This document shows positions 1 to 64,000 of a stretch of DNA of 64,000 bases, piece after piece. Made by a program: the position numbers and the translations under genes. Under the pieces are notes generated by a model. It ran no database searches and had not been told where the DNA came from. It saw only the letters and a program-made list of their open reading frames with translations. Within the stretch, counting starts at the first letter, position 1, and each line of letters starts with the position of its first letter. Source of the stretch: an uncultured Bradyrhizobium sp. (lineage in GTDB: Bacteria > Pseudomonadota > Alphaproteobacteria > Rhizobiales > Xanthobacteraceae); the NCBI RefSeq assembly GCF_947648125.1, contig NZ_CANSMR010000027.1, positions 27,018-91,017 on the forward strand. Reading direction: 5' to 3'.

Positions 1-527
1 TTTGATCCGGTGATTGTCGAGTGAAAGTCCCCCTGCCGATCGCGTAGCGTCTTGTCTTCGTTGAGCGGCCGCTTCGCGCTCGGGGTAACCAAGCCAGCCT
101 TCGCACGCAACGCCTCGTCGTCCGGGATGACGCGAGTCATTCTGGAAAAGGCATGTGCCGGAAACACCGCAAGCAAGGCGAAGCCGAACGCGAGATGAAT
201 CCATTTTGCAGCCGCTTGCGTCTCTTCTCCGCCGTAATACAGCATGAGCGCGGTGACGCTCAGAACGGCCATGGCCGCGGTCGCCATGACACCCGTGATC
301 GTGTTGCGCCCGCTCCGCCATCCCGCCCGGACGTGAAGCGGCAGCAGCGAGCCGACGGCGACGAGCAGAGCGTAGGCCGAGACACCATGCAGCGATAGCA
401 ACAGATGCGTCGTATCGCCGAGCTCGTCCGCGACGACGTCGTGCAGAACAAACCAGAGCAGACCCGACAGCCCCACCACCGCGACAGTCGCGAACACAGC
501 TGTCTTCTGCCGGACCCCAAGACGCAT
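1..527 (-). CDS. Four-helix membrane protein next to apbE, partial (DUF4405-like)
   Basis: The frame starts at an ATG 3 nt after the apbE stop and stays open to the window edge, so the C-terminus is missing. About 175 residues are visible with four hydrophobic segments at roughly 9-27, 42-62, 76-97 and 107-126. Histidines lie in or beside the helices (LHGVSAYALL, LPLHVRAGW, WIHLAFG, FPAHAF), which resembles small haem- or quinone-handling cytochrome b-like membrane proteins often placed beside ApbE and FMN-binding genes. Tight spacing puts it in the same operon as apbE. A role in passing electrons from the membrane to the flavinylated protein is inference; the family assignment is by general resemblance. 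Confidence 0.6.
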   Translation of the reverse strand, partial: MRLGVRQKTAVFATVAVVGLSGLLWFVLHDVVADELGDTTHLLLSLHGVSAYALLVAVGSLLPLHVRAGWRSGRNTITGVMATAAMAVLSVTALMLYYGGEETQAAAKWIHLAFGFALLAVFPAHAFSRMTRVIPDDEALRAKAGLVTPSAKRPLNEDKTLRDRQGDFHSTITGS

Positions 528-530
528 CTC

Positions 531-1358
531 TCAGGCCACCTTCTCCGTGTTCGCGGCGGCGGACGTGATAAACGCCTGCACGCCGAACCGCGCAAAGTAG
601 CCAACGTCCGCCCGCCCGATCTGCACCAGGACCTTCGTAAGCGCGTCGGCCAACAGGCAGGTCGGAGCAATGACCGAATAAGCCGAGTCTGGAGGCTGAA
701 TTGAACGGAGCGTTCCTTCCGCCGCCCCCTTGCACACGGTCAGGACGGCCGCGGAGGTCGCAATCGCCGCGTTGCGCAGGAGCCCTGCCTGTACGATCTG
801 GCGATCTTCACCGGGACAGCGGATGTAGACGGGCTGGGCCGTTTCGCCGATCACGCGCATGTCGCCGCCGGCATTGACCAGGGCTTCGCGCACCCCGTGG
901 GCCCGCAAGACGCCGATGGCGCGATCGACTGCAAAGCCCTTGGCGATGCCGCCAAAGTCGAGGGCGATATTCGCCGAGAACCTGACCCGGTCGTCGGACA
1001 TGAGCTCAACCGCCGCGAACGTTCCTCCTCTGACATGCCCGAGGCCCTGCGACGGCAACGAGCCGCGCTGCATTGCCTCATGACCGACAGCACAATCGAA
1101 CAGGCCGTCCGTTGCATCGAACAGCGAACGTGCCCTGCGCAGCACACTCGCCGTCCAGGGGTCAACGACTACGGGCCGAGATGCGGCTTGGCGGTTGAGA
1201 CGTGACAAATCGCTGTCGGGATCACGAAAGCTCATCAGGCGATGCACTCGCGCGACCGCCGCGAAGGCGGCGTCGACCGCCCGCACCAGGGCCAGCTCGG
1301 CAAGGCCAACCGCGCTGATTTCGACGAAAGTTCCCAGCAGCGGGCGTGCACGTCTCAT
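531..1358 (-). CDS. apbE: FAD:protein FMN transferase (ApbE)
   Basis: ApbE moves FMN from FAD onto a threonine of exported target proteins. The 275-residue protein shows the family landmarks: an N-terminal PLLGTFVEI, the SFRDPDSDLSRLN segment, DFGGIAKGFAVDRA in the middle (FAD-binding, Mg2+ site) and VNAGGDMRVIG after it. No clear signal peptide or lipobox is seen, although family members usually work outside the cytoplasm, so the start may be further upstream or export may be atypical. It overlaps the upstream FMN-binding gene by 4 nt, and that protein carries the expected acceptor motif, so it is the obvious substrate. Confidence 0.9.
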   Translation of the reverse strand: MRRARPLLGTFVEISAVGLAELALVRAVDAAFAAVARVHRLMSFRDPDSDLSRLNRQAASRPVVVDPWTASVLRRARSLFDATDGLFDCAVGHEAMQRGSLPSQGLGHVRGGTFAAVELMSDDRVRFSANIALDFGGIAKGFAVDRAIGVLRAHGVREALVNAGGDMRVIGETAQPVYIRCPGEDRQIVQAGLLRNAAIATSAAVLTVCKGAAEGTLRSIQPPDSAYSVIAPTCLLADALTKVLVQIGRADVGYFARFGVQAFITSAAANTEKVA

Positions 1359-1801
1359 CCCCGCACCTTCAAATTTTGCAGGACCCGTTTGACGCCGTCA
1401 GTGACGTGCTTCGACGACAACGTGGCACCGCTGATGTTCTTGATGTCGGCGCCAAGCTGCAGTGGCGAGCTCGCGCTCTTGCCGACAAATTGCGAGCGCC
1501 AGGAGGCATCGCGCACCTCGTAGCCATAGGACTCCCGGTAGTCCATGATCTCGATCTGCTTGACCGTCCCGTTTGGATTGATGCCGATCGCGACCGTAAT
1601 ATATTCGTGCTTGCCGACCACGCGCTCAACGACGAAATAGCCGCCGTTCGACGTCCGCCACGTATTCGATTGCCCCGTACCGGTGAATGTCGCACCGGGA
1701 AAAATAGTGCGCTGTGCCTGCTCGACGGAGAAATAAGTCGTCGCATAGGCCGGAGTGGAAATCGCGGCGACCGGGAGCCAGATCCAATGACTTGCCTTCA
1801 T
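1355..1801 (-). CDS. Exported FMN-binding protein with ApbE target motif
   Basis: A 148-residue protein with a signal peptide ending near Ala20 (AISTPAYA) followed by one FMN_bind domain. The C-terminal ISGATLSSKHV contains the SGAT flavinylation motif; Thr127 is the likely residue carrying FMN through a phosphoester bond. This domain is shared with NqrC and RnfG, but the protein is just the domain without a membrane anchor, so it should be a periplasmic electron carrier. It lies between the outer-membrane-type gene (11 nt away) and apbE (4-nt overlap), an arrangement known from extracytoplasmic flavin electron-transfer gene clusters. Confidence 0.85.
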   Translation of the reverse strand: MKASHWIWLPVAAISTPAYATTYFSVEQAQRTIFPGATFTGTGQSNTWRTSNGGYFVVERVVGKHEYITVAIGINPNGTVKQIEIMDYRESYGYEVRDASWRSQFVGKSASSPLQLGADIKNISGATLSSKHVTDGVKRVLQNLKVRG

Positions 1802-1812
1802 CGTAAGGTCCT

Positions 1813-2826
1813 TCAGAAGGTGTAGCCGGCTTTGAGCCGGAAACGGAAGCGCTCGAAATCATTGTCGAGCACGAGATGATTCACCAGCGAGCCCGGCACC
1901 GTGTCGGTGTGCACCGTCGCCCAGGGCATCTGCCAGAGCGCGGTCGCAGTGAAGAAGAAACGCTCGCCGCCGAAATGAATAGTGGGGCCGAGATAGTAGC
2001 CGCTGTTCGAGAGGTGCGTGAAGTTGAAGCTGTTGTACTCGAGCTCGTTAACAAGCTCGACTCCTGCCGACCAATTCTCGATGAAGCGGTAGGAGACGGC
2101 GAGCGCGAAATTGACGTCGGTTTCCTCCTGCCAGTTGAAGACAGTTGGGTTGTCATCGCTGGGCAGGTTGCGGAATTCGGGCGCATAGGTGAAATTGAAC
2201 GCGACGGTCAACAGATCGTCCAGAAAGTTCTTCTGCACGATGACCTTGTTCTCCAGCTCGAAGAAATTTTTCCCGATCGTCGGCTCGGTGTAGAGCGCAA
2301 GACCGATACCGTCGGTGTAGGGGCTGAGAATCCGGTAGATCAGCTCGCCCGAAACGCCGGTGAAACGCTTCGCGTTGAAGTAATCGTCCGGACCGGCAGC
2401 GTAGTCGGCGAACTGCTCGGGCGGGGTCGTCGCATTAAAGGGGCCATTGTGATAGGCCTGCGTCCAAGCGTAGTTGAGATAGATGGCCGCCTGAAGATTG
2501 CTGGACAGACCATATTCGAACTCGGTCCGGCCTTCGATCTGATCGTAGGTGCCGCCGTTCTTCTGATGCCGCCAAGTTAGCCATTGCTCGACCTCCTTAC
2601 CGCCTTGAGGCAGCAGATCGGTCGTGTAGACAAAGGCAAACATGGACTCTTCGGCGAAGGCGGAAGAAGCAACCAGCGACAATATCACCGCGAGCAGGAC
2701 GGCATACGCCAAATGACCAGCGTATATCGATAGTCGTCTCGCGCCCGCTCGCTCGCGGCCGCTTCGTTTCTCGCTCGATCGCACCGTCGGCAACCGAGAT
2801 GAACCCAGACCAGATCTTCCAACCAT
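1813..2826 (-). CDS. Probable outer-membrane beta-barrel protein (DUF6662-like)
   Basis: After a hydrophobic signal ending in VASSAFA, the mature part is rich in alternating aromatic strands (FEYGLSSNLQAAIYLNYAW, FRFRLKAGYTF) and ends in a terminal phenylalanine, the usual signature of an outer-membrane barrel. It resembles the DUF6662 family, which I recall beside FMN-binding and ApbE genes. The start is uncertain: I chose the ATG at 2826 because a GGGGGTGG run lies just before it; a TTG at 2889 and ATGs at 2847 and 2838 are alternatives, and all give an unusually long basic region before the signal. First gene of the flavin operon. Confidence 0.65.
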   Translation of the reverse strand: MVGRSGLGSSRLPTVRSSEKRSGRERAGARRLSIYAGHLAYAVLLAVILSLVASSAFAEESMFAFVYTTDLLPQGGKEVEQWLTWRHQKNGGTYDQIEGRTEFEYGLSSNLQAAIYLNYAWTQAYHNGPFNATTPPEQFADYAAGPDDYFNAKRFTGVSGELIYRILSPYTDGIGLALYTEPTIGKNFFELENKVIVQKNFLDDLLTVAFNFTYAPEFRNLPSDDNPTVFNWQEETDVNFALAVSYRFIENWSAGVELVNELEYNSFNFTHLSNSGYYLGPTIHFGGERFFFTATALWQMPWATVHTDTVPGSLVNHLVLDNDFERFRFRLKAGYTF

Positions 2827-3443
2827 CGCCACCCCCATTGGGCTCATGCCAAGATGAGTTCTTTGGCTGGCTTCCTCCGCTCTTCGCAAAGGTGGCTGGC
2901 TAGGAACGTGAATGCTTAACGCGCCGCACGAGAATCCCCGATTCGACGCCGGCGCTCTCTTCGCTACTTCGTCAAGATAAGCTTGCCCGCGGCTGTCAAT
3001 TGCAGCCGATAGAACTCCTCTTCATGCTTGATAAGCAGCAGCCGCTCGCCTCCGAGGAGATCTCGGCTGTTCACCGCACGCGGCGCAGTCTGCGAGGACT
3101 GCGCAATAACCGATCTGCTGACGTGAGCCGATTTGTCCACCATCGCTTTCCCAAACGCCCGCTACAGCACACATCCATCTCCGCCGAGGTCATAGCCATG
3201 ACCTCCGGCAGACTTGTCCGCTCGAAATTCAAAGTTAGAGCCCCGCCAATTCGTCCCCTGCGGAGCACGCCAGGCGACAGCTAAGTAGTCATCCGGCTCG
3301 AAGTGGAATTAAGCTGCAATGCTGGTCCGAGACAATATGCCTCAGCTAGAATCCATCTAATGGTCGAGACCACCTCGTGGGAAGCGACGAGGTGAAGACC
3401 GCCTGCTCACAGCAAGCTGAAGAGCATCTGTCGGGACTGCTAA
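2827..3443. other. Non-coding gap between flavin cassette and nitrate reductase
   Basis: No convincing gene is seen; open frames here are short and lack start signals. The stretch should hold the promoter of the minus-strand flavin operon and the 3' end of the nas operon. Visible structure: an imperfectly centred palindrome at 2990-3008 (CGGCTG, 7-nt spacer, CAGCCG) and a perfect hairpin at 3083-3104 (GCGCAGTC, 6-nt loop, GACTGCGC). Confidence 0.6.
3371..3394 (-). terminator. Hairpin downstream of nitrate reductase gene
   Basis: CACCTCGT and ACGAGGTG form a perfect 8-bp stem with an 8-nt loop about 50 nt past the nas stop codon. There is no T-run after it, so it may be a processing or Rho-assisted end and not a classical intrinsic terminator. 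Confidence 0.4.
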
Positions 3444-6107
3444 TCAGGACGCGATCGCCTGCCGCGGCTGCGCGGTGGCGCCGATCAGCTTGCCGATCTC
3501 GGGCTTGCAGCCGCCGCAATTGGTACCGGCCTTCAGGCATCGGCCGATCGCCTCGACGCTGTCGGCGCCCTTCCTGATCTCGGCGGTGATTTGGTGCCGT
3601 CCGACGCTGAAGCAGGAGCAGACGATCGGACCAACATCCTCGCCCGCGCCGAACGGCCGCCCGGCCAGCAGCGCCATCCGCGCATTGGCCGACAATTGTT
3701 GCTCCGCGAACAACCCGGTCAGCCAGGCCCGCGACGGCAGCACGTGATCGGGCGCGATGAATACGCAGCCCTCGAGCCGGCCCTCGCGCACCGCTGCATA
3801 GCGGAAGCGGCCCGCGGCCGGATCGCGATAAGCAATCCATTCGATCTCGACGCCTTCGAGACCGAGCTGTGCCCGCGCCCAGTCGCGCCAGCTCTCCGGG
3901 CGGACGTCGAGCGCAAGCTCCAGCCGCGTGCAATCGCCGGCCTTGCCGTAAACCCAGTATCCGCTCGCCGGACGTTTGATCGCATCGCGGCTCAGGATGA
4001 AGGCGTGCCATTTCGGCGCGTAAGGATCGGCCTTGATCGGCGTATGCTTCGACTCCGGCTGGCCGGACAACGGATCGACCGCCGGATTGACCAGCGCGTT
4101 GACGCGGCCCGCGCCGGCGAATTCCTCGTTCCAGTGCATCGGCACGAACACGCAGCCGCGGCGCTGGTCGGCGCTGACCACGACGCGCGCGATCATCTCG
4201 CCCCAGCTGCTGGTCAGCCGCACCAGTCCTTCGTTTTGCAGCCCGGCCTGCCGCGCATCCTCGGGATGAAACTCGGCATAGGGCTCGAAGATATGCGACA
4301 GCAGCCGTCCGGTTTTCCCGGTCCGGGTCATGGTGTGCCACTGATCGCGGACACGGCCAGTGTTGAGCACCAGCGGAAAGTCGCGGCTGGTCGCATGCCG
4401 CGCCGCGCGCGGCGCGACCGGCACGAAGCGCGCCTTGCGGTCGGGCGTGAAAAACTTTTGGCTCTCGAACATCCGCGGCGTGCCGGCCGGATGGTCCGAT
4501 GTCACCGGCCACTGCACCGGCGCCAACGCGTCATAGGCGCCGTCATCGAGCGCGGCGAGCGCCGAGATGTCGAAATCGCGCTGGCCGTTATTCTCGAAGC
4601 CCGACAATTCGGCATGCTCGCGGAACACGTCCGCCGCCGAGGCGTAGTCGAAGCCCGGATATCCCATGCGGGCGGCGACGTCGCAGATGATGCGCCAGTC
4701 GGCGCGCGCTTCGCCGGGCGCGGCGAGGAACGGTCGCTGCCGCGAGATCCGGCGCTCGGAATTGGTGACGGTGCCGTCCTTCTCGCCCCACGCCAGCGCC
4801 GGCAGCAGCACATCGGCATGCCGCGTGGTGTCGGTGTCGCGCATGCAATCGGTCACCACGACGAGTTCGCAGGCGTCGAGCGCGGCGCGCGCGCGGTCGG
4901 CATCGGGCAGGCTCACCACCGGGTTGGTCGAGATGACCCACACCGCCTTGATGCGGCCGTCGGCGATCGCATCGAACATGTCGACCGCCTTCAGCCCGCC
5001 CTTCTCCGCGATGACCGGCGCGCGCCAGAACCGCTGCACCAGCTCGCGATGCGCCGGGTTCTCGATCTCCATATGCGCGGCCAGCTGGTTGGCCAGCCCG
5101 CCGACCTCGCGGCCGCCCATTGCGTTGGGTTGCCCGGTCAGCGAGAACGGCCCCATGCCGGGACGGCCGATGCGCCCGGTCACGAGATGGCAGTTGATGA
5201 TGGCGTTGACCTTGTCGACGCCGCTCGACGACTGGTTGATGCCTTGCGAATACAGCGTGACGACGCGCTCGGTCTTCGTGAACCAGTCGAAGAACAGCCC
5301 GACCGCGCCTTCGCTCAGCCCACAGGTCGCAGCCGTCTGCGCCAGGGTCTGGCCGGCCACCTGCTTGAGGGCGTCGACGATCCCCGTCGTGCAATTGCCG
5401 ACAAAGCTGCGATCGACTGCATTGCTGCCGGCCATGAACGCGAACAGCCCGTTGAACAGCACCGAGTCGCTGCCGGAGCGCAGCGGCAGATGCAGATCGG
5501 CGCCCTCGCAGGTCGCGGTGCGGCGCGGATCGATCACCACGATCTTGCACGCCGGGTTCTTCTCCTTCGCCGCCAGCATGCGCTGGTGCAGGATCGGATG
5601 GCACCAGGCGGCGTTGGAGCCGACCAGTACCAGCAAGTCCGCCTGCTCGAGATCCTCGTAGCAGCCCGGCACGGTGTCGCTGCCGAAGGCGCGCTTGTGC
5701 CCGGCGACGCTGGAGGCCATGCACAGCCGCGAATTGGTGTCGATATTGGCGGTGCCGACAAAGCCCTTGGCGAGCTTGTTGATGACGTAATAGTCCTCGG
5801 TCAGCAGCTGGCCGGAGACATAGAACGCGACCGCGTCGGGCCCGTGCTCGCGGATAACCTTGTTAAAGCCGTCGGCGACACGATCGAGCGCGTCGTCCCA
5901 CGCCGCGGGCAGGCCATCGACGACAGGCTCGAGCAGACGCCCGTCGAGATCGATGGTCTCGGCGAGCGCCGAGCCCTTGCTGCAGAGCCGGCCGAAATTG
6001 GCCGGATGCTGCTTGTCTCCTTCGACCCGGACGGCGCCCGCCGCGTCCCTCGACGCAATGACGCCACAACCGACACCGCAATAGGGACACGTGGTCTTGA
6101 CGGACAT
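3444..6107 (-). CDS. nasA: Assimilatory nitrate reductase, molybdopterin subunit with C-terminal BFD domain
   Basis: Reduces nitrate to nitrite in the cytoplasm using bis-MGD molybdenum cofactor. The 887-residue protein starts with a [4Fe-4S] site (Cys7, Cys10, Cys14, Cys42; CPYCGVGC and LCSKG), then the molybdopterin oxidoreductase core with the conserved SNAAWCHPI and GINQSSSGVDKVNAI segments, then the MGD-binding C-terminal domain (LNTGRVRDQWHTMTRTGKT). The last 60 residues form a BFD-type [2Fe-2S] domain (CSCFSVG with CLKAGTNCGGC), typical of the long NasA/NasC type that draws electrons from an NADH or ferredoxin partner. It lies 21 nt after nirD, third gene of the nir operon. Some nomenclatures call it nasC or narB. 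Confidence 0.93.
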   Translation of the reverse strand: MSVKTTCPYCGVGCGVIASRDAAGAVRVEGDKQHPANFGRLCSKGSALAETIDLDGRLLEPVVDGLPAAWDDALDRVADGFNKVIREHGPDAVAFYVSGQLLTEDYYVINKLAKGFVGTANIDTNSRLCMASSVAGHKRAFGSDTVPGCYEDLEQADLLVLVGSNAAWCHPILHQRMLAAKEKNPACKIVVIDPRRTATCEGADLHLPLRSGSDSVLFNGLFAFMAGSNAVDRSFVGNCTTGIVDALKQVAGQTLAQTAATCGLSEGAVGLFFDWFTKTERVVTLYSQGINQSSSGVDKVNAIINCHLVTGRIGRPGMGPFSLTGQPNAMGGREVGGLANQLAAHMEIENPAHRELVQRFWRAPVIAEKGGLKAVDMFDAIADGRIKAVWVISTNPVVSLPDADRARAALDACELVVVTDCMRDTDTTRHADVLLPALAWGEKDGTVTNSERRISRQRPFLAAPGEARADWRIICDVAARMGYPGFDYASAADVFREHAELSGFENNGQRDFDISALAALDDGAYDALAPVQWPVTSDHPAGTPRMFESQKFFTPDRKARFVPVAPRAARHATSRDFPLVLNTGRVRDQWHTMTRTGKTGRLLSHIFEPYAEFHPEDARQAGLQNEGLVRLTSSWGEMIARVVVSADQRRGCVFVPMHWNEEFAGAGRVNALVNPAVDPLSGQPESKHTPIKADPYAPKWHAFILSRDAIKRPASGYWVYGKAGDCTRLELALDVRPESWRDWARAQLGLEGVEIEWIAYRDPAAGRFRYAAVREGRLEGCVFIAPDHVLPSRAWLTGLFAEQQLSANARMALLAGRPFGAGEDVGPIVCSCFSVGRHQITAEIRKGADSVEAIGRCLKAGTNCGGCKPEIGKLIGATAQPRQAIAS

Positions 6108-6128
6108 GGCTGGCCGATCCTTGCCCGC

Positions 6129-6458
6129 TCAGCTCACCGCAGCCGACTGCCGCACCGACAGCCAGACAATTCCGTTCTCAACCTTGGCCGGATGGGTATG
6201 CGTGCAGCCCTCGTCGGGCGCGACCGCCTGCCCGCTCGCCAGCTCAATGACGAAATTATGCAGCGGACAGGTCACGCGCTTGTTGTGCACGATGCCCTGC
6301 GACAGCGGACCGCCTTTGTGCGGGCAGCGGTCGTCGAGCGCGAACACCTCGTCGCTCTCGGTTCGGAACACCGCGATGTTGCCGCTTGGGGTGCGCACCA
6401 CGCGCGAGCCGAGCCGCGGAATGTCGTCGAGCGCGCCGATTTCGATCCAGCTGGTCAT
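6129..6458 (-). CDS. nirD: Nitrite reductase small subunit with intact Rieske ligands
   Basis: Small subunit of the NAD(P)H nitrite reductase, 109 residues, with a Rieske fold. Unlike Escherichia coli NirD, which as I recall has lost the cluster ligands, this protein keeps the complete set: Cys45 and His47 (CPH) plus Cys64 and His67 (CPLH), so it probably binds a [2Fe-2S] cluster. The ATG overlaps the nirB stop by 4 nt, which fixes the start. It ends 21 nt before the nitrate reductase. Confidence 0.9.
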   Translation of the reverse strand: MTSWIEIGALDDIPRLGSRVVRTPSGNIAVFRTESDEVFALDDRCPHKGGPLSQGIVHNKRVTCPLHNFVIELASGQAVAPDEGCTHTHPAKVENGIVWLSVRQSAAVS

Positions 6459-8914
6459 GCGAGCTCCAATTCGGCGAGAGGTGCGAACTCGTTGCGGTCG
6501 ACGCCGCGGCTGGCGCGCTCGGCCCACGGATCGGTCTGCGCGAACTGCTGCGAATGGGCAAAGCGGGCGAACAGCGCCTTGCGGTTGGTAATGTCGTCGA
6601 CCACCCGCTTCCTGATCTGCTCGAGACCGACGCGATCGCACCATTTGTACATGCGCTCGAGATACCAGCCCTCCTCGCGGTAAAGCTGGGTCAGCGCCAC
6701 GATCACCTCGAGCGTCTCGTCCTCGGTCTCGACCTTGGTCAGGAACTCGGTGCCCTTGATGTGCAAGCCCGCGGCGCCGGCAAAATGGATCTCGTAGCCG
6801 GAATCGACGCAGACCACGCCGACGTCCTTGCAGGTCGCTTCCGCGCAGTTGCGCGGGCAGCCCGAGACGCCGAGCTTGACCTTGGCCGGCGTCCACGAGC
6901 CCCACATGAACTTCTCGAGCTTGACGCCGAGACCGGTTGAGTCCTGGGTGCCGAAGCGGCACCATTCCGAGCCGACGCAGGTCTTCACCGTGCGCAAGCC
7001 CTTGGCGTAGGCATGGCCCGACACCATGCCGGCGTCGTTGAGATCGGCCCACACCGCCGGAAGGTCCTCTTTCTTGACGCCGAGCAGGTCGATGCGCTGG
7101 CCGCCGGTGACCTTCACCGTCGGGATGTTGAACTTCTCGGCGACATCGGCGATGGCGCGCAGCTCGCTCGGCGTGGTGACGCCGCCCCACATCCGCGGCA
7201 CCACCGAATAGGTGCCGTCCTTCTGGATATTGGCGTGGACGCGCTCATTGATGAAGCGCGACTGCTGGTCGTCGCGATACTCGCCCGGCCAGGTCGCGAG
7301 CAGATAGTAATTGAGCGCCGGACGGCAGGAATGGCAGCCGTTGAGCGTCTTCCACTCCATGAAGCGCATGACGGCGGGAATGGTCTTGAGCTGCTGCTCG
7401 ACGATGACGCGGCGGACGTCGTCGTGGCTGTGATCGGTGCACTTGCACAGCGGCTTGACCTTCGGCGCCGCCGAATAGTCGCCGCCGAGCGTGAACGCCA
7501 ACACCTGCTCGACCAGGCCGGTGCAGGAGCCGCAGGACGACGACGCCTTGGTATGGGCGCGGACGTCGTCGAGCGTGAACAACTTCTTCTCGGAGATTGC
7601 CTTGACGATCGTGCCCTTGCAGACGCCGTTGCAGCCGCAGATCTCGGTCTCGTCGCTCATCGCGGCAACCGAGTTCTGGCCGCTGACGCCGCCCTCGCCG
7701 AGATTGGCGGCGCCGAACACCAGGCGCTCGCGCATATGCGAGACGTCGGTGCCGTCCCGCAAATGCTGGAAGTACCAGGGACCGTCGATGGTGTCGCCAT
7801 AGAGCACCGCGCCGACGATCTTCTTGTCCTTCAGGATGATGCGCTTGTAGACGCCGCGATTGGCGTCCTGCAGCACGATCTCCTCCTTGTCCGGGCCTGG
7901 CGCGAAGTCGCCGGCCGAGAACAGGTCGATGCCGGTGACCTTCAGCTTGGTCGAGGTGACCGAGCCGTCATAGGTGGCAAAGCCCTTCATCGCGAGGTGG
8001 TTGGCGCAGACCTTGGCCTGGTCGAACAGCGGCGCGACGAGACCATAGGTCTGGCGGCGATGCTGCACGCATTCGCCCACCGCATAGATGCGGCCGTCAT
8101 AGGTCTGCATGGTGTCGGAGACGACGATGCCGCGCTCGCAGTAAAGCCCGGCCTTCTTGGCGAGCTCGAAGTTCGGGCGGATGCCGACCGCCATCACCAC
8201 GAGATCGGCCGCCAGCTCGGTGCCGTCGCCGAAGCGCACGCCGGTGACGCGGTCCTCGCCCAGGATCGCCTGGGTCTGCGCCGGCATCTTGAACACCATG
8301 CCGCGCTCTTCCAGCGACTTGCGCAGCAGTCCGCCGGCCACCGGATCGAGCTGGCGCTCCATCAGGGTGTCGAGCAGATGCACCACCGTGACGTTCATGC
8401 CGCGCTTCATCAGCCCGTTGGCGGCTTCGAGGCCCAAGAGGCCGCCGCCGATCACGACTGCGTTGCGATAGTCGGTCGAGGCCTTGATCATGCGATCGAC
8501 ATCATAGATGTCGCGGAAGCCGATCACGCCCGGCAGGTCCTTGCCCGGCAGCGGCAGCATGATCGGATTTGAGCCGGTCGCGATCAAAAGGCGGTCATAG
8601 GGAACGCGCTCGCCGGTCTCGGTGACCACTTCACACGTGCGGCGATCGATCATGCTGATCGTCTCGCCCTTGCGCAGCGTGATGTTGTTGTCCTCGTACC
8701 AATCGACGGTGTTGAGCATGATGTCGTCGACGGTCTTCTCGCCGGCGAGCACCGGCGACAGCAGGATGCGGTTGTAATTGCCGTAAGGCTCGGAGCCGAA
8801 CACCGTGATGTCGTAGAGATCGGGGGCGCGCTCGAGCAGCGCCTCAACCGTGCGGATGCCGGCCATCCCGTTGCCGATCACCACGAGCTTCTGCTTGGTC
8901 ACTTTGTCGAGCAT
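6455..8914 (-). CDS. nirB: NAD(P)H nitrite reductase, large subunit
   Basis: Six-electron reduction of nitrite to ammonium in the cytoplasm. The 819-residue protein has an N-terminal FAD domain (VIGNGMAGIRT), an NAD(P)H-binding motif (VIGGGLLGLEAA), a BFD-like [2Fe-2S] domain with CGCNGVC and CGSC near residues 415-470, a second cysteine-rich segment (LCKCTDHSHDD and CHSC), the ferredoxin-like nitrite/sulfite reductase half-domain, and the sirohaem/[4Fe-4S] ligands CVGSEWC and CPRNC. The full set is intact. It is the first gene of the minus-strand nirB-nirD-nas operon, transcribed away from the nitrate transporter, with a leader of about 145 nt if the sigma-54-like site at 9060-9075 is used. 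Confidence 0.95.
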   Translation of the reverse strand: MLDKVTKQKLVVIGNGMAGIRTVEALLERAPDLYDITVFGSEPYGNYNRILLSPVLAGEKTVDDIMLNTVDWYEDNNITLRKGETISMIDRRTCEVVTETGERVPYDRLLIATGSNPIMLPLPGKDLPGVIGFRDIYDVDRMIKASTDYRNAVVIGGGLLGLEAANGLMKRGMNVTVVHLLDTLMERQLDPVAGGLLRKSLEERGMVFKMPAQTQAILGEDRVTGVRFGDGTELAADLVVMAVGIRPNFELAKKAGLYCERGIVVSDTMQTYDGRIYAVGECVQHRRQTYGLVAPLFDQAKVCANHLAMKGFATYDGSVTSTKLKVTGIDLFSAGDFAPGPDKEEIVLQDANRGVYKRIILKDKKIVGAVLYGDTIDGPWYFQHLRDGTDVSHMRERLVFGAANLGEGGVSGQNSVAAMSDETEICGCNGVCKGTIVKAISEKKLFTLDDVRAHTKASSSCGSCTGLVEQVLAFTLGGDYSAAPKVKPLCKCTDHSHDDVRRVIVEQQLKTIPAVMRFMEWKTLNGCHSCRPALNYYLLATWPGEYRDDQQSRFINERVHANIQKDGTYSVVPRMWGGVTTPSELRAIADVAEKFNIPTVKVTGGQRIDLLGVKKEDLPAVWADLNDAGMVSGHAYAKGLRTVKTCVGSEWCRFGTQDSTGLGVKLEKFMWGSWTPAKVKLGVSGCPRNCAEATCKDVGVVCVDSGYEIHFAGAAGLHIKGTEFLTKVETEDETLEVIVALTQLYREEGWYLERMYKWCDRVGLEQIRKRVVDDITNRKALFARFAHSQQFAQTDPWAERASRGVDRNEFAPLAELELA

Positions 8915-8944
8915 GGTCTGCCTTTCAATTCCGACGGCGCTACG

Positions 8945-8967
8945 CAGCGACGCGGTGTGCGTCGTTG
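8945..8967 (-). promoter_or_regulatory. Leader hairpin upstream of nirB
   Basis: In the nirB leader RNA, CAACGACGC pairs with GCGTCGCTG around a 5-nt ACACC loop (eight Watson-Crick pairs and one wobble), ending 30 nt before the ATG. Nitrate genes in related bacteria are controlled by the ANTAR protein NasT acting on leader hairpins; this one could be such a target, but no T-run follows and the loop is not the six-nucleotide ANTAR loop. Confidence 0.35.
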
Positions 8968-9059
8968 ATGGGCACCGATAAAGGTTTGGAGTTGTAGGAA
9001 GCCCAGCCGCGGGCGCAGACCGTCTTCGATGACGACCGATGTTCCGTTATTGACTGATA

Positions 9060-9075
9060 TTCAAAACGCGTGCCA
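9060..9075 (-). promoter_or_regulatory. Possible sigma-54 promoter for nirB operon
   Basis: Read on the minus strand this is TGGCACGCGTTTTGAA. The -24 half is perfect and shares TGGCACGC with the transporter promoter, but the -12 half reads TTGA where TTGC is expected, so activity is uncertain. It would start transcription about 130-145 nt before the nirB ATG. Confidence 0.4.
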
Positions 9076-9404
9076 ACTCGGTGCGGACGAATTTTTCTGC
9101 AGAATCAACGGCTTTTCTGCGACCTCGCATGTGCCTGATGACGCGCCGCGCGGCCGGCTGGCCGAATTTTTAGCCACGCCGATGATCTCTTGTGCATCAC
9201 AGCATCAGCAGCGGCGACGGCGCTCGCGAACCCGCCGCGGATACGCCATCGCGCGCTCGTGACGCATCGCACAAGAAAGCATCAGCGTGCGCGTTTACGC
9301 GGCGGCGCTTGCTGCAAGCCACGCCAATTCCGATCGCCGAACTTGGTTCGCGATCTCGCGGCAACGTCTTGCGACTGCAAGGCAAAGCGACGCGATCGAT
9401 TCGA

Positions 9405-9420
9405 TGGCACGCAAATTGCT
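9405..9420 (+). promoter_or_regulatory. Sigma-54 promoter for nitrate transporter operon
   Basis: TGGCACGCAAATTGCT matches the -24/-12 consensus at essentially every conserved base, with the GG and GC pairs separated by exactly 10 bp. The predicted start near 9431 gives a leader of about 120 nt. Sigma-54 dependence fits NtrC-type nitrogen control. Confidence 0.8.
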
Positions 9421-9551
9421 GACCTGAACTCTTGACGGAGTGCGTCTCAACGGCGAGCGCGCTTACGCATTCACCCACATTCGATTTATCTGCGCCCGAG
9501 AGAGTCGCACGTCAGCGGCCATCTCCGCCGCATCACCGCGAGACGCTTGCG

Positions 9552-10811
9552 ATGAAGCTAGCCGAGTTCAAGAAGGCAGGTCACTGGCCGACCCTGCTCG
9601 CCGCGTTCCTGTACTTCGACATCAGTTTCATGGCGTGGGTCGCGCTCGGACCGCTGATCGTCTACATCGCGCGCGACATGAATCTGGCGGTCAACGAGAA
9701 GTTCACCCTGGTCGCCATTCCCGTGCTCGCCGGCGCGCTGTTGCGCGTGCCGATGGGCATTCTCGCCGACATCATCGGCGCCAAGCGCACCGGCATCATC
9801 GCCCAGCTCGTCGTGATCGCCGCAACCGCATCGGTGTGGCATTTCGGGCTGACCAGCAAGCTCGCAATCGAGCTGTTCGGGCTTGCGCTCGGCGTCGGCG
9901 GCGCCTCGTTCGCGGTCGCCCTGCCCCAGGCCAGCCGCTGGTACCCGCCGCAATACCAGGGCGTGGTCATGGGGATCGCCGGAGCCGGCAACATGGGCGT
10001 CGTGCTCGACACGCTGCTGGCGCCGTCGATCGCCGAACATTGGGGCTGGCAGGCCGTGTTCGGCTGCCTCTTGGTTCCGATGCTGATGGTGCTCGCCTAT
10101 TATGCCGTCGCGGCCAAGGACGCGCCGGGCGAGCGCAAGAAGATCTCGCTGCAGGCCTACGGCGCGCTGCTGAAGGATTCCGACAGCCGCTGGTTCATGT
10201 TCTTCTACTTCATCACCTTCGGCGGCTTCGTCGGCCTCGCCAACGCGCTGCCACTCTATTTCACCGTGCAGTATCACGTCTCGGGCGTGGCAGCCGGCAT
10301 GCTGGTCGCGCTGATCGTCGCGTTCGGTTCGGGCTTCCGCCCGGTCGGCGGCATGATCGCCGACCGCATCGGCGGCATTCGTTCGCTGTCGATCCTGTTC
10401 GGCGTGGTCGTCGCCGCCTATCTCGTCATCGCCTTCATGCCGGAGGGCCCGACCGCGCCGGCCGCGGGCGGCTGGGCGTTGACCGAGCTGCCGCGCATCG
10501 CCTGGATCTCGGTGCTGCTGTTCTCGATCGGCGTGCTGGCGCTCGGCATGGGCAATGGCGCGGTGTTCCAGCTGATCCCGCTGCGCTTCCGCCACGAGAT
10601 CGGCCTGATGACCGGGCTGGTCGGCTGCGCCGGCGGCATCGGCGGCTTCTTCCTCGCCCAGACGCTTGGCTTCGCCAAGGGCATGACCGGCGGTTTCGGC
10701 GCCGGCTTCCTGTTCTTCGGCGCGCTGGCGTTGCTTGGCTTCATCGGACTTGCCATGGTCAAGGTCCGCTGGCGCACCACCTGGGGCGCGGTGTCGGGAG
10801 CGCGTGTCTAA
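9552..10811 (+). CDS. Nitrate/nitrite MFS transporter
   Basis: A 419-residue, 12-helix major facilitator of the NarK/NasA (NNP) family that imports nitrate. Family features are the opening FDISFMAWVALGPL (helix 1), RVPMGILADIIGAKR (loop 2-3), the first nitrate signature around GVGGASFAVALPQASRWYPP, and the second around GNGAVFQLIPLRF. The ATG at 9552 was chosen because an upstream in-frame TTG at 9432 would lie on the predicted transcription start. The gene follows the sigma-54 promoter and is 30 nt upstream of the phosphatase-kinase gene, so both are probably one nitrogen-controlled operon. Confidence 0.92.
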   Translation: MKLAEFKKAGHWPTLLAAFLYFDISFMAWVALGPLIVYIARDMNLAVNEKFTLVAIPVLAGALLRVPMGILADIIGAKRTGIIAQLVVIAATASVWHFGLTSKLAIELFGLALGVGGASFAVALPQASRWYPPQYQGVVMGIAGAGNMGVVLDTLLAPSIAEHWGWQAVFGCLLVPMLMVLAYYAVAAKDAPGERKKISLQAYGALLKDSDSRWFMFFYFITFGGFVGLANALPLYFTVQYHVSGVAAGMLVALIVAFGSGFRPVGGMIADRIGGIRSLSILFGVVVAAYLVIAFMPEGPTAPAAGGWALTELPRIAWISVLLFSIGVLALGMGNGAVFQLIPLRFRHEIGLMTGLVGCAGGIGGFFLAQTLGFAKGMTGGFGAGFLFFGALALLGFIGLAMVKVRWRTTWGAVSGARV

Positions 10812-10841
10812 CGGCCCGCTCCGAAAAGGACGGGTTCGGAC

Positions 10842-12569
10842 GTGGCGAACGGCGCGCAACGACATTTGCAACGAGACCTGCAAAGGGATCTCGGCGTTCG
10901 TGTCGGCTTCGCCAGCGAGACCGGCAAGCGCGCCGCCAATGAGGACTATGTCGCGGCCTGCCTGGGCCAGCCGGGCACGCTGCACCGCGATGTCGTGGCC
11001 GCGGTCGCCGACGGCGTCGGCGGCCACAAAGGCGGGCGCGAAGCCGCGGAAGTCGCGGTCCGCAGCTTCATCGACGCCTATTATTCGTTGCCCGAGACGC
11101 TCGGCGTCCGCCGCCGCGCCGCGCGGGCGCTGGAAGCCGCCAACAGCTGGATCCATGGCCAGGGCCGCGTCGATGCCGCGCGCAGCGGCATGGCCTGCGC
11201 GTTCTCCTCCATCATCCTGTCGCGGCGGCAATGCCATGTGATCCATATCGGCGACACCCGCGCCTACCGCCTGAGCGACGGACGGTTGGAGCGGTTGACG
11301 CAGGACCATATCGCCGGCCGCGGCGACCTCGCCCACATGCTCAACCGCGCCATCGGTTTCGAGGAGTTCGCCCGCTTCGATTACACCTCCGTCGGGCTCC
11401 GGCAGCATGATCGTCTCGTGATCTGCAGCGACGGGGTTCACGGCGCGCTCGGCGATTCCCGCCTCCAGCAACTGCTGGAGGAACGCACGCCGCCCGACGA
11501 ATCGGCGCGCAGCATCGTCGATGCCGCGCTCGCGGCGGGCAGCAGCGACAACACGACCGCGCTGGTGCTCGACGTCGTCGACCTGCCGCCGGCGGATCGC
11601 GACGACCTGACCCACGCGATCGCGACCTTGCCGATTTTGGACTTGCCGGAGAGCGGCGACACGATCGACGATTTCGCGCTCCACGACGTGCTGTCCGACG
11701 GACGCTACAGCCGCCTGTTCAAGGCCGTCGACAAGCGTGCCGGCCGCGAAGTCGTGCTGAAGTTTCCGCATCCGCGGGTCGCCAGCGAAGGCTCCTACCG
11801 CCTCGCCTTCGTGCGCGAGGCCTGGGTCGCCGCGCGCGTGCGAAGCCTCTGGATCGGCGAGATCATCGAGGTGCCGGCGGAGCGGCAGACCAGGCTCTAT
11901 TCGGCGATGCCGCTCTACGAGGGCGAAACGCTGGAGCAGCGGCTCAACCACGCGCCGCGGCTGTCGCTCACCGAGGGCATCGCGATCGCCACCAAGCTGG
12001 TGCGCGCGGTCACGGCGCTGCACCGCGCCGGCATCATCCATCGCGACATCAAGCCCGACAACGTGATCCTGCTGAAAGACGGCGGATTGCGCCTGGTCGA
12101 CCTCGGCGTCGCGCGCGTGCCGCTGCTGGAGGATTTTCCCGCCGAGGATATTCCGGGCACCGCGAGCTACATGGCGCCCGAACTTTTCGGCGGCAAGGCC
12201 GGCGATGAGGCCTCCGACCTGTTCGCGCTCGGCGTCACCGTCTACCGCATGTTCACCGCGAACTATCCGTTCGGCGAGATCGAGCCGTTCTCGCGGCCAC
12301 GGTTCGGCAAGCCGGCGCCGTTGTCACGTTACCGGCCGGACCTGCCGGCCTGGCTCGATGCCGTGATCGGCAAGGCGCTCAGCGTCGAGCCCGCGCAACG
12401 CTTCGGCGACGCCATCGAGTTCGCGCACGAACTGGAAAACGGCGCGACCTGGGCCGGCCCCGCCGTCACGACCCGCAAATCGCTGCACGACCGCGATCCC
12501 GTGACCTTCTGGAAGGTGCTGTGCGCGATCCTGGCCCTGATCATCGTGGTGCTGCTGGCGCGACATTAG
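10842..12569 (+). CDS. Fused PP2C phosphatase and Ser/Thr protein kinase with C-terminal membrane anchor
   Basis: A 575-residue GTG-started protein. Residues 18-250 are a PP2C phosphatase with metal-binding motifs intact (ANEDYV, ADGVGGHKGG, CSDGVHG, SSDNTT). Residues 265-525 are a Hanks-type kinase: VVLKF provides the ATP lysine, HRDIKPDN (400-407) is the catalytic loop with Asp402, and the metal loop reads DLG instead of DFG; GTASYMAPE forms the activation segment. A single helix at 551-572 anchors it with both enzymes in the cytoplasm. Carrying both activities in one chain directly after the nitrate transporter suggests reversible phosphorylation of transporter or nas components; that target is inference. 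It is a recurring nas-locus gene in rhizobia as I recall. Confidence 0.93.
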   Translation: MANGAQRHLQRDLQRDLGVRVGFASETGKRAANEDYVAACLGQPGTLHRDVVAAVADGVGGHKGGREAAEVAVRSFIDAYYSLPETLGVRRRAARALEAANSWIHGQGRVDAARSGMACAFSSIILSRRQCHVIHIGDTRAYRLSDGRLERLTQDHIAGRGDLAHMLNRAIGFEEFARFDYTSVGLRQHDRLVICSDGVHGALGDSRLQQLLEERTPPDESARSIVDAALAAGSSDNTTALVLDVVDLPPADRDDLTHAIATLPILDLPESGDTIDDFALHDVLSDGRYSRLFKAVDKRAGREVVLKFPHPRVASEGSYRLAFVREAWVAARVRSLWIGEIIEVPAERQTRLYSAMPLYEGETLEQRLNHAPRLSLTEGIAIATKLVRAVTALHRAGIIHRDIKPDNVILLKDGGLRLVDLGVARVPLLEDFPAEDIPGTASYMAPELFGGKAGDEASDLFALGVTVYRMFTANYPFGEIEPFSRPRFGKPAPLSRYRPDLPAWLDAVIGKALSVEPAQRFGDAIEFAHELENGATWAGPAVTTRKSLHDRDPVTFWKVLCAILALIIVVLLARH

Positions 12570-12575
12570 CGGGCT

Positions 12576-12593
12576 ATTGAAGAGGTCTTCAAT
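12576..12593. terminator. Palindrome between convergent operons
   Basis: ATTGAAGA and TCTTCAAT flank a central GG, 7 nt past the kinase stop and between two convergent genes. It may form a bidirectional RNA hairpin, although the 2-nt loop would open the inner pairs. Confidence 0.35.
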
Positions 12594-12660
12594 GGCGGCG
12601 ACGAAGCTGACTTCACCGGGAAACTTCTTCAACTTCCTGCCAATGGCGCGAACGCAAACG

Positions 12661-13881
12661 TTACTGAGCTTTCGTTACAAACGGACAACCGCCTTCCGCG
12701 AGCGGCCGCCAGGCTTCGTCCGGCGAAATCGTGGCGATCACCTTTTCATAGTCCCAAGGCTCGCGCGATTCGGATGGCGATTTGGCCTGGACCAAATACA
12801 TCGAACGCATCACCTGCCCGTCCTCGCGGATCTGTGCATTCTGTGTCATGAAATCGTTGACCGGAAGCTTGCGCATGGCGGCGGCAACGGCGCCGGGATC
12901 GTCGGTTCCGGCCGCCTGCACTGCCTTCAGATAGTGCATCACTCCACTGTAGACGCCGGCCTGGATCATGGTCGGTGCCTGCCCGTGCCGACGCGCCATA
13001 AAGCGATGACCGAAGGTCCGGGTTGCCTCGTTCTGGGTCCACGAAAACGACGTCGCGTAGATGATGCCCTGCGCCGCCTCGAGGCCGAGCGAATGCACGT
13101 CCGTGATCAACATCAGAAGAGCGACGATGTTCTGGTCGGCAGATTTTCCGATGCCGAACTCCGCAGCCTGCTTCAGGCTGTTGACCGTATCGCCGCCCGC
13201 GTTCGCCAATGCGATAACTTTCGCCTTAGAGTTCTGTGCCTGAAGCAGGAACGACGAGAGGTCCGACGCGCCGAGCGGATGGCGAACCGAGCCGACGACC
13301 TTGCTTCCCGCGGTCGTGATGAAGCTCGATGCGTCACGCTCCAGCGCATGACCGAAGGCATAGTCCGCGGTCAGGAAGAACCACGTATCCGAGCCCTTCT
13401 TGAGCATGGCCTTGGTGACGGCGGAGGCTTCAGCGTAGGTGCTGTAGGTGAAATGAAACCCATACGGCGAGCACTGCTTTCCGGTAAGATCGGAGCTGCC
13501 AGGCCCGGAAATCACAAAGATGCGCTTCTTCTCGCGGGTGATGCCCTGAATGGCCAGCGCCGTCGCGGAATTGCCGCCATCGGCAATCAGATCGACGCCG
13601 TTCTCGTCGATCCAACGACGCGCGATGCCGGAGGCGATATCCGGCTTGTTCTGATGATCGGCTGACATCAGCTCGATCTTCTTTCCGAGCACGGTCGGGC
13701 CGAAATCCTCGATCGCGAGGCGGGCCGCTTCCACCGAGCCCTCGCCCCCAAGATCGGAATAAAGGCCCGACATGTCGTTGATGACGCCGATCCGCACCAC
13801 GTCGCCGGACACCTGCGCGCGCCCGGACCCGACCGCAGCCAGGCACAAGACCGCCGCGAGCGCGGCCGCAATCGATCGCAT
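12661..13881 (-). CDS. ABC transporter substrate-binding protein, Leu/Ile/Val type
   Basis: A 406-residue periplasmic binding protein with a signal peptide (AAALAAVLCLAAVGSGRAQ) and a Peripla_BP_6 fold opening with VVRIGVINDMSGLYSDLGGEG. The ATG at 13881 was chosen because GGGAGG precedes it. No permease or ATPase is adjacent, so it is an orphan that must work with transporter parts elsewhere. It begins 35 nt after the acyl-CoA dehydrogenase stop and is likely cotranscribed, hinting that its ligand may be an acid catabolised through acyl-CoA intermediates; the ligand cannot be read from sequence. Confidence 0.85.
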   Translation of the reverse strand: MRSIAAALAAVLCLAAVGSGRAQVSGDVVRIGVINDMSGLYSDLGGEGSVEAARLAIEDFGPTVLGKKIELMSADHQNKPDIASGIARRWIDENGVDLIADGGNSATALAIQGITREKKRIFVISGPGSSDLTGKQCSPYGFHFTYSTYAEASAVTKAMLKKGSDTWFFLTADYAFGHALERDASSFITTAGSKVVGSVRHPLGASDLSSFLLQAQNSKAKVIALANAGGDTVNSLKQAAEFGIGKSADQNIVALLMLITDVHSLGLEAAQGIIYATSFSWTQNEATRTFGHRFMARRHGQAPTMIQAGVYSGVMHYLKAVQAAGTDDPGAVAAAMRKLPVNDFMTQNAQIREDGQVMRSMYLVQAKSPSESREPWDYEKVIATISPDEAWRPLAEGGCPFVTKAQ

Positions 13882-13916
13882 GGAACCTCCCCTCGATGTC
13901 TTTCGTTTTCTTATGG

Positions 13917-15692
13917 TCAGGCCGTCAGGGATCCGACCGCTTGACCGAATGTGACCGGCTCCTCGCTCAGCATCAGATCGATGGCTTCGCGCTCCCACGC
14001 GTCATCGGCCGGGGCCAGCGGATCCTTCGTCGACAGGCGATGCTCGAGCACAAAGCGCGATAGCAGCAGGCGCCGCGGATCGACCTCCGGCTGGCACCCT
14101 TCCCAGGCCAGAACGATGGCCGATGCCACATGGTAGAGCGCGCCAGCCGCAAGACGTGCCGAGTGCTCCGACTGGCGATCGGCTGCCACCCGCCCGGCAA
14201 AGGCAATCGAGCGATCGAGCGCGACCCGGAGCCGCTCGCGGAACGGCTCGGGCAATACCTTCGCCTCCTCGAGGCGCGCCTGCAGCGCCGAGGCAAGCGC
14301 CCGGTGCGCGCCGCTCTTGCCAACGGCGCGCGAAATGATGTCGAGCGCGTTGATGTTGCTGGTGCCCTCCCAGAGCACGCCGACATGGGCGTCGCGCACC
14401 AGCCGCGGCTGCACCCATTCCTCGATGTAGCCGTTGCCGCCGCGCACTTCCATCGCGCCGGTGGCGACCGGAATGTTGTCGCGGCAGGCGCGGTACTTCA
14501 AGAGCGGCGTCAGGATGCGCAGCAGCTCCTTCGCCTGCGCCGAGCCGGCATTGGCATCGTCCATCGCGCGCGCGGCCACCAGCATCATCGACAGCGCCTG
14601 CTCGGTCGGCACGATCAGCTTCATCAGCTGACGGCGCAGCAGCGGGAAATCCATGACGCGCTGGCCGAACGCCACGCGCGACGAGGCGCTGACGACAGCT
14701 TCGTTGACACAGCGCCGCATCATCGCCGCAGCACGCACGCCGTGCGACAGGCGCGAGAGGTTGACCTGCTCCATCATCTGCTTGAGACCCTGCATGGGAT
14801 CGCCGACCAGATAGGCAACCGCGTTGTCGAGCCGGATCTCGCCTGACGCCATCGATTTGGTGCCGAGCTTGTCCTTGAGACGGACGATCCGGTAGCTGTT
14901 GCGCCGGCCGTCTTTCAGGCGGCGCGGCAGCGCGAACAGCGCGAGCCCCCTGGTGCCGTCGGGCGCGCCCTCCGGCCGCGCCAGCATCAGCGCGACGTCG
15001 GCATCGGCGTGGGAGCAGAACCATTTGTCGCCGGTCAGGCGCCAGACGTCGCCATCCCGGCGCGCAATGGTCTCGACGGCGCCGACGTCGGAGCCGCCGG
15101 CGCGCTCGGTCATGAACTGGGTGCCCTTCCACAGGCTCGCCATGTCGTCCGACAGCATCTTCGGCAGCAGATAGGCCTTGAGCTCATCCGAGCCGAACTT
15201 GCGGACCAGGTGCGTCGAGGTGTCGGTGACGCTGATCGGGCACATCAGCCCGAACTCGGACTGCACGAACAGATACTGAAACACGTATTTGGCCACCGCC
15301 GGCAGCGGCCGGTCCATGCCGAGCACGCCGGCGCGATGGCTCATGGCGTGAAACTGAAAATCGCCGAAGGCGATCGCCTCCATCTCCCGGTAGGCCGGAT
15401 GATAGTCGATCCAGTCCTCGTCGCGGCCGTAGGCGTCCCTCGGATTGAGCACCGGTGCGTGCTTGTCGGCGATCCGTGCCAATTGGTCGAGCCTGCCGCC
15501 CGCCAGTTCGCCGAGTCGCTTGAAGTGCGGCTCCAGCCGCTCGCGATCCTCGCGCGCCAGATAGAGCCCCAGAAGGCCGCAAAGTCCGCGATCGAGATCA
15601 TAGAAGTTGAGGCCTGCGCAATCACGCGAGATGTGGCGGGCCGGATCGGCGGCATCGTTGGAGCTGCGAAGGTCGCGCGCGCTCATCTGCAT
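13917..15692 (-). CDS. AidB-like acyl-CoA dehydrogenase
   Basis: A 591-residue flavoprotein, about 200 longer than ordinary acyl-CoA dehydrogenases and close in size to the AidB/DCAD group. Visible family elements are CPISVTDTSTHLVRKFG, FMTERAGGSDVGA (FAD binding), LTGDKWFCSHADAD, GGNGYIEEWVQPRLVRDA and VLWEGTSNINALDI. AidB itself is an alkylation-response flavoprotein; many relatives are catabolic dehydrogenases of unknown substrate, and its pairing with a transporter binding protein favours catabolism. The ATG is preceded by AAGGAG at good spacing. An IclR regulator is divergently transcribed 253 bp away. Confidence 0.85.
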   Translation of the reverse strand: MQMSARDLRSSNDAADPARHISRDCAGLNFYDLDRGLCGLLGLYLAREDRERLEPHFKRLGELAGGRLDQLARIADKHAPVLNPRDAYGRDEDWIDYHPAYREMEAIAFGDFQFHAMSHRAGVLGMDRPLPAVAKYVFQYLFVQSEFGLMCPISVTDTSTHLVRKFGSDELKAYLLPKMLSDDMASLWKGTQFMTERAGGSDVGAVETIARRDGDVWRLTGDKWFCSHADADVALMLARPEGAPDGTRGLALFALPRRLKDGRRNSYRIVRLKDKLGTKSMASGEIRLDNAVAYLVGDPMQGLKQMMEQVNLSRLSHGVRAAAMMRRCVNEAVVSASSRVAFGQRVMDFPLLRRQLMKLIVPTEQALSMMLVAARAMDDANAGSAQAKELLRILTPLLKYRACRDNIPVATGAMEVRGGNGYIEEWVQPRLVRDAHVGVLWEGTSNINALDIISRAVGKSGAHRALASALQARLEEAKVLPEPFRERLRVALDRSIAFAGRVAADRQSEHSARLAAGALYHVASAIVLAWEGCQPEVDPRRLLLSRFVLEHRLSTKDPLAPADDAWEREAIDLMLSEEPVTFGQAVGSLTA

Positions 15693-15945
15693 CGAGGATC
15701 TCCTTGTTCGGGATGACGTCGCAGCAGCCTTGCCGGTGCGCGCGATGTCATCGCTCGGTGTTCAAACTTCGTCTGCAACATCGGGAACGATCGCGGCGAT
15801 GTCTACCGGCGGAGCCACTTGCGAGAATAATTTCAGATACGTGGAGGAAATGCCGTCTGCTCGGGGATCGCACGCCAAGTCCTGCTGCACCGCGGAGCCT
15901 TGACCTCCACTGGTTTCGCTGCACATTCGACAGCAGAAGGCGACA

Positions 15946-16938
15946 ATGAATGTTGCAGCGCACCAGACTTGCGCTGCGTCCAAGGACACGAACGGCAAGA
16001 TGAAGGGCGTTCGCACCGATACCCAGCCCCCGTCCCGGCGGGGCCGCAGGCGCATCGTCGCCGACCGCGTACGCCTGCAAGCGGACGATCCCGCGGCGAT
16101 GGTGATCGAGGCTAACAGGCATGACGAGTTGTTTCGCGCCGCCGACGGCCGTCCCGATCCATCCGTCGTCAAGTCGGCGCATCGCGTGCTCCCCATCTTC
16201 GAGTATTTTGCCGAGATCGAACGGCCCGCGGCCATGACCGAGATCGCGCGCCGGCTGAACTATCCACCGTCCAGCACGTCGGCGCTGCTGAAGAGCCTCG
16301 TCGAGCTCGGCTATCTCGACCATGACCGGCAGGCGCGCAGCTACCGGCCGACGGTCCGCGTCGCCCTGCTCGGCGGCTGGCTCACGAGCCAGACGCTGCC
16401 GGGGGCGACGCTCGATGCGATCACGCGCGAGCTGCATGAAGCGACGCGGCTGACGACCTTCGTGGTGGCGCGCAACCAGCTCTACAGCCAGTATATCCGC
16501 GTGCTGCAGGGAACCACGCCTGTGCGCTACTATCTCGAGCCCGGCGCACGGCGGCTCCTGACCCACTCGACCCCGGGCCGGGTGTTTCTCAGCCTGATGA
16601 ACGACGAGGATGCGCGGCGGATCGTGCAGCGGATCAATGCCGAGGAGGCGCCGTCATCCGCCGTCCGCTTCGGCGATATCCAGCATGCGCTGGCGACAAT
16701 CCGGCGCCAAGGATTTGCCTACACGCGCGACATGGGCACGCCCGGCCTGAGCGCGATTGCGATGCGGCTGACCGAGGCCGACCAGACGCCGCCGCTTGTC
16801 ATCACCGTTGCAGGCCCGAGCTCGATCGTCTCGGCGGAAGGCAAGGCGATCATCGGAAAGATGCGCGAGCTGGTCGAACGGCAGTCGCCCGGCCTGCTGC
16901 CGCAGATCGACATCGACGCGCCACCGATCGAGACCTGA
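15946..16938 (+). CDS. IclR-family transcriptional regulator
   Basis: A 330-residue regulator with about 70 extra N-terminal residues, then an IclR winged helix (PSVVKSAHRVLPIFEYFAE, MTEIARRLNYPPSSTSALLKSLVELGYL) and the ligand-binding domain with TPGRVFLSLM. AAGG lies 7 nt before the chosen ATG; an in-frame ATG at 16000 would remove most of the extension. It is divergent from the acyl-CoA dehydrogenase operon, which is its likely target. IclR proteins usually sense small acids. Confidence 0.85.
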   Translation: MNVAAHQTCAASKDTNGKMKGVRTDTQPPSRRGRRRIVADRVRLQADDPAAMVIEANRHDELFRAADGRPDPSVVKSAHRVLPIFEYFAEIERPAAMTEIARRLNYPPSSTSALLKSLVELGYLDHDRQARSYRPTVRVALLGGWLTSQTLPGATLDAITRELHEATRLTTFVVARNQLYSQYIRVLQGTTPVRYYLEPGARRLLTHSTPGRVFLSLMNDEDARRIVQRINAEEAPSSAVRFGDIQHALATIRRQGFAYTRDMGTPGLSAIAMRLTEADQTPPLVITVAGPSSIVSAEGKAIIGKMRELVERQSPGLLPQIDIDAPPIET

Positions 16939-16971
16939 GATCGGGCGGCTTAGCACCTGCGATTCCTCATC

Positions 16972-17060
16972 CGTCATGGCCGGGCTTGTCCCGGCCATCC
17001 ACGTCTTCGTGCCTGATTGGAGCAAAGACGTGGATGCCCGGCACAAGGCCGGGCATGACG
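16972..17060. repeat. Dispersed extragenic palindrome
   Basis: An imperfect long inverted repeat: the left arm reads CGTCATGGCCGGGCTTGTCC onward and includes CCACGTCTT, and the right arm is its complement, AAGACGTGGATGCCCGGCAC onward to GGCATGACG. This is the common intergenic palindrome seen in many copies in Bradyrhizobium-type genomes (from memory). It lies between convergent genes and may also end transcription. Confidence 0.75.
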
Positions 17061-17109
17061 AGCAAACCAAAAGAGCCTGATTTTCGTTGACCGCATCTTC
17101 AGTCAAACT

Positions 17110-17736
17110 CTACGACCCCGCGCGGCGGATCGTGATCCGGGTCTCGTCGGTCATGTCCTTGAGCTCCTTGTTCGGCTCACGATAGAGGTGACGCTCGATC
17201 TGGACGGTCCGGCCGTCGGTGGTCTTGCTGCAGGTCTCGTCGACGAATACGCCGCCGACCTCCTGCTTGTCGGCGCCCGGCTTCGCCTCCGCGCAGGTCC
17301 AGCCGTCCTCGCCGTAGCGCGACTTCGCCTGCAGGCCGAGCAGGAACGCCTTCTTGCGCAGATAGAGCCGCGCCTTCGGATCGGTCTCGATCGTCAGCGC
17401 CGCGATCCTGGCGTCCTTGTCGATCATCACGGTCAGGATCGCCGGATGGCCGCCGACCATGGTGCCTTCCCGCGCGGTCTCGCGGTCATACTCGAAGCGG
17501 ATGCCGCGCAGCTGGTCTGGCCCGGCCGGGCAAGCCGCCCACTGCGCCCATTCCGCCAATCGGTGCGTCTTCTCTCCGACGCAGGTCAGGTTGATGTATC
17601 CCGCGTCGGGAACCTTGCCGATGTCCATGCCGACATTGATGTCGCGCAGGTCACCTGCCGTCGCCATCGCCGGCACGGCCACGGTGACCGACGCGGCGAA
17701 GACGAGCCCGCGGATTGCCGATCGCTGCTTGCTCAT
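17110..17736 (-). CDS. Exported protein of unknown function in alcohol dehydrogenase cluster
   Basis: A 208-residue protein with a signal peptide (VFAASVTVAVPAMATAGD) and no domain I recognise. Four cysteines remain in the mature part (LTCVGE, AACPAG, WTCAEA, ETCSK), suggesting two periplasmic disulfides. Its ATG overlaps the stop of the cytochrome c gene by 4 nt, so it is translationally coupled as third member of the dehydrogenase-cytochrome operon. A role as an accessory to the PQQ enzyme is inferred only from that linkage. Confidence 0.75.
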   Translation of the reverse strand: MSKQRSAIRGLVFAASVTVAVPAMATAGDLRDINVGMDIGKVPDAGYINLTCVGEKTHRLAEWAQWAACPAGPDQLRGIRFEYDRETAREGTMVGGHPAILTVMIDKDARIAALTIETDPKARLYLRKKAFLLGLQAKSRYGEDGWTCAEAKPGADKQEVGGVFVDETCSKTTDGRTVQIERHLYREPNKELKDMTDETRITIRRAGS

Positions 17737-18275
17737 GGCTTTGCCTTCTCGCTCTGGTCGGACGACGCGGCAGCGTGGCCGGCCTCCTTATAGATGTTAC
17801 AGACGCGCGAGCCGTCGCCGAAGAAGGCGATGCATTCGTCATAGCTCGGCTCACCCTTGCCCTTGACGTGGGCGAGCACGTAATCGGCGACGGCCTCGAT
17901 CTCGTTCGGCCGCAGGAACACATTCGCCTCGGGCGGCATGCGGTCGGCGACATCCTGTCGGGTCATCTCGTAGCATTTCGTGGTGTCATAGGAGCCGCGC
18001 ACGAAGAACGGCATGCCGGTGCCCGGCCGCCCGCACGTCACGGTCTCGATGATCTGCTCGCGCGTCAGCTCGGTCTTGCGCAGCGATAGCGCGTCGCCGC
18101 CATAACCGCCGCCGCCATTGCCGTGCCATTTGTGGCAGCCGACACAATTGCCGCGCTTGAACACCGCCTTGCCGGCGTCTGTAGGATCGCTCGCCGACTG
18201 TGCCTGCACCGCACTCACAAATCCCATCACGAGCGCGCAGCCGAGCCACGCGCCAACCAGCCATGTTTGTTTCAT
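17733..18275 (-). CDS. Periplasmic c-type cytochrome, likely electron acceptor of the PQQ dehydrogenase
   Basis: A 180-residue cytochrome with a signal peptide (ending SAVQAQ) and one haem site, CVGCH at residues 44-48. A methionine in ADRMPPEANVF is the plausible distal ligand. Four further cysteines (TVTCGRP, TTKCYEM, YDECIAF, SRVCNIY) could form two disulfides. The gene sits 67 nt after the PQQ dehydrogenase on the same strand, as XoxG/ExaB-type partners do; the exact cytochrome class is not certain. Confidence 0.85.
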   Translation of the reverse strand: MKQTWLVGAWLGCALVMGFVSAVQAQSASDPTDAGKAVFKRGNCVGCHKWHGNGGGGYGGDALSLRKTELTREQIIETVTCGRPGTGMPFFVRGSYDTTKCYEMTRQDVADRMPPEANVFLRPNEIEAVADYVLAHVKGKGEPSYDECIAFFGDGSRVCNIYKEAGHAAASSDQSEKAKP

Positions 18276-18342
18276 TTGTTCTGTTTCTCTTGGCCAGATC
18301 GACGCGGGAGGCCTCTTACCGAAGCCTCCCGCGCCTACGACA

Positions 18343-20115
18343 TCAAAGGGCGAACACGTAGAGCATCGAGCCCGGCTGCATCCGCTTCAGCTCGGGCGTG
18401 GCATCGATGAACCACTTGTCCCAGGCACCGCCGAGGCCGACCAGGATCGCGACATACTGCTTGCCGTCCACCGAGAACGTCATCGGAGGCGCATTGACGC
18501 CACCGCCGGTGTTGAACTGCCAGAGCTGCTGCAGCGACTTCGCGTCATAGGCGATCACCTCGCCGGACGGCTGTCCAGAGAACACGAGGTCGGGCGTCGC
18601 CAGGATGCCGCCGAGGTTCGGGAATTGCGTCTCCGCCTTCCCTGCCACCTTGCCGGTGGTGACGTCGATCGCGGTCACGCTGCCGGTGATCTTGACGTTC
18701 TGGCTCGGCCCGCCGCCGGTGAAGAACTCGCGCGCCTTCACCTTGTCCGGCGTCATCTCCTCGACCTTGATGTGGTTGCAGCTCTCGATCACCGGAATGT
18801 ACCAGAGCTTCAGGTTCGGATTATACGCGGTCGGCGGCCAGTTCTTTCCGCCCATGTTGCCGGGGCAGATGTCCGTCTCCTTGTTGGTGCGGCTCGGCGT
18901 CACCGACGCGTTGTACTTCTGCACACCCTGCTTCGGATCATACTCCACCGGCTTGCCGGACTCGGGATCGAGCCCCTTGGTCCAGGTCACCTTCTTGACG
19001 AAGGGCAGACCCCAGATGAACTTGCCGCTGTTGCGATCGACCGCATAGGCAAAGCCGTTGCGGTCGGCCTCAAGCGCGAGCTTCAGCGTCGTGTTGTTGG
19101 GGCCGGGGACGTCGACCAGCACGTTCTCCGCCACGCTGTCATAGTCGTAGGGATCGTTCGGCGTATGCTGGTAGTGCCACTTGATCTTGCCGGTGTCGGC
19201 ATCGAGACCGAGCGACGAGTCGGTGTAGAGGTTGTCGCCGGGCCGGTATTCGTTGTCCCAGTCCGGTCCGGGATTGCCGACGCCCCAGACGATGGTGTTG
19301 GTCGACGGGTCGTAGCTACCGGTGACCCAGGTCGATCCGCCGCCGCTCGCCTTGGCGTTCTTGTCGTCCTTCCAGGTCTCGGAACCGGGTTCGTCCTTGC
19401 CCGGGATGGTGTGGGTACGCCACACTTCCTTCTGGCTCTTCAGGTCGGTCGCGGCGATCCAGCCGCGAATGCCGTATTCGGCGCCAGCGACGCCCGTGAT
19501 CGCCATGCCCTTGACGATCAGTGGCGCGCCGGTGATCACCTCACCCTTGTCGGGATCGGCGACCTGACGCTGCCAGGCGACCTGCCCGGTCTCCTTGTTG
19601 GTCGCGATCAGGCGGCCGTCGAGCGTGTGCGAGATCACGAGGTTGTCCCACAGCGCGACGCCGCGGTTGTCGACGCCGCAGCAGGCGACTGCGCCGGCCC
19701 AGTCGTGGTCGGTCTTGGGATCCATCTTCCAGAGCAGCACGCCTTTGCCGCCGTGCGCGTCGATCTTGTAGACCGAGCCCCAGCCGTCGGTGACGTACAT
19801 GAATCCGTTCTCGACGATCGGAGTTCCCTCCAGGCCGCCGTGCCCCCAGATTCCGCCGCCCTCGACGCCGCCGAGATGCATGGTCCAGGCGACCTTCAGG
19901 TTCTTGACGTTGTCCTTGTTGATATCCGCCAGCGACGAGAAGCGGGTCGCCGAATAGTTCTTGTGATGGTGCAGCCAGTTGCCTGCTTCCTTGTCAGCAT
20001 TGAGCAGGCGATCCTGGTTGACATCGTCGGCGAGCGCGAAAGAGCCCGCGAAGGTCGCTGCGGATGCTACTGCCGCCGCAAGCATGTGCGATTTAACCCA
20101 ATTCAACCTTGTCAT
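18343..20115 (-). CDS. PQQ-dependent alcohol dehydrogenase, lanthanide type
   Basis: An 8-bladed propeller quinoprotein, 590 residues from the ATG at 20115, which has GGAGG 10 nt upstream; an in-frame ATG at 20148 is less likely. It has a signal peptide (AAATFAGSFALAD region), the vicinal Cys145-Cys146 disulfide site (VACCGVDNRG), and metal/catalytic residues Glu213 (GAEYG), Asn281 (GNPGP) and Asp324. Two residues after the catalytic Asp comes Asp326 (YDYDSV); the extra Asp is the hallmark of lanthanide-binding XoxF/ExaF/PedH enzymes, where calcium enzymes have Ala or Ser. It should oxidise a primary alcohol in the periplasm and hand electrons to the downstream cytochrome. Whether the alcohol is methanol or larger cannot be decided; mxaJ- or PQQ-synthesis genes are not in the window. 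Confidence 0.88.
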   Translation of the reverse strand: MTRLNWVKSHMLAAAVASAATFAGSFALADDVNQDRLLNADKEAGNWLHHHKNYSATRFSSLADINKDNVKNLKVAWTMHLGGVEGGGIWGHGGLEGTPIVENGFMYVTDGWGSVYKIDAHGGKGVLLWKMDPKTDHDWAGAVACCGVDNRGVALWDNLVISHTLDGRLIATNKETGQVAWQRQVADPDKGEVITGAPLIVKGMAITGVAGAEYGIRGWIAATDLKSQKEVWRTHTIPGKDEPGSETWKDDKNAKASGGGSTWVTGSYDPSTNTIVWGVGNPGPDWDNEYRPGDNLYTDSSLGLDADTGKIKWHYQHTPNDPYDYDSVAENVLVDVPGPNNTTLKLALEADRNGFAYAVDRNSGKFIWGLPFVKKVTWTKGLDPESGKPVEYDPKQGVQKYNASVTPSRTNKETDICPGNMGGKNWPPTAYNPNLKLWYIPVIESCNHIKVEEMTPDKVKAREFFTGGGPSQNVKITGSVTAIDVTTGKVAGKAETQFPNLGGILATPDLVFSGQPSGEVIAYDAKSLQQLWQFNTGGGVNAPPMTFSVDGKQYVAILVGLGGAWDKWFIDATPELKRMQPGSMLYVFAL

Positions 20116-20234
20116 GAGTTCATTTCCTCCGGATCTAGCATTCTTCATTGATCGAGCCGCCCGTCACATACGGGCGATCGCGCGAGAAGCCTTGAGTCCC
20201 GGCGATCGGCTGTGCCGCCCGCCGCCTTCCTAGT

Positions 20235-20294
20235 CACTTGTCTTCACTTGTCTTCACTTGTCTTCACTTGTCTTCACTTGTCTTCACTTGTCTT
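20235..20294. repeat. 10-bp tandem repeat, six copies
   Basis: Six uninterrupted copies of the 10-bp unit TCTTCACTTG (CAAGTGAAGA on the minus strand), starting and ending mid-unit, between the copper chaperone stop and the dehydrogenase start. It ends 119 bp before the dehydrogenase ATG. The period is close to one DNA turn. Confidence 0.95.
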
Positions 20295-20297
20295 GGG

Positions 20298-20783
20298 TCA
20301 CTTCTGGACCTGTACCTCCGTCTCGATGGTGCCTGCTTTCTGAAAAACGACCGCGCACTTGAAGGTCTCGCCCGGCGCGACCGCCTGACGCAACTGCAGC
20401 AGCATGACGTGATAACCGTCGCGCTTCAGTTCGAGCGTTGTCTTGGCCGGGACTGGTATATTGGATATCGAGCGCATGGCGGGGGCGCCTTCGCCGCGAT
20501 CGACGATGTGGCGCTCGGAAAAATTCGCGACCGGGCAGCGCACACGGAGCAGCGCATCGGCGCTGTCGGCCTCGTTCTTGATCGTCATCGTCAAGGGAAG
20601 GTCCCCGCCCGCTTTGTCGGCCGCCGGTACACGCGCATCCACAATCTCCAGGGATTCGTTCGCGACGGCGTTGTGCATCACTCCGAACGTGCTGATCAGG
20701 CAGAATAATGGCAACGCGATCCACGATCTGCGCTTGACGGTCCTGCACGCAACGGCGCAATGCAACCCCCGCTCGAACGACAT
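20298..20783 (-). CDS. Periplasmic copper chaperone, PCu(A)C family
   Basis: A 161-residue exported protein (signal core IALPLFCLISTFGVMHNAVA) with a PCu_A_C domain. Copper(I) ligands of the family appear in order: His in SERHIVDRG, Met in APAMRSI, then His and Met in YHVMLL. These proteins deliver copper to the CuA site of cytochrome oxidase or guard against copper stress. It is on the same strand and upstream of the PQQ dehydrogenase with the 10-bp repeat between them, so cotranscription is possible but not shown. Confidence 0.82.
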   Translation of the reverse strand: MSFERGLHCAVACRTVKRRSWIALPLFCLISTFGVMHNAVANESLEIVDARVPAADKAGGDLPLTMTIKNEADSADALLRVRCPVANFSERHIVDRGEGAPAMRSISNIPVPAKTTLELKRDGYHVMLLQLRQAVAPGETFKCAVVFQKAGTIETEVQVQK

Positions 20784-20913
20784 CAAGTTTTCTCCCGACG
20801 TGATTTTTGCGGCATTGTTTCATGCTTCGTCGCGCGCGACCAGCAATTGAAGATAGGGAACCCAACATCAATGCGATTTCGGCACGCATGGCCGTCATGC
20901 TAACTTTTTGTGC

Positions 20914-21909
20914 ATGAGCGACCTCGATACACTTCAGCCGGCAGAGCGTGACGCAGCGCATGCTGCGTTGCGTGAGGTGATCGGCAGGACAACGGCCGAC
21001 GCCGTGACGCCGATCTCAGGCGGCGCCACGTCGGCGCGATTGTTTCGGATCGATGCAGGCGGCAAGAATTATTTGCTACGGATCGAAGGCGTGCCCACCC
21101 CGCTGCGCAATCCGCATCAGTACGTTTCGCTGCGCATCGCGGCCGAGGCCGGCATCGCGCCACGACTCTATTATGTCGACGAAGCGTCGCGCGTCGCGGT
21201 GATGGATTTTGTGCAACGGCAGCCGCTCGATCGCTATCCCGGCGGCCTGCCGGCGTTGACAAAGGCGCTCGGCGAATTGCTGGCGCGGTTGCAGGCGACG
21301 CCGACCTTTCCGGCTTTCGTGCGCTATCCCGACATCGTCGCGCGCCTCTGGGCCCATGTCTGCCGCACCGGCCTGTTTGCGCCCGGCGTGCTAGACCGGT
21401 GCAACGACCATCTCGAGCGCATCCGCGCGGCCTATATCTGGGATGAGGCGAACTCGGTCTCGAGCCACAACGACTCGCTTCCCGCCAACATCCTGTTCGA
21501 CGGCAACAGGCTCTGGCTGATCGACTGGGAATCCGCCTATCGCACCGATCCGCTGGTCGATCTCGCTGTTGTCGGCGACAGCTTCGCGCGAACGCCGGAG
21601 CTGGAGGAGATTTTGCATCGCGCCTGGCTCGGCCGCCCGCTCGACGAGGCGCTGCGCGACCGGCTCCGATTGGTTCGCGCCCTTACCCGCCTTTACTACG
21701 CCGGCGTGCTGTTCAGCGCATCCGCGACAGCGCCGCGCGCCGCACCCGACATGCGCATCGCGGCGCCGACGCTTGCCGAGCTCGCAGCAGCCACAAGCGC
21801 CGGCCGGCTCAGGATCGACACGCCGGCGGCCAAGCACGTGTTCGGCAAGATGTTCCTGGCCTCGTTCCTGACCGACGTCGCGACACCCGGCTTCGATCTT
21901 TCGGTTTAA
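20914..21909 (+). CDS. Choline/aminoglycoside-kinase-fold phosphotransferase
   Basis: A 331-residue APH/choline kinase-like protein. The N-lobe carries PISGGATSARLFRIDAGG and the lysine-equivalent segment YLLRIEG; the catalytic loop is SSHNDSLPANILFDG and the metal motif LIDWESAY. This set is typical of small-molecule kinases for choline, ethanolamine or similar amino alcohols. The ATG at 20914 is preferred over a TTG two codons earlier. It is divergent from the copper chaperone and ends 3 nt from the convergent Nudix gene. The substrate is not identifiable. Confidence 0.8.
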   Translation: MSDLDTLQPAERDAAHAALREVIGRTTADAVTPISGGATSARLFRIDAGGKNYLLRIEGVPTPLRNPHQYVSLRIAAEAGIAPRLYYVDEASRVAVMDFVQRQPLDRYPGGLPALTKALGELLARLQATPTFPAFVRYPDIVARLWAHVCRTGLFAPGVLDRCNDHLERIRAAYIWDEANSVSSHNDSLPANILFDGNRLWLIDWESAYRTDPLVDLAVVGDSFARTPELEEILHRAWLGRPLDEALRDRLRLVRALTRLYYAGVLFSASATAPRAAPDMRIAAPTLAELAAATSAGRLRIDTPAAKHVFGKMFLASFLTDVATPGFDLSV

Positions 21910-21912
21910 CGG

Positions 21913-22641
21913 TCAGCCCGGCGGATTGAACGTCCGCGCAAAGAACACCGGCGCTCTGGCCTTCTTCAACCGGTAGAGCTGCGCCGGCCGGTTCGGCCCC
22001 TTGCGCATCTTCGCGACCGGTTCGATCAAGTCAGCGGCGAGCATGCGGGTGCGGAAGGCGCTCTTCTCCAGCGGGCGGTCGAGCACGATCTCGTAGGTCC
22101 GCTGCAATTCCGGCAGCGTGAATTCCAGCGGCATCAGATAGGCGGGCAGCGAGGTGTACTCGACCTTGCTGCGCAAACGCTGCACCGCCGCCTGCAGGAT
22201 CTCGGCGTGGTCGAAGGCAAGCTTCGGCCTCACCTTCTCTCCCTCGACCGCGAACCATTGCGCGTCCGCGGCCAGCGCGCCGCTCGCGGCGTGCTCCGGC
22301 AGCAATGCGAAGTAGGCATGCGTCGCAGACCAACCACGCGGATCCCTTGACGCGCTGCCCCAGCTGCCGAGCTGCTCCAAATACGGACTGACCACGCCGG
22401 TCTTGTCCTTCAGCTTGCGCGCCGCGCAGGCTTCGAGGTCGCGATCGCCGGCGATATCGACGAAGCCGCCGGGCAAGGCCCAAGACCCTGGAAACGGTTC
22501 GGTTTCCGCTTTTGGGCGTTGAACCAGCAGAACCTGAAGCGCGTCTGACCGTATGGCGAAAATGACGACGTCGACCGTCGTCAGCGGCCTCGGAAAGTCG
22601 AGTTCCGGCGTGCCCGCCATGCTGTCCTGCCCCTCTGCCAT
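21913..22641 (-). CDS. NrtR-like Nudix-domain transcriptional regulator
   Basis: A 242-residue protein with an N-terminal Nudix domain (VDVVIFAI, PFPGSWALPGGFVD) and a C-terminal winged-helix region (FTLPELQRTYEIVLDRPLEK, FRTRMLAAD), the architecture of NrtR repressors of NAD metabolism. The Nudix box is degenerate: where REUxEE should give the catalytic glutamates, residues 75-80 read RKLKDK, so hydrolase activity is probably lost and the domain is likely a ligand sensor. It is divergent from an SPFH protein and an NAD-kinase-like protein, with a perfect palindrome in between. Sensing ADP-ribose or an NAD-related ligand is inference from NrtR. Confidence 0.82.
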   Translation of the reverse strand: MAEGQDSMAGTPELDFPRPLTTVDVVIFAIRSDALQVLLVQRPKAETEPFPGSWALPGGFVDIAGDRDLEACAARKLKDKTGVVSPYLEQLGSWGSASRDPRGWSATHAYFALLPEHAASGALAADAQWFAVEGEKVRPKLAFDHAEILQAAVQRLRSKVEYTSLPAYLMPLEFTLPELQRTYEIVLDRPLEKSAFRTRMLAADLIEPVAKMRKGPNRPAQLYRLKKARAPVFFARTFNPPG

Positions 22642-22668
22642 GCGGCGTGAACCTTTTCGCTGCTGGCC

Positions 22669-22696
22669 TTGACAATAGCATACTTAGTTGTACAGT
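22669..22696 (+). promoter_or_regulatory. Promoter of SPFH/NAD-kinase-like operon
   Basis: TTGACA at 22669-22674 is a perfect -35; 16 bp later TACAGT at 22691-22696 serves as -10. The -10 lies inside the palindrome at 22685-22703, so a bound repressor would block polymerase. Confidence 0.65.
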
Positions 22697-22703
22697 ACAA
22701 CTA
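22685..22703. promoter_or_regulatory. Perfect palindromic operator
   Basis: TAGTTGTAC and GTACAACTA face each other around a single A, a perfect 9-1-9 inverted repeat. In addition ACTTAGTTG occurs at 22682-22690 and again at 22704-22712, 22 bp apart, about two helical turns. The likely binder is the divergent NrtR-like protein. Confidence 0.75.
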
Positions 22704-22742
22704 ACTTAGTTGCCTAGACACACTTACTCAGGAGTGCACGCC

Positions 22743-23786
22743 ATGTTCGGTCTCCGCTTCATCAAGGCCCAGCCGACCACCTATCTCATGAAGTACCGCC
22801 GCGGCGCGGTGACCCAACAGGGCGCCGGCCTGTCCGGCTTCTATTATGGCCCGGTCACCTCGTTGGTCGCGGTGCCGATCGGCAGCCGCGACGCCGCCTT
22901 CATCTTCCAGCAGATCGCACGCGACTTCCAGGCGCTGACCATTCAGGGCCATGTCACCTACCGGATCAGCGAGCCGCAGAAGGCCGCCGCGATGCTCAAC
23001 TTCACCCTCAAGGCCGACGGCAAGACCTACGAGTCCGACGACCCGGAGCAGCTGCCGCAGCGGATTCTCGCGACCGTCGAGGTGCTGGCGCAGCAGGCGG
23101 TGAAGGAACTGACCCTGAAGGACGCGCTGCAGGCGGCCGATCGCATTGCCGGCCTGATCGAAGGCGGACTGCGCACCCGCGCCGATATCGCCGCCCTCGG
23201 GCTCGAAATCCTCGGCGTCTCGATCCGCGGCGTGAAGCCAACGCCGGACACCGCCAAGGCGCTGGAGGCCGAGGCGCGCGAGGCGATCCTCAAGAGCGCG
23301 GACGAGGCGATCTTCGCGCGGCGCAACTTCGCCGTGGAGCAGGAACGCGCTATCCGCGAGAGTGAGCTCGACACCGAGATCGCGGTCGAACAGAAGAAGC
23401 GCTCGATCCGGGAGACCCAGATGGACGCCGAAGCGAGCGTTGCGGCCAAGCAGGCCGAGCTGCGCGAGGCCGGCATGGTCGCCGACATCACTCTGGAGAG
23501 CAAGCGCAAGGATTTCGTCGGCCTCAACGCCGAGAACACCCGCACGCTGGCGGATGTCGAGGCCTATCGGGTCGGCGCGCTGATGAAGATCTTCGAGGGC
23601 GTCGACACCCGCGTGATCCAGGCGCTGGCCGCAGCCGGCATGCAGCCGGGACAGCTGATCGCGCAGGCCTTCAGCGGCATCGCCGAGAAGGCCGAGAAGA
23701 TCGGCCAGCTCAACGTCTCGCCCGATCTGCTCAACACGCTGCTGGACAAGCCCGTGGTGGAGGCTCCCCGTGCCCGCCGACAATGA
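22743..23786 (+). CDS. SPFH/band 7 domain protein
   Basis: A 347-residue protein with an SPFH (stomatin/prohibitin/flotillin) domain in roughly residues 20-180 and a long charged coiled coil at about 190-280 (EIAVEQKKRSIRETQMDAEA), ending in a short Ala/Gly-rich tail. There is no strong N-terminal transmembrane segment, so membrane association would be peripheral. CAGGAG precedes the ATG by 8 nt. It overlaps the NAD-kinase-like gene by 17 nt, indicating coupled expression. SPFH proteins form ring-like oligomers at membranes; the function here is unknown. Confidence 0.82.
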   Translation: MFGLRFIKAQPTTYLMKYRRGAVTQQGAGLSGFYYGPVTSLVAVPIGSRDAAFIFQQIARDFQALTIQGHVTYRISEPQKAAAMLNFTLKADGKTYESDDPEQLPQRILATVEVLAQQAVKELTLKDALQAADRIAGLIEGGLRTRADIAALGLEILGVSIRGVKPTPDTAKALEAEAREAILKSADEAIFARRNFAVEQERAIRESELDTEIAVEQKKRSIRETQMDAEASVAAKQAELREAGMVADITLESKRKDFVGLNAENTRTLADVEAYRVGALMKIFEGVDTRVIQALAAAGMQPGQLIAQAFSGIAEKAEKIGQLNVSPDLLNTLLDKPVVEAPRARRQ

Positions 23787-24705
23787 CCGCAAGATCGTCC
23801 TCGTCACCCGCAAGACGCGGCTCGAGGAGCTGATCGCAAAATACCTGACAGCGGCGCAGGCACGCTTCTATGTCGAGCATCTCGGCGCCGACTTCTCCGA
23901 CTACCAGCGCGAGCACGATGTCTACCATGCCGAGCGCCATGTCACCGTGCAGGCGCTGGAGCAATGGGGCCGCTACCAGATCATCGACCGGGCCTTTCTG
24001 CCGAACTTCATCTTCGGCCCCTCCGACATCGTGGTGGCGCTCGGCCAGGACGGCCTCGTCGCCAACACGATGAAATATCTCGACGGTCATCCGCTGATCG
24101 GACTCAATCCGGATGCCAGGCGCTATGACGGCATCCTGCTGCCGTTCGTGTCGCGCGATCTCCCTGCCCTGCTGCGCGAGGTCGCAGGCGACAGACGCGG
24201 CCACAAGGCGGTGACGATGGCCAAGGCCGCGCTCACGGACGGCCAGATGCTGTACGCCGTCAACGACCTCTTCATCGGCGCGCGCACGCATACATCAGCC
24301 GTCTACGAGATCGCTCTCGCCGACCAGAAGGAGCGTCAGTCCTCGAGCGGCCTGATTGTCGCGACCGGTCTCGGCTCGACCGCCTGGTTCAAGAGCATCG
24401 TCACCGGTTCGCTCGCGATCGCAGGCAGCTTCGGCGGTGGCGCCGGCAGCCCGCCTTACCTGCCGCAGGCCTGGGACGCCGGCGCGCTGCGCTTTGCGGT
24501 GCGCGAGCCGTTTCCTAGCCGCACCTCGCAGGTCACGCTCGTCTGCGGCAGCCTCGAACGCGCCGAGCGCCTCAGCGTCCGTTCGCTGATGCCCGAGAAC
24601 GGCGTCATCTTCAGCGACGGCATCGAGGCTGACCGGCTCGACTTCAACTCGGGAACGGAAGCCCAGATCACGGTCGCGGAGCGCGAAGGACGGCTGGTGG
24701 TGTGA
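23770..24705 (+). CDS. NAD-kinase-fold protein
   Basis: A 311-residue protein, GTG-started with GGAGG upstream and overlapping the SPFH gene. It has a diverged ATP-NAD kinase pattern: VVALGQDGLVANT at 88-100 stands where NAD kinases have GGDGT, followed by NDLFIGARTHTSAVYEI and SSGLIVATGLGSTAWF, which match the NAD-binding and C-terminal beta-domain motifs. The GGDG Gly is replaced by Gln, so catalysis may differ; it could be an NAD kinase variant or a lipid/sugar-kinase relative. Linkage to an NrtR-like regulator supports a role in NAD(P) metabolism. Confidence 0.75.
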   Translation: MPADNDRKIVLVTRKTRLEELIAKYLTAAQARFYVEHLGADFSDYQREHDVYHAERHVTVQALEQWGRYQIIDRAFLPNFIFGPSDIVVALGQDGLVANTMKYLDGHPLIGLNPDARRYDGILLPFVSRDLPALLREVAGDRRGHKAVTMAKAALTDGQMLYAVNDLFIGARTHTSAVYEIALADQKERQSSSGLIVATGLGSTAWFKSIVTGSLAIAGSFGGGAGSPPYLPQAWDAGALRFAVREPFPSRTSQVTLVCGSLERAERLSVRSLMPENGVIFSDGIEADRLDFNSGTEAQITVAEREGRLVV

Positions 24706-24721
24706 GGCCGCCGCGCGCAGC

Positions 24722-24904
24722 TCACTGCGGCACCGGGTGCAACCGCGCCAGCTGGTCGAGCGACAACCCGGCTTCGCGATCGCTCAAGGGAAAGCGGACG
24801 ATGATGTCCTGGCGCGCAAGCTGGCCCCACAGCGCGTCCGACGACCATTTCTGCGGCTCGGGTCCGCGCGGACCGTCAATCCAGATGAAATACCATTCCG
24901 TCAT
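24722..24904 (-). CDS. Small protein of unknown function
   Basis: A 60-residue frame starting at the ATG in TEWYFIWIDGPRGPEPQKW; an upstream ATG at 24961 would add 19 residues. No signal or membrane segment is visible. The tryptophan- and aromatic-rich start and convergent placement with the kinase-like gene suggest a real small gene, but I know no family for it. Confidence 0.45.
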   Translation of the reverse strand: MTEWYFIWIDGPRGPEPQKWSSDALWGQLARQDIIVRFPLSDREAGLSLDQLARLHPVPQ

Positions 24905-24994
24905 GGCACGCGACCAAAGCTCCCTCTCCGGAAGATTGGTCCTTCGCCGGCCAATCCGCAACGCCGGATTTTTCGCTAGCCTGCGGACCAGGAG

Positions 24995-25450
24995 CTATTC
25001 GTACGGCCGGCCGTCCTTGTGCAGGAAGCGGCCGTCGGAGCTCGGGCTCATCATGTCGATGTCGGAACAGGTGATGACGTCGGCACGCGAGCGCGAGCCG
25101 ACCTCGAGATAGGTCGCCGTCATCTGCGACCGGTTGATCATGTGGTGCCCGTTGCCGGAATTTTTCGGGAAGGCCGCGCAATCGCCGGCACGCAGCACCG
25201 TCTCGCCGCCGTCCTCAATCAGCACCACCTCGCCCGCAAGCACATAGACGAACTCGTCCTCGTCCGAATGCCAATGGCGCTGGCTCGACCAGTTGCCCGG
25301 CGGCAGCCGCATCAGATTGACGCCGAAATCGGCGAGCCCGCCGGCGTCGCCGAGACGACGCCGGATTCGTTCCGCGCACGGTGCGGCGAATTCGGCCGGA
25401 TAGCCGCTCCCCTTGCGTTCCGGCACTGTTGTCAGATCGATCTTCGGCAT
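24995..25450 (-). CDS. Cupin-domain protein
   Basis: A 151-residue single-domain cupin. The first cupin motif reads HWHSDEDEFVYVLAGEVVL, giving two histidines and a glutamate as metal ligands; the second is weaker (AFPKNSGNGHHMINRS), with a histidine at the expected place. Such proteins may be isomerases, dioxygenases or sensors and the substrate cannot be told. It is a single gene between two small genes on the same strand. Confidence 0.8.
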   Translation of the reverse strand: MPKIDLTTVPERKGSGYPAEFAAPCAERIRRRLGDAGGLADFGVNLMRLPPGNWSSQRHWHSDEDEFVYVLAGEVVLIEDGGETVLRAGDCAAFPKNSGNGHHMINRSQMTATYLEVGSRSRADVITCSDIDMMSPSSDGRFLHKDGRPYE

Positions 25451-25557
25451 GGCAGCGTCCCCGGGGCGATGACAGCAAACGAATGCGTGACGTTAAGCGT
25501 GGACGTGCGGCTATCGCAACGGGCCGCCGGAATTGTGACGCTCGACCCTGTGCGACG

Positions 25558-26073
25558 TCAGGCGCGCCCGACCAGGTCCTTTGCCATCAGGATGTCGTCG
25601 TAGTAGCGGCCGTCGATCTTCAGGGCGTGCTTCTCCAGCCCGTACTCGACAAACCCCGCGCGCCGGTAGAGCCGGCAGGCAGGCTCGTTGCCCTTCACCA
25701 CGACGAGCTGCACCAGCTCGACCGATTGTGCGGCGAGCGCGAGCGCGGCTTCGATCAGGAGACGGCCGACTCCGGCGCCCCGCGCCGCCTGCCGCACATA
25801 CATCCCGACCAGCATGCCCTTATGCTGCCGTTTCGGCCCGACTTCGCGAACGAAGCCGACAATGCCGGCGAGTTCACCGCCCCGAAACGCACCAAGTATC
25901 ACCGCCCCGTGCGCGAGCCTCTCGGCGAACCAGCCGACCGGATGAACACTCTCCGTCTCATACGCGCTGCCGAACGCTTCGGGGCTCAAGCGCAGCGCCT
26001 CGAGACGGACGTCGCGATAAAGCGCAGCGTCCGCAGGCAGGAGGCGGCGAATCTCGATTGATTGCGTCGTCAT
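25558..26073 (-). CDS. GNAT-family N-acetyltransferase
   Basis: A 171-residue acetyltransferase starting at the ATG of TTQSIEIRRLLPADAALYR. The acetyl-CoA binding motif A is MYVRQAARGAGVGRLLIEAAL (Q/RxxGxG/A type), followed by the usual motif B around LYRRAGFVEYGLEKHALKIDG. The acceptor is unknown. There is no clear operon; 107 nt separate it from the cupin gene. Confidence 0.83.
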   Translation of the reverse strand: MTTQSIEIRRLLPADAALYRDVRLEALRLSPEAFGSAYETESVHPVGWFAERLAHGAVILGAFRGGELAGIVGFVREVGPKRQHKGMLVGMYVRQAARGAGVGRLLIEAALALAAQSVELVQLVVVKGNEPACRLYRRAGFVEYGLEKHALKIDGRYYDDILMAKDLVGRA

Positions 26074-26270
26074 TCCGTGTCCTGTCTCCGTCGCCGCAGC
26101 ATGGCCGATCGATCGGCATGTCGATCGCAATATCTATCGCGCCGCCAGCCTATTCCAAAGCGGAATGGAGCGGGTAAGGGAGTCGCCCCTGGTATCCACG
26201 ATATCGGCCGTCGCACAGAGCTAGACTTCAGATGACGCTTGGCTGAAACTGGCGCATCGGGGAGAAGCCT

Positions 26271-26957
26271 GTGGTTTTTTGGATCGCGAGTACGGCTGGA
26301 TTGGCGACCGCTTATCTTTTCGGCTCGATACCTGCGGGCTATCTGGCCGGGAAACTGCTGAGGGGTATCGACATCCGGGAGCACGGCTCCAGGTCCACCG
26401 GGGCGACAAACGTCTTGCGAACCCTGGGCAAGTGGCCCGCGTTGGCGGTCCTCTTGGTCGACGTGCTGAAGGGCGCGGCGGCGATCGCGTTTGCCCGCTG
26501 GTTTTATCCCTGGCTCGGGACATTACCGTCGGTCACGCCACCGACAGCGATCGATCTGCAAACCTTGCTGCCTTGGGCGGTCTGCCTGGCCGGACTTGCC
26601 GTATTGTTGGGGCACAGCCGCTCGATCTGGCTGAATTTTACCGGCGGCAAATCCGCCGCAGCAGGGCTCGGCGTGTTGCTGGCGCTGTCCTGGCCGGTCG
26701 GCTTAGGCGCTGCCGCAGCCTTTGGCGTTGTGCTGGCTGTTTCACGGATGGTGTCGCTTGGTTCGATGCTGGCGGCGCTCACTGCGATCGCACTGGTCTG
26801 CACCATGGAGCAGCCGATGCCCTATCGGCTGCTGGTCATTGCAGGCGGCCTTTATGTGATCGCGCGCCATCGTGCCAACATCCAGCGGCTGCTGGCCGGG
26901 ACCGAGCCGCGCGTGGGATCAAGTGCTCACGAATCGAAAGCCGCTTCACAAGGCTAA
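26271..26957 (+). CDS. plsY: Acyl-phosphate:glycerol-3-phosphate acyltransferase
   Basis: An integral membrane acyltransferase for the first step of phospholipid synthesis. The 228-residue protein shows the PlsY signatures GSIPAGYLAGK, GSRSTGATNVLR, LGHSRSIWLNFTGGKSAAAGLG and about five helices. It starts with GTG preceded by GGGGAGAAG. It stands alone and is convergent with the cysteine hydrolase gene. Confidence 0.88.
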   Translation: MVFWIASTAGLATAYLFGSIPAGYLAGKLLRGIDIREHGSRSTGATNVLRTLGKWPALAVLLVDVLKGAAAIAFARWFYPWLGTLPSVTPPTAIDLQTLLPWAVCLAGLAVLLGHSRSIWLNFTGGKSAAAGLGVLLALSWPVGLGAAAAFGVVLAVSRMVSLGSMLAALTAIALVCTMEQPMPYRLLVIAGGLYVIARHRANIQRLLAGTEPRVGSSAHESKAASQG

Positions 26958-26998
26958 CGTGTGCGATCTATATGCGACCGACGTCGCAAGCATCGTGC

Positions 26999-27826
26999 TC
27001 ACGCCGTTGGGTGTGCCCCTGAAATCGCCTCGATGACGTTTGACGAATGCGTCACAAAGCCGAAGCATTTCTTGACGTTGAACAGGGTTGCTTCAACGCA
27101 GTAGCCCGGCGAGGTCGTTGCGCAGCAGTCTTCGACCAGAAGGCAACCGTAGCCCAGGAAGTTCGCGTCGGTGAGCGAATGCAGCACGCATTGATCGGTG
27201 TTGACGCCGGCAAACAGGATCGTCTTGGTTCCGAGATTGCGCAGAATGCTGTCCAGCGGCGTGTCCCAGAAGCCGCTGATCCGGTATTTGTCGACGTGAA
27301 TGTCCTCGGGCTCCTGCTTCAATTCATCGACAACGGCCGCGGCCCAGCTGTCCTTCTGCAGCACGCGCGCGCCACTGCCCGGCAACGGCTCGCCAAGGCC
27401 GATGCCGACGCCCTTCGGCTTGTAGAGATGGAGCTGGTTCGGCGCCATGTTCTTCAGATCGGGCCGATTGCCCCAGTTCAGCCAGATGACGTGCACGCCC
27501 GCCTTCCGCAACACCGGGAGAAGTTTCTGCAGCGGCTCGATCGGCGCCCGATCCGGCGTGTGGTCGAGGCCGAGATGGTCGACCCATCCCCCCTTCGCGC
27601 AGAAGTCGTTCTGCATGTCGACGACGATGAGAGCGGTGCGATGCAGATCGACCGTCACCGTTTGGGGCTGCGCGTCGATCGTGACCGCCCTGGGCGGCGG
27701 CGGCGCCATCGCCATGTTGACGTTGGTGTCGTCGACCAGCCATTTGTAGCCGGGAGCAGACCCAAGAGGATTGGCGGTGCTGGGCGCGGTAGATTCCGCG
27801 GCCTTTGCTAAAGTGGAACTCGTCAT
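26999..27826 (-). CDS. Isochorismatase-family cysteine hydrolase (amidohydrolase type)
   Basis: A 275-residue protein with the triad of the family: Asp70 (ALIVVDMQND), Lys180 (VDKYRISGFWDTPLD) and Cys213 (GVNTDQCVLHSLTDA). The KYRISGFWDTPLDSILR segment closely resembles ureidoacrylate (RutB), biuret and N-carbamoyl amide hydrolases more than true isochorismatases. It is the last gene of the minus-strand operon that starts with FdrA and contains the BMP importer, so it probably hydrolyses a carbamoyl or amide compound brought in by that importer. A GGGAGGAAAG site precedes the ATG. Confidence 0.85.
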   Translation of the reverse strand: MTSSTLAKAAESTAPSTANPLGSAPGYKWLVDDTNVNMAMAPPPPRAVTIDAQPQTVTVDLHRTALIVVDMQNDFCAKGGWVDHLGLDHTPDRAPIEPLQKLLPVLRKAGVHVIWLNWGNRPDLKNMAPNQLHLYKPKGVGIGLGEPLPGSGARVLQKDSWAAAVVDELKQEPEDIHVDKYRISGFWDTPLDSILRNLGTKTILFAGVNTDQCVLHSLTDANFLGYGCLLVEDCCATTSPGYCVEATLFNVKKCFGFVTHSSNVIEAISGAHPTA

Positions 27827-27870
27827 CGGACTTTCCTCCCTTGCCTATGTTTTCTTGAAGTCTGTTGCGA

Positions 27871-28794
27871 TCAGCCGCCGCGTTCGAACGGAATCGTCAG
27901 GGCCGAGGGCTGCCTGCTCTTTCCGACGAAGCCCGCGATGGCGACCAGCGCCAGCAGATATGGCAGCAGCAACAGCAGCGCGACCGGCACATCGAGCTGC
28001 AGCGCCGGCACCAGGAATTGCAGCGCGGTCGCAAAGCCGAACAGCAGGCACGCCGCCAGCGTGTACCAGGGGTTCCAGCCGCCGAAGATCACGGCCGTGA
28101 TCGCGAGGTAGCCTGCTCCCTTGGTCATGTTCTCGGTGAACGTATTGCTGTCCGCGACCGACATGAACGCGCCGCCGAGGCCGGCCAGGATGCCGGCGTA
28201 GAGCACGCCGAGATAGCGCGTCCTGGCCACGCTGATGCCGGCCTTGTCCGCGGCGCGCGGGTCCTCGCCGACCGCCCGCACCGCCAGTCCGAACGACGTG
28301 TACTTCAGGATCAGCCACGTCACGACGACCATTAGGATGCTGACATAGGCAAGGCCGGTCTGGTTCGCCAACGCCGGCCCGATCACCGGGATCTGAGCGA
28401 GCCAAGGCAGATTGAGCTGCGCGAAGCCGGGAATCGGATCGCGCGACAGCGGCCCGAAGATCTCACGGTAGAGAAACGTGGTTGTTCCCAGCGCCAGGAT
28501 GTTGAACCCGATCCCCACCACCAATTGATTTGCGCGTAATGTCACGCTCAACACGGCCTGGACCGCGGCAACCGCCATCGCGACCAATACGCCGGCCGCC
28601 ACGCCGAGAAGCGGCGAGCCGGTCGCCCACGATGCCAGTGCCGCCGTGAAGGCCGACATCAGCATCATGCCATCGAGGCTGAGATTGAGCACGCCGGCGC
28701 GCTCGCTCAGCATCTCGCCGGTTGCGGCGAAGATGATCGGAACCGCGAGACGAAGCCCGGAACCGATGAACACGGCCATTTGTTCGTCAATCAT
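27871..28794 (-). CDS. ABC importer permease, BMP/nucleoside type (second permease)
   Basis: A 307-residue membrane protein of the BPD_transp_2 family with about eight to nine helices; GEMLSERAGVLNLSLDGMM and ANQLVVGIGFNILALG are typical of the YufQ-like half. The start overlaps the preceding permease stop by 4 nt. Together with the partner permease, ATPase and BMP binding protein it forms a complete importer of the purine/nucleoside group. Confidence 0.88.
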   Translation of the reverse strand: MIDEQMAVFIGSGLRLAVPIIFAATGEMLSERAGVLNLSLDGMMLMSAFTAALASWATGSPLLGVAAGVLVAMAVAAVQAVLSVTLRANQLVVGIGFNILALGTTTFLYREIFGPLSRDPIPGFAQLNLPWLAQIPVIGPALANQTGLAYVSILMVVVTWLILKYTSFGLAVRAVGEDPRAADKAGISVARTRYLGVLYAGILAGLGGAFMSVADSNTFTENMTKGAGYLAITAVIFGGWNPWYTLAACLLFGFATALQFLVPALQLDVPVALLLLLPYLLALVAIAGFVGKSRQPSALTIPFERGG

Positions 28795-29885
28795 CGGGTC
28801 ACCTTTCGGTTGGTGAGGATTGCGGAGCCTGCAATGACAATGACGATCAGGCCCTGGCAGATCAGAACGACCGCGGACGGGACGTGCGCCGAGATTTCCA
28901 TGTTGATGGATCCCGATCGCAGGAATCCGAACAGCAACGCGCCGATCACCACGCCGGTGGCCGAGCCGCGCGACAGCAGACCGACTACCAGGCCGTCAAA
29001 TCCGTAACCGGACGAGAAATCGCTCGTCAGATAGAACTGCTGGCCGAGAATCATGATCGCGCCGCCGAGACCGCCCAGGCCGCCGGAGACCGTCATGGCC
29101 AGGATAACGTAGAAGCTCGTCCGCATGCCCGCACGGCGGGAGGCCGTCGCATTCAAGCCGACGGCACGCAGTCGCAGACCGAGCGTGCTGTGCTTGAGCA
29201 CCAGCCACACCACGACGACCGCGATCGCCGCGATCAGCAGACCGATATGGAGCGGAGATCCATTGTCGGGGAACAGCAGCGGCAGCTTGGTCGTGTCAGG
29301 AATCTCCGCCGATTCCGGCAGCGACGACACGTCGCTGATCGGCTTGCGCAGCAGGTGAAAGGACTCGACGGACCAGTACACCAGCGGCAGCGCAATGAAG
29401 CTGAGCAGCAATGTGCTGATGACCTCGTTGGTGCCGCGCGCAGCCTTGAGGAAGCCCGCGAGGCCGCCCCAGACGGCTCCGGCGATGGTCCCGACGGCGA
29501 GCGGCACGATGAACGCCAGTCCCAAGGGCAGGTCGCCGGCGCCATGCAGGGCCGCTGCCGTCGCGAACATGCCGCCCATCGCGATCTGCCCCTCGCCGCC
29601 CACATTGGTCAGGTTGGCACGGCTGGCGAAGATGAAGCCGAGACCGACCAGCGCGAGGCTGATGGCGCGATTGATCGAGGCACCGATGTTGAAATCGCTT
29701 CCGGCCATGCCGTCCCAGAAGGCTTCGATCGCCTCGAGGACGGACGCACCCGTGGCGGCGATGATGAGCAGGCCGATCCCGAGCGCGATAAGGGTCGATA
29801 TCACCGGAACCAGAACCTGCAACGGCACAAGCTCGAGCCTCGCGCCCTTTGCGACCCGCGCGAGCTTCGGATTTTTCATAACCAT
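28791..29885 (-). CDS. ABC importer permease, BMP/nucleoside type (first permease)
   Basis: About 364 residues with an N-terminal helix, a periplasmic loop (DVSSLPESAEIPDTTKLPLL) and a BPD_transp_2 core (FIFASRANLTNVGGEGQIAMGG, GLRLRAVGLNATASRRAGM), the YufP-like partner. I chose the ATG at 29885, which has AGG 6 nt before it; an ATG at 29906 would overlap the ATPase gene by 14 nt and is also possible. Confidence 0.86.
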   Translation of the reverse strand: MVMKNPKLARVAKGARLELVPLQVLVPVISTLIALGIGLLIIAATGASVLEAIEAFWDGMAGSDFNIGASINRAISLALVGLGFIFASRANLTNVGGEGQIAMGGMFATAAALHGAGDLPLGLAFIVPLAVGTIAGAVWGGLAGFLKAARGTNEVISTLLLSFIALPLVYWSVESFHLLRKPISDVSSLPESAEIPDTTKLPLLFPDNGSPLHIGLLIAAIAVVVVWLVLKHSTLGLRLRAVGLNATASRRAGMRTSFYVILAMTVSGGLGGLGGAIMILGQQFYLTSDFSSGYGFDGLVVGLLSRGSATGVVIGALLFGFLRSGSINMEISAHVPSAVVLICQGLIVIVIAGSAILTNRKVTR

Positions 29886-29892
29886 GGCCAAC

Positions 29893-31449
29893 CTAGACAT
29901 GCGCATGCCCCGACATCATCGCTCCGATCGCCTCGCGGCTGAACGACCCGGCGGCGAGCTCGCCAACCAGCCTTCCTCGGTAGATCACCGCGATCCGGTC
30001 CGACACCGCCATCAGCTCCTCGAGCTCGCTGGAGATCAAAAGCACCCCGAGGCCGTCATCGCGCGCGGCACGAATGCGATTGTAGACCGCCTCGATCGCG
30101 CCGACGTCGAGGCCGCGCGTCGGCTGCGCCGCGAGCAGGAACACCAGCGGATCGAGCGAGAGCTCGCGTGCAAGCACCGCCTTCTGTTGGTTGCCGCCCG
30201 AGAGGCTCGCCATCGAAACATCGGGGCTGCTCGCCCGCACGTCGAAGTCGCGCATCATCGCCTCCGCCGCCTTGCGGCGCGCCGACTTATCGAGCAGGCC
30301 GAAACGGCTGAATTTTCCGATCGCGCCGAGAAACAGGTTCTCGGCAACCGACAATTCCCTGATGCAGGCCACCGCATGGCGATCCTCGGGAACGATGCCG
30401 ACGCCCGCATCGGTGATCTCCTGCGGCGTGCAGCCGCCGACCTGTGTCCCGCCGACGACGATCGCGCCGGCGCTTGGCGAGGCGAGACCGGCCAGGATCA
30501 GTCCGAGCTCGGTCTGGCCGTTGCCCTCGACGCCCGCGATCCCGACGATCTCGCCGGTCCCGACCGTGAGGCTCAGGCCGTCGAGCCGCGGCACGCCATG
30601 CGGGTCGCGATACACGAGGTCCGAGATCTGCAGCACCGCCTCGCCCGGCGACACCGGGCCCGCTGCGTCCGAGGTGGGTTTCGCCGGCGTCTTGCCTTCG
30701 ATGTCGACCGCCGCAGCGAGCACCGAGCCTGCCGACTGGACGTCGCGGCCGACCATCGAGCGCACCAGCGACCGGATGTCGGCGCCCTCCATCGTGACGG
30801 TCTCGATGATCCGGCCCTGCCGCAGCACCGTGGTGCGATCGGCCACCCGGCTGATTTCGCCGAGCTTGTGCGTCACCAGGATCACGGACTTTCCGCGCAG
30901 CGCCACCTGGCGGCAGATCGCCAGCAGCGCGTCGATCTCATCCGGCTGCAGCACGGCCGTCGGCTCGTCGAGCACGAGCAGTTGCGGATCGCCGAGCAGG
31001 CATTTGATGATCTCGACCCGCTGCCGCTCGCCGACCGACAGCGCATCGATCCGCGCCTCGGGGTCGATTTCGAGGCCGTATTCGGCGGCGAGCTGCTCCA
31101 TCCGCACGATGATGTCCTGCGGCTTCAGCACCGCGCTGGCGCGACCGAGCATCAGGTTCTCGGCCACGCTCATGTTGGGCACCAGGCTGAAATGCTGATG
31201 CACCATCACGACGCCGCGCTGCAGCGCTTCCGCCGGGCCGCGCGGATCGAACGGCTCGCCGCCCAGCGTCATCGTGCCGGCATCCGGCCGGTGCACCCCG
31301 AACACCAGGTTGCACAATGTCGATTTGCCGGCGCCGTTCTCGCCAAGCAGGCAGTGCACCTCGCCGCGCTCGATCAGCAGCGATATGTCGTCGAGCGCGG
31401 TGAAAGCCCCGAAGCGCTTGGTCAAGCCAGACAGTTCGAGAAGAGCCAC
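29893..31449 (-). CDS. ABC importer ATPase with two nucleotide-binding domains, BMP/nucleoside type
   Basis: A 518-residue RbsA/YufO-like ATPase, GTG-started 2 nt after the binding-protein stop. The first domain is complete (Walker A GENGAGKST, signature LSVGERQRV, Walker B LLVLDEPTAVL). The second has the usual degenerate Walker A (GVEGNGQTE), signature LSGGNQQK and AAQPTRGLDVGA, so only the first site likely hydrolyses ATP efficiently. A linker of about 30 residues rich in Ala/Pro/Thr joins them. Confidence 0.9.
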   Translation of the reverse strand: MALLELSGLTKRFGAFTALDDISLLIERGEVHCLLGENGAGKSTLCNLVFGVHRPDAGTMTLGGEPFDPRGPAEALQRGVVMVHQHFSLVPNMSVAENLMLGRASAVLKPQDIIVRMEQLAAEYGLEIDPEARIDALSVGERQRVEIIKCLLGDPQLLVLDEPTAVLQPDEIDALLAICRQVALRGKSVILVTHKLGEISRVADRTTVLRQGRIIETVTMEGADIRSLVRSMVGRDVQSAGSVLAAAVDIEGKTPAKPTSDAAGPVSPGEAVLQISDLVYRDPHGVPRLDGLSLTVGTGEIVGIAGVEGNGQTELGLILAGLASPSAGAIVVGGTQVGGCTPQEITDAGVGIVPEDRHAVACIRELSVAENLFLGAIGKFSRFGLLDKSARRKAAEAMMRDFDVRASSPDVSMASLSGGNQQKAVLARELSLDPLVFLLAAQPTRGLDVGAIEAVYNRIRAARDDGLGVLLISSELEELMAVSDRIAVIYRGRLVGELAAGSFSREAIGAMMSGHAHV

Positions 31450-31451
31450 GG

Positions 31452-32438
31452 TCAGCCCACCTTGACTTTGATCTTGTTCGACAGCAGGTCGTCCTTGAGC
31501 TCCTTGATCTTGGCCTGGATCTCCGGCGTCGCACCGGCGCAGATCTCGATGTCGGCCGAGCGCGGCCCCATAGCGAGGCCGAACTGCTTGTACTCCGGGT
31601 GCCACGCTCCGGCGACGGCCTGGTCGATGGCGTATTCGACCATGAAGCCGATGCCGCTGACCGTGTAGGCGATGTAGAGCGGGTTGTTGTCGGAGCAGTA
31701 GTTGGTGTAGCTCCCGATCATCCTGGTGCCCTTCTCGCGCGCCGCCTGCTCCATTCCGCGCACGCCGAGATTGAGGATGTTGTAGTGGACGTCGGCCCCC
31801 TGCGCGATCGCGGCAAGGGTCGCCTCCTTCGCCTTGGCGACGTCGTCGAAGTCGCCGGTGTAGGTCACGAAGCATTTGGTATCCGGCTTGACGTACTTGG
31901 CGCCGTTCGCGAATTCCGTTCCGGTGTTGACGATGGCCGGAATTTCAAGACCGCCGACGTAGCTCACCGCCCCGTTCTTCGACATCATCGCGGCGACCGC
32001 GCCGGCAATGAAGCCGATCTGGGCCTGCAGCACGTCGTACTGCGCGACGTTTTCGGTCGGCTGTCCGGTCGGGCCGACGATGGAAAACTTCACCTTCGGG
32101 AATCGCTTGGCGACCTTGAGCACCGATGCCTGGGTCTGCCCCGCGGCGCCGATCACCATGTCGTTCTTGGTCGCGAGCGTGACGAGCGCCTGCTCCATGT
32201 CGGCGAACTTGACGTTCTCGATCGACGTGATCACGACCTTCTTGCCGTGGCGCTGCTCGGCCGCCTTCATGCCGTTATAGGCCGACTCCATCCAGCCATG
32301 GTCGGCCCGCGACCCCGGAATGAGAATGCCGATGCGCAGCGGCTTCGCATCGTCAGCGAAGGCGAGCCGGCCCGATGAACCGATGAAGGCTGCCGAGAGC
32401 AGACTTGTTTGCAGAAATGCACGACGGGTACCGTTCAT
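31452..32438 (-). CDS. BMP-family substrate-binding protein
   Basis: A 328-residue binding protein with a twin-arginine-like signal (TRRAFLQTSLLSAAFIG) and an AGGAGG site before the ATG. The mature part has the Bmp/Med family pattern (LRIGILIPGSRADHGWMESAYNG, MEQALVTLATKNDMVIGA, ISKNGAVSYVGG-like segment). BMP proteins bind nucleosides, purines or related small heterocycles. Its place between DUF1116/FdrA genes and the ATPase suggests that the importer supplies the carbamoyl substrate of those enzymes. Confidence 0.88.
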   Translation of the reverse strand: MNGTRRAFLQTSLLSAAFIGSSGRLAFADDAKPLRIGILIPGSRADHGWMESAYNGMKAAEQRHGKKVVITSIENVKFADMEQALVTLATKNDMVIGAAGQTQASVLKVAKRFPKVKFSIVGPTGQPTENVAQYDVLQAQIGFIAGAVAAMMSKNGAVSYVGGLEIPAIVNTGTEFANGAKYVKPDTKCFVTYTGDFDDVAKAKEATLAAIAQGADVHYNILNLGVRGMEQAAREKGTRMIGSYTNYCSDNNPLYIAYTVSGIGFMVEYAIDQAVAGAWHPEYKQFGLAMGPRSADIEICAGATPEIQAKIKELKDDLLSNKIKVKVG

Positions 32439-32535
32439 GTGTTTCCTCCTGTTCGTTCCCGGTGTCGCCGCATTGTTGCGGCATTTTTTCAGTCGGCGGC
32501 GCGACCGCGCCGTCGTTCTCAAGATCGCAGCAACG

Positions 32536-33984
32536 TCATCTCGCGGTCATCGCCGCCAGCGCGCCGACAGCGTCGACAAAGCACTTCATCGGAGCCTGCA
32601 CGACGCCGGCGCCGATGATCCCCATGCCCGGCTCCTTGTGCGCCGTTGCGGTGTTGATGACCGGCCGCATGCTCTCGTCCACAACCTTGCGGATGTCGAT
32701 GCCGACCGGCGCTCCGATGAAGTCGAGCATCGGCAGAGTGAAGCCGGGATTGCGACCGATCGTGACGTGCGCCATCTCGCGCGAATAGCGCAGCGCGTCC
32801 TGCGGCGTGCCGCCGACGAACTGGACCATCGCGGGAGCTGCGGCCATCGCGAACGCACCGAGCCCGGCGGTCTCGGTGATCGCGCTGTCGCCGATGTCGG
32901 GATTGGCATCGGCCTCGCTGAAGCCGGGCAGGAACAGGCCGACCGGGATGTCGGCCGGACCGACGAACCATTGCCCCTTCAGTCCGCTGACCCTGATGCC
33001 GACATTCACGCCGTTGCGCGCCATTGCGGTGACGATGCTGCTGAACGGCACGCCGTGCGCGGCATCCATGGTCGCCTTGCAGGCCGCCATCGACAGGCTG
33101 AGGAAGAACATGTCGTCCGCCCCGATCGTCCGCAGCGTCTCGTGGACGATGTCGCGCGAGATCGGGGACTTGAGCAGCGATTCCGTGACGGCGCGATACA
33201 GCAGCAAGGTCGCAGCGGTGTTGCGATTATGGACGTCGTCGCCCATGTGCAGCGACTGCGACATCAGCGGCTTCAACGGCAATCCGCCGTCGATGCCGGC
33301 GACGGCGGCCTTCAGGCATGGAGCCAGCACATTCTCGATCAGCTTGAGGCCGTCGATCACCTCGGGCGCGAAGGCACCGAACCGCAATGTCTTGGCGCCG
33401 CCGGATTCCATCATCGGCGCATAGGCGCGATTGCCGGTGGTCTGGTTCAGCACCACGAAGAGCGGCATCGAGGGCGAGATGATCCCGGTCATCGGCCCGA
33501 CCGCGCCGAATTCATGGCACGGCGCGAAGCGGATGCCGCCTGCCGCGACGAGTTGCTCGGCTTCTTGCTGGGTCGTCGCCCATTTTTCGTAAAGGATTGC
33601 GCCGACGACGGCCCCCTTCATCGGGCCGCACATATGGTTCCAGGCGATCGGCGGACCGGCATGGAGCAGCGTCCGGCCCATGTCCGGCCAGACCTCGGAT
33701 GCGTGCGCCGCGACGTCGACCCATACCGGCTGCGCGGTCAGGATGCGCTCGAGCACTTCCGCATTGGCGCGATCGATCCGTGACCCCAGGCAGTCGGCAT
33801 CACCGGCGTCGCCAACCAGTTGCGCGAGGCTCCAGGCGACCTCGGGACTTCCGTCGCCGACCGGCTGCCACTGCAGACGCACCAGCAGGGCCCCGCTGCT
33901 CTCGACACCGCGATCGAGGCCGGAGGCGCCAAGGCTGATGACCGATGTCTTGTTCTGGAGCGCGGAAGAGGCTGCGTTCATCAT
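32536..33984 (-). CDS. DUF1116 protein, FdrA partner, copy 1 (AllG/YlbE-like)
   Basis: A 482-residue member of the DUF1116 family. Conserved blocks include RTLLHAGPPIAWNHMCGPMKGA, CHEFGAVGPMTGIISPSMP, HMGDDVHNRN and ANPDIGDSAITETAGLGAFAMAAAP. In Escherichia coli the homologue YlbE works with FdrA and YlbF in oxamate carbamoyltransfer. This copy carries about 65 extra N-terminal residues compared with the second copy at 38280. The ATG overlaps the FdrA-1 stop by 4 nt and the gene is 97 nt upstream of the BMP importer genes, so import and carbamoyl transfer are coexpressed. Confidence 0.87.
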   Translation of the reverse strand: MMNAASSALQNKTSVISLGASGLDRGVESSGALLVRLQWQPVGDGSPEVAWSLAQLVGDAGDADCLGSRIDRANAEVLERILTAQPVWVDVAAHASEVWPDMGRTLLHAGPPIAWNHMCGPMKGAVVGAILYEKWATTQQEAEQLVAAGGIRFAPCHEFGAVGPMTGIISPSMPLFVVLNQTTGNRAYAPMMESGGAKTLRFGAFAPEVIDGLKLIENVLAPCLKAAVAGIDGGLPLKPLMSQSLHMGDDVHNRNTAATLLLYRAVTESLLKSPISRDIVHETLRTIGADDMFFLSLSMAACKATMDAAHGVPFSSIVTAMARNGVNVGIRVSGLKGQWFVGPADIPVGLFLPGFSEADANPDIGDSAITETAGLGAFAMAAAPAMVQFVGGTPQDALRYSREMAHVTIGRNPGFTLPMLDFIGAPVGIDIRKVVDESMRPVINTATAHKEPGMGIIGAGVVQAPMKCFVDAVGALAAMTAR

Positions 33985-35579
33985 CGTTCTCCACCTTGCA
34001 TCGCGCGGCGCCCCGTGGCGTTGTCGTCCGCGGCCACGCGGCTCGCGATAGCTTGCGCGGAAAGCGCTGCGCCCGTGCTGCTGCCGACAATCTCGGCGCC
34101 GGCGTCCGCCAACATGGCTTTCTGGGTCTCATAGGGCTGCGGATCTGAACCCGTGCCGCAGACGAAGCAGACCACGGGAAGCTCCCGCCCCTGCGCTCGC
34201 GCCGCGGCCTTCGCCCGGCGGATCGCCGGAGCCAGGATCTCTGCCGGATTGGGGTGGCTGCCGTAACCAAGCACGACGTCCAGAACGATGCAGGCGACGG
34301 TCGGATCGTCCGCCTCCTTCAGCAACCGTTCGATCCGCACGCCGTAGTCGATCATCGGATGCGGACGTCCCACCGTGAATTCGTCACTGCCCAGATCGAT
34401 CGCCGTGTGCCCGTGGCTCTCTGCCACGTCGGCGAGACGATCTGCGCCGGCAAGCGGCGCGTTCGACCGGGCACGAATGCCCGCCGCCCGCCAAATGGTC
34501 TGGGCTTCCGAGCAGAACGTACCACCGGAGTAGAGACCGCGCAGGTAGCGCTGCGAGGGTGCCAGCGACGCACAAACCCTCGTTGCGAACTGTTCGATGG
34601 ACTGTTCGTCACCCCCGGGTTGGCGCGCTCCCGCAAGCACGATGACCTGCCGCGCCGTCTCCTCAAGCGACGACGTGCGGTGAACATTGCCGGCGGATGC
34701 TGCCGGCTCGCCGCCGAGGAAGCAGATCACCACCGGCTTTCCGATCGCACGAGCGCGCTCGATGACCCGCTTCTGCACATCTGGCGCAGGAGGCTTGGAG
34801 ACGATGGCGACAACTTTGGTCTGCGCGTCGGCGGCCAGCAGCTCCAGGCCCTGCAACATCGTGATGCCACCGACCTCGCTGGAAACGTCGTGGCTGCCAG
34901 TGCCGATCGCCTGCGAGATGCCCTGGCCATGACGATGGATCTGGCACATCACCTCTTGCAGGCCGGTGCCCGACGCTCCGACGAGCCCGATCACACCCCG
35001 CCGAACGACGTTGGCAAATCCAAGCGGCACGCCGTTGATGATGGCCGTGCCGCAATCCGGTCCCATCACCAGCAGGCCCTTCCGCGCCGCAACGCGCTTG
35101 ATGGCCACCTCTTGTTCGATCGGCACGTTGTCGCTGAACAGCAATACGTTCAGGCCCTGGCGCAGCGCCTTCAAGGCTTCTGCCGCGGCATAGGGGCCCG
35201 GCACCGAGATCAAGGCGAGGTCGGCATGATCGGCGATCGCGACGCCGCCGGAGATTGAACGCGGCGGTGCTTCCGCCGCGGCTTCAGTCGATCCGCCCTT
35301 CGGTTCTTCGCCGGCGATCAGGGAGTGGATCTCGCGCTCCGCGGCTACGCGCTTTTCGGGCGCATCGTCCGCCACGACGATCATGATATCGCCCGGCTTG
35401 GCGCTCTCGAGCGCCGGACTCATTAGCCCGGCCTGCTGCAGGAACTCCTTGTTGCTGCGCGTTCCCATCAGCAGCGTGACCCGCTGCACGCCGGTCCGCG
35501 CGACCGTGACCTGCGAAATCCGCATCAACGACACGGAATCCTTATACAGGTTCGCCCTTATGCTGGATTGAATGGCCAT
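33981..35579 (-). CDS. fdrA: FdrA-like carbamoyltransferase subunit, copy 1
   Basis: A 532-residue FdrA protein, related to the succinyl-CoA synthetase fold. Visible conserved blocks are NLYKDSVSLMRIS at the start, SVPGPYAAAEALKALRQG, LLVMGPDCGTAIING (GPDCGT at 173-178), GLVGASGTGLQEV (201-206) and DLGSDEFTVGRPHPMID. It is clearly diverged from copy 2 (36775) but collinear with it, with an insertion near residues 85-108. With DUF1116 it should transfer a carbamoyl group from a ureido acid to phosphate; in Escherichia coli the substrate is oxalurate. It leads the operon containing the BMP importer and the cysteine hydrolase. Confidence 0.87.
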   Translation of the reverse strand: MAIQSSIRANLYKDSVSLMRISQVTVARTGVQRVTLLMGTRSNKEFLQQAGLMSPALESAKPGDIMIVVADDAPEKRVAAEREIHSLIAGEEPKGGSTEAAAEAPPRSISGGVAIADHADLALISVPGPYAAAEALKALRQGLNVLLFSDNVPIEQEVAIKRVAARKGLLVMGPDCGTAIINGVPLGFANVVRRGVIGLVGASGTGLQEVMCQIHRHGQGISQAIGTGSHDVSSEVGGITMLQGLELLAADAQTKVVAIVSKPPAPDVQKRVIERARAIGKPVVICFLGGEPAASAGNVHRTSSLEETARQVIVLAGARQPGGDEQSIEQFATRVCASLAPSQRYLRGLYSGGTFCSEAQTIWRAAGIRARSNAPLAGADRLADVAESHGHTAIDLGSDEFTVGRPHPMIDYGVRIERLLKEADDPTVACIVLDVVLGYGSHPNPAEILAPAIRRAKAAARAQGRELPVVCFVCGTGSDPQPYETQKAMLADAGAEIVGSSTGAALSAQAIASRVAADDNATGRRAMQGGER

Positions 35580-35810
35580 TGCCTTGTCGTTCCCTTGAAT
35601 CCCGCAGGCTGCTTGTTTGTCTTGTGTTTGAGCTTGAGCCAGCGGCCAGCTCGATTGCCTGATCAGAATGAGGCGCCGACGCACCTCAACTGCTTCAACT
35701 CGGTGAGCGCGGGCGCCACTGCGGCCATCAAGAGCGGACCGCCATCTTGCTCGACACTCGAATGCAGATTGGCGCGGGCGGATGTCCCGTTGATGCGCCA
35801 ATCCCGGCGG

Positions 35811-36770
35811 TTAGTGAACGACGTGCGTCCCCGTCTCGCCCCGCAGCGCCGCCATGGCGCAATCGAGGTGACTGATGATCGCGCGCTTGCCGCCGCCCTC
35901 GAGAAACCGGATCGCCGCATCGACCTTGGGTCCCATGCTTCCCGGAGGAAAATGTCCCTCACGGTGGTACGCCTTGATCTCCTCGAGGCTGACCTGATCC
36001 AGATCCTTCTTGTTCGGCTTTCCGAAATTCACCGCGACGCGCGGGACCGCGGTCAGGATCAGCAACTCTTCGATACCCAGCACATTCGCGATATGAGCGG
36101 ATGTCAGATCCTTGTCGATGACCGCCGGCACGCCGGTGCGCACGCCCTTCGCATCACGAACCACGGGAACACCGCCGCCGCCTCCCGCAATGACGATCGT
36201 CCCGCGCTTGACCAATGCGTCGACCAGCGAGATGTCGCAGACATGCTTGGGTTTCGGCGACGGCACGACATGACGCCAGCCGCGCCCTGAATCCTCACGC
36301 ATCGCCCAATTGAGTTCAGCGCTGATCTTCTTCGCTTCGTCCTCGGAGAAGAACGGCCCGACGAACTTGGTCGGATTCTTGAACGCGGGATCGTCCCTGT
36401 CCACCTCTACCTGGGTCAGCAGGCTTGCCACATGTCGCTGGTTGCCCTGTTCGCGCAGGGCATTCTCGATCGCCTGCATCAGGAGGTAGCCGATGCCGCC
36501 CTGGCTGTGCGCGACGCAGATGTCCATGTCCATCGGCGGGATTCGGCTCATCGTCAGCATCTGGCGCATCATGATCTTGCCGACGACCGGGCCGTTGCCG
36601 TGCGTGATGACCAGCTCGTTGTCGAGTTGCGCAAGCGGCAGCAGCGCTTCCGCGGTGATCTGCGCGACCGACTTCTGCTCCTGGGACGTACCCCTGATAT
36701 CCTCGGGGTGCACCGCATTGCCACCGATCGCGACCACCAGGCGACGCGGCACGTCATTGAGTGTACGCAT
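35811..36770 (-). CDS. arcC: Carbamate kinase
   Basis: Transfers phosphate from carbamoyl phosphate to ADP, giving ATP, CO2 and ammonia. The 319-residue protein shows the family blocks LVVAIGGNAVHPED, VITHGNGPVVGKIM, VVPSPKPKHV, TIVIAGGGGGVPVV and VIDKDLTSAHIANVLG. A GGAGG site precedes the ATG and only 4 nt separate it from FdrA-2. Directly following FdrA and DUF1116 genes, it is the expected consumer of their carbamoyl phosphate; no arginine deiminase or ornithine carbamoyltransferase gene is near, which argues against an arginine pathway role. Confidence 0.93.
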   Translation of the reverse strand: MRTLNDVPRRLVVAIGGNAVHPEDIRGTSQEQKSVAQITAEALLPLAQLDNELVITHGNGPVVGKIMMRQMLTMSRIPPMDMDICVAHSQGGIGYLLMQAIENALREQGNQRHVASLLTQVEVDRDDPAFKNPTKFVGPFFSEDEAKKISAELNWAMREDSGRGWRHVVPSPKPKHVCDISLVDALVKRGTIVIAGGGGGVPVVRDAKGVRTGVPAVIDKDLTSAHIANVLGIEELLILTAVPRVAVNFGKPNKKDLDQVSLEEIKAYHREGHFPPGSMGPKVDAAIRFLEGGGKRAIISHLDCAMAALRGETGTHVVH

Positions 36771-36774
36771 TTCC

Positions 36775-38283
36775 TTACCTCCCGGCATTCTGGACGATGG
36801 CAACCGCAAGCTCGCACGCCTGCGCGTTCGACGGCGCAACGAGGATTCCGGCCTGCTCCAGTTTCCTGACCTGCGCGGAGCGCCCTTGCGGATCCTGCTC
36901 CGTGCCGACGACGGACGCGATCAACGCCGGCGCATCCTGTCCGCGATCGGCGACGATCTTCGTCAGGTGCTCGGCGGGATCGGCATGCGCGCCATAACCG
37001 AGCACAAGATCGAGCAGGACCACCGAAAGATCGCGATTCTTGAGCGCAGCACGCAACGCATCGTCGCGCACCGAGGGGTCGATCATCGGGTGCGGCCGGC
37101 CACGGGTATATTCGTCGTCGCCGAGGTCGATCAGCCGGTCCCGTCCAGCGTTCGGCTCGACGCCGAGCTTGGCCACGCCGGGGATCGCGGCGTTCGACGC
37201 CACCTTCCGGCCTGCGGCAGCGAGGATCACCTGGGCTTCGGCACACAGCGTTCCGCCGGCGAACAAGCCCTCGATCCCGCCTCGGCCGCTCCGCGGAAGC
37301 CGTGATGCAACGGCGTTCGCATCGAAGCCCGCGCCGATCTTCTTGTCTCCCAGTGCGAGCTCCGCGGCGCCTTTCAGCGTCGGCGAGAAGCGGGCGTTCG
37401 GCGGCAGCTCGATCTCCGAAGCACCGATGAAGCACACGGTGTACGACTTCCTGCTTCTGCCGATCCGCTTAATGACGGACCTGGCGACATCGGGATGCGG
37501 CGGCTTCGAGATCAGCACCACGTGATCGGTTTCCGGATCGGACTCGAATGCATCGATCGCCATCAGCGTGGTGATGCCGCCGATATCCTTCTTCAGATCG
37601 CGCCCGCCGACCCCGATGGCGTGGGAGATTCCCGCGCCGGCTTCAGAGATCAGGCACGAGACCTCCTGCGTTCCGGTCCCCGACGCACCGATGATGCCGA
37701 TCCTGCCGCGCTTGATCTTGTTGGCGAACGCCAGCGGCGCGCCGCCGATCACGGCCGTTCCGCAGTCCGGCCCCATCATCAGGAGGCCGGCCGCCCGCGC
37801 CTGCTGCTTGAGCGACAATTCGTCCTCGAGGGACACGTTGTCGCTGAACATCAGGACATGCAGGCCGCGATTGAGCGCCTTGCGGGCCTCGGAGGCGGCG
37901 AACTCGCCGGGAACGGAGATCAGCGCAAGATTGATCTCCGGCCTGACCTTCACGGCGGCGGCGATCGAGTGCGGCTGCCAGGCAGCCTGTGCCTCGCCCT
38001 GGGTCTTCGGCTTGTCGAGCGACTTGATCGCATTGTCGAGGGCTTCGCGGGCAGCGGTCCCGGACTCGGCCTTGACCGCGATCACGAGGTCATTGCCCTT
38101 CACGGCAGCGCCCTCCTCGAGCAGCCCCGCATTGCGCATGATCGCAACGTTCGACGGAGTCCCCATCATCAACGCCGCCTCGATCACGCCGGGCGAGCCG
38201 GCCACCTCGCGCGACAGCCGCATCAGCGCGACCGAGTCGAGATAGAATCCCTTGCGGACCTCGTTCAGGACAACGACGTTCAT
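36775..38283 (-). CDS. fdrA: FdrA-like carbamoyltransferase subunit, copy 2
   Basis: A 502-residue second FdrA protein: NEVRKGFYLDSVALMRLS, SVPGEFAASEARKALNRG, LLMMGPDCGTAVIGG (GPDCGT 171-176), GIIGASGTGTQEV (199-204) and DLGDDEYTRGRPHPMID. It overlaps the DUF1116-2 stop by 4 nt and is followed 4 nt later by arcC, so FdrA, DUF1116 and carbamate kinase are coupled. The divergence from copy 1 suggests a different substrate or an obligate heteromer of the two copies; sequence alone does not decide. Confidence 0.88.
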   Translation of the reverse strand: MNVVVLNEVRKGFYLDSVALMRLSREVAGSPGVIEAALMMGTPSNVAIMRNAGLLEEGAAVKGNDLVIAVKAESGTAAREALDNAIKSLDKPKTQGEAQAAWQPHSIAAAVKVRPEINLALISVPGEFAASEARKALNRGLHVLMFSDNVSLEDELSLKQQARAAGLLMMGPDCGTAVIGGAPLAFANKIKRGRIGIIGASGTGTQEVSCLISEAGAGISHAIGVGGRDLKKDIGGITTLMAIDAFESDPETDHVVLISKPPHPDVARSVIKRIGRSRKSYTVCFIGASEIELPPNARFSPTLKGAAELALGDKKIGAGFDANAVASRLPRSGRGGIEGLFAGGTLCAEAQVILAAAGRKVASNAAIPGVAKLGVEPNAGRDRLIDLGDDEYTRGRPHPMIDPSVRDDALRAALKNRDLSVVLLDLVLGYGAHADPAEHLTKIVADRGQDAPALIASVVGTEQDPQGRSAQVRKLEQAGILVAPSNAQACELAVAIVQNAGR

Positions 38284-39530
38284 GACACACCCAAATCCTT
38301 GGCGATCGCGACGATCGCCTGCTGGAAGCACGCCAACGGCGCCTTGACCACGCCGGCGCCGACCTGCCCGATGCCGGGCTCGCGATGCGCGATGCCTGTG
38401 TTGATGACGGGCACCACGCCGGAATCGACGACCAGGCGGACATCGATGCCGGTCGGCACGCCCGCGAAGTCCATTGCGGCGATGGTCCATTCCGGATTCT
38501 GCGCAACCGTGATCTCGCCCATCGAGCGGGTGAAGTTGCCGGCCTCGGACGGCGCGCCGGCCCCGACGAAGCCCGCGACAGCCGGCGCCGCCGCCATCGC
38601 AAATCCGCCCAGACCGATCGTCTCGACGATCGCGGAATCGCCCATGTCCGGGTTGGCGTCCTTCTCGGAATAGCCGGCAAAATAAAGCCCCTCCGGCATT
38701 TCGACCGGCGCGGTGAACCATTGCTCGCCGAGTCCGCTGACGCGGATCCCGAAATCGGTGCCGTTGCGGCACATCGTGGTGACGATGGTCGAACCCCGAA
38801 TGCCATTGGCCGGATCGGTGATCGCCTTGCCCATCGCCATCGCGATGTTGAGGAAGAACTGATCGTTCTGCCCGATGAACGCGAGGCATTCGGCGAGAAC
38901 GGCGTTGTCGGTCGAGGTTCGCGCCATCCAGGGCGCGATCTCGCGCAGGAAGACGCTCGAGCAGGCCAGATTGCGCTGATGCAGCTCGTCGCCCATCGAC
39001 AAGCCCCGCGCGACGATCGATTTCAGGTCGATGCCGCCTGCGGCACGGATCGCCTTGCCGAGCGTCGGACCGAACACGTCGCGCAGCCAGGCGAGTCGCT
39101 TCAGCACGCTGGCGTCGTTGCCGCCGAAGCGCATCACCTTGCCGAGCCCTTCGTTGATCGCGCAATAAGCTCGGTTGGAGAAGCGCGCGTTCTCGACCAC
39201 GAACAGCGGCATCGACATCGTCGTCATGCCGGTCATCGGGCCGACCGCGCCGAAGTGGTGGTTCGGGTGAAATTCGATCTCGCCACCGGCGGCGAGCTTG
39301 GTCGCAGTCGACAGATCCTTCGCCCATCCCTCGAACACGATGGCGCCCGCGACCGCACCGCGCATCGGACCGCACATCCTGTCCCAGGTGATCGGCGGTC
39401 CGGCGTGGAGGATCATCCGTTCGCGCAGACCCGGGATCAATTCGCGGGCGGGAACGATGTCGATCAGCCGCGGCTCCCCTTCGAGGATCCGGGCGAGCGC
39501 CTGTTGGTTTGCGTCTTCGATCAGTTTCAT
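38280..39530 (-). CDS. DUF1116 protein, FdrA partner, copy 2
   Basis: A 416-residue DUF1116 protein with the same blocks as copy 1 (MILHAGPPITWDRMCGPMRGA, HHFGAVGPMTGMTTMSMP, SMGDELHQRN, ANPDMGDSAIVETIGLGGFAMAAAP) but a short N-terminus. The ATG at 39530 begins KLIEDANQQALARILEG. It lies 10 nt after the 62-residue gene, which looks like the N-terminal piece missing here, so the two may together make what copy 1 carries in one chain. Confidence 0.87.
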   Translation of the reverse strand: MKLIEDANQQALARILEGEPRLIDIVPARELIPGLRERMILHAGPPITWDRMCGPMRGAVAGAIVFEGWAKDLSTATKLAAGGEIEFHPNHHFGAVGPMTGMTTMSMPLFVVENARFSNRAYCAINEGLGKVMRFGGNDASVLKRLAWLRDVFGPTLGKAIRAAGGIDLKSIVARGLSMGDELHQRNLACSSVFLREIAPWMARTSTDNAVLAECLAFIGQNDQFFLNIAMAMGKAITDPANGIRGSTIVTTMCRNGTDFGIRVSGLGEQWFTAPVEMPEGLYFAGYSEKDANPDMGDSAIVETIGLGGFAMAAAPAVAGFVGAGAPSEAGNFTRSMGEITVAQNPEWTIAAMDFAGVPTGIDVRLVVDSGVVPVINTGIAHREPGIGQVGAGVVKAPLACFQQAIVAIAKDLGVS

Positions 39531-39540
39531 CGGTGCGCCC

Positions 39541-39729
39541 TCACACACCGAGCTTCGCGAGCAGGGCCGCCATCTGCGGATCTCCACCCGCCGACGGCTT
39601 CCAGTCGACGTGAACGACGTCGATGCCGCAGTCGCGAAGGTCCTTCACGAACCCCTCAAGCCCGACATTCACGACTTCGACCTTGCGCGCCAGCAATTGC
39701 TGATACTGCGGCCTATCCTGATCCGTCAT
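39541..39729 (-). CDS. 62-residue FdrA/DUF1116 companion protein
   Basis: A small acidic/basic protein beginning TDQDRPQYQQLLARKVEVVN, with the core VGLEGFVKDLRDCGIDVVHV and a WKPSAGGD motif. The pattern (inherited glycine-rich loop before W-x-P-x-A-G-G-D) is one I recall from the ends of larger FdrA/DUF1116 proteins. First gene of the DUF1116-2/FdrA-2/arcC operon, 34 nt downstream of a good promoter. Likely a structural part of the carbamoyltransferase complex; this is inference. Confidence 0.7.
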   Translation of the reverse strand: MTDQDRPQYQQLLARKVEVVNVGLEGFVKDLRDCGIDVVHVDWKPSAGGDPQMAALLAKLGV

Positions 39730-39766
39730 CGTCTCCGCCCTAATAAAGTTCGTTTTCGTTGCGCCA

Positions 39767-39795
39767 AGTAAATAAGAAAACACTTACTTCGTCAA
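39767..39795 (-). promoter_or_regulatory. Promoter of the FdrA-2/carbamate kinase operon
   Basis: On the minus strand TTGACG (39795-39790) and TTTACT (39772-39767) are spaced by 17 bp, 37 nt before the first ATG. The interval is bounded by AAGTAA and TTACTT, a 6-bp inverted repeat that a repressor could use. Confidence 0.55.
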
Positions 39796-39869
39796 GACCG
39801 AATTCCCGGAAAAGTGCGAATTTCCGTATCCGCTCGAATGGCGGACCGGCCGAAGCGCAATCCCGCTTT

Positions 39870-39899
39870 AAAAAAAGTGCTCCGAACTTCGTTCGGAGC
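39870..39899 (-). terminator. Rho-independent terminator of the DUF2877/Liv operon
   Basis: On the minus strand GCTCCGAAC pairs perfectly with GTTCGGAGC around a 3-nt loop and is followed by AC and seven T residues. It ends the operon whose last gene stops at 39936 and separates it from the FdrA-2 operon. Confidence 0.85.
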
Positions 39900-39935
39900 A
39901 GTCTGGGAGAACTCGAAATTTGATCTGCAACGCTG

Positions 39936-40877
39936 TCACCGCGCGCAAAGAGCGTGGCGCAGGACGATCAGACTGCCGGCAAATGCATCCAGTCCGGATG
40001 TATGCCCGATCGCCGTCAGAGCCGTGAGGGCGCGACGAAATCCGGCGGCCTCCCCGCTCATCGTTGCGTGGATAGCAGCGTGCAGTGCCGCCGCGCCATA
40101 ACCCAGTGCCGCCGCACGCAGATGGATTCGGCTGATGTCGTTGGTGCCGTCGAGCAGCGCGCGGCAATGCTCCCACAATGCGTCGCGACATTCGATGAGT
40201 CCGAGCGCAGCCAACGCGATCAGCGCACCGCCGATCAGATCGTCGCCGGACGGCGTAAGCCCCGGCCCGAGACCGATCAGGCTGGCGAGCCCGGACTCGC
40301 GATCCGCATCGCTATCCGAGCCTGCGAGGATTAGCTCCAGTGCGGCGAGACCGGGCATGGCAGCCCGAACGAGCGCAGAGGCGTCGTCCGGAGCATGTCC
40401 GGCCCCGACCACGGCGAGGCCCTCCGCAATCAGATCGCCGGTCCACACCTCATCAACCGCATCAAGGCCGCGTCGCAGGCTGGCCGTCGACCAGTGTGGT
40501 ACAGCGGGCGGCGCCCAGACGGACCGCGTTGCCAGATTCGCGAGCGGCGTCGCTCCGATCCACAGCATGGAGTCCGCGACCCGCACGGGATCGCCGACCG
40601 CAAGGCCCGACCATCGGAAGTCGCCGACCACGTGCAACGGACCCGATCCGATGCCGATCCGTCCAACGCAGATCCAGATTCCGTCGATCACGGCGTAGAA
40701 CGAACGTTCGAACACGGCGACGACCTGGCCCGCGGCGCGATCGCGAAGCGCCCTGTCGGCGAGAAGCCCCACTTCCACGCCGGCGCAGACCGTCGCTGCG
40801 GGCTCGGGACGCCGCTCGTCCGGCGCGCTCGCGCGACCTGGCTGCCTTCCGTCAGCTTCGCGGCCTCCGACCAACAT
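39936..40877 (-). CDS. DUF2877 protein (AllH/YlbF-like)
   Basis: A 313-residue DUF2877 protein; the diagnostic block is GLGPGLTPSGDDLIGGALIAL at about 202-222. In Escherichia coli the homologue YlbF is encoded with FdrA and YlbE and belongs to the same oxamate carbamoyltransferase. Only one copy is present here against two FdrA and two DUF1116 copies. Unusually it is the last gene of the Liv-type importer operon, 15 nt after the fused transporter gene, and a strong terminator separates it from the FdrA operon. Confidence 0.85.
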   Translation of the reverse strand: MLVGGREADGRQPGRASAPDERRPEPAATVCAGVEVGLLADRALRDRAAGQVVAVFERSFYAVIDGIWICVGRIGIGSGPLHVVGDFRWSGLAVGDPVRVADSMLWIGATPLANLATRSVWAPPAVPHWSTASLRRGLDAVDEVWTGDLIAEGLAVVGAGHAPDDASALVRAAMPGLAALELILAGSDSDADRESGLASLIGLGPGLTPSGDDLIGGALIALAALGLIECRDALWEHCRALLDGTNDISRIHLRAAALGYGAAALHAAIHATMSGEAAGFRRALTALTAIGHTSGLDAFAGSLIVLRHALCAR

Positions 40878-40892
40878 CCGCCCTCGCCTCCC

Positions 40893-43427
40893 TCAGCGTG
40901 CCTGGGCCGCGAACCGTTGCGGCGCGCCGGGCTGGGCCTCGCCGCCCAGATAGGCCGCCTCAAGCAGCGGATCCTCGGCGATGATGTCGGCGGCGCCGCT
41001 CTTCAGGATCGCACCGGTCTCCAGGAGATAGGCCCGGTCGGCCAGCGCGAGTGCATGGCCTGCCATCTGATCGACCACGATGAGGGTCATGCCCTCGCTG
41101 CGCAGCCGCTCGAAGGACGCAAACAGTTCATCGACCACGAGCGGCGCCAACCCGAGCGACGGCTCATCCAGCATGAAGATCTTCGGCCCGGTCAGAAGCC
41201 CGCGCGCCACCGCGAGCATCTGCTGCTCGCCTCCGGACAGCAGGCCGGCGCGCTGGTCGATGCGCTCCTTCAGCCGCGGGAATCGCACGAACATCGCCTC
41301 GATCTCGGCATCGAGGTCTATCCCCTTGCGCGCATAGGCGCCGATTTGCAGGTTTTGCTTCACTGTCAGCTCCGGAAACACCTGCCGCCCTTCCGGCACC
41401 AATACGACGCCGCAGCGGGCACGAACATGCGCGGGCATCCTGTCGATGCGCGTCTCGGCGAGCCGCACTTCGCCCGTGGACCGCGGCGGTTCGAGACCGG
41501 CAATCGACCGCATCAGGGTGGTCTTGCCGGCACCGTTGGCACCGAGCACGGCGACCGCTTCGCCGGGAGCGATTACCAGATCGATCCCGTTCAAGGCGCG
41601 GGACAGGCCATAAAACGAATCGAGCGTCTTGACCTCGAGCGCAGTACCCTGCCGTGCCGGCCGCGGCGCGCGGCTCTTCTCACCGGGCGCGGCGTCGCCG
41701 AGATAGGCCTTGCGGACCAGCGGATCGTTGCGGATCGCCGCCGCATCTCCGATCGCGATGCGCTTGCCGCCGTCGAGCACGACGATGAGATCGCTCAGCG
41801 ACATGATCATCGGCATGTCGTGCTCGACGATGATGACGGCTATCCCGAGATCGGCGATCCGGCGCAACAGCGCGGTCAGGCGCTGCTTGTCGCCCTTCGA
41901 GAGGCCTGCCGCGGGCTCGTCGAGCAGCAGGATGCGGGGCCGTAGCGCGAGCGCGCGCGCGATCTCGACCAGCCGCTTCTCGCCATGGGACAGCGAATCC
42001 GCAAGGCGATCGACATCGCCGTCGACACCGGCAAAGCGCAGCAGGAAGCGGGCGAAACCTTCGGTCTCCGCGTTGCGGAGCGCGGAGACAACGCCGCCGA
42101 GACGGCCGACCCGCTCGGCCAGCAAGATGTTTTCCAGGATGGTGAGCGAGCCGAATAGCTGCGTGGTCTGGAACGTGCGCGCCACGCCGACCCGCGCCAG
42201 CAGATGCGACGTCATGCCCGTGACGTCGCGATCGCCGAGCTTCACCGTCCCCGCCTGCGGCCGGTAGAAGCCGCAGAGCAGATTGAGCGCGCTGGTCTTG
42301 CCGGCGCCGTTGGGACCGATGATGCTGGTGACGGCACCGGGCGCCGCCTTGAACGATACGCCCTGGACTGCGCGCACGCCGCCGAACGAGATCGACAGAT
42401 CCGTCACGTCGAGCCCCGCCGCGTTGTGGGTCTCGAGGATCGCCGCATCGGTTTCCGCCGCCGCGATCGCCGGCTCGGCCACCGGCTTGCGCGCCGGCAG
42501 CAATCTTGCCGCAAGTTGCTCCGCGAGGCCAACGATGCCGGAGGGCGCGGCGCGCAGTACGACGAACAGCAGCACGCCAAAGGCCAGCAGGCGATACTCC
42601 GCAAGATCCGACAGCGCTTCCGGCAGCAGCACCACCAGCGCTGCGCCGATCACCGGGCCGAGCACCGAGCCGGCGCCGCCGACCATCACGGCAAACAACA
42701 GCAGCACCGATTGCAGAAACGGAAACGAGCTCGGGCTGATATAGCCCTGCAGCGGCGCGAACAGCGCGCCGGCCAGCGCCATCGCGGCCGCCGAGATCAC
42801 GAAGGCCACGGCGCGGACCTGCACCAGATCGATACCGAGCGAGCGCGTCGCAACCTCGGTATCGCGCGCGGCACGCATGGCATAACCCCAGCCGCTGCGC
42901 TTCAGCCGCGCGAACAGGATGAGGCCGGCAAACACCAGCACGACGCCGGCGATGGCCAGCGAACGCTCGGACAGCGCATAGCCGAACACGCTCGGCGGCG
43001 CACTCAGCATCAGGCCGTTGCCGCCGCCGGTGAGATCACGCCACTCGATCGTGACATGCTCGACGATGAAGCCAAAGGCAATCGTCACCATCGCCAGATA
43101 CGGCCCGCGCACGCGCAGCGCCGGCATTGCGAGCAGCCCGCCGACGATGCTGACCAGCACGATCGCTCCCGCCGTCGCGGCGAGGTAGGGCCAGCCGGCC
43201 TTTTCCATCAGCAGCACGGTGGTGTACGCACCGATCGCCATGAAGCCGATATGGCCGAGCGAAATCTGGCCCGCGAGGCCGAGCAGGACATTGAGGCCGA
43301 TGCAGCCGATCGCGGTCAGCGAGATCGTCGCGATCAGGAACACCGAATAGCTGTCCGCGACCGCGGCATAGAAGATGGCAATCGCGAACGCCACGACCGC
43401 GACGAGAAGGGAGGCGCGAGAGGTCAT
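40893..43427 (-). CDS. Fused LivM permease - LivG ATPase - LivF ATPase
   Basis: An 844-residue polypeptide combining three proteins normally encoded separately. Residues 1-300 are a LivM-type permease (GLAGQISLGHIGFMAIGAY, LRVRGPYLAMVTIAFGF). Residues 338-580 are a LivG-type ATPase (Walker A GPNGAGKT 371-378, signature LSHGE, LLLDEPAAGLS). Residues 605-830 are a LivF-type ATPase (Walker A GANGAGKT 629-636, signature LSGGEQQ, FMLDEPSLGLAP). Two linkers of about 25-35 residues join the parts. All catalytic motifs look intact. It overlaps the LivH stop by 4 nt. The ligand is probably a small acid or amide in view of the surrounding genes. Confidence 0.92.
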   Translation of the reverse strand: MTSRASLLVAVVAFAIAIFYAAVADSYSVFLIATISLTAIGCIGLNVLLGLAGQISLGHIGFMAIGAYTTVLLMEKAGWPYLAATAGAIVLVSIVGGLLAMPALRVRGPYLAMVTIAFGFIVEHVTIEWRDLTGGGNGLMLSAPPSVFGYALSERSLAIAGVVLVFAGLILFARLKRSGWGYAMRAARDTEVATRSLGIDLVQVRAVAFVISAAAMALAGALFAPLQGYISPSSFPFLQSVLLLFAVMVGGAGSVLGPVIGAALVVLLPEALSDLAEYRLLAFGVLLFVVLRAAPSGIVGLAEQLAARLLPARKPVAEPAIAAAETDAAILETHNAAGLDVTDLSISFGGVRAVQGVSFKAAPGAVTSIIGPNGAGKTSALNLLCGFYRPQAGTVKLGDRDVTGMTSHLLARVGVARTFQTTQLFGSLTILENILLAERVGRLGGVVSALRNAETEGFARFLLRFAGVDGDVDRLADSLSHGEKRLVEIARALALRPRILLLDEPAAGLSKGDKQRLTALLRRIADLGIAVIIVEHDMPMIMSLSDLIVVLDGGKRIAIGDAAAIRNDPLVRKAYLGDAAPGEKSRAPRPARQGTALEVKTLDSFYGLSRALNGIDLVIAPGEAVAVLGANGAGKTTLMRSIAGLEPPRSTGEVRLAETRIDRMPAHVRARCGVVLVPEGRQVFPELTVKQNLQIGAYARKGIDLDAEIEAMFVRFPRLKERIDQRAGLLSGGEQQMLAVARGLLTGPKIFMLDEPSLGLAPLVVDELFASFERLRSEGMTLIVVDQMAGHALALADRAYLLETGAILKSGAADIIAEDPLLEAAYLGGEAQPGAPQRFAAQAR

Positions 43428-44299
43428 ACCTTCTTAACTCCAGCTCGGCCGAGCAGCCCGTGCGGCATGACGACGAGGATGACGATGACGGAGGCGAACG
43501 TGATGATCTGGGTGTAGACCGACCCGAGATAGTTGGTCGCGAACACCTCGATCAGACCGAGACACAATCCGGCCAGCATGACACCCCAGGCGCTGGCAAG
43601 GCCGCCGATGATCGCGGCGGCGAACGCCTTGATGCCGAACAGCGTGCCCATCTCGGACGAGACGTTGAACAGCGGCGCGATCAGCAGCGCGGCGACGCCC
43701 GCAAGCATCGCCGACACCGCGTAGCTCGCGGCAATGGCGCCGCTGACATTGATGCCCATCAGCCGCGCGGCATTGGGATTCTGCACCACCGCAAGCATCG
43801 CGACGCCATGCCGCGTGCGGCGGGTGATCAGATGCAGCGCCAGCGCAAGCAGGAGGCCGACCACAGGAATCAGCAGCTGCAGCGGGTAGACCCCTGCCCC
43901 CTCCACGATCTGGATCGGCTTGGCCGCGAGCATCGACGGGAAGCTGCGCGGCTCCTTGCCGAACACGAACAGCATCACATTGTCGACGATGATGCCGACC
44001 GCGACGGTCGCCATCAGCCAGTTGTCCGACCCGCGCTGCACGAACGGACGAACCGCGAAGCGTTCAATCAGAACGCCGTAAACCGCGCAGACCAGCAACA
44101 CCGCGGGGATGCCGATCGCGGCCGGCCAGCCCCACACGATGAGGAAGAAGTATCCGGCAACGGCTCCCAGGGTCATCGAACTGCCCTGCGAGAAGTTGAC
44201 CGTGCCGGATACGGCGTAAGTGACGTGAAAGCCCAGCGCGAGCAGACCGTACATGCTCCCCAGCGCCATTCCAGTTATTATCGCCGAAAGAAACGACAT
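43424..44299 (-). CDS. LivH-type ABC permease
   Basis: A 291-residue permease of the branched-chain amino acid (HAAT) class with about eight helices; GMALGSMYGLLALGFHVTYAVSGTVNFSQG and FAAAIIGGLASAWGVMLAGL are typical. It is the second gene of the importer operon, 40 nt after the binding protein, and pairs with the LivM domain of the fused downstream protein. Confidence 0.9.
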   Translation of the reverse strand: MSFLSAIITGMALGSMYGLLALGFHVTYAVSGTVNFSQGSSMTLGAVAGYFFLIVWGWPAAIGIPAVLLVCAVYGVLIERFAVRPFVQRGSDNWLMATVAVGIIVDNVMLFVFGKEPRSFPSMLAAKPIQIVEGAGVYPLQLLIPVVGLLLALALHLITRRTRHGVAMLAVVQNPNAARLMGINVSGAIAASYAVSAMLAGVAALLIAPLFNVSSEMGTLFGIKAFAAAIIGGLASAWGVMLAGLCLGLIEVFATNYLGSVYTQIITFASVIVILVVMPHGLLGRAGVKKV

Positions 44300-44339
44300 C
44301 GATGATCACCCCGATCTGCTTGCTGGACGATCGCTACCG

Positions 44340-45542
44340 TCAGTTCTTGAACGGCAGGATGTGGTTGTCTTCGAAGTGGGCCCAGATGTAGTCCTGCGCC
44401 GTCAGCGCATCGTGCTTGTCCTGGGCGAACGGCTTCTCATAGGTCTTGATCAGGCCTTCCAGCCGGTCGATTCCGTAGAAGCCGTCACGAATGGCGGTCG
44501 GATCGGTGCTGCCGGCCTTCTGGATAGCGCCGGCGATCACCAGCACGCTGTCATAGGCGTTGGCAAAGCCGACCGCAGGCGTCACGTCCGCCGGGCCCTT
44601 GATGTCCGGATACTTCGCCTGCAACTCGGCGAGCACGCGCTTGCCGACCGGCGAGAGGTTGCCGAAGAAGCTGTAGGTCTGCACGAAGACGACGCTCTCG
44701 GCGCTCGGCCCGGCGAGCTCGGTGAAGCGGCCGCCGGCCGGCCCCCAATGCGACACGATCGGCGGCGCCCAGCCCATCCGGTCGAGCGATTTCACGACCT
44801 GCGAGGATGGACCGACATTGCCGACCAGGAACAGGGAGTCGGCGCCGGCCTGCTTGAGCCGGGACAGTTGCGCGACCACGTCGACGTCGTTCGCCTCGAA
44901 CTTCTCGACACCCGCCGGTTCGATCCCTGCCGCCTTCAGCGCCGCGCGCAGGCCGTGCTCGTTCGATTCGCCCCAGGGATTGTTGACGAGGATGAGGCCC
45001 GGCTTCTTGGCGGCGAAGGTCTTGCCGGCGAACGCAACGATCGCCTTGTCGACCTCGTCGTCCATCGCCGAGACGCGGAACACATAGTTGGACGCGGCGC
45101 CGTTCTGCGTGATGTTGGTTCCGGCCGCCCATGGCACCACGAACGGCATCTTGACGTTGTTGACGAACGGCACGATCGCAAGCTGGACCGGCGTATCGAG
45201 ACCGCCGAGCAGCACCGCGACCTTCTCGCGCTGGATCAGTTCGCGCGCGGCGGTCAGCCCCTTGGCGGGATTGCTTTCATCGTCACGGCGCACCAGCTCC
45301 AGTGGACGGCCGAGCACGCCGCCTTTCGCGTTGATCTCCTCGATCGCGATCGTGGCGCCGCGGGTCAACGCTTCGCCGGCGCGCGCCGACTGCCCAGACA
45401 GCGCGGTGACCAGGCCGATCTTGATCGGCTCGGCGGCCCGTGCCCGCTCCGCGAGCGGCACAGAGCCGATGAGAATGGCGAGCGCGCCCTGCAAGACAAC
45501 GCGGCGGCACAGCCCGGTGATGGGGGTACAAGCGTAGCTCAT
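44340..45542 (-). CDS. Substrate-binding protein of the fused Liv-type importer
   Basis: A 400-residue Peripla_BP_6 protein with a signal that contains a twin-arginine-like CRRVVLQG and ends at ERARAAEP. The mature part starts IKIGLVTALSGQSARAGEALTRGA. GGAGGAATCG precedes the ATG at 45542. It leads the operon binding protein, LivH, LivMGF fusion, DUF2877, so its ligand is likely related to the carbamoyl or ureide substrates. Confidence 0.9.
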   Translation of the reverse strand: MSYACTPITGLCRRVVLQGALAILIGSVPLAERARAAEPIKIGLVTALSGQSARAGEALTRGATIAIEEINAKGGVLGRPLELVRRDDESNPAKGLTAARELIQREKVAVLLGGLDTPVQLAIVPFVNNVKMPFVVPWAAGTNITQNGAASNYVFRVSAMDDEVDKAIVAFAGKTFAAKKPGLILVNNPWGESNEHGLRAALKAAGIEPAGVEKFEANDVDVVAQLSRLKQAGADSLFLVGNVGPSSQVVKSLDRMGWAPPIVSHWGPAGGRFTELAGPSAESVVFVQTYSFFGNLSPVGKRVLAELQAKYPDIKGPADVTPAVGFANAYDSVLVIAGAIQKAGSTDPTAIRDGFYGIDRLEGLIKTYEKPFAQDKHDALTAQDYIWAHFEDNHILPFKN

Positions 45543-45617
45543 TTCTGCGATTCCTCCCGCTCCGACGGCTCCCAAGCCGCCTCTGGTCCGCTGCCGCTGT
45601 CTCCGCGGCCTTGACGG

Positions 45618-45629
45618 AAGTAAAAACTT
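45618..45629. promoter_or_regulatory. Short palindrome in divergent intergenic region
   Basis: AAGT-AAAA-ACTT lies between the binding-protein gene (minus) and the PuuE-like gene (plus), close to the -10 position expected from a TTGACA at 45653-45648 on the minus strand. The string AAGTAAAAA also occurs in the promoter at 50456-50483. Confidence 0.35.
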
Positions 45630-45684
45630 TCTTCACAAATTGGCGAATGTCAAGCGGCTGATCGCGCGCCGGATGGAGATTGCA

Positions 45685-46668
45685 ATGCAACGGGAGACTG
45701 GAGCGGAACCGGAGCGGGCCACTTCACGTGGCGTTCTCGGCGGTGCAACATCCGCGCAAGCGGCGGATCCAGCGCGCGCTCTGCTCTCTCATGACCGCTA
45801 CCGCTACAGCGCGATCACCCGCCGCCCCGATTTCTTGTGGCCGAACAAAAAGCGGCTCGCGGTCTACATCGCGCTCAACCTGGAGCATTTCGCTTTCGGC
45901 GATGGACTCGGCGCCGAACTCTGCCCGGGCGGTCCGCATCCAGACGTCCTCAATTACGCCTGGCGCGATTATGGCAACCGGGTCGGCGTGTGGCGGCTCA
46001 TCGATCTGTTCGACGAGCTGAAACTGCCGATCTCCGTGCTCGCGAACAGCAGCATCTATCACTACTGCCCGGAAGTCATGGACGCATTTCGCGCGCGCGG
46101 CGACGAGGTCGTCGGCCATGGACGGACCAATTCCGAACGGCAGGGCGTGCTCTCACCTACCGAGGAGCAGCAACTGATCGCGGAGGCGACGGATGTCATC
46201 GCGCGGGCCGAGGGACGGCGGCCGCTCGGCTGGCTCGGTCCATGGATCTCGCAATCCGCCGTGACGCCGGACCTTCTCGCCGAAGCGGGCTACCAATACC
46301 TGCTCGACTGGTGCATGGACGATCAGCCGGTGTGGTTCTCGACAAGGGGGGGCGGGCGGATCCTGTCCGTGCCCTATCCACAGGAACTGAACGACATCCC
46401 CTCGATTGTCGGACGCAAGGACAGCGGCGAGCAGTTTGCGACCATGATCACGGACACATTCGAGGAGATGCTGGCGCAATCCGCCAGGCAGTCGCTGGTG
46501 ATGGGGATCGCGCTGCATCCATATCTGGTCGGCCAGCCCCACCGGCTGCGGCCGCTGCGACGCGCCCTGCAGGCGATCGTCGCAAGGCGCGACGACATCT
46601 GGATCACCACCGCCGGCGAGATCGCGGCATTTTCCCGCGCCCTGCCCGACGGAATCGTACCGACATAA
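45685..46668 (+). CDS. Polysaccharide-deacetylase-fold hydrolase, PuuE (allantoinase)-like
   Basis: About 327 residues of the NodB-fold group that includes the cofactor-independent allantoinase PuuE. Characteristic segments are YRYSAITRRPDFLWPNKKRLAVYIALNLEHF, YAWRDYGNRVGVWRL, VVGHGRTNSE and a late LHPYLVGQPHR. The aspartate/histidine metal set of true deacetylases is only partly kept, as in PuuE. The start is uncertain: ATGs at 45673 and 45685 and a TTG at 45640 are in frame; 45685 has GGAG before it. It heads a plus-strand operon with an amidohydrolase and probably a TetR gene, and is divergent from the fused importer operon. Ring-opening of an imported hydantoin or ureide is a reasonable guess. 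Confidence 0.75.
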   Translation: MQRETGAEPERATSRGVLGGATSAQAADPARALLSHDRYRYSAITRRPDFLWPNKKRLAVYIALNLEHFAFGDGLGAELCPGGPHPDVLNYAWRDYGNRVGVWRLIDLFDELKLPISVLANSSIYHYCPEVMDAFRARGDEVVGHGRTNSERQGVLSPTEEQQLIAEATDVIARAEGRRPLGWLGPWISQSAVTPDLLAEAGYQYLLDWCMDDQPVWFSTRGGGRILSVPYPQELNDIPSIVGRKDSGEQFATMITDTFEEMLAQSARQSLVMGIALHPYLVGQPHRLRPLRRALQAIVARRDDIWITTAGEIAAFSRALPDGIVPT

Positions 46669-46685
46669 GAAACTGGAGACTTGAA

Positions 46686-47906
46686 TTGACAGCCATCGAC
46701 ACACTCTTTCAGAACGCGCGGCTCGCCGACGGCCAGCTGGTCGAAATCGCCGTCCGCGGCGGCAAGATCGTGGCGATCGCGTCGTCCCCGCAAAGTTACG
46801 AGGCGGTCGGCGAAAGCCGCGATCTTGGCCGGCGCCTGGTGCTTCCCGGCATGGTCGAAGGTCACATCCACCTCGACAAATGCTTCATCGGCGACGACTG
46901 GAAGCCGCATCGGCCGTGCACCGCCGGATTCGACGTCCGCGAGCGCGTCAAATTCGAGAAGGAAGCCCTCGCCGGCGCCAAGCCGATCCCAGTTCGGGCA
47001 GCGGCCTTGATCGACCTTTGCGTCTCGCAGGGCACCACTCACATGCGCAGCCATGTGGATGTCGACGCCGAGGTCGGCCTGCGACATTTCGAACCGATCG
47101 CCGCCGCGCGGCAGGCTCACCGGGAGAAGCTTTCGATCCAGATCGTCGCGTTTCCCCAGAGCGGCATCCTGACATCGCCTAGAACCGCCAAATTGCTTGA
47201 GGAAGCCGTTCGCGCCGGCGCCGATCTGGTCGGCGGACTTGATCCCGCAGGCCATGATGGTGACGTCGCCGGGCATCTCGACGTCATCTTCGGGATCGCC
47301 GAGCGGCATGGCGTCGGCATCGACATTCACCTGCATGACGGTGGTCTGCAGGGCATCTCGGAGATCGAGGAGATCGCGCGACGGACCAAAGCGTCGGGCC
47401 TTGGCGGCAAGGTCACGATCAGTCATGCCTATGCGCTCGGCGAAGTGGCTGTTGACGTGGCTCAACGTACTGCGCAGCAGCTTGCCGAGGCCGGCGTCGC
47501 CATTCTCACCAATGCCCCGGGCGCGCGGTTGTTTCCGCCTGTGTTGCTGCTTCGTGATGCCGGCGTCACCGTGTTCTCCGGCAACGACAACATCCGCGAT
47601 TCCTGGTGGCCTTACGGCGACGGCGACCTGCTCGAACGCGCCATGATGGTCGGCTACCGCTCCGGGTTCAACACGGACGATCAACTGGCCGCGGCCTTTG
47701 ACATGGTGACGACCAACGCAGCGCGCGCGCTTGGCCTCAAGGATTACGGCCTTGCCGTCGGCGGCACGGCGGATTTCGTCGTGCTGGACGCCCGGCATGT
47801 GCAGGAAGCCGTGGTCGCGCGTCCCAAGCCACGCGATGTCTACAAGGCTGGCCGACTGGTCGCGCAGGGCGGCGTGATGGTGGCGGCCGGTGCCCGGAAG
47901 CAGTGA
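46686..47906 (+). CDS. Cytosine-deaminase-like amidohydrolase
   Basis: A 406-residue metal-dependent amidohydrolase. The first metal motif is HIHLDK (60-65), followed by THMRSHVDVD, a histidine in IDIHLHDGG, HAYALG and the catalytic Asp in FSGNDNIRDSWWPYGDGDL, which is the pattern of the CodA/AtzC group acting on cyclic amidines and amides. The TTG at 46686 was chosen because GGAG lies 7 nt upstream; no ATG is available before conserved sequence. It starts 17 nt after the PuuE-like stop, so the two hydrolases act in one pathway. Confidence 0.82.
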   Translation: MTAIDTLFQNARLADGQLVEIAVRGGKIVAIASSPQSYEAVGESRDLGRRLVLPGMVEGHIHLDKCFIGDDWKPHRPCTAGFDVRERVKFEKEALAGAKPIPVRAAALIDLCVSQGTTHMRSHVDVDAEVGLRHFEPIAAARQAHREKLSIQIVAFPQSGILTSPRTAKLLEEAVRAGADLVGGLDPAGHDGDVAGHLDVIFGIAERHGVGIDIHLHDGGLQGISEIEEIARRTKASGLGGKVTISHAYALGEVAVDVAQRTAQQLAEAGVAILTNAPGARLFPPVLLLRDAGVTVFSGNDNIRDSWWPYGDGDLLERAMMVGYRSGFNTDDQLAAAFDMVTTNAARALGLKDYGLAVGGTADFVVLDARHVQEAVVARPKPRDVYKAGRLVAQGGVMVAAGARKQ

Positions 47907-48048
47907 ACATGGAGGAATCGCACTTGACGAACAGTCGTAATGCCGATCTCAATCCCAGCTGCTTGCGCCGGGAACCGGTCCGCTGCCCAATGAGGCCTGA
48001 TGCGGACGTGCCTTGCGTGAATACCCGAGCCCAGGCAAGGTTGACGCC

Positions 48049-48786
48049 GTGACAGAGACGACAGCACAGACCAGCCCCACCCGCAGTACCACACGCGGAA
48101 AGCGGCCCCGCGACTCCGCGCTTACCAAGGAAGCGATCCTGCGCGCGGCGACCTTCGAGTTCTGCCACAATGGCCTCGGCGGCGCACGCGTCGAAGCCAT
48201 TGCGCAGCGCGCCAAGGCCAACATGCGCCTGCTCTACGCCTATTTCGGCGACAAGAACGGGCTCTACATTGCGGTCCTCGAGGACGTCTACACCGAAATT
48301 CGCGCGGCCGAACAGCAACTGAAACTGGATGATCTCGAACCGATCGCCGCAATGAGCGGGTTGATCGATTTCACATTCACTTTCTTCGGGCAGCACCAGA
48401 ACTACATCGCGCTGATCAACACCGAGAACCTTCAGCGCGGGCGCAATATGCGCAAGTCGCGCAAGATTGCCGATCTCACCCTGCCCCTGGTTGCAAGCAT
48501 CGAAAGCATTCTGCGGCGCGGCGTGGCGGCGGGCCTGTTTCGCGGTGATGTCGATCCGATCCAGCTCTATGTCTCGATCACTGCGATGAGCTATTTCCAC
48601 GTTTCCAACCGGTACACATTGTCGGCGATGTTCGACAAGGACCTCGGCGCGTCGGACTGGCTTGAGCTGCGCCGCGAGCATGCGCAGGACATGATCCTGA
48701 CCTGGCTGACGGCCCCTGCCGGGACACGCAAGGACAAGTCAGCAGCATCGAAGGCGACAGCGCGCCTCGGCAAGCCGTCACGCTAG
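48049..48786 (+). CDS. TetR-family transcriptional regulator
   Basis: About 245 residues with a TetR helix-turn-helix (KEAILRAATFEFCHNGLGGARVEAIAQRAKANMRLLYAYFGDKNGLY) and a C-terminal ligand domain similar to the RutR type. A GTG at 48049 is the preferred start; a TTG at 48013 is an alternative. It follows the two hydrolase genes by 142 nt and may control them, the divergent importer, or the nearby HpxW-like gene. Confidence 0.85.
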   Translation: MTETTAQTSPTRSTTRGKRPRDSALTKEAILRAATFEFCHNGLGGARVEAIAQRAKANMRLLYAYFGDKNGLYIAVLEDVYTEIRAAEQQLKLDDLEPIAAMSGLIDFTFTFFGQHQNYIALINTENLQRGRNMRKSRKIADLTLPLVASIESILRRGVAAGLFRGDVDPIQLYVSITAMSYFHVSNRYTLSAMFDKDLGASDWLELRREHAQDMILTWLTAPAGTRKDKSAASKATARLGKPSR

Positions 48787-48835
48787 CGGGCGACCCGCAC
48801 GCAGTATCGTGCGGATCAGGCGCCGGGAATGCCCC

Positions 48836-50428
48836 TCAGCGGGCCGCAACGACGCCGTCGCTGCGCGGATCGCTGGCCCCTTCCATCAGGCCGTCCGGAT
48901 GCCAGACGATCGCGCCGGCGTGTCCCATGAACTCCTCGAACGGGCCGGTCACCTGAATGTCGTGGCCGAGCGCGCGTAGCCGTTCGATGATCGCGGGATC
49001 GAAGCGGGATTCGATCTTCAGATTGTTGTTTTCCTCGCCCCAGGTGCGACCGAGCAGCCAGCGCGGCGCCGTAATCGCGGACTGCAGCTCCTGGCCGTGC
49101 ACCGCGTAACGGCTGAAGATGGCGGCCTGGGTCTGCGGCTGGCCCTCTCCGCCCATCGTGCCGAACGATATCAGCCGCCCATCGCCGAGCTCGGCCATCG
49201 CCGGCTGGATCGTGTGGAACGGCAGGCGTCCCGGATCCAGCCGATTGGTATCGGTCTCGCCGAGGCTGAAGCTCGTTCCGCGATTTTGCCAGGTGACGCC
49301 GCTCTCGGGGAGGATGACGCCCGAACCAAACTCCCAGTAGACGCTTTGAATGAAGCTGACACTGAGCCCGTTTCGATCGGTCGCAGCGAGCCACACCGTA
49401 TCGCCCTGCTTGGACGGATCGGGCCACGGCGCGGCGCGGCGGTCGGATACGGTTTCGTGGAGCGCGGCGAGCGATTCCTCGGACAGGAATTCGGCGGCGG
49501 GGCGCTTCATGTAGTCGGGATCGGTCACATGGCCGTTGCGAACACGGAACGCGGCCTTCGTGCATTCGACAAGCCTGTGCAGATGATCGACGCCATCGGC
49601 TTCGCCAGCCATGCGCCGGGCATAAAGTGCCAGGATCAGGAGCGAGGCCAGCCCCTGCGTCGGCGGAGGCATGTTGAAGACCTTGTGTCCGGACACCTCG
49701 ACCGAGAGCGGCGTCACCAGCGATGCCTGATGCCGCTCCAGATCAGCCAATCGCAGCGGGCTCCCCACGCGCTCGAGGTCGGCCGCCATCGAGCGCGCCA
49801 GTTCGCCGCGATAGAAATCAGACAGCCCGGCCTTGGCCAGACGCCGCAGCGTCTCGGCGACACGCGGCTGGCGCAACCGCGCACCGAGCGCAAGCGGGGT
49901 GCCTTGCGGCAGATAAACTTCGGCATAGCCGGGCACGTTTTCGAGCTCATGCCGCTTCTTGCGGATGTTCTCATGCAACGTGCTGGTGACGGCAACGCCC
50001 TCCTCAGCATGCCGGATTGCGGGCTCGAGCAGCCGCGCCATCGGCAGCCGCCCGTCATGACGATCGCGGCTGAGTTCATAGGCCTTCTGCCAGCCGTCGA
50101 CGGTACCTGCGACGGTGAGCGCGGCGAGCGGGCCGCGACCGGGAATGCTGCTGCAGCCACGTTCGCGATACCAGCCGCTATCTGCTGCCATCGCAGCGCG
50201 TCCGCAAGCCTGAATCCCGACCGGCACCGAACCGGCGCGGCCGACGAGCCAGAAGCTGTCGCCGCCGAGGCCGTTCATATGCGGATAGGCCACGGCAATC
50301 GTCGCGGCCGCCGCGATCATCGCCTCAATGGCATTGCCACCTTCCGACAGGACAGCGAGTCCCGCCTGCGCCGCCAGGTGGTGCGGCGCGGTCACCATGC
50401 CGCCATAGCTTCGTTTTGTCTGCAACAT
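48836..50428 (-). CDS. Gamma-glutamyltransferase-fold Ntn hydrolase, oxamate amidohydrolase (HpxW)-like
   Basis: A 530-residue self-processing Ntn hydrolase; GDTVWLAATDRNG holds the probable nucleophile threonine. The QSVYWEFGSGVILPESGV and WQNRGTSFSL segments and the absence of a signal peptide resemble the cytoplasmic subgroup that includes Klebsiella HpxW, which hydrolyses oxamate to oxalate and ammonia, more than classical glutathione-degrading GGT. That fits a region where FdrA-type enzymes would release oxamate. AGGAGAGA lies upstream of the ATG, and a strong promoter lies 27 nt before it. Confidence 0.8.
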   Translation of the reverse strand: MLQTKRSYGGMVTAPHHLAAQAGLAVLSEGGNAIEAMIAAAATIAVAYPHMNGLGGDSFWLVGRAGSVPVGIQACGRAAMAADSGWYRERGCSSIPGRGPLAALTVAGTVDGWQKAYELSRDRHDGRLPMARLLEPAIRHAEEGVAVTSTLHENIRKKRHELENVPGYAEVYLPQGTPLALGARLRQPRVAETLRRLAKAGLSDFYRGELARSMAADLERVGSPLRLADLERHQASLVTPLSVEVSGHKVFNMPPPTQGLASLLILALYARRMAGEADGVDHLHRLVECTKAAFRVRNGHVTDPDYMKRPAAEFLSEESLAALHETVSDRRAAPWPDPSKQGDTVWLAATDRNGLSVSFIQSVYWEFGSGVILPESGVTWQNRGTSFSLGETDTNRLDPGRLPFHTIQPAMAELGDGRLISFGTMGGEGQPQTQAAIFSRYAVHGQELQSAITAPRWLLGRTWGEENNNLKIESRFDPAIIERLRALGHDIQVTGPFEEFMGHAGAIVWHPDGLMEGASDPRSDGVVAAR

Positions 50429-50455
50429 CAGCCGTCTCTCTCCTAAACACGGCAT

Positions 50456-50483
50456 GTAATAATATTTTTACTTACCGTGTCAA
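50456..50483 (-). promoter_or_regulatory. Promoter of the HpxW-like gene
   Basis: Minus-strand TTGACA (50483-50478) and TATTAC (50461-50456), 16 bp apart. The spacer contains AAGTAAAAA, shared with the palindrome at 45618. Confidence 0.6.
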
Positions 50484-50511
50484 GGAGCCAAAGATCGGTC
50501 TTTGAGATACG

Positions 50512-50563
50512 GGTGCCGAACCGTCGATCTCGTCACCAGGGCTGGCCATTGCAGTTCGGCACC
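50512..50563. repeat. Inverted repeat with 32-nt loop after glxR
   Basis: GGTGCCGAAC (50512-50521) and GTTCGGCACC (50554-50563) are perfect complements, 18 nt past the glxR stop. It may form a large hairpin ending the gcl-hyi-glxR transcript, or be an operator pair for the next gene. Confidence 0.5.
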
Positions 50564-50581
50564 GTGATCATTGCATGAAGC

Positions 50582-51469
50582 TCAGGCAGCCGCCACCTCG
50601 TGGCCTGCCATGACTTCCAGTGCCCTCAAAATTGCGGAATGGTCCCACGCCTTGCCGCCGAGGGCGGTGCAGGCGTTGAACAGTTGCTGGGCAGCCGCGG
50701 TGCCCGGCAACGACAAGCCGAGTGCCCGCGCGCCTTCCAGCGCGAGGTTCAGATCCTTCTGGTGCAGCTCGATGCGAAAGCCCGGATCGAAATTGCGCTT
50801 AAGCATACGCTCGCCGTGCACTTCAAGGATCCGGGACGAGGCGAAGCCGCCCATCAGCGCCTTGCGCACCAGCGCAGGATCGGCGCCGGCCTTGGACGCG
50901 AACAGCAGCGCCTCGCTCACCGCCTCGATGGTCAGTGCCACGATGATCTGGTTCGCAACCTTGGTGGTCTGGCCGTCGCCATTACCCCCGACATGCGTGA
51001 CATTCTTCCCCATCGCGTCGAACAGGGGCTTCATCGCGTTGAACGCCCGCTCCCGCCCGCCAACCATGATGGTCAGGCTTGCCGCCTTTGCACCAACCTC
51101 GCCGCCGGAAACCGGCGCGTCGAGATAGTCGGCTCCGAGCAAATCGATCTTGCGTGCAAACTCCTTCGTCGCCAGCGGAGAGATCGAGCTCATATCGACC
51201 ACGATCATGCCTTTGGAGACCCCCTCCGCGACGCCTCCTTGACCGAACAGCACGGCTTCGACATGCGGCGTATCCGGCACCATGATGATCACGGCGTCCG
51301 CTTCCTGCGCCACTTGCCTCGCGGACTCGCAAGCGACACCACCGGCCGCAATCAGCTCGGGCGGAATGGGCGCAACGTCGTGCAGGAACAGGCGATAGCC
51401 GGCAGCCAGGAGGTGGCTCGCCATCGGACGTCCCATGGTGCCGAGCCCGATGAATCCTATGTCTTTCAT
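50582..51469 (-). CDS. glxR: Tartronate semialdehyde reductase (2-hydroxy-3-oxopropionate reductase)
   Basis: Reduces tartronate semialdehyde to D-glycerate with NAD(P)H. The 295-residue beta-hydroxyacid dehydrogenase shows the Rossmann start IGFIGLGTMGRPMASHL, the substrate motif DAPVSGGEVGAKAASLTIMVGG, the catalytic lysine in GDGQTTKVANQIIVALTIEA and the terminal HQKDLNLALEGA. Location 3' of hyi and gcl supports this substrate over other 3-hydroxyacids. It is separated from hyi by a repeat element. Confidence 0.88.
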   Translation of the reverse strand: MKDIGFIGLGTMGRPMASHLLAAGYRLFLHDVAPIPPELIAAGGVACESARQVAQEADAVIIMVPDTPHVEAVLFGQGGVAEGVSKGMIVVDMSSISPLATKEFARKIDLLGADYLDAPVSGGEVGAKAASLTIMVGGRERAFNAMKPLFDAMGKNVTHVGGNGDGQTTKVANQIIVALTIEAVSEALLFASKAGADPALVRKALMGGFASSRILEVHGERMLKRNFDPGFRIELHQKDLNLALEGARALGLSLPGTAAAQQLFNACTALGGKAWDHSAILRALEVMAGHEVAAA

Positions 51470-51498
51470 GTGTCGTCGCTCCTGTCAGCCGGATTAGG

Positions 51499-51594
51499 AT
51501 GTTTTCCAGCGAAGCGGATACCGCTTCGCGTGAAGAAAACGCGTCAAAAACAAAATCCAGAGCTCGGTTCCGATTCGATCGGAACGGAAAAGCT

Positions 51595-51598
<4 letters not shown>
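51499..51598. repeat. Dispersed palindromic element between hyi and glxR
   Basis: It contains two hairpins: GCGAAGCGG-AT-ACCGCTTCGC, and a longer one with GAGCTCGGTTCCGAT facing ATCGGAACGGAAAAGCTC. The sequence resembles a short repeated element common between genes in Bradyrhizobium-type genomes (from memory). It touches the hyi stop codon. Confidence 0.6.
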
Positions 51599-52380
<782 letters not shown>

Positions 52381-52418
52381 GGGTCTATCTCCGCTTGGGG
52401 CAGCGCTGGATGATGTCG

Positions 52419-54206
52419 TCAGGCCGGCAACAGCGTGCCGGATCGTTGGGCGCTCGGCACGTCATCGAGCGGGAGATCGAGCACCTCCTCGAATTCGACG
52501 ATGTTGTCGATCTCCGTTCCCATCGCGATATTGGTGACCCGCTCGAGAATGAACTCCACCACCACGGGCACCCGGTGCTTCGCCATCAACTCGCGCGCGG
52601 TCGCGAACGCGGCCTGAGCCTCGTTCGGGTCCGTCACGCGGATCGCCTTGCAGCCGAGCCCCTCCGCGACGGTCACGTGGTCGACACCGTAGGCGCCGAT
52701 CTCTGGTGCGTTGATGTTCTCGAACGAGAGCTGGACGTGATAATCCATGTCGAAGCCGCGCTGCGCCTGCCGGATCAGCCCGAGATATGAATTGTTCACG
52801 ACGACGTGGATGTAGGGCAGATTGAACTGTGCCCCGACCGCAAGCTCCTCGATCAGGAACTGAAAGTCGTAGTCACCCGACAGCGCGACGATGTCGCGGT
52901 CGGGATCGGCAGCGCGCACGCCGAGCGCGGCAGGCAGTGTCCAGCCGAGCGGGCCGGCCTGCCCGGCGTTGATCCAGTTGCGCGGCTGATAGACGTTGAG
53001 GAACTGGGCACCTGCGATCTGCGACAATCCGATCACCGTCACGTAGCAGGTGTCGCGGCCGAACGCCTTGTTCATCTCCTCGTAGACGCGCTGCGGCTTG
53101 ATCGGGATGTTGTCGAAGTGGCTCTTGCGCAGCATCGAGCGCTTGCGGTCGCGACAGGCTGCGGGCCAGGCCTGCCGGTCGCGCAGCTTGCCGGACTTTC
53201 GCCACTCGCGGGCGACGGTCACGAACATCTCCAACGCGGCCTTGGCGTCCGACACGATGCCGAGGTCCGGATTGAAAACCCGTCCGATCTGCGTCGGCTC
53301 GATGTCGACATGGACGAATTTGCGCCCCTTGGTGTAGGTCTCGATCGAACCGGTGTGCCGGTTGGCCCAGCGGTTTCCGATGCCGAGCACGAAATCGGAT
53401 TCGAGCATCGTGGCGTTGGCGTAGCGATGGCTGGTCTGCAAGCCGACCATGCCGGCCATCAACGCGTGATCGTCGGGAATGGCGCCCCACGCCATCAGCG
53501 TCGGGACCACCGGAACGTTGACCGCTTCGGCGAACGCGACCAGCAGCTCGGACGCATCGGCATTGATCACCCCGCCGCCGGCCACGATCAGCGGCCGCTC
53601 CGCGGCGTTGAGCATTTCGAGCGCCTTCTCGATCTGCTTGCGCGTCGCCGTCGGCTGGTAGACCGGCAGCGGCGAATAGGTCTCGTCGTCGAACTCGATC
53701 TCGGCCAGTTGCACATCGAGGGGAAGATCGATCAGCACCGGTCCCGGCCGCCCCGACCGCATGACATGGAAGGCCTGGCTGAACACGCGCGGCACCAGCG
53801 CCGGCTCGCGCACGGTGACGGCCCATTTCGTCACTGGCTTTGCGATCGCCTCGATGTCGACGGCCTGGAAATCTTCCTTGTAGAGCCGCGCCCGCGGCGC
53901 CTGACCGGTAATGCAGAGGATCGGAATCGAATCCGCGATCGCCGAATAGAGCCCGGTGATCATGTCGGTTCCGGCGGGGCCCGACGTGCCGATGCAAACG
54001 CCGATATTGCCCGCCTTCGCCCTGGTGTAGCCCTCCGCCATATGCGAGGCGCCCTCGACGTGGCGCGCCAGAATGTGCCGGATCGAGCCGTTGCGCTTCA
54101 GCGCGGAGTAAAGCGGATTGATCGCGGCGCCGGGAACGCCGAACGCGCAGGTGATCCCCTCGCGTTCGAGAATGCGCACTGCTGCATCGATTGCTCGCAT
54201 CTTCAT
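52419..54206 (-). CDS. gcl: Glyoxylate carboligase
   Basis: Thiamine-diphosphate enzyme that joins two glyoxylates into tartronate semialdehyde with CO2 release. The 595-residue protein is collinear with Escherichia coli Gcl. The catalytic-glutamate position of ordinary ThDP enzymes is Val50 ([14 protein letters not shown]), the unusual substitution that defines Gcl. The ThDP motif [30 protein letters not shown] is intact. It heads the gcl-hyi-glxR operon and lies downstream of an IclR gene on the same strand. Confidence 0.96.
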
Positions 54207-54232
54207 CTGATGATCCCGCTTCGCTATGAGTT

Positions 54233-54255
54233 GGCCTGAGCATGATCATCAGGCC
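54233..54255. promoter_or_regulatory. Palindrome upstream of gcl
   Basis: GGCCTGA and TCAGGCC face each other across 9 nt, 27 bp before the gcl start. It could be an operator or a leader hairpin; it does not match the TGGTAT-type sites near the IclR gene. Confidence 0.4.
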
Positions 54256-54397
54256 CGGGGTCATCGATCTCAACGCAATCAATTGGAATTTCCGCGCTAT
54301 GGCAGCGCTTGCGATTTCTTGCATGTCTCCAAGAGATTAGCGCCGGCGAAACAATGGAAAACGGCAACGGCGAGAACAGCAGCAGGCCTTGCGCCTG

Positions 54398-55243
54398 CTA
54401 CGGTTGCGTTCGGCTGCTGCCCCGAAGCTCCGCGGAGAGCTCGGCTGCGATCTGGTGCACGATGGCGCCGATCTCCGGCAAGCGCTCGTCCGTGAGCCGG
54501 TCCGCCATGCCCGATACCGAAACCGCGGCGAACGGCTCGCTGCAATCGTTGAAGACGACTGCGGCCACGCAGCGCAGGCCGAGCCGCGCCTCTTCATCGT
54601 CCACCGCATAGCCCTGGCGTCGCACGGTCTCCAATTCCTTGAACAGCTCGCCCGGCCGAATGATCGACTTTTCCGTCAGGCGCGGCATGCCGCGACGGCG
54701 GATGATCGCGTTGATGTCGGCATCGGAATACGCGGCCAGCACCGCCTTCCCCACACCCGAGGCAATCAACGCCACGCGTCCGCCGACCTTGGTCAGCGAG
54801 CGCATGATCTCGCGGCTTTCGATGCGGGATACGACGATGATGGAGTCGTCATCGACCACTGCAAGATTGGCGGTTTCCCTGGTCTGGTCGCGCAGCTTGC
54901 GCAGATAGGGCAATGCCCGCGCGGAGAAATTGCGCCGGCGCATGAAGGTCGAGCCGACCACGAAGCTTTGCGCGCCGATGTGCCACTTCGACTCCTCGCG
55001 GTCGAACTGCACGAACCTGCGATTCTCCAGCGTCGTCAGCAGCCGATGGGCCGTCGACGGCGGCAAGCCGATGCGGATCGCAAGATCGGTCAGCCGATAG
55101 CCTTCGTCATCCTCTGCAAGCGCTTCCATGATTTGCAGCGCGCGATCGACCGATTGAACGCCGCCATCTCGCGCGTCCTGATCCGGCGGCGCGCGAAAAT
55201 CGGGATCGGACGGCTTGCGCCGGATCGGCTCTCTTTTCATCAC
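54398..55243 (-). CDS. IclR-family regulator of glyoxylate genes (AllR/BhcR-like)
   Basis: A 281-residue IclR protein: winged helix VQSVDRALQIMEALAEDDEGYRLTDLAIRIGLPPSTAHRLL and effector domain LTKVGGRVALIASGVGKAVLA plus a late SVSGMADRL. Relatives such as AllR and BhcR sense glyoxylate. It lies between the minus-strand gcl operon and the plus-strand CBS/FAH/MFS/glycerate kinase operon, and two matching TGGtAT-N5-ATACCA sites lie in its upstream region, so it very likely controls itself and the flanking genes. Confidence 0.88.
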   Translation of the reverse strand: MMKREPIRRKPSDPDFRAPPDQDARDGGVQSVDRALQIMEALAEDDEGYRLTDLAIRIGLPPSTAHRLLTTLENRRFVQFDREESKWHIGAQSFVVGSTFMRRRNFSARALPYLRKLRDQTRETANLAVVDDDSIIVVSRIESREIMRSLTKVGGRVALIASGVGKAVLAAYSDADINAIIRRRGMPRLTEKSIIRPGELFKELETVRRQGYAVDDEEARLGLRCVAAVVFNDCSEPFAAVSVSGMADRLTDERLPEIGAIVHQIAAELSAELRGSSRTQP

Positions 55244-55304
55244 GACCTGCCCCTAACCGGTTGCGGTTCAGAACGAAATTGCTCGCCGACAACGAGCGCC
55301 ACGA

Positions 55305-55323
55305 TTGGTATATGGCATACCAA
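55305..55323. promoter_or_regulatory. Operator-like palindrome 1 for the IclR regulator
   Basis: TTGGTAT-ATGGC-ATACCAA, perfect 7-bp arms with a 5-bp spacer, 62 bp before the regulator start. The form matches known IclR-family operators. Confidence 0.65.
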
Positions 55324-55415
55324 AAGACCCCAAAGTCAAGGCAGCAGAATTGAAGAATAGGTAAGTCTTTTTGCCATTTTTCTTGCAGAAAACGTCGATT
55401 CTTTTGTTTGACTTC

Positions 55416-55432
55416 TGGGATAATGTATACCA
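55416..55432. promoter_or_regulatory. Operator-like palindrome 2, near the CBS gene
   Basis: TGGGAT-AATGT-ATACCA, the same layout as site 1 with one arm mismatch, 110 bp away and 47 bp before the CBS-protein start. Confidence 0.55.
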
Positions 55433-55478
55433 CGATTGCTTCCTAACGATCCAATGATGCAACCGGGAGGACCATGCC

Positions 55479-55892
55479 ATGTATGTCGGGGACATCCTTC
55501 GCACCAACAGTGCGCACGTGGTGACGATCGGCTCCAGCGAAACCGTGAGCATTGCGGCGAACCTGATGTACGCGAGCAATGTCGGCGCACTGGTGGTCAG
55601 GAACGGCTCGCGCAGCGTCGACGCCGCCGTGGTTGGAATGTTCAGCGAGCGCGATGTCGTCGCCGTGATCGCCGAGCGCGGCACGGGTGGTCTTGCCGCG
55701 AAAGTCGCGCAGTTCATTTCGCCACGGCCGCTGGTGTCCTGCACTTCGCAGGATGCGCTCAGCGATGTCGAGCATCTGATGGTCCGTCACGACATCCGCC
55801 ACATTCCCGTCATCGACAACGGCCGCCTCGTCGGCGTCGTGAGCATGCGGGACATCGGCTTTGCCTTGGAGGAAGCCGCCTGCGCGGCCTGA
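55479..55892 (+). CDS. CBS-domain pair protein
   Basis: A 137-residue protein consisting of two CBS domains (about 5-65 and 75-130; GMFSERDVV and RHIPVIDNGRLVGVVSMRDI). It has no enzymatic domain. Such modules bind adenine nucleotides and regulate partner proteins. The A-rich GGGAGG region before the ATG supports the start. It is the first gene of the plus-strand operon under the IclR-type palindromes; a regulatory partner among the downstream enzymes, perhaps pyruvate kinase or glycerate kinase, is speculative. Confidence 0.85.
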   Translation: MYVGDILRTNSAHVVTIGSSETVSIAANLMYASNVGALVVRNGSRSVDAAVVGMFSERDVVAVIAERGTGGLAAKVAQFISPRPLVSCTSQDALSDVEHLMVRHDIRHIPVIDNGRLVGVVSMRDIGFALEEAACAA

Positions 55893-55977
55893 CGGACTTT
55901 TCCGAGGCCATTGCCACGCAACCCGGTTCGAGCCGTTGCGGCTCATGCTGTGCCCCCACTCTGCTCGCGAGGATTTC

Positions 55978-56994
55978 ATGAAGGTCTGCATCTACGGCGC
56001 CGGTGCCATCGGCGGCTATCTCGGTGTCGAATTTATGCGCGCTGGCGCCGATGTCAGCCTGGTCGCGCGGGGTGCGCACCTCGCCGCGATGCAACAGAAC
56101 GGCCTGAAGCTCCTGATTGGCGAAGAGGAGCGCGTGGTGCATCCCCGTTGTACCGACAACCCCGCCGAACTCGGCGAGCAGGATTTCGTCATCATTTGCC
56201 TCAAGGCGCATTCGATCACCGGCGTCATCGAACCGATGCGTCCCCTGCTGGGTGAGCGAACCCGCATCGTCACCGCGGTCAACGGCATTCCCTATTGGTA
56301 TTTCTACAAGCACGGCGGACGGCACGAAGGATCGGCGCTCGAGAGCATCGATCCCGGCGGACGGCAATGGAACGAGCTCGATCCCGCGCGCGCCATCGGC
56401 TGCGTGGTCTATCCCGCCACCGAAATCGAGGCGCCCGGCGTGATCCGCCACGTCTACGGCAACAGCTTTCCGCTCGGCGAACCCTCCGGTGAGATCACAC
56501 CTGATGTCGAGCGCCTTGCCGCCCTGTTCGCGGCGGCAGGCATGAAGGCGCCGGTGCTCGACCGCATCCGCGACGAGATCTGGCTCAAGCTGTGGGGCAA
56601 TGTCTGTTTCAACCCGATCAGCGCCCTCACCCACGCGACCCTAGACGTGATCTGCACCAATCCCGGCACGCGCGCGCTGTCCAGGGCGATCATGCTGGAG
56701 GCCCAGGCGATCGCGGAAAGCCTCGGCGTCAGGTTCCGGGTCGATGTCGAACGCCGCATCGAGGGCGCACGCAAGGTCGGCGCGCACAAGACCTCGATGC
56801 TGCAGGATCTCGAGCGTGGACGTCCCGTCGAGATCGACCCGCTGATCACCGTGGTGCAGGAGATGGGCCGGATGACCGGGATTGCGACGCCCGCGCTCGA
56901 TGCGGTGCTGGCGCTGGTCGCGCAGCGCAGCAGACTGGCCGGGCTCTATGACGGGGCGGCCGGCGTCGAAGCCCAATCGCTTGCGGTGGCGTGA
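55978..56994 (+). CDS. Ketopantoate-reductase-family oxidoreductase
   Basis: A 338-residue PanE/ApbA-fold NADPH enzyme: Rossmann motif KVCIYGAGAIGGYLGVEF, then LKAHSITGVIEPM, AVNGIPYWY and the C-terminal helical part with KLWGNVCFNPISALTHAT and HKTSMLQDLERGRPVEID, which has the conserved Lys/Asn/Ser/Glu positions of the family. In this operon (CBS, FAH, MFS, glycerate kinase) it probably reduces or oxidises a hydroxy/keto acid of glyoxylate or tartronate metabolism and not ketopantoate. It overlaps the next gene if that uses its upstream GTG. Confidence 0.82.
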   Translation: MKVCIYGAGAIGGYLGVEFMRAGADVSLVARGAHLAAMQQNGLKLLIGEEERVVHPRCTDNPAELGEQDFVIICLKAHSITGVIEPMRPLLGERTRIVTAVNGIPYWYFYKHGGRHEGSALESIDPGGRQWNELDPARAIGCVVYPATEIEAPGVIRHVYGNSFPLGEPSGEITPDVERLAALFAAAGMKAPVLDRIRDEIWLKLWGNVCFNPISALTHATLDVICTNPGTRALSRAIMLEAQAIAESLGVRFRVDVERRIEGARKVGAHKTSMLQDLERGRPVEIDPLITVVQEMGRMTGIATPALDAVLALVAQRSRLAGLYDGAAGVEAQSLAVA

Positions 56995-56999
56995 TCGCG

Positions 57000-57782
57000 A
57001 TGGCCAATGTGACACGCTGGGTCCGCTTCCGCCACCATGCCGACATCGGCTTCGGGCAACTCACCTCGTCGGGCATCTCCGTGCACGCAGGCGAGATGTT
57101 CGGCGAGACACGACCGACCGGACAGACGCTGGCGCTTGACGATGTCGAGCTGCTCGCGCCAACGGAGCCGAGCAAGATCATCGCGCTCTGGAACAATTTC
57201 CACGCGCTGGCGGCGAAGCTGAAATCACCTGAACCGGCCGAACCGCTGTATTTGTTGAAAGCGCAGACCAGCGTGACCGCGCCTGGCGCCGTCATCACGC
57301 GCCCCACGGGCTACGATGGCAAGACGACCTACGAAGGCGAGCTCGGCATTGTCATCGGCAAAAGCTGCACGGCCGTCGCCCCCGAACGGGCCGACGCCTT
57401 CATCTTCGGCTATACCTGCACCAACGACGTCACCGCGGCCGACATCCTCAATCGCGACCCGACCTTCCCGCAATGGGCGCGGGCCAAGGGTTTTGACGGA
57501 TATGGCCCCTTCGGTCCCGTGATTGCCTCGGGCCTCGACCCCGCACGCCTTGTGGTGCGTACGATTCTCAACGGCGTGGAGCGCCAGAACTACCCGATCG
57601 CCGACATGATCTTCAGCGCGCAGGCGCTGGTCAGCAAGATCTCGCACGACATGACGCTGTTGCCGGGCGACCTGATCTGCTGCGGGACATCGATCGGCGT
57701 CGGGGTGATGAAGGAGCCCGTCAATACGGTCACCGTCGCGATCGACGGAATCGGCGAGTTGACCAACGAATTTCGTCAGTAG
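57000..57782 (+). CDS. Fumarylacetoacetate hydrolase family enzyme
   Basis: About 260 residues with an FAH fold; YEGELGIVIG holds the paired glutamates for the metal and FIFGYTCTNDVTAADI is the second family block, followed by KGFDGYGPFGPVIA. A GTG at 56991 overlapping the previous stop is an alternative start. Family members hydrolyse, decarboxylate or isomerise 2-keto acids, and some are annotated as ureidoglycolate lyase, which would fit the region, but sequence does not fix the reaction. Confidence 0.82.
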   Translation: MANVTRWVRFRHHADIGFGQLTSSGISVHAGEMFGETRPTGQTLALDDVELLAPTEPSKIIALWNNFHALAAKLKSPEPAEPLYLLKAQTSVTAPGAVITRPTGYDGKTTYEGELGIVIGKSCTAVAPERADAFIFGYTCTNDVTAADILNRDPTFPQWARAKGFDGYGPFGPVIASGLDPARLVVRTILNGVERQNYPIADMIFSAQALVSKISHDMTLLPGDLICCGTSIGVGVMKEPVNTVTVAIDGIGELTNEFRQ

Positions 57783-57848
57783 GCGGCGACAGGACGACAG
57801 CCCGACGCAGCCGGACCAAACGACCAACACCTCTTTTTGGGAGCGCAC

Positions 57849-59168
57849 ATGATCTCCAGCACGAAACCGGCATCGTCGCCCGGCGGCTTCCGCTGGCTCC
57901 AGCTCGCGATCGGCATCGTCTGCATGGCGATGATCGCCAACCTGCAATACGGCTGGACGCTGTTCGTTGATCCGATCGACGACAAGTTTCACTGGGGCCG
58001 TCCCGCCATCCAGCTCGCCTTCACGATCTTCGTGATGACGGAGACATGGCTGGTGCCGGTGGAAGCCTGGTTCGTCGACAAATACGGCCCGCGCATCGTC
58101 ATCATGTTCGGCGGGCTGATGATCGGTTTGGCCTGGGTGCTGAATTCCTACGCCTCCTCTCTCGTCATGCTCTATGCAGCGGCTGTTGTCGCGGGCATCG
58201 GCGCCGGCGCCGTCTACGGCACTTGCGTCGGCAACGCGCTGAAATGGTTTCCGGACCGGCGCGGCCTCGCCGCGGGCGCGACCGCCGCAGGCTTTGGCGC
58301 CGGCGCAGCGCTCACCGTCGTGCCAATCGCCAACATGATTGCCGCCAGCGGCTACCAGAGCACCTTCCTGACGTTCGGAATCGGGCAAGGCCTCATCGTT
58401 CTCTTGCTGGCCTGGTTCGTGCGCCCGCCGCATGGCGTCGAGGCCCCGAGGAAAAAGCAGCTCAACCTGCCGCAGAGCGCGATCGACTACACGCCGCCCC
58501 AGGTCCTGCGCACGCCGATCTTCTGGGTCATGTACCTGGTGTTCGTCATGGTGGCTTCCGGCGGCTTGATGACCGCCGCGCAGATCGGACCGATCGCCCA
58601 CGACTTCAAGATCGCGGATACGCCGGTCACCCTGGCGGGCTTCCAGATGGCGGCGCTGACCTTTGCCATCTCGCTCGATCGTGTGTTCGACGGTTTCGGC
58701 CGTCCGTTCTTCGGCTGGGTCTCCGACACGATCGGCCGCGAGCACACGATGTTCATCGCGTTCGCGACTGCGGCGCTGATGTTGCTGACGCTGTCCACCT
58801 ACGGCCACATTCCGGTTGTTTTCGTGCTCGCGACGGCGGTCTATTTCGGCGTCTTCGGCGAAATCTACAGCCTGTTTCCGGCGACGTCGGGCGACACCTT
58901 CGGCGCCAAATACGCAACCACCAACAACGGCATGCTCTACACCGCGAAGGGCACCGCGGCGCTGCTCGTGCCGCTCGCGAGCATCATCTCCTCGCAGCTC
59001 GGCTGGCAGGCCGTGTTCATCGTCGCGGTTGCGCTCAATGCCACAGCAGCCCTCACGGCCTTGCTCGTGATCAAGCCGATGCGGCGCGCGTTCATTCTCG
59101 GCAGTGAGACGACGGCAAAGGCCGCGATCGCGCCTGCACCTGGCCGGAGCGCGGCGATTGAACACTGA
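57849..59168 (+). CDS. OxlT-like MFS transporter (oxalate/formate antiporter family)
   Basis: A 439-residue, 12-helix MFS protein. The opening FRWLQLAIGIVCMAMIANLQYGWTLFVDPI and GAGAVYGTCVGNALKWFPDRRGLAAGATAAGFGAG are the pattern of the oxalate:formate antiporter family; FGRPFFGWVSDTIGREHTM is the loop 8-9 motif. GGGAG precedes the ATG. Next to genes for glyoxylate and glycerate use and not far from the HpxW-like gene, it could export oxalate or import a two- to three-carbon dicarboxylate. Confidence 0.85.
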   Translation: MISSTKPASSPGGFRWLQLAIGIVCMAMIANLQYGWTLFVDPIDDKFHWGRPAIQLAFTIFVMTETWLVPVEAWFVDKYGPRIVIMFGGLMIGLAWVLNSYASSLVMLYAAAVVAGIGAGAVYGTCVGNALKWFPDRRGLAAGATAAGFGAGAALTVVPIANMIAASGYQSTFLTFGIGQGLIVLLLAWFVRPPHGVEAPRKKQLNLPQSAIDYTPPQVLRTPIFWVMYLVFVMVASGGLMTAAQIGPIAHDFKIADTPVTLAGFQMAALTFAISLDRVFDGFGRPFFGWVSDTIGREHTMFIAFATAALMLLTLSTYGHIPVVFVLATAVYFGVFGEIYSLFPATSGDTFGAKYATTNNGMLYTAKGTAALLVPLASIISSQLGWQAVFIVAVALNATAALTALLVIKPMRRAFILGSETTAKAAIAPAPGRSAAIEH

Positions 59169-60453
59169 TTGGACGGACTTGCGGGCGCGGACGGCGCTGC
59201 GGAAGATCTTCGATGCTGCAATCGCCAGCTGCGATCCAAGGCTAACCATCGCGCGCGCCCTACCGGCAAAGCCGAAGGGCAGATGCATCGTCGTCGGCGC
59301 CGGCAAGGCTTCGGCGGCGATGGCAGCAGGCCTCGACGCGGCCTGGCCTGATGTCGACCTTTCAGGTGTCGTGGTCACGCGCCACGGTCATTCTGTTCCC
59401 GCGGGCCGCATCGAAGTGCTCGAGGCGTCTCACCCCGTGCCTGACGACACGAGCAACGCCGCCGCCCTTCGCATGCTCAACGCCGTTCAGGGACTTTCAA
59501 CGGATGATCTGGTCATCGCCCTGATGTCCGGCGGAGGCTCGGCCCTGATGACCCTTCCAGCATCCCCGATGACCCTCGCCGACAAGCAGGCGGTCAACCG
59601 GGCCCTGCTTGCAAGCGGCGCAACGATTGCCGAGATGAACGTCGTCCGCAAACATCTGTCCGCGATCAAGGGCGGACGGCTGGCACGCGCAGCCCGCCCC
59701 GCCCACGTCACGACCCTGGTGATATCAGATATTCCCGGCGACGATCCCGCGGCGATCGGCTCCGGTCCGTCGCTGCCGGACAGCAGCACAACAGCCAATG
59801 CGCAGGAGATCGTGAGCCGGTTTGCGATCGACCTGCCGGACGCGGCGCGGCTTGTGCTCGAGCAAGCCGACGAGACCCCGAAACCCGGCGAGATCGACGC
59901 CGATGTCCGCATCCTTGCCGCGCCAATCCACGCGCTTGACGCTGCGGCAAAGGTAGCGCGAGATGAGGGTCTCACCCCGATCATCCTTGGAGACGCGATC
60001 GAAGGCGAGGCACGGGAACTCGGAACCGTCATGGCGGGCATCGCCCGGTCGGTCGCAGGCCATGCGCAGCCCGGCCCTGCCCCTGCTGTGCTGCTATCCG
60101 GCGGCGAGACCACGGTGACGATCGGACGCCGGCCGGCGGGCCGCGGCGGCCGCAACACCGAATTCCTGCTGGGACTTGTCATCGCCCTGTCCGGTACGTC
60201 AGATATCTGGGCGATTGCCGGAGACAGCGATGGTATTGATGGAACGGAAGATGCGGCTGGAGCTTTGATCAGTCCGGATACGCTGCGGCGCGCCGCCGCG
60301 AGCGGGCTCGACGCACGGGCCTATCTGGCAGCCCATGACAGCTACTCGTTCTTCGACCGCCTTGGAGACCTCGTGCGCACCGGCCCAACGCTTACCAATG
60401 TCAACGATATCCGTGCCGTGCTGGTTGCGGCCGGCACGCCAGCAATGAGGTGA
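59158..60453 (+). CDS. Glycerate 2-kinase (MOFRL family)
   Basis: Phosphorylates D-glycerate to 2-phosphoglycerate. The 431-residue protein has the GckA/TtuD pattern: CIVVGAGKASAAMAAGL, GVVVTRHGHS, EASHPVPDD, LMSGGGSALM, NVVRKHLSAIKGGRLA, VISDIPGDDPAAIGSGP and the MOFRL end with LLSGGETTVTIG, GRGGRNTEF and GDSDGIDG. No ATG precedes the conserved sequence; a TTG at 59158, with GGAG 8 nt before it and overlapping the MFS stop by 11 nt, is the likely start. Only 3 nt separate it from pyruvate kinase. Confidence 0.9.
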   Translation: MNTDWTDLRARTALRKIFDAAIASCDPRLTIARALPAKPKGRCIVVGAGKASAAMAAGLDAAWPDVDLSGVVVTRHGHSVPAGRIEVLEASHPVPDDTSNAAALRMLNAVQGLSTDDLVIALMSGGGSALMTLPASPMTLADKQAVNRALLASGATIAEMNVVRKHLSAIKGGRLARAARPAHVTTLVISDIPGDDPAAIGSGPSLPDSSTTANAQEIVSRFAIDLPDAARLVLEQADETPKPGEIDADVRILAAPIHALDAAAKVARDEGLTPIILGDAIEGEARELGTVMAGIARSVAGHAQPGPAPAVLLSGGETTVTIGRRPAGRGGRNTEFLLGLVIALSGTSDIWAIAGDSDGIDGTEDAAGALISPDTLRRAAASGLDARAYLAAHDSYSFFDRLGDLVRTGPTLTNVNDIRAVLVAAGTPAMR

Positions 60454-60456
60454 TCC

Positions 60457-61872
60457 ATGCGTCGTCATCGACGGGCCAAGATCGTCGCAACCGTCGGCCC
60501 CGCCAGCAGTTCCCCCGAGATGCTCAAGGCGCTGCTGCTGGCCGGCGTCGATACGTTCCGTCTGAACTTCAGCCACGGAACCCAGAGTGACCACGCAAGC
60601 ATCCACGCCGCGATCCGAAAGCTGGAACGGGAGGTCGGCCGGCCGATCGGCATTCTGATGGACCTTCAGGGTCCGAAGATCCGCGTCGGCACCTTGCGCG
60701 ATGGCAAGATTACCGTGGTGGCCGGCGAGACCATCCGGTTCGTGCTGTCCGGATCGGATGGCGAGCGAACCTCAATTCCGCTCCCGCATCGGGAAATCTT
60801 TGCCGCCGTGGCCCCCGGCCACGACCTTCTGATCGACGACGGCAGGGTCCGGGTTCGCGTTGCCGGGCTCGGTGACGATTTCATCGAAGCCAAGGTGATC
60901 GTCGGCGGCACGATCTCGAACCACAAGGGCGTCAATCTGCCAGGGACGGTGCTCGATCTTTCGCCGCTCACCGCCAAGGACCGCCTCGATCTGGAGTTCG
61001 GTTTGAACCTCGGTGTCGACTGGGTCGCCTTGTCGTTCGTGCAGAAGCCCTCCGACATCATCGAGGCGAGAAGCCTGGTCGGCGACCGCGCCGGCCTGAT
61101 GGCCAAGATCGAGAAGCCGGCAGCGCTCGAGCGGATCGACGACATCATCCAGCTGTGCGACGCCATCATGGTTGCGCGGGGAGATCTCGGCGTCGAAATT
61201 CCGCATGAGGACGTGCCGGGGCGCCAGAAGGAGCTGGTGCGGGCGTGCCGTCTCGCGGTGAAGCCCGTGATCGTCGCCACGCAGATGCTGGACTCCATGG
61301 TCGCCGCGCCGACCCCGACGCGCGCGGAAGTCTCCGACGTCGCGACCGCGATCTATGATGGCGCAGACGCTGTGATGCTGTCGGCGGAATCCGCGACGGG
61401 GCGCTATCCACGCGAGGCCGTCGAGATGATGGATCGTATCATCCGCAGCACGGAGCAGCACAAGATGTACCGCTCGATCGTCGAGGCGACCCAGCCCGGC
61501 GAAGAGCAAACGCCGCCGCACGCCGTTGCAACGGCCGCTGCCGATCTCGCCTCCGTCATTCACGCCGCGGCCATCGTGGCTTACACGTCGAGCGGCACCA
61601 CGGCCGCACGCGTTGCACGCAAGCGGCCGAGCCTGCCGATCCTCGCCATCACCCCAAGCCGCGAAGTGTCGCGCCGCTTGTGCCTGCTTTGGGGCGCGCA
61701 TAGCGTTCTTTCCGACGATGTCGGGAGCTATGAGGAGATGGTGGAGCGCGCGACGACGCTCGCGCATGCGGAGCAGTTTGCATCAAGCCGGGACCTGCTG
61801 GTCGTTGTCGCCGGCATTCCCTTTGGGCAGGCGGGAAGCACCAACAACCTGCGGGTCGTTTCGCTCCCTTGA
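60457..61872 (+). CDS. Pyruvate kinase (TtuE-like)
   Basis: Converts phosphoenolpyruvate and ADP to pyruvate and ATP. The 471-residue protein is complete: KIVATVGPASSSPEML, FRLNFSHG, LMDLQGPKIRVG, MAKIEKPAALERID, IMVARGDLGVEIPHEDVPGRQK, VIVATQMLDSMVAAPTPTRAEVSDVATAIYDG and a C-terminal allosteric domain. Directly following glycerate kinase, as in tartrate (ttu) and glyoxylate loci, it drains 2-phosphoglycerate via enolase to pyruvate. It is probably a second, pathway-specific isoenzyme. Confidence 0.94.
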   Translation: MRRHRRAKIVATVGPASSSPEMLKALLLAGVDTFRLNFSHGTQSDHASIHAAIRKLEREVGRPIGILMDLQGPKIRVGTLRDGKITVVAGETIRFVLSGSDGERTSIPLPHREIFAAVAPGHDLLIDDGRVRVRVAGLGDDFIEAKVIVGGTISNHKGVNLPGTVLDLSPLTAKDRLDLEFGLNLGVDWVALSFVQKPSDIIEARSLVGDRAGLMAKIEKPAALERIDDIIQLCDAIMVARGDLGVEIPHEDVPGRQKELVRACRLAVKPVIVATQMLDSMVAAPTPTRAEVSDVATAIYDGADAVMLSAESATGRYPREAVEMMDRIIRSTEQHKMYRSIVEATQPGEEQTPPHAVATAAADLASVIHAAAIVAYTSSGTTAARVARKRPSLPILAITPSREVSRRLCLLWGAHSVLSDDVGSYEEMVERATTLAHAEQFASSRDLLVVVAGIPFGQAGSTNNLRVVSLP

Positions 61873-61963
61873 CGGGGCGCCGTCGCCCGGCACGCGGTCC
61901 CAGACACCCGACGCATCCGGCCCGTCGGGATTTCTCGGGCTCGTTGCGCCGGGCGCCCAAGTC

Positions 61964-62053
61964 TCACGGCATGGCGCCAAACCAGATCACGAGCGCGAAT
62001 ATCACCAATAAGGCGACGGTGATGATCGCTTCGCTCGTGGGTATTCGCTTCAT
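61964..62053 (-). CDS. 29-residue single-helix membrane peptide
   Basis: A tiny frame: a short polar start with Lys2 and Arg3, then a hydrophobic helix (IITVALLVIFALVIWFG) and the stop. GGAGG lies 7 nt before the ATG, an ideal ribosome site, which is the main reason to believe it. It stands alone between pyruvate kinase (plus) and the adhesin gene (minus). Small proteins of this shape often bind membrane complexes; no partner is evident. Confidence 0.5.
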   Translation of the reverse strand: MKRIPTSEAIITVALLVIFALVIWFGAMP

Positions 62054-62438
62054 AGGCCGCCTCCGCGCGCGGGAGCGGGATGCTGCGACGGGGCAGTGGT
62101 TCAGATCAGCACGACACCGCCCGCTTAAAATGCATGCGGACGGCGTCGGCTCTAGCCCCAGGAAGGAAATGCAAAACCCCGGTAGACATTACGTCTACAC
62201 ATCTGGGCAAAAGGTTCACGTGACGATCGGCACCCTCCATGAGGGGTAAAATGGCGACCGCACGCCGCTGGCACCCGGCCGTTGCTTTCCAAACCGGCTC
62301 CGACAAACGCTTCCCTATAATCCGCCACGGCTCGTCCCCCTGTGATGAGGATCGGCTCGGACCACCCGAGCAACCCTCGGACGCGCAGTGTAGGGCGAGC
62401 CACCTCACCGGCAGAGGCGGACATGCGGTCTTACCGTT

Positions 62439-62463
62439 GTGGGGACCCGCAACAGGTCCCCAC
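62439..62463 (-). terminator. Hairpin after the repeat-protein gene
   Basis: GTGGGGACC and GGTCCCCAC form a perfect 9-bp stem with a 7-nt loop, 48 nt past the stop of the minus-strand gene. The T-run is missing, so it may be a weak or Rho-assisted terminator. Confidence 0.5.
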
Positions 62464-62510
62464 GATCATCCTATCCCAGCGATCTCTCCGCATGCCTCAC
62501 GGTCGCGCCC

Positions 62511-64000
62511 TTACGCATGCTGCGGCTGCGCCAGCTGGCTGACCTGCGTCGCCGGCGGATCGACAACCAGGGTCCCGCCATGGCCGTCGCTCGAGGTCGT
62601 GAAGGTCGAGGCCATGTAGTTGCCGAGCAGCGCAATACTCGCCGTGACGGTGCCGTCCGTCACCGTGAGCGTTCCGTGCGATGAGTCTCCGCTGAAGCTC
62701 GGAGTCTGAACGTTCGCGAAATTGATGTTCGCGAAATCGATCGCGTCCGAACCGGTCATCCCGGCGACCGTGCCCGCAAAGCTCGCGGAATTGTCGAGCT
62801 TCAGCGTCCCTGTCGAACCCTGGAACGCGACGGTGGCGCTCGACGCCCCCGGCAATTCCAGGGTGGCGCCCGCTGCGATGTTGGCGTTGCCGGAGCTCTC
62901 GCCAGTCGCGTTGAAAGGCTGCCAAGCCCCCCACGCGATGCCGTCATACGCACGGATCCAGAGTTGGTCCGTGCCCGAGCCGGCCTGATAGGTCGTCTGG
63001 GAAAGTTGCGCCGCAGTGATGTCGATCTCGGAATTCGCGGCCTGCGTAGCTCCGTTGACGCTCCAATGCCCGTTGGTGTTGGAATCCCACAGCGCATACT
63101 TCGTGATGGCATCGCCGTCGGCGTCCGTCGCCGTGACGAGGTTCGCAGCAGCAAAGGTCTGCCCCGAGACCGTCACGACGTTGGAGACCGAGACCGTCGG
63201 CGCCTGGTTGGTTGCGGTGGCCGTGAAGCTCGTCCAGGCGCTCCACATGCTGCCGTCGTTGGCTTTCACCCAGAGCGTATCGGGCGCCGAGCCGCCGGGG
63301 CCGAACACGTAGCTCACCTGCGAGAGGTTCGCTGCCGCAACATCGATCTCGGCGCTGGCCGCCTGCGCGACACCATTCACCACAAAGTGGCCATTGCCGC
63401 CGGTGTCCCAGAACGCGTACTGGGTGATCGTGTCGTGCTCGGCATCCGAGGTCGAGAACAAGGTCGAGGCCGCCACCGAATGGTCATGAATGCCACTGAC
63501 ATTCGATGCCGTCACGACCGGAGCCGTGTCGGGCCCCGGTGTTGCCGTGAAGCTCTTCCAGGCGCTCCACATGCTGCCGTCATTGGCCTTCACCCAGAGC
63601 GTATCGGGCGCCGAGCCGCCGGGGCCGAACACGTAGCTCACCTGCGACAGGTTCGCCGCCGAGACATCGATCTCGGCATTGGCCGCCTGCGCGACACCAT
63701 TGACCACAAAGTGTCCGTTGCCGCCGGTGTCCCAGAACGCATACTGGGTGATCGCATCGTTCTCGGCATCGCTGACCGAGAACAGGCTCGAAGCGAGCGT
63801 CGAGAACTCGCCGTGATTGGCGGTCACGTTCGGTGCCGTCACGACCGGGGCCGTGTCGGGGCCCGGTGTTGCCGTGAAGCTCTTCCAGGTGCTCCACATG
63901 CTGCCGTCATTGGCTTTCACCCAGAGCGTATCGGGCGTCGAACCACCGGGGCCGAACACGTAGCTCACCTGCGACAGGTTCGCTGCCGCAACATCGATCT
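62511..64000 (-). CDS. Large secreted repeat protein (adhesin-like), C-terminal part
   Basis: The frame is open to the window edge, so only the last 496 residues are seen. Three and a half tandem repeats of 108-109 residues are visible; each has D-A-E-x-D-x-I-T-Q-Y-A-F-W, GGNGHFVVNGVAQAA, EIDVAAANLSQVSYVFG and APDTLWVKANDGSMWS. The last complete repeat is degenerate. The C-terminal 110 residues are beta-rich (ELPGASSATVAFQGSTGTLK, GHGGTLVVDPP) and resemble ends of large type I-secreted surface proteins of rhizobia. There are no cysteines in the visible part. A role in attachment is inferred. Confidence 0.8.
   Translation of the reverse strand, partial: IDVAAANLSQVSYVFGPGGSTPDTLWVKANDGSMWSTWKSFTATPGPDTAPVVTAPNVTANHGEFSTLASSLFSVSDAENDAITQYAFWDTGGNGHFVVNGVAQAANAEIDVSAANLSQVSYVFGPGGSAPDTLWVKANDGSMWSAWKSFTATPGPDTAPVVTASNVSGIHDHSVAASTLFSTSDAEHDTITQYAFWDTGGNGHFVVNGVAQAASAEIDVAAANLSQVSYVFGPGGSAPDTLWVKANDGSMWSAWTSFTATATNQAPTVSVSNVVTVSGQTFAAANLVTATDADGDAITKYALWDSNTNGHWSVNGATQAANSEIDITAAQLSQTTYQAGSGTDQLWIRAYDGIAWGAWQPFNATGESSGNANIAAGATLELPGASSATVAFQGSTGTLKLDNSASFAGTVAGMTGSDAIDFANINFANVQTPSFSGDSSHGTLTVTDGTVTASIALLGNYMASTFTTSSDGHGGTLVVDPPATQVSQLAQPQHA
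62890..64000. repeat. Tandem 324-327 bp coding repeats
   Basis: The string GAACACGTAGCTC recurs at 63303, 63627 and 63954, giving periods of 324 and 327 bp. The units toward the window edge are almost identical at DNA level, while the unit at about 62890-63200 is degenerate, so the outer copies were duplicated or homogenised recently. Confidence 0.85.

What the first reader, a model, noticed from the sequence alone, without database searches (positions are those of the whole stretch)
31452..40877. Two diverged FdrA/DUF1116 pairs with one carbamate kinase and one DUF2877
Seen: two complete but different FdrA proteins (502 and 532 residues), two DUF1116 proteins, one 62-residue companion, one carbamate kinase and one DUF2877 protein, spread over three adjacent operons, two of which include importers. 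Known: in Escherichia coli FdrA, YlbE and YlbF with a carbamate kinase are tied to oxalurate-to-oxamate carbamoyl transfer. Inference: this is an energy-conserving system that phosphorolyses ureido compounds to carbamoyl phosphate and ATP, possibly with two substrates or as a four-subunit heteromer. A paired layout with dedicated importers is unlike the E. coli locus and may be an undescribed catabolic system.
Basis: partly seen in the sequence, partly recalled or inferred. Interest (0 to 1): 0.85.

Follow-up and report, generated by a model that had tools for sequence, protein, structure and literature searches.

The report
Two oxamic transcarbamylase sets, one AllH
A Bradyrhizobium chromosome carries two old, intact gene sets for an enzyme family that breaks down purine-waste-like ureides while saving energy, each with its own importer but with only one copy of a partner subunit and one carbamate kinase between them, which suggests a plug-in design for using more than one such nitrogen source.

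Summary
In detail: all named genes are present and intact in three minus-strand operons of a Bradyrhizobium. They belong to the AllFGH oxamic transcarbamylase family (genes identified in 2024), with carbamate kinase AllK. Set 2 (S, G2, F2) is AllF/AllG-like; set 1 (F1, S=G1) lies in the half of the trees that holds E. coli YahF/YahG. E. coli K-12 also has two sets, each with its own AllH and kinase. The 62-residue companion is a detached domain of the enzyme (C-terminus of E. coli AllF, N-terminus of YahG and G1). Both sets are old and under purifying selection. In the genus 20 genomes have both, 5 only set 2, none only set 1; all 25 have one AllH and one carbamate kinase. Set 2 travels with a branched-chain-type importer, a cytosine-deaminase-like hydrolase and an HpxW-like (oxamate amidohydrolase) protein; set 1 with a BMP/Nup importer and a RutB/BiuH-like hydrolase, whose orthologues in four of six plasmid loci read sit with amidases and no F/G. 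Best reading: two substrate modules, one for oxalurate, sharing AllH and AllK. No substrate or activity was tested. New variant of a known kind.

The parts
48836..50455 (-). HpxW-like Ntn hydrolase of the gamma-glutamyltranspeptidase family; candidate oxamate amidohydrolase of module A
   Evidence: PF01019 416.9 bits; best PDB match 5hft, 291.7 and 260.5 bits for its two chains, next 2nlz 273.5 (5hft is recalled as Klebsiella HpxW, the listing says gamma-glutamyltranspeptidase); Thr353 at the start of the small chain, T in 27 of 27 aligned rows; conserved beside module A
48013..48786 (+). TetR-type regulator of module A (weakly RutR-like)
   Evidence: TetR_N and TetR_C_29; RutR 47.9 bits, far below cut-off 368; conserved with the module
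45837..47906 (+). Cytosine-deaminase-like amidohydrolase of module A; conserved domain starts near 46700, true start probably inside the ORF
   Evidence: PRK05985 543.2 bits over cut-off 408; best PDB match 6nbo N-isopropylammelide isopropylaminohydrolase
44340..45575 (-). Substrate-binding protein of a branched-chain/urea-type ABC importer (LivJ-like)
   Evidence: Peripla_BP_6 196.7 bits
43424..44299 (-). Permease (LivH-like)
   Evidence: BPD_transp_2 126.3 bits
40893..43427 (-). Permease fused to two ATPases (LivM-LivG-LivF)
   Evidence: BPD_transp_2 plus two ABC_tran stretches
39936..40877 (-). AllH (DUF2877), the single copy, at the end of the importer operon
   Evidence: PF11392 71.4 bits; one per genome in the 25 of 265 genomes of the genus that have it
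39878..39900 (-). Intrinsic terminator hairpin after AllH
   Evidence: 10 pairs followed by T-run
39541..39729 (-). S: free-standing 62-aa domain protein, equivalent to the C-terminus of E. coli AllF and the N-terminus of YahG and G1
   Evidence: blastp E 1.7e-10 to AllF 502-554, 4.6e-8 to YahG 3-50, 4.0e-6 to G1 9-56; PDB 3dmy residues 421-473
38280..39530 (-). AllG copy 2 (DUF1116), AllG-like clade
   Evidence: 52% to E. coli AllG; PF06545; PDB 3clq; trees
36775..38283 (-). AllF copy 2 (FdrA), AllF-like clade
   Evidence: 41% to E. coli AllF, 40% to YahF; PDB 3dmy; trees
35811..36770 (-). AllK, catabolic carbamate kinase, single copy
   Evidence: TIGR00746 367.7 bits over 358.25; one over cut-off per genome in 25 of 25 genomes of the genus that have AllH
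33981..35579 (-). AllF copy 1 (FdrA), in the half of the tree that holds E. coli YahF
   Evidence: 44% to E. coli YahF, 40% to AllF; trees
32536..33984 (-). S=G1: S domain (about 33817-33969) fused to AllG copy 1 (about 32542-33795)
31452..32438 (-). BMP-type substrate-binding protein of module B
   Evidence: PF02608 126.4 bits in the longer ORF 31452-32522
29893..31449 (-). NupA-like ABC ATPase of module B
   Evidence: two ABC_tran stretches in the longer ORF 29893-31875
28791..29906 (-). NupB-like permease
   Evidence: BPD_transp_2 121.1 bits
27871..28794 (-). NupC-like permease
   Evidence: BPD_transp_2 148.2 bits
26999..27826 (-). IHL: isochorismatase-like cysteine hydrolase of module B, related to RutB and BiuH
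   Evidence: PF00857 134.2 bits; RutB 152.9 and BiuH 143.9 bits, both far below cut-offs 377.95 and 370; Asp, Lys and Cys of the fold aligned to 6azo (roles recalled)

Best explanation
The locus holds two substrate modules built on one oxamic-transcarbamylase (AllFGH) platform. Module A (branched-chain-type importer, cytosine-deaminase-like hydrolase, S-G2-F2, HpxW-like protein) takes up a ureide precursor, phosphorolyses oxalurate to oxamate and carbamoyl phosphate, and hydrolyses oxamate to oxalate and ammonia, where in E. coli oxamate is a dead end. Module B (BMP/Nup importer, isochorismatase-like hydrolase, F1, S=G1) does the same chemistry on a second route, ending either in oxalurate or in another N-acyl urea. 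Both F-S-G sets use the single AllH as a common subunit, and their carbamoyl phosphate goes to the single carbamate kinase, which makes ATP and carbamate. Shown here: gene content, clades, module linkage, one AllH and one kinase per genome in the genus, conserved family residues, purifying selection. Taken from the literature: the AllFGH and AllK reactions. Inferred: the substrates, AllH sharing as a physical fact, the HpxW activity, and the S domain as the F-G connector.
For: Family membership. One AllH in each of 27 genomes that have two AllG hits over 260 bits and were searched for AllH: 20 of the genus, G649-G652, G079, G143, G283. One carbamate kinase over cut-off in 25 of 25 genomes of the genus. 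The single AllH lies in module A in Bradyrhizobium but in the Nup/IHL module in Variovorax soli, whose HpxW/Liv module lacks it (L115 against L036); in G143 one set has the kinase and no AllH beside it, the other AllH and no kinase (L020, L021). Module A with HpxW-like protein in 5 of 5 set-2-only genomes of the genus and in L009. Set-1 G type with a second G in 23 of 23 genomes. IHL orthologues (53-69%): six of 280 matching plasmid records were read; none has F or G within 9 kb, four have a short amidase of or next to family PRK08310, three of these with BMP/Nup. No departure in either copy at 67 (G) and 79 (F) columns at least 95% invariant. dN/dS of F1, G1, F2, G2 0.04-0.16.
Against: No substrate or activity was tested. 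No E. coli AllA-E homologue was listed in the window and no allantoinase over the TIGR03178 cut-off in 11 genomes (best 288.2 against 357.85), so the source of oxalurate is unknown. G055 has an F and a truncated S=G on a 4.5 kb contig (AllG 243.7 and 238.9 bits in the genome) but no AllH hit at all. Pandoraea, L035 and G079 have two G but only one F over cut-off, which fits two separate F-S-G modules less well. G079 and G283 have two kinases. In Variovorax soli the Nup/IHL module carries a Yah-type set, not the set-1 clade, and one Pantoea and one Streptomyces IHL orthologue have neither amidase PRK08310 nor F/G, so module B is not a fixed unit. AllH is the fastest-evolving of the genes compared (dN/dS 0.23-0.37). 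The HpxW-like assignment rests on similarity; substrate may differ.
Confidence: 0.5

Rival explanations
1. One heteromeric enzyme: F1, F2, G1, G2, S and H form a single complex.
For: Conserved tandem layout in 7 of 7 named Bradyrhizobium loci (at least two of these are the same genomes as rows of the genus survey); two G with one F in Pandoraea, L035 and G079; set 1 never seen without a second G.
Against: Set 2 with one H and one K occurs alone in 5 of 25 genomes of the genus and in L009. Each set keeps the invariant residues, its own S domain and its own importer.
Confidence: 0.12
2. Both sets act on the same substrate, oxalurate, and only the uptake and pre-processing routes differ.
For: IHL orthologues sit with HpxX-like, AtzE/HpxY-like and HpxZ genes in Paraburkholderia and with a gene annotated hpxZ in Roseomonas; one HpxW-like gene and one kinase serve the locus.
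Against: F1/F2 and G1/G2 are old separate clades kept side by side; one set would suffice for one substrate.
Confidence: 0.25
3. Module B handles biuret- or triuret-like compounds (carboxybiuret, allophanate or biuret phosphorolysed to carbamoyl phosphate).
For: IHL resembles BiuH and RutB; in comammox Nitrospira and archaea allFGHK lies beside biuH and bmpA-nupABC (PMC12625717, passages and first part of section 8; Nitrospira L056, L060, L064 here).
Against: IHL is far below the BiuH and RutB cut-offs; the authors of PMC12625717 treat the two pathways as separate; the Paraburkholderia orthologue sits with an oxalurate-catabolism gene.
Confidence: 0.2
4. One copy is decaying or non-catalytic.
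For: None found.
Against: No departure at 67 and 79 invariant columns; dN/dS 0.08-0.14 for F1 and G1 and 0.04-0.16 for F2 and G2 against three congeners.
Confidence: 0.03

Closest known systems
E. coli allFGHK (fdrA-ylbE-ylbF-ybcF), oxamic transcarbamylase plus catabolic carbamate kinase
   Same: Same four families; S domain present (inside AllF); set 2 nearest to AllF/AllG by trees
   Different: Two F-S-G sets for one AllH and one AllK; S free or fused to G; dedicated ABC importers; HpxW-like protein; no allA-allE homologue listed in the window
E. coli yahE-yahF-yahG-yahI-yahJ (function not known to me)
   Same: DUF2877, FdrA-like, S=DUF1116, carbamate kinase and an amidohydrolase in one cluster; F1/G1 lie in the same half of the trees
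   Different: It has its own DUF2877 and kinase; F1/G1 are not in the immediate YahF/YahG clade, while the set of Variovorax L115 is
Hpx oxalurate pathway (HpxXYZ, HpxW) of Klebsiella
   Same: HpxW-like protein in module A; HpxZ beside IHL orthologues in Paraburkholderia (tested) and Roseomonas (annotation)
   Different: The oxalurate step here would be phosphorolytic (AllFGH) rather than hydrolytic
biuH/bmpA-nupABC/allFGHK clusters of ammonia oxidisers (PMC12625717)
   Same: BMP/Nup importer, isochorismatase-like hydrolase and AllFGHK side by side
   Different: Two sets with one AllH and one AllK, a branched-chain-type importer and an HpxW-like protein here; I saw no mention of a second set in the parts of that paper that I read

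Membership tests
AllFGH oxamic transcarbamylase | AllF (FdrA) subunit | tested here: met
   F1 511.0 and F2 481.2 bits to PRK06091 (cut-off 433); 3dmy
AllFGH oxamic transcarbamylase | AllG subunit (PF06545) | tested here: met
   275.2 and 307.8 bits, cut-off 27
AllFGH oxamic transcarbamylase | AllH subunit (PF11392), needed for activity in E. coli | tested here: met
   71.4 bits, cut-off 25; only one for two sets
AllFGH oxamic transcarbamylase | Coupled carbamate kinase | tested here: met
   TIGR00746 367.7 over 358.25
AllFGH oxamic transcarbamylase | Oxalurate + phosphate to oxamate + carbamoyl phosphate | not testable with these tools
   needs enzyme assay
E. coli ALL gene cluster | allA-allE genes beside allFGHK | tested here: not met
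   no E. coli AllA-E hit listed for the window at E 1e-8
HpxW oxamate amidohydrolase | GGT-type Ntn fold closest to HpxW with catalytic Thr | tested here: met
   5hft best PDB match (its identity as HpxW is recalled), Thr353 in 27 of 27 rows
HpxW oxamate amidohydrolase | Oxamate hydrolysis | not testable with these tools
   needs enzyme assay
Biuret hydrolase BiuH (NF050097) | score over the curated cut-off | tested here: not met
   IHL 143.9 against 370
Ureidoacrylate amidohydrolase RutB (TIGR03614) | score over the curated cut-off | tested here: not met
   IHL 152.9 against 377.95

The most novel reading that the evidence does not exclude
AllFGH is not one enzyme for one substrate but a modular phosphorolytic platform: interchangeable F-S-G sets, each tied to an importer and a pre-processing hydrolase, plug onto a common AllH and carbamate kinase, and replace the energy-wasting amidohydrolases (HpxY/AtzE and small amidases) in several N-acyl urea pathways, with the roaming S domain joining F to G. 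In this reading set 1 has a substrate other than oxalurate.
Probability: 0.35. Interest if true: 0.75.

Novelty: new variant of a known kind. Interest (0 to 1): 0.52.

Why it matters
The oxamic transcarbamylase was matched to genes only in 2024, in one organism. This locus gives a natural test of which subunit sets the substrate and what AllH does, because two sets appear to share it. It also suggests a complete, energy-saving route from oxalurate to oxalate, in a genus whose legume hosts can carry ureides (the host link is recalled, not tested), and shows that the small S domain is a near-constant fourth element of the enzyme.

Tried and rejected
Recent duplication or decay of one copy: rejected. 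Obligate double heteromer: not supported. Functional link to the neighbouring gcl-hyi-glxR genes, which would have recalled the E. coli ALL cluster: dropped, because in the stretches read they adjoin module A in the window and in 5 of 6 other two-set genomes but in 0 of 5 set-2-only genomes. Naming IHL as BiuH or RutB: rejected on cut-offs. Allantoin catabolism as the oxalurate source: no allantoinase over cut-off in 11 genomes; other allantoinase types and ureidoglycolate dehydrogenase were not searched in whole genomes, so open. In one search the L033 rows for G2, F2 and LivMGF compare paralogues and were not used. In one search E. coli AllF (L003) was counted as 'free S' although its S is fused to F; I corrected that by hand. 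In one search rows under 500 bits (G) or 480 bits (F) and loci from L105 on were left out. Cluster counts include shadow reading frames, so only clusters with a Pfam-checked representative were used.

No structure of AllH could be predicted, so its role stays inferred; the best PDB sequence match of AllH had E 0.57.
Full report
1. What is there. On the minus strand, in order of transcription: an importer operon ending in AllH (45575 to 39936), a strong terminator hairpin (39878-39900), a second operon S-G2-F2-AllK (39729 to 35811), a gap of 231 bases, and a third operon F1-(S=G1)-BMP-NupA-NupB-NupC-IHL (35579 to 26999). Pfam now names DUF1116 'AllG' and DUF2877 'AllH'. In E. coli, AllF, AllG and AllH together are oxamic transcarbamylase; I read the first of six parts of PMC11326118 (abstract, introduction, start of results) and passages of the rest. 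AllK as carbamate kinase is taken from its introduction, which cites earlier work that I saw only in a listing (PMC9843812).

2. The genus. The locus matches Bradyrhizobium species (B. altum 98% over G1); I therefore call the window's genus, G handles 'same genus', Bradyrhizobium. The window lies in an 8.57 Mb genome of 71 contigs.

3. The 62-residue companion is part of the enzyme. It matches residues 502-554 of E. coli AllF (E 1.7e-10), residues 3-50 of YahG and residues 9-56 of G1, and in the AllF crystal structure 3dmy residues 421-473. Among 113 AllG rows over 480 bits from the window and the fetched loci, the S domain is fused to the N-terminus of G in 83, a separate gene just before G in 26, at the C-terminus of F in 1 (E. 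coli AllF), and not found in 3, one of these at a contig edge (the rows include near-identical Bradyrhizobium loci; loci L001, L002, L005 and L105-L117 were left out). Because the domain is found on the F side, on the G side, or free, F and G are probably joined through it; this is an inference.

4. Two old sets. F1 and F2 are 40% identical, G1 and G2 48%. Trees put F2/G2 with E. coli AllF/AllG, and F1/G1 in the half that holds YahF/YahG; the join of E. coli AllF to the F2 clade is 92/88 and thus not fully supported, that of AllG is 99/96 (E. coli rows are long branches). The nearest kin of F1/G1 outside the genus are in a Hyphomicrobiales MAG (L033) and Pandoraea (L034). Neither copy departs from the family at 67 (G, 107 rows) or 79 (F, 91 rows) columns that are at least 95% invariant. 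Against three congeners (L028, L030, L032) dN/dS is 0.110-0.144 for F1, 0.081-0.132 for G1, 0.110-0.163 for F2, 0.038-0.075 for G2, 0.018-0.034 for AllK and 0.228-0.368 for AllH. So both sets are kept by selection.

5. Co-occurrence. Of 265 genomes of the genus, the window's included, 28 have AllG: 20 have G2 and G1 on one contig 5.5-5.8 kb apart, 5 have G2 without G1 (G422, G442, G476, G525, G610; G610 also has two distant relatives), 3 have only a distant relative (G421, G453, G609), none has G1 without G2 (the G1/G2 call rests on score and place, checked by trees for the loci fetched). AllH is found in exactly the 25 with G2, one each. A carbamate kinase over the cut-off is found once in each of the 25. 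Because G1 and G2 lie in one locus, these genomes are not independent events. Outside the genus the set-1 G clade was found in the genomes of L033, L034 and L035, each with a second G and one AllH (L035's place in the clade is 90/87). F over the cut-off: genome of L033 2, L034 1, L035 1, L036 2, G143 2, G283 2, G079 1. In all, 27 genomes with two AllG hits over 260 bits have one AllH each. G178, G256 and G309, with one strong AllG and weaker ones, also have one AllH; G055, with two AllG hits of 243.7 and (truncated) 238.9 bits, has none, a result against the rule. E. coli K-12 has two DUF2877 genes. Kinase outside the genus: one in the genomes of L034, L035 (302 bits, partial) and L036 and in G143, two in G079 and G283, only fragments at contig ends in L033's genome. 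In G143 one set (L020) has the kinase and no AllH, the other (L021) AllH and no kinase in the stretch read.

6. The modules. Module A is HpxW-like, TetR, cytosine-deaminase-like hydrolase, LivJ-LivH-LivMGF, AllH, S, G2, F2, AllK. It is present in 5 of 5 set-2-only genomes of the genus, read in two overlapping stretches each. Of the two-set genomes I read the HpxW side in six (G513, G533, G625, G626, G478, G624): all six have HpxW-like, TetR and the hydrolase, and for G513 the rest was read too. It is also in L009, a genus of the same family, and in L033's genome on two contigs. Module B is F1, S=G1, BMP, NupABC, IHL: 7 of 7 named Bradyrhizobium loci, L033 and Pandoraea, where the importer comes first. 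Judged by their coordinates, L026 and L032 are the same genomes as G393 and G449, so the counts overlap. In Variovorax soli NupABC and IHL genes (67-78% to the window's; the contig ends before any BMP gene) sit with H-F-S=G of Yah type, while its HpxW/Liv module has F-K-S=G without H: again two sets and one AllH, but with AllH in the other module. This is the strongest hint that AllH is shared.

7. Chemistry of module A. The HpxW-like protein is closest to 5hft among solved structures (E 1.6e-85 and 4.4e-76 for its two chains; next 2nlz, 5.1e-80 for the whole); that 5hft is Klebsiella HpxW is recalled. That HpxW turns oxamate into oxalate and ammonium is stated in passages of PMC5270733, citing Hicks and Ealick 2016, which was not held. 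The GGT-family cluster occurs in 12 of 100 sources compared (window and 11 of 99 loci). In E. coli oxamate is a dead end (PMC12535856, passages). A transcarbamylase beside an oxamate amidohydrolase makes oxalurate the likeliest substrate of set 2.

8. Chemistry of module B. IHL keeps the Asp, Lys and Cys positions of the fold (their roles are recalled) and is related to RutB and BiuH, but far below both cut-offs. The plasmid collection has 280 records with a match; I read six loci (53-69% identity), chosen for variety. None has F or G within 9 kb. Rhizobium, Paraburkholderia and Variovorax paradoxus have BMP/NupABC and an adjacent amidase of or close to family PRK08310 (387.9, 415.7 and 396.9 bits, cut-off 391); Rhizobium and V. 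paradoxus also a GGT-family gene; Paraburkholderia adds an HpxX-like gene (34.4 bits, below its cut-off 70), an AtzE-family gene and HpxZ (208 bits over 135); Roseomonas has the amidase (506.4) and a gene annotated hpxZ but no BMP; Pantoea has a BMP/Nup importer with another amidohydrolase; Streptomyces has none of these. So the importer-hydrolase pair is served by hydrolytic amidases in some bacteria and by an F-S-G set in others. Which step F1/S=G1 replaces, and so its substrate, stays open.

9. Known or new. AllFGH, AllK and HpxW are known, and a 2025 paper reports bmpA-nupABC, biuH and allFGHK side by side in ammonia oxidisers (PMC12625717, passages and the first of two parts of section 8). 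The CanOE paper (PMC3364942, passages) had proposed ylbF and fdrA as candidates in 2012. I found no paper on two sets with one AllH, on the S domain, or on Bradyrhizobium AllFGH in searches for FdrA with DUF1116, oxamate carbamoyltransferase, AllFGH, oxamic transcarbamylase, HpxW or oxamate amidohydrolase, DUF2877, oxalurate or HpxY (20 of 48 hits listed), FdrA with Bradyrhizobium, and YahF/YahG/YahE. Apart from the five papers named above with call numbers, hits were seen in listings only, and that library lacks most subscription journals.

10. Verdict. What would make it important is proof that set 1 has another substrate and that AllH is a shared subunit.

Noticed in passing
L012, L013, L014, L016, L017, L019, L025: Distant AllG-family proteins stand without any F, S, H or K found in the fetched stretch, so AllG may have another, separate role.
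   Followed up: no
L129 (E. coli plasmid, 5789-12999): A conjugative E. coli plasmid carries cysteine hydrolase, DUF2877, FdrA, DUF1116, carbamate kinase and a cytosine permease; 96 of 181 plasmid records matching G1 are Escherichia.
   Followed up: partly
L034 8233-14689; L035 2217-8344: One F with two different S=G genes, one AllH and one kinase: a one-F, two-G arrangement.
   Followed up: partly
window 50582-55243: gcl, hyi, a GlxR-sized ORF and an IclR-type regulator lie next to module A, as in the E. coli allantoin region, but among genomes read only in two-set ones; probably a flank.
   Followed up: yes
L006, L022, L044, L068, L070, L071, L079, L095, L098, L102, L104: A cluster of AtzD/TrzD-type ring-opening hydrolases (representative L079 tested) lies near AllFGHK sets, hinting at N-acyl urea substrates other than oxalurate.
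   Followed up: no
18 loci of cluster 8, (representative L101 8010-8834): A PF04199 'cyclase' hydrolase recurs near AllFGH, often in the same loci as xanthine-dehydrogenase-like subunits (clusters 7, 11, 20).
   Followed up: no
window 39936-40877 (AllH): AllH has a strongly conserved GxGxGLTPxGDD and GxTSGxD pattern although the rest varies, which looks like an active or binding site.
   Followed up: no
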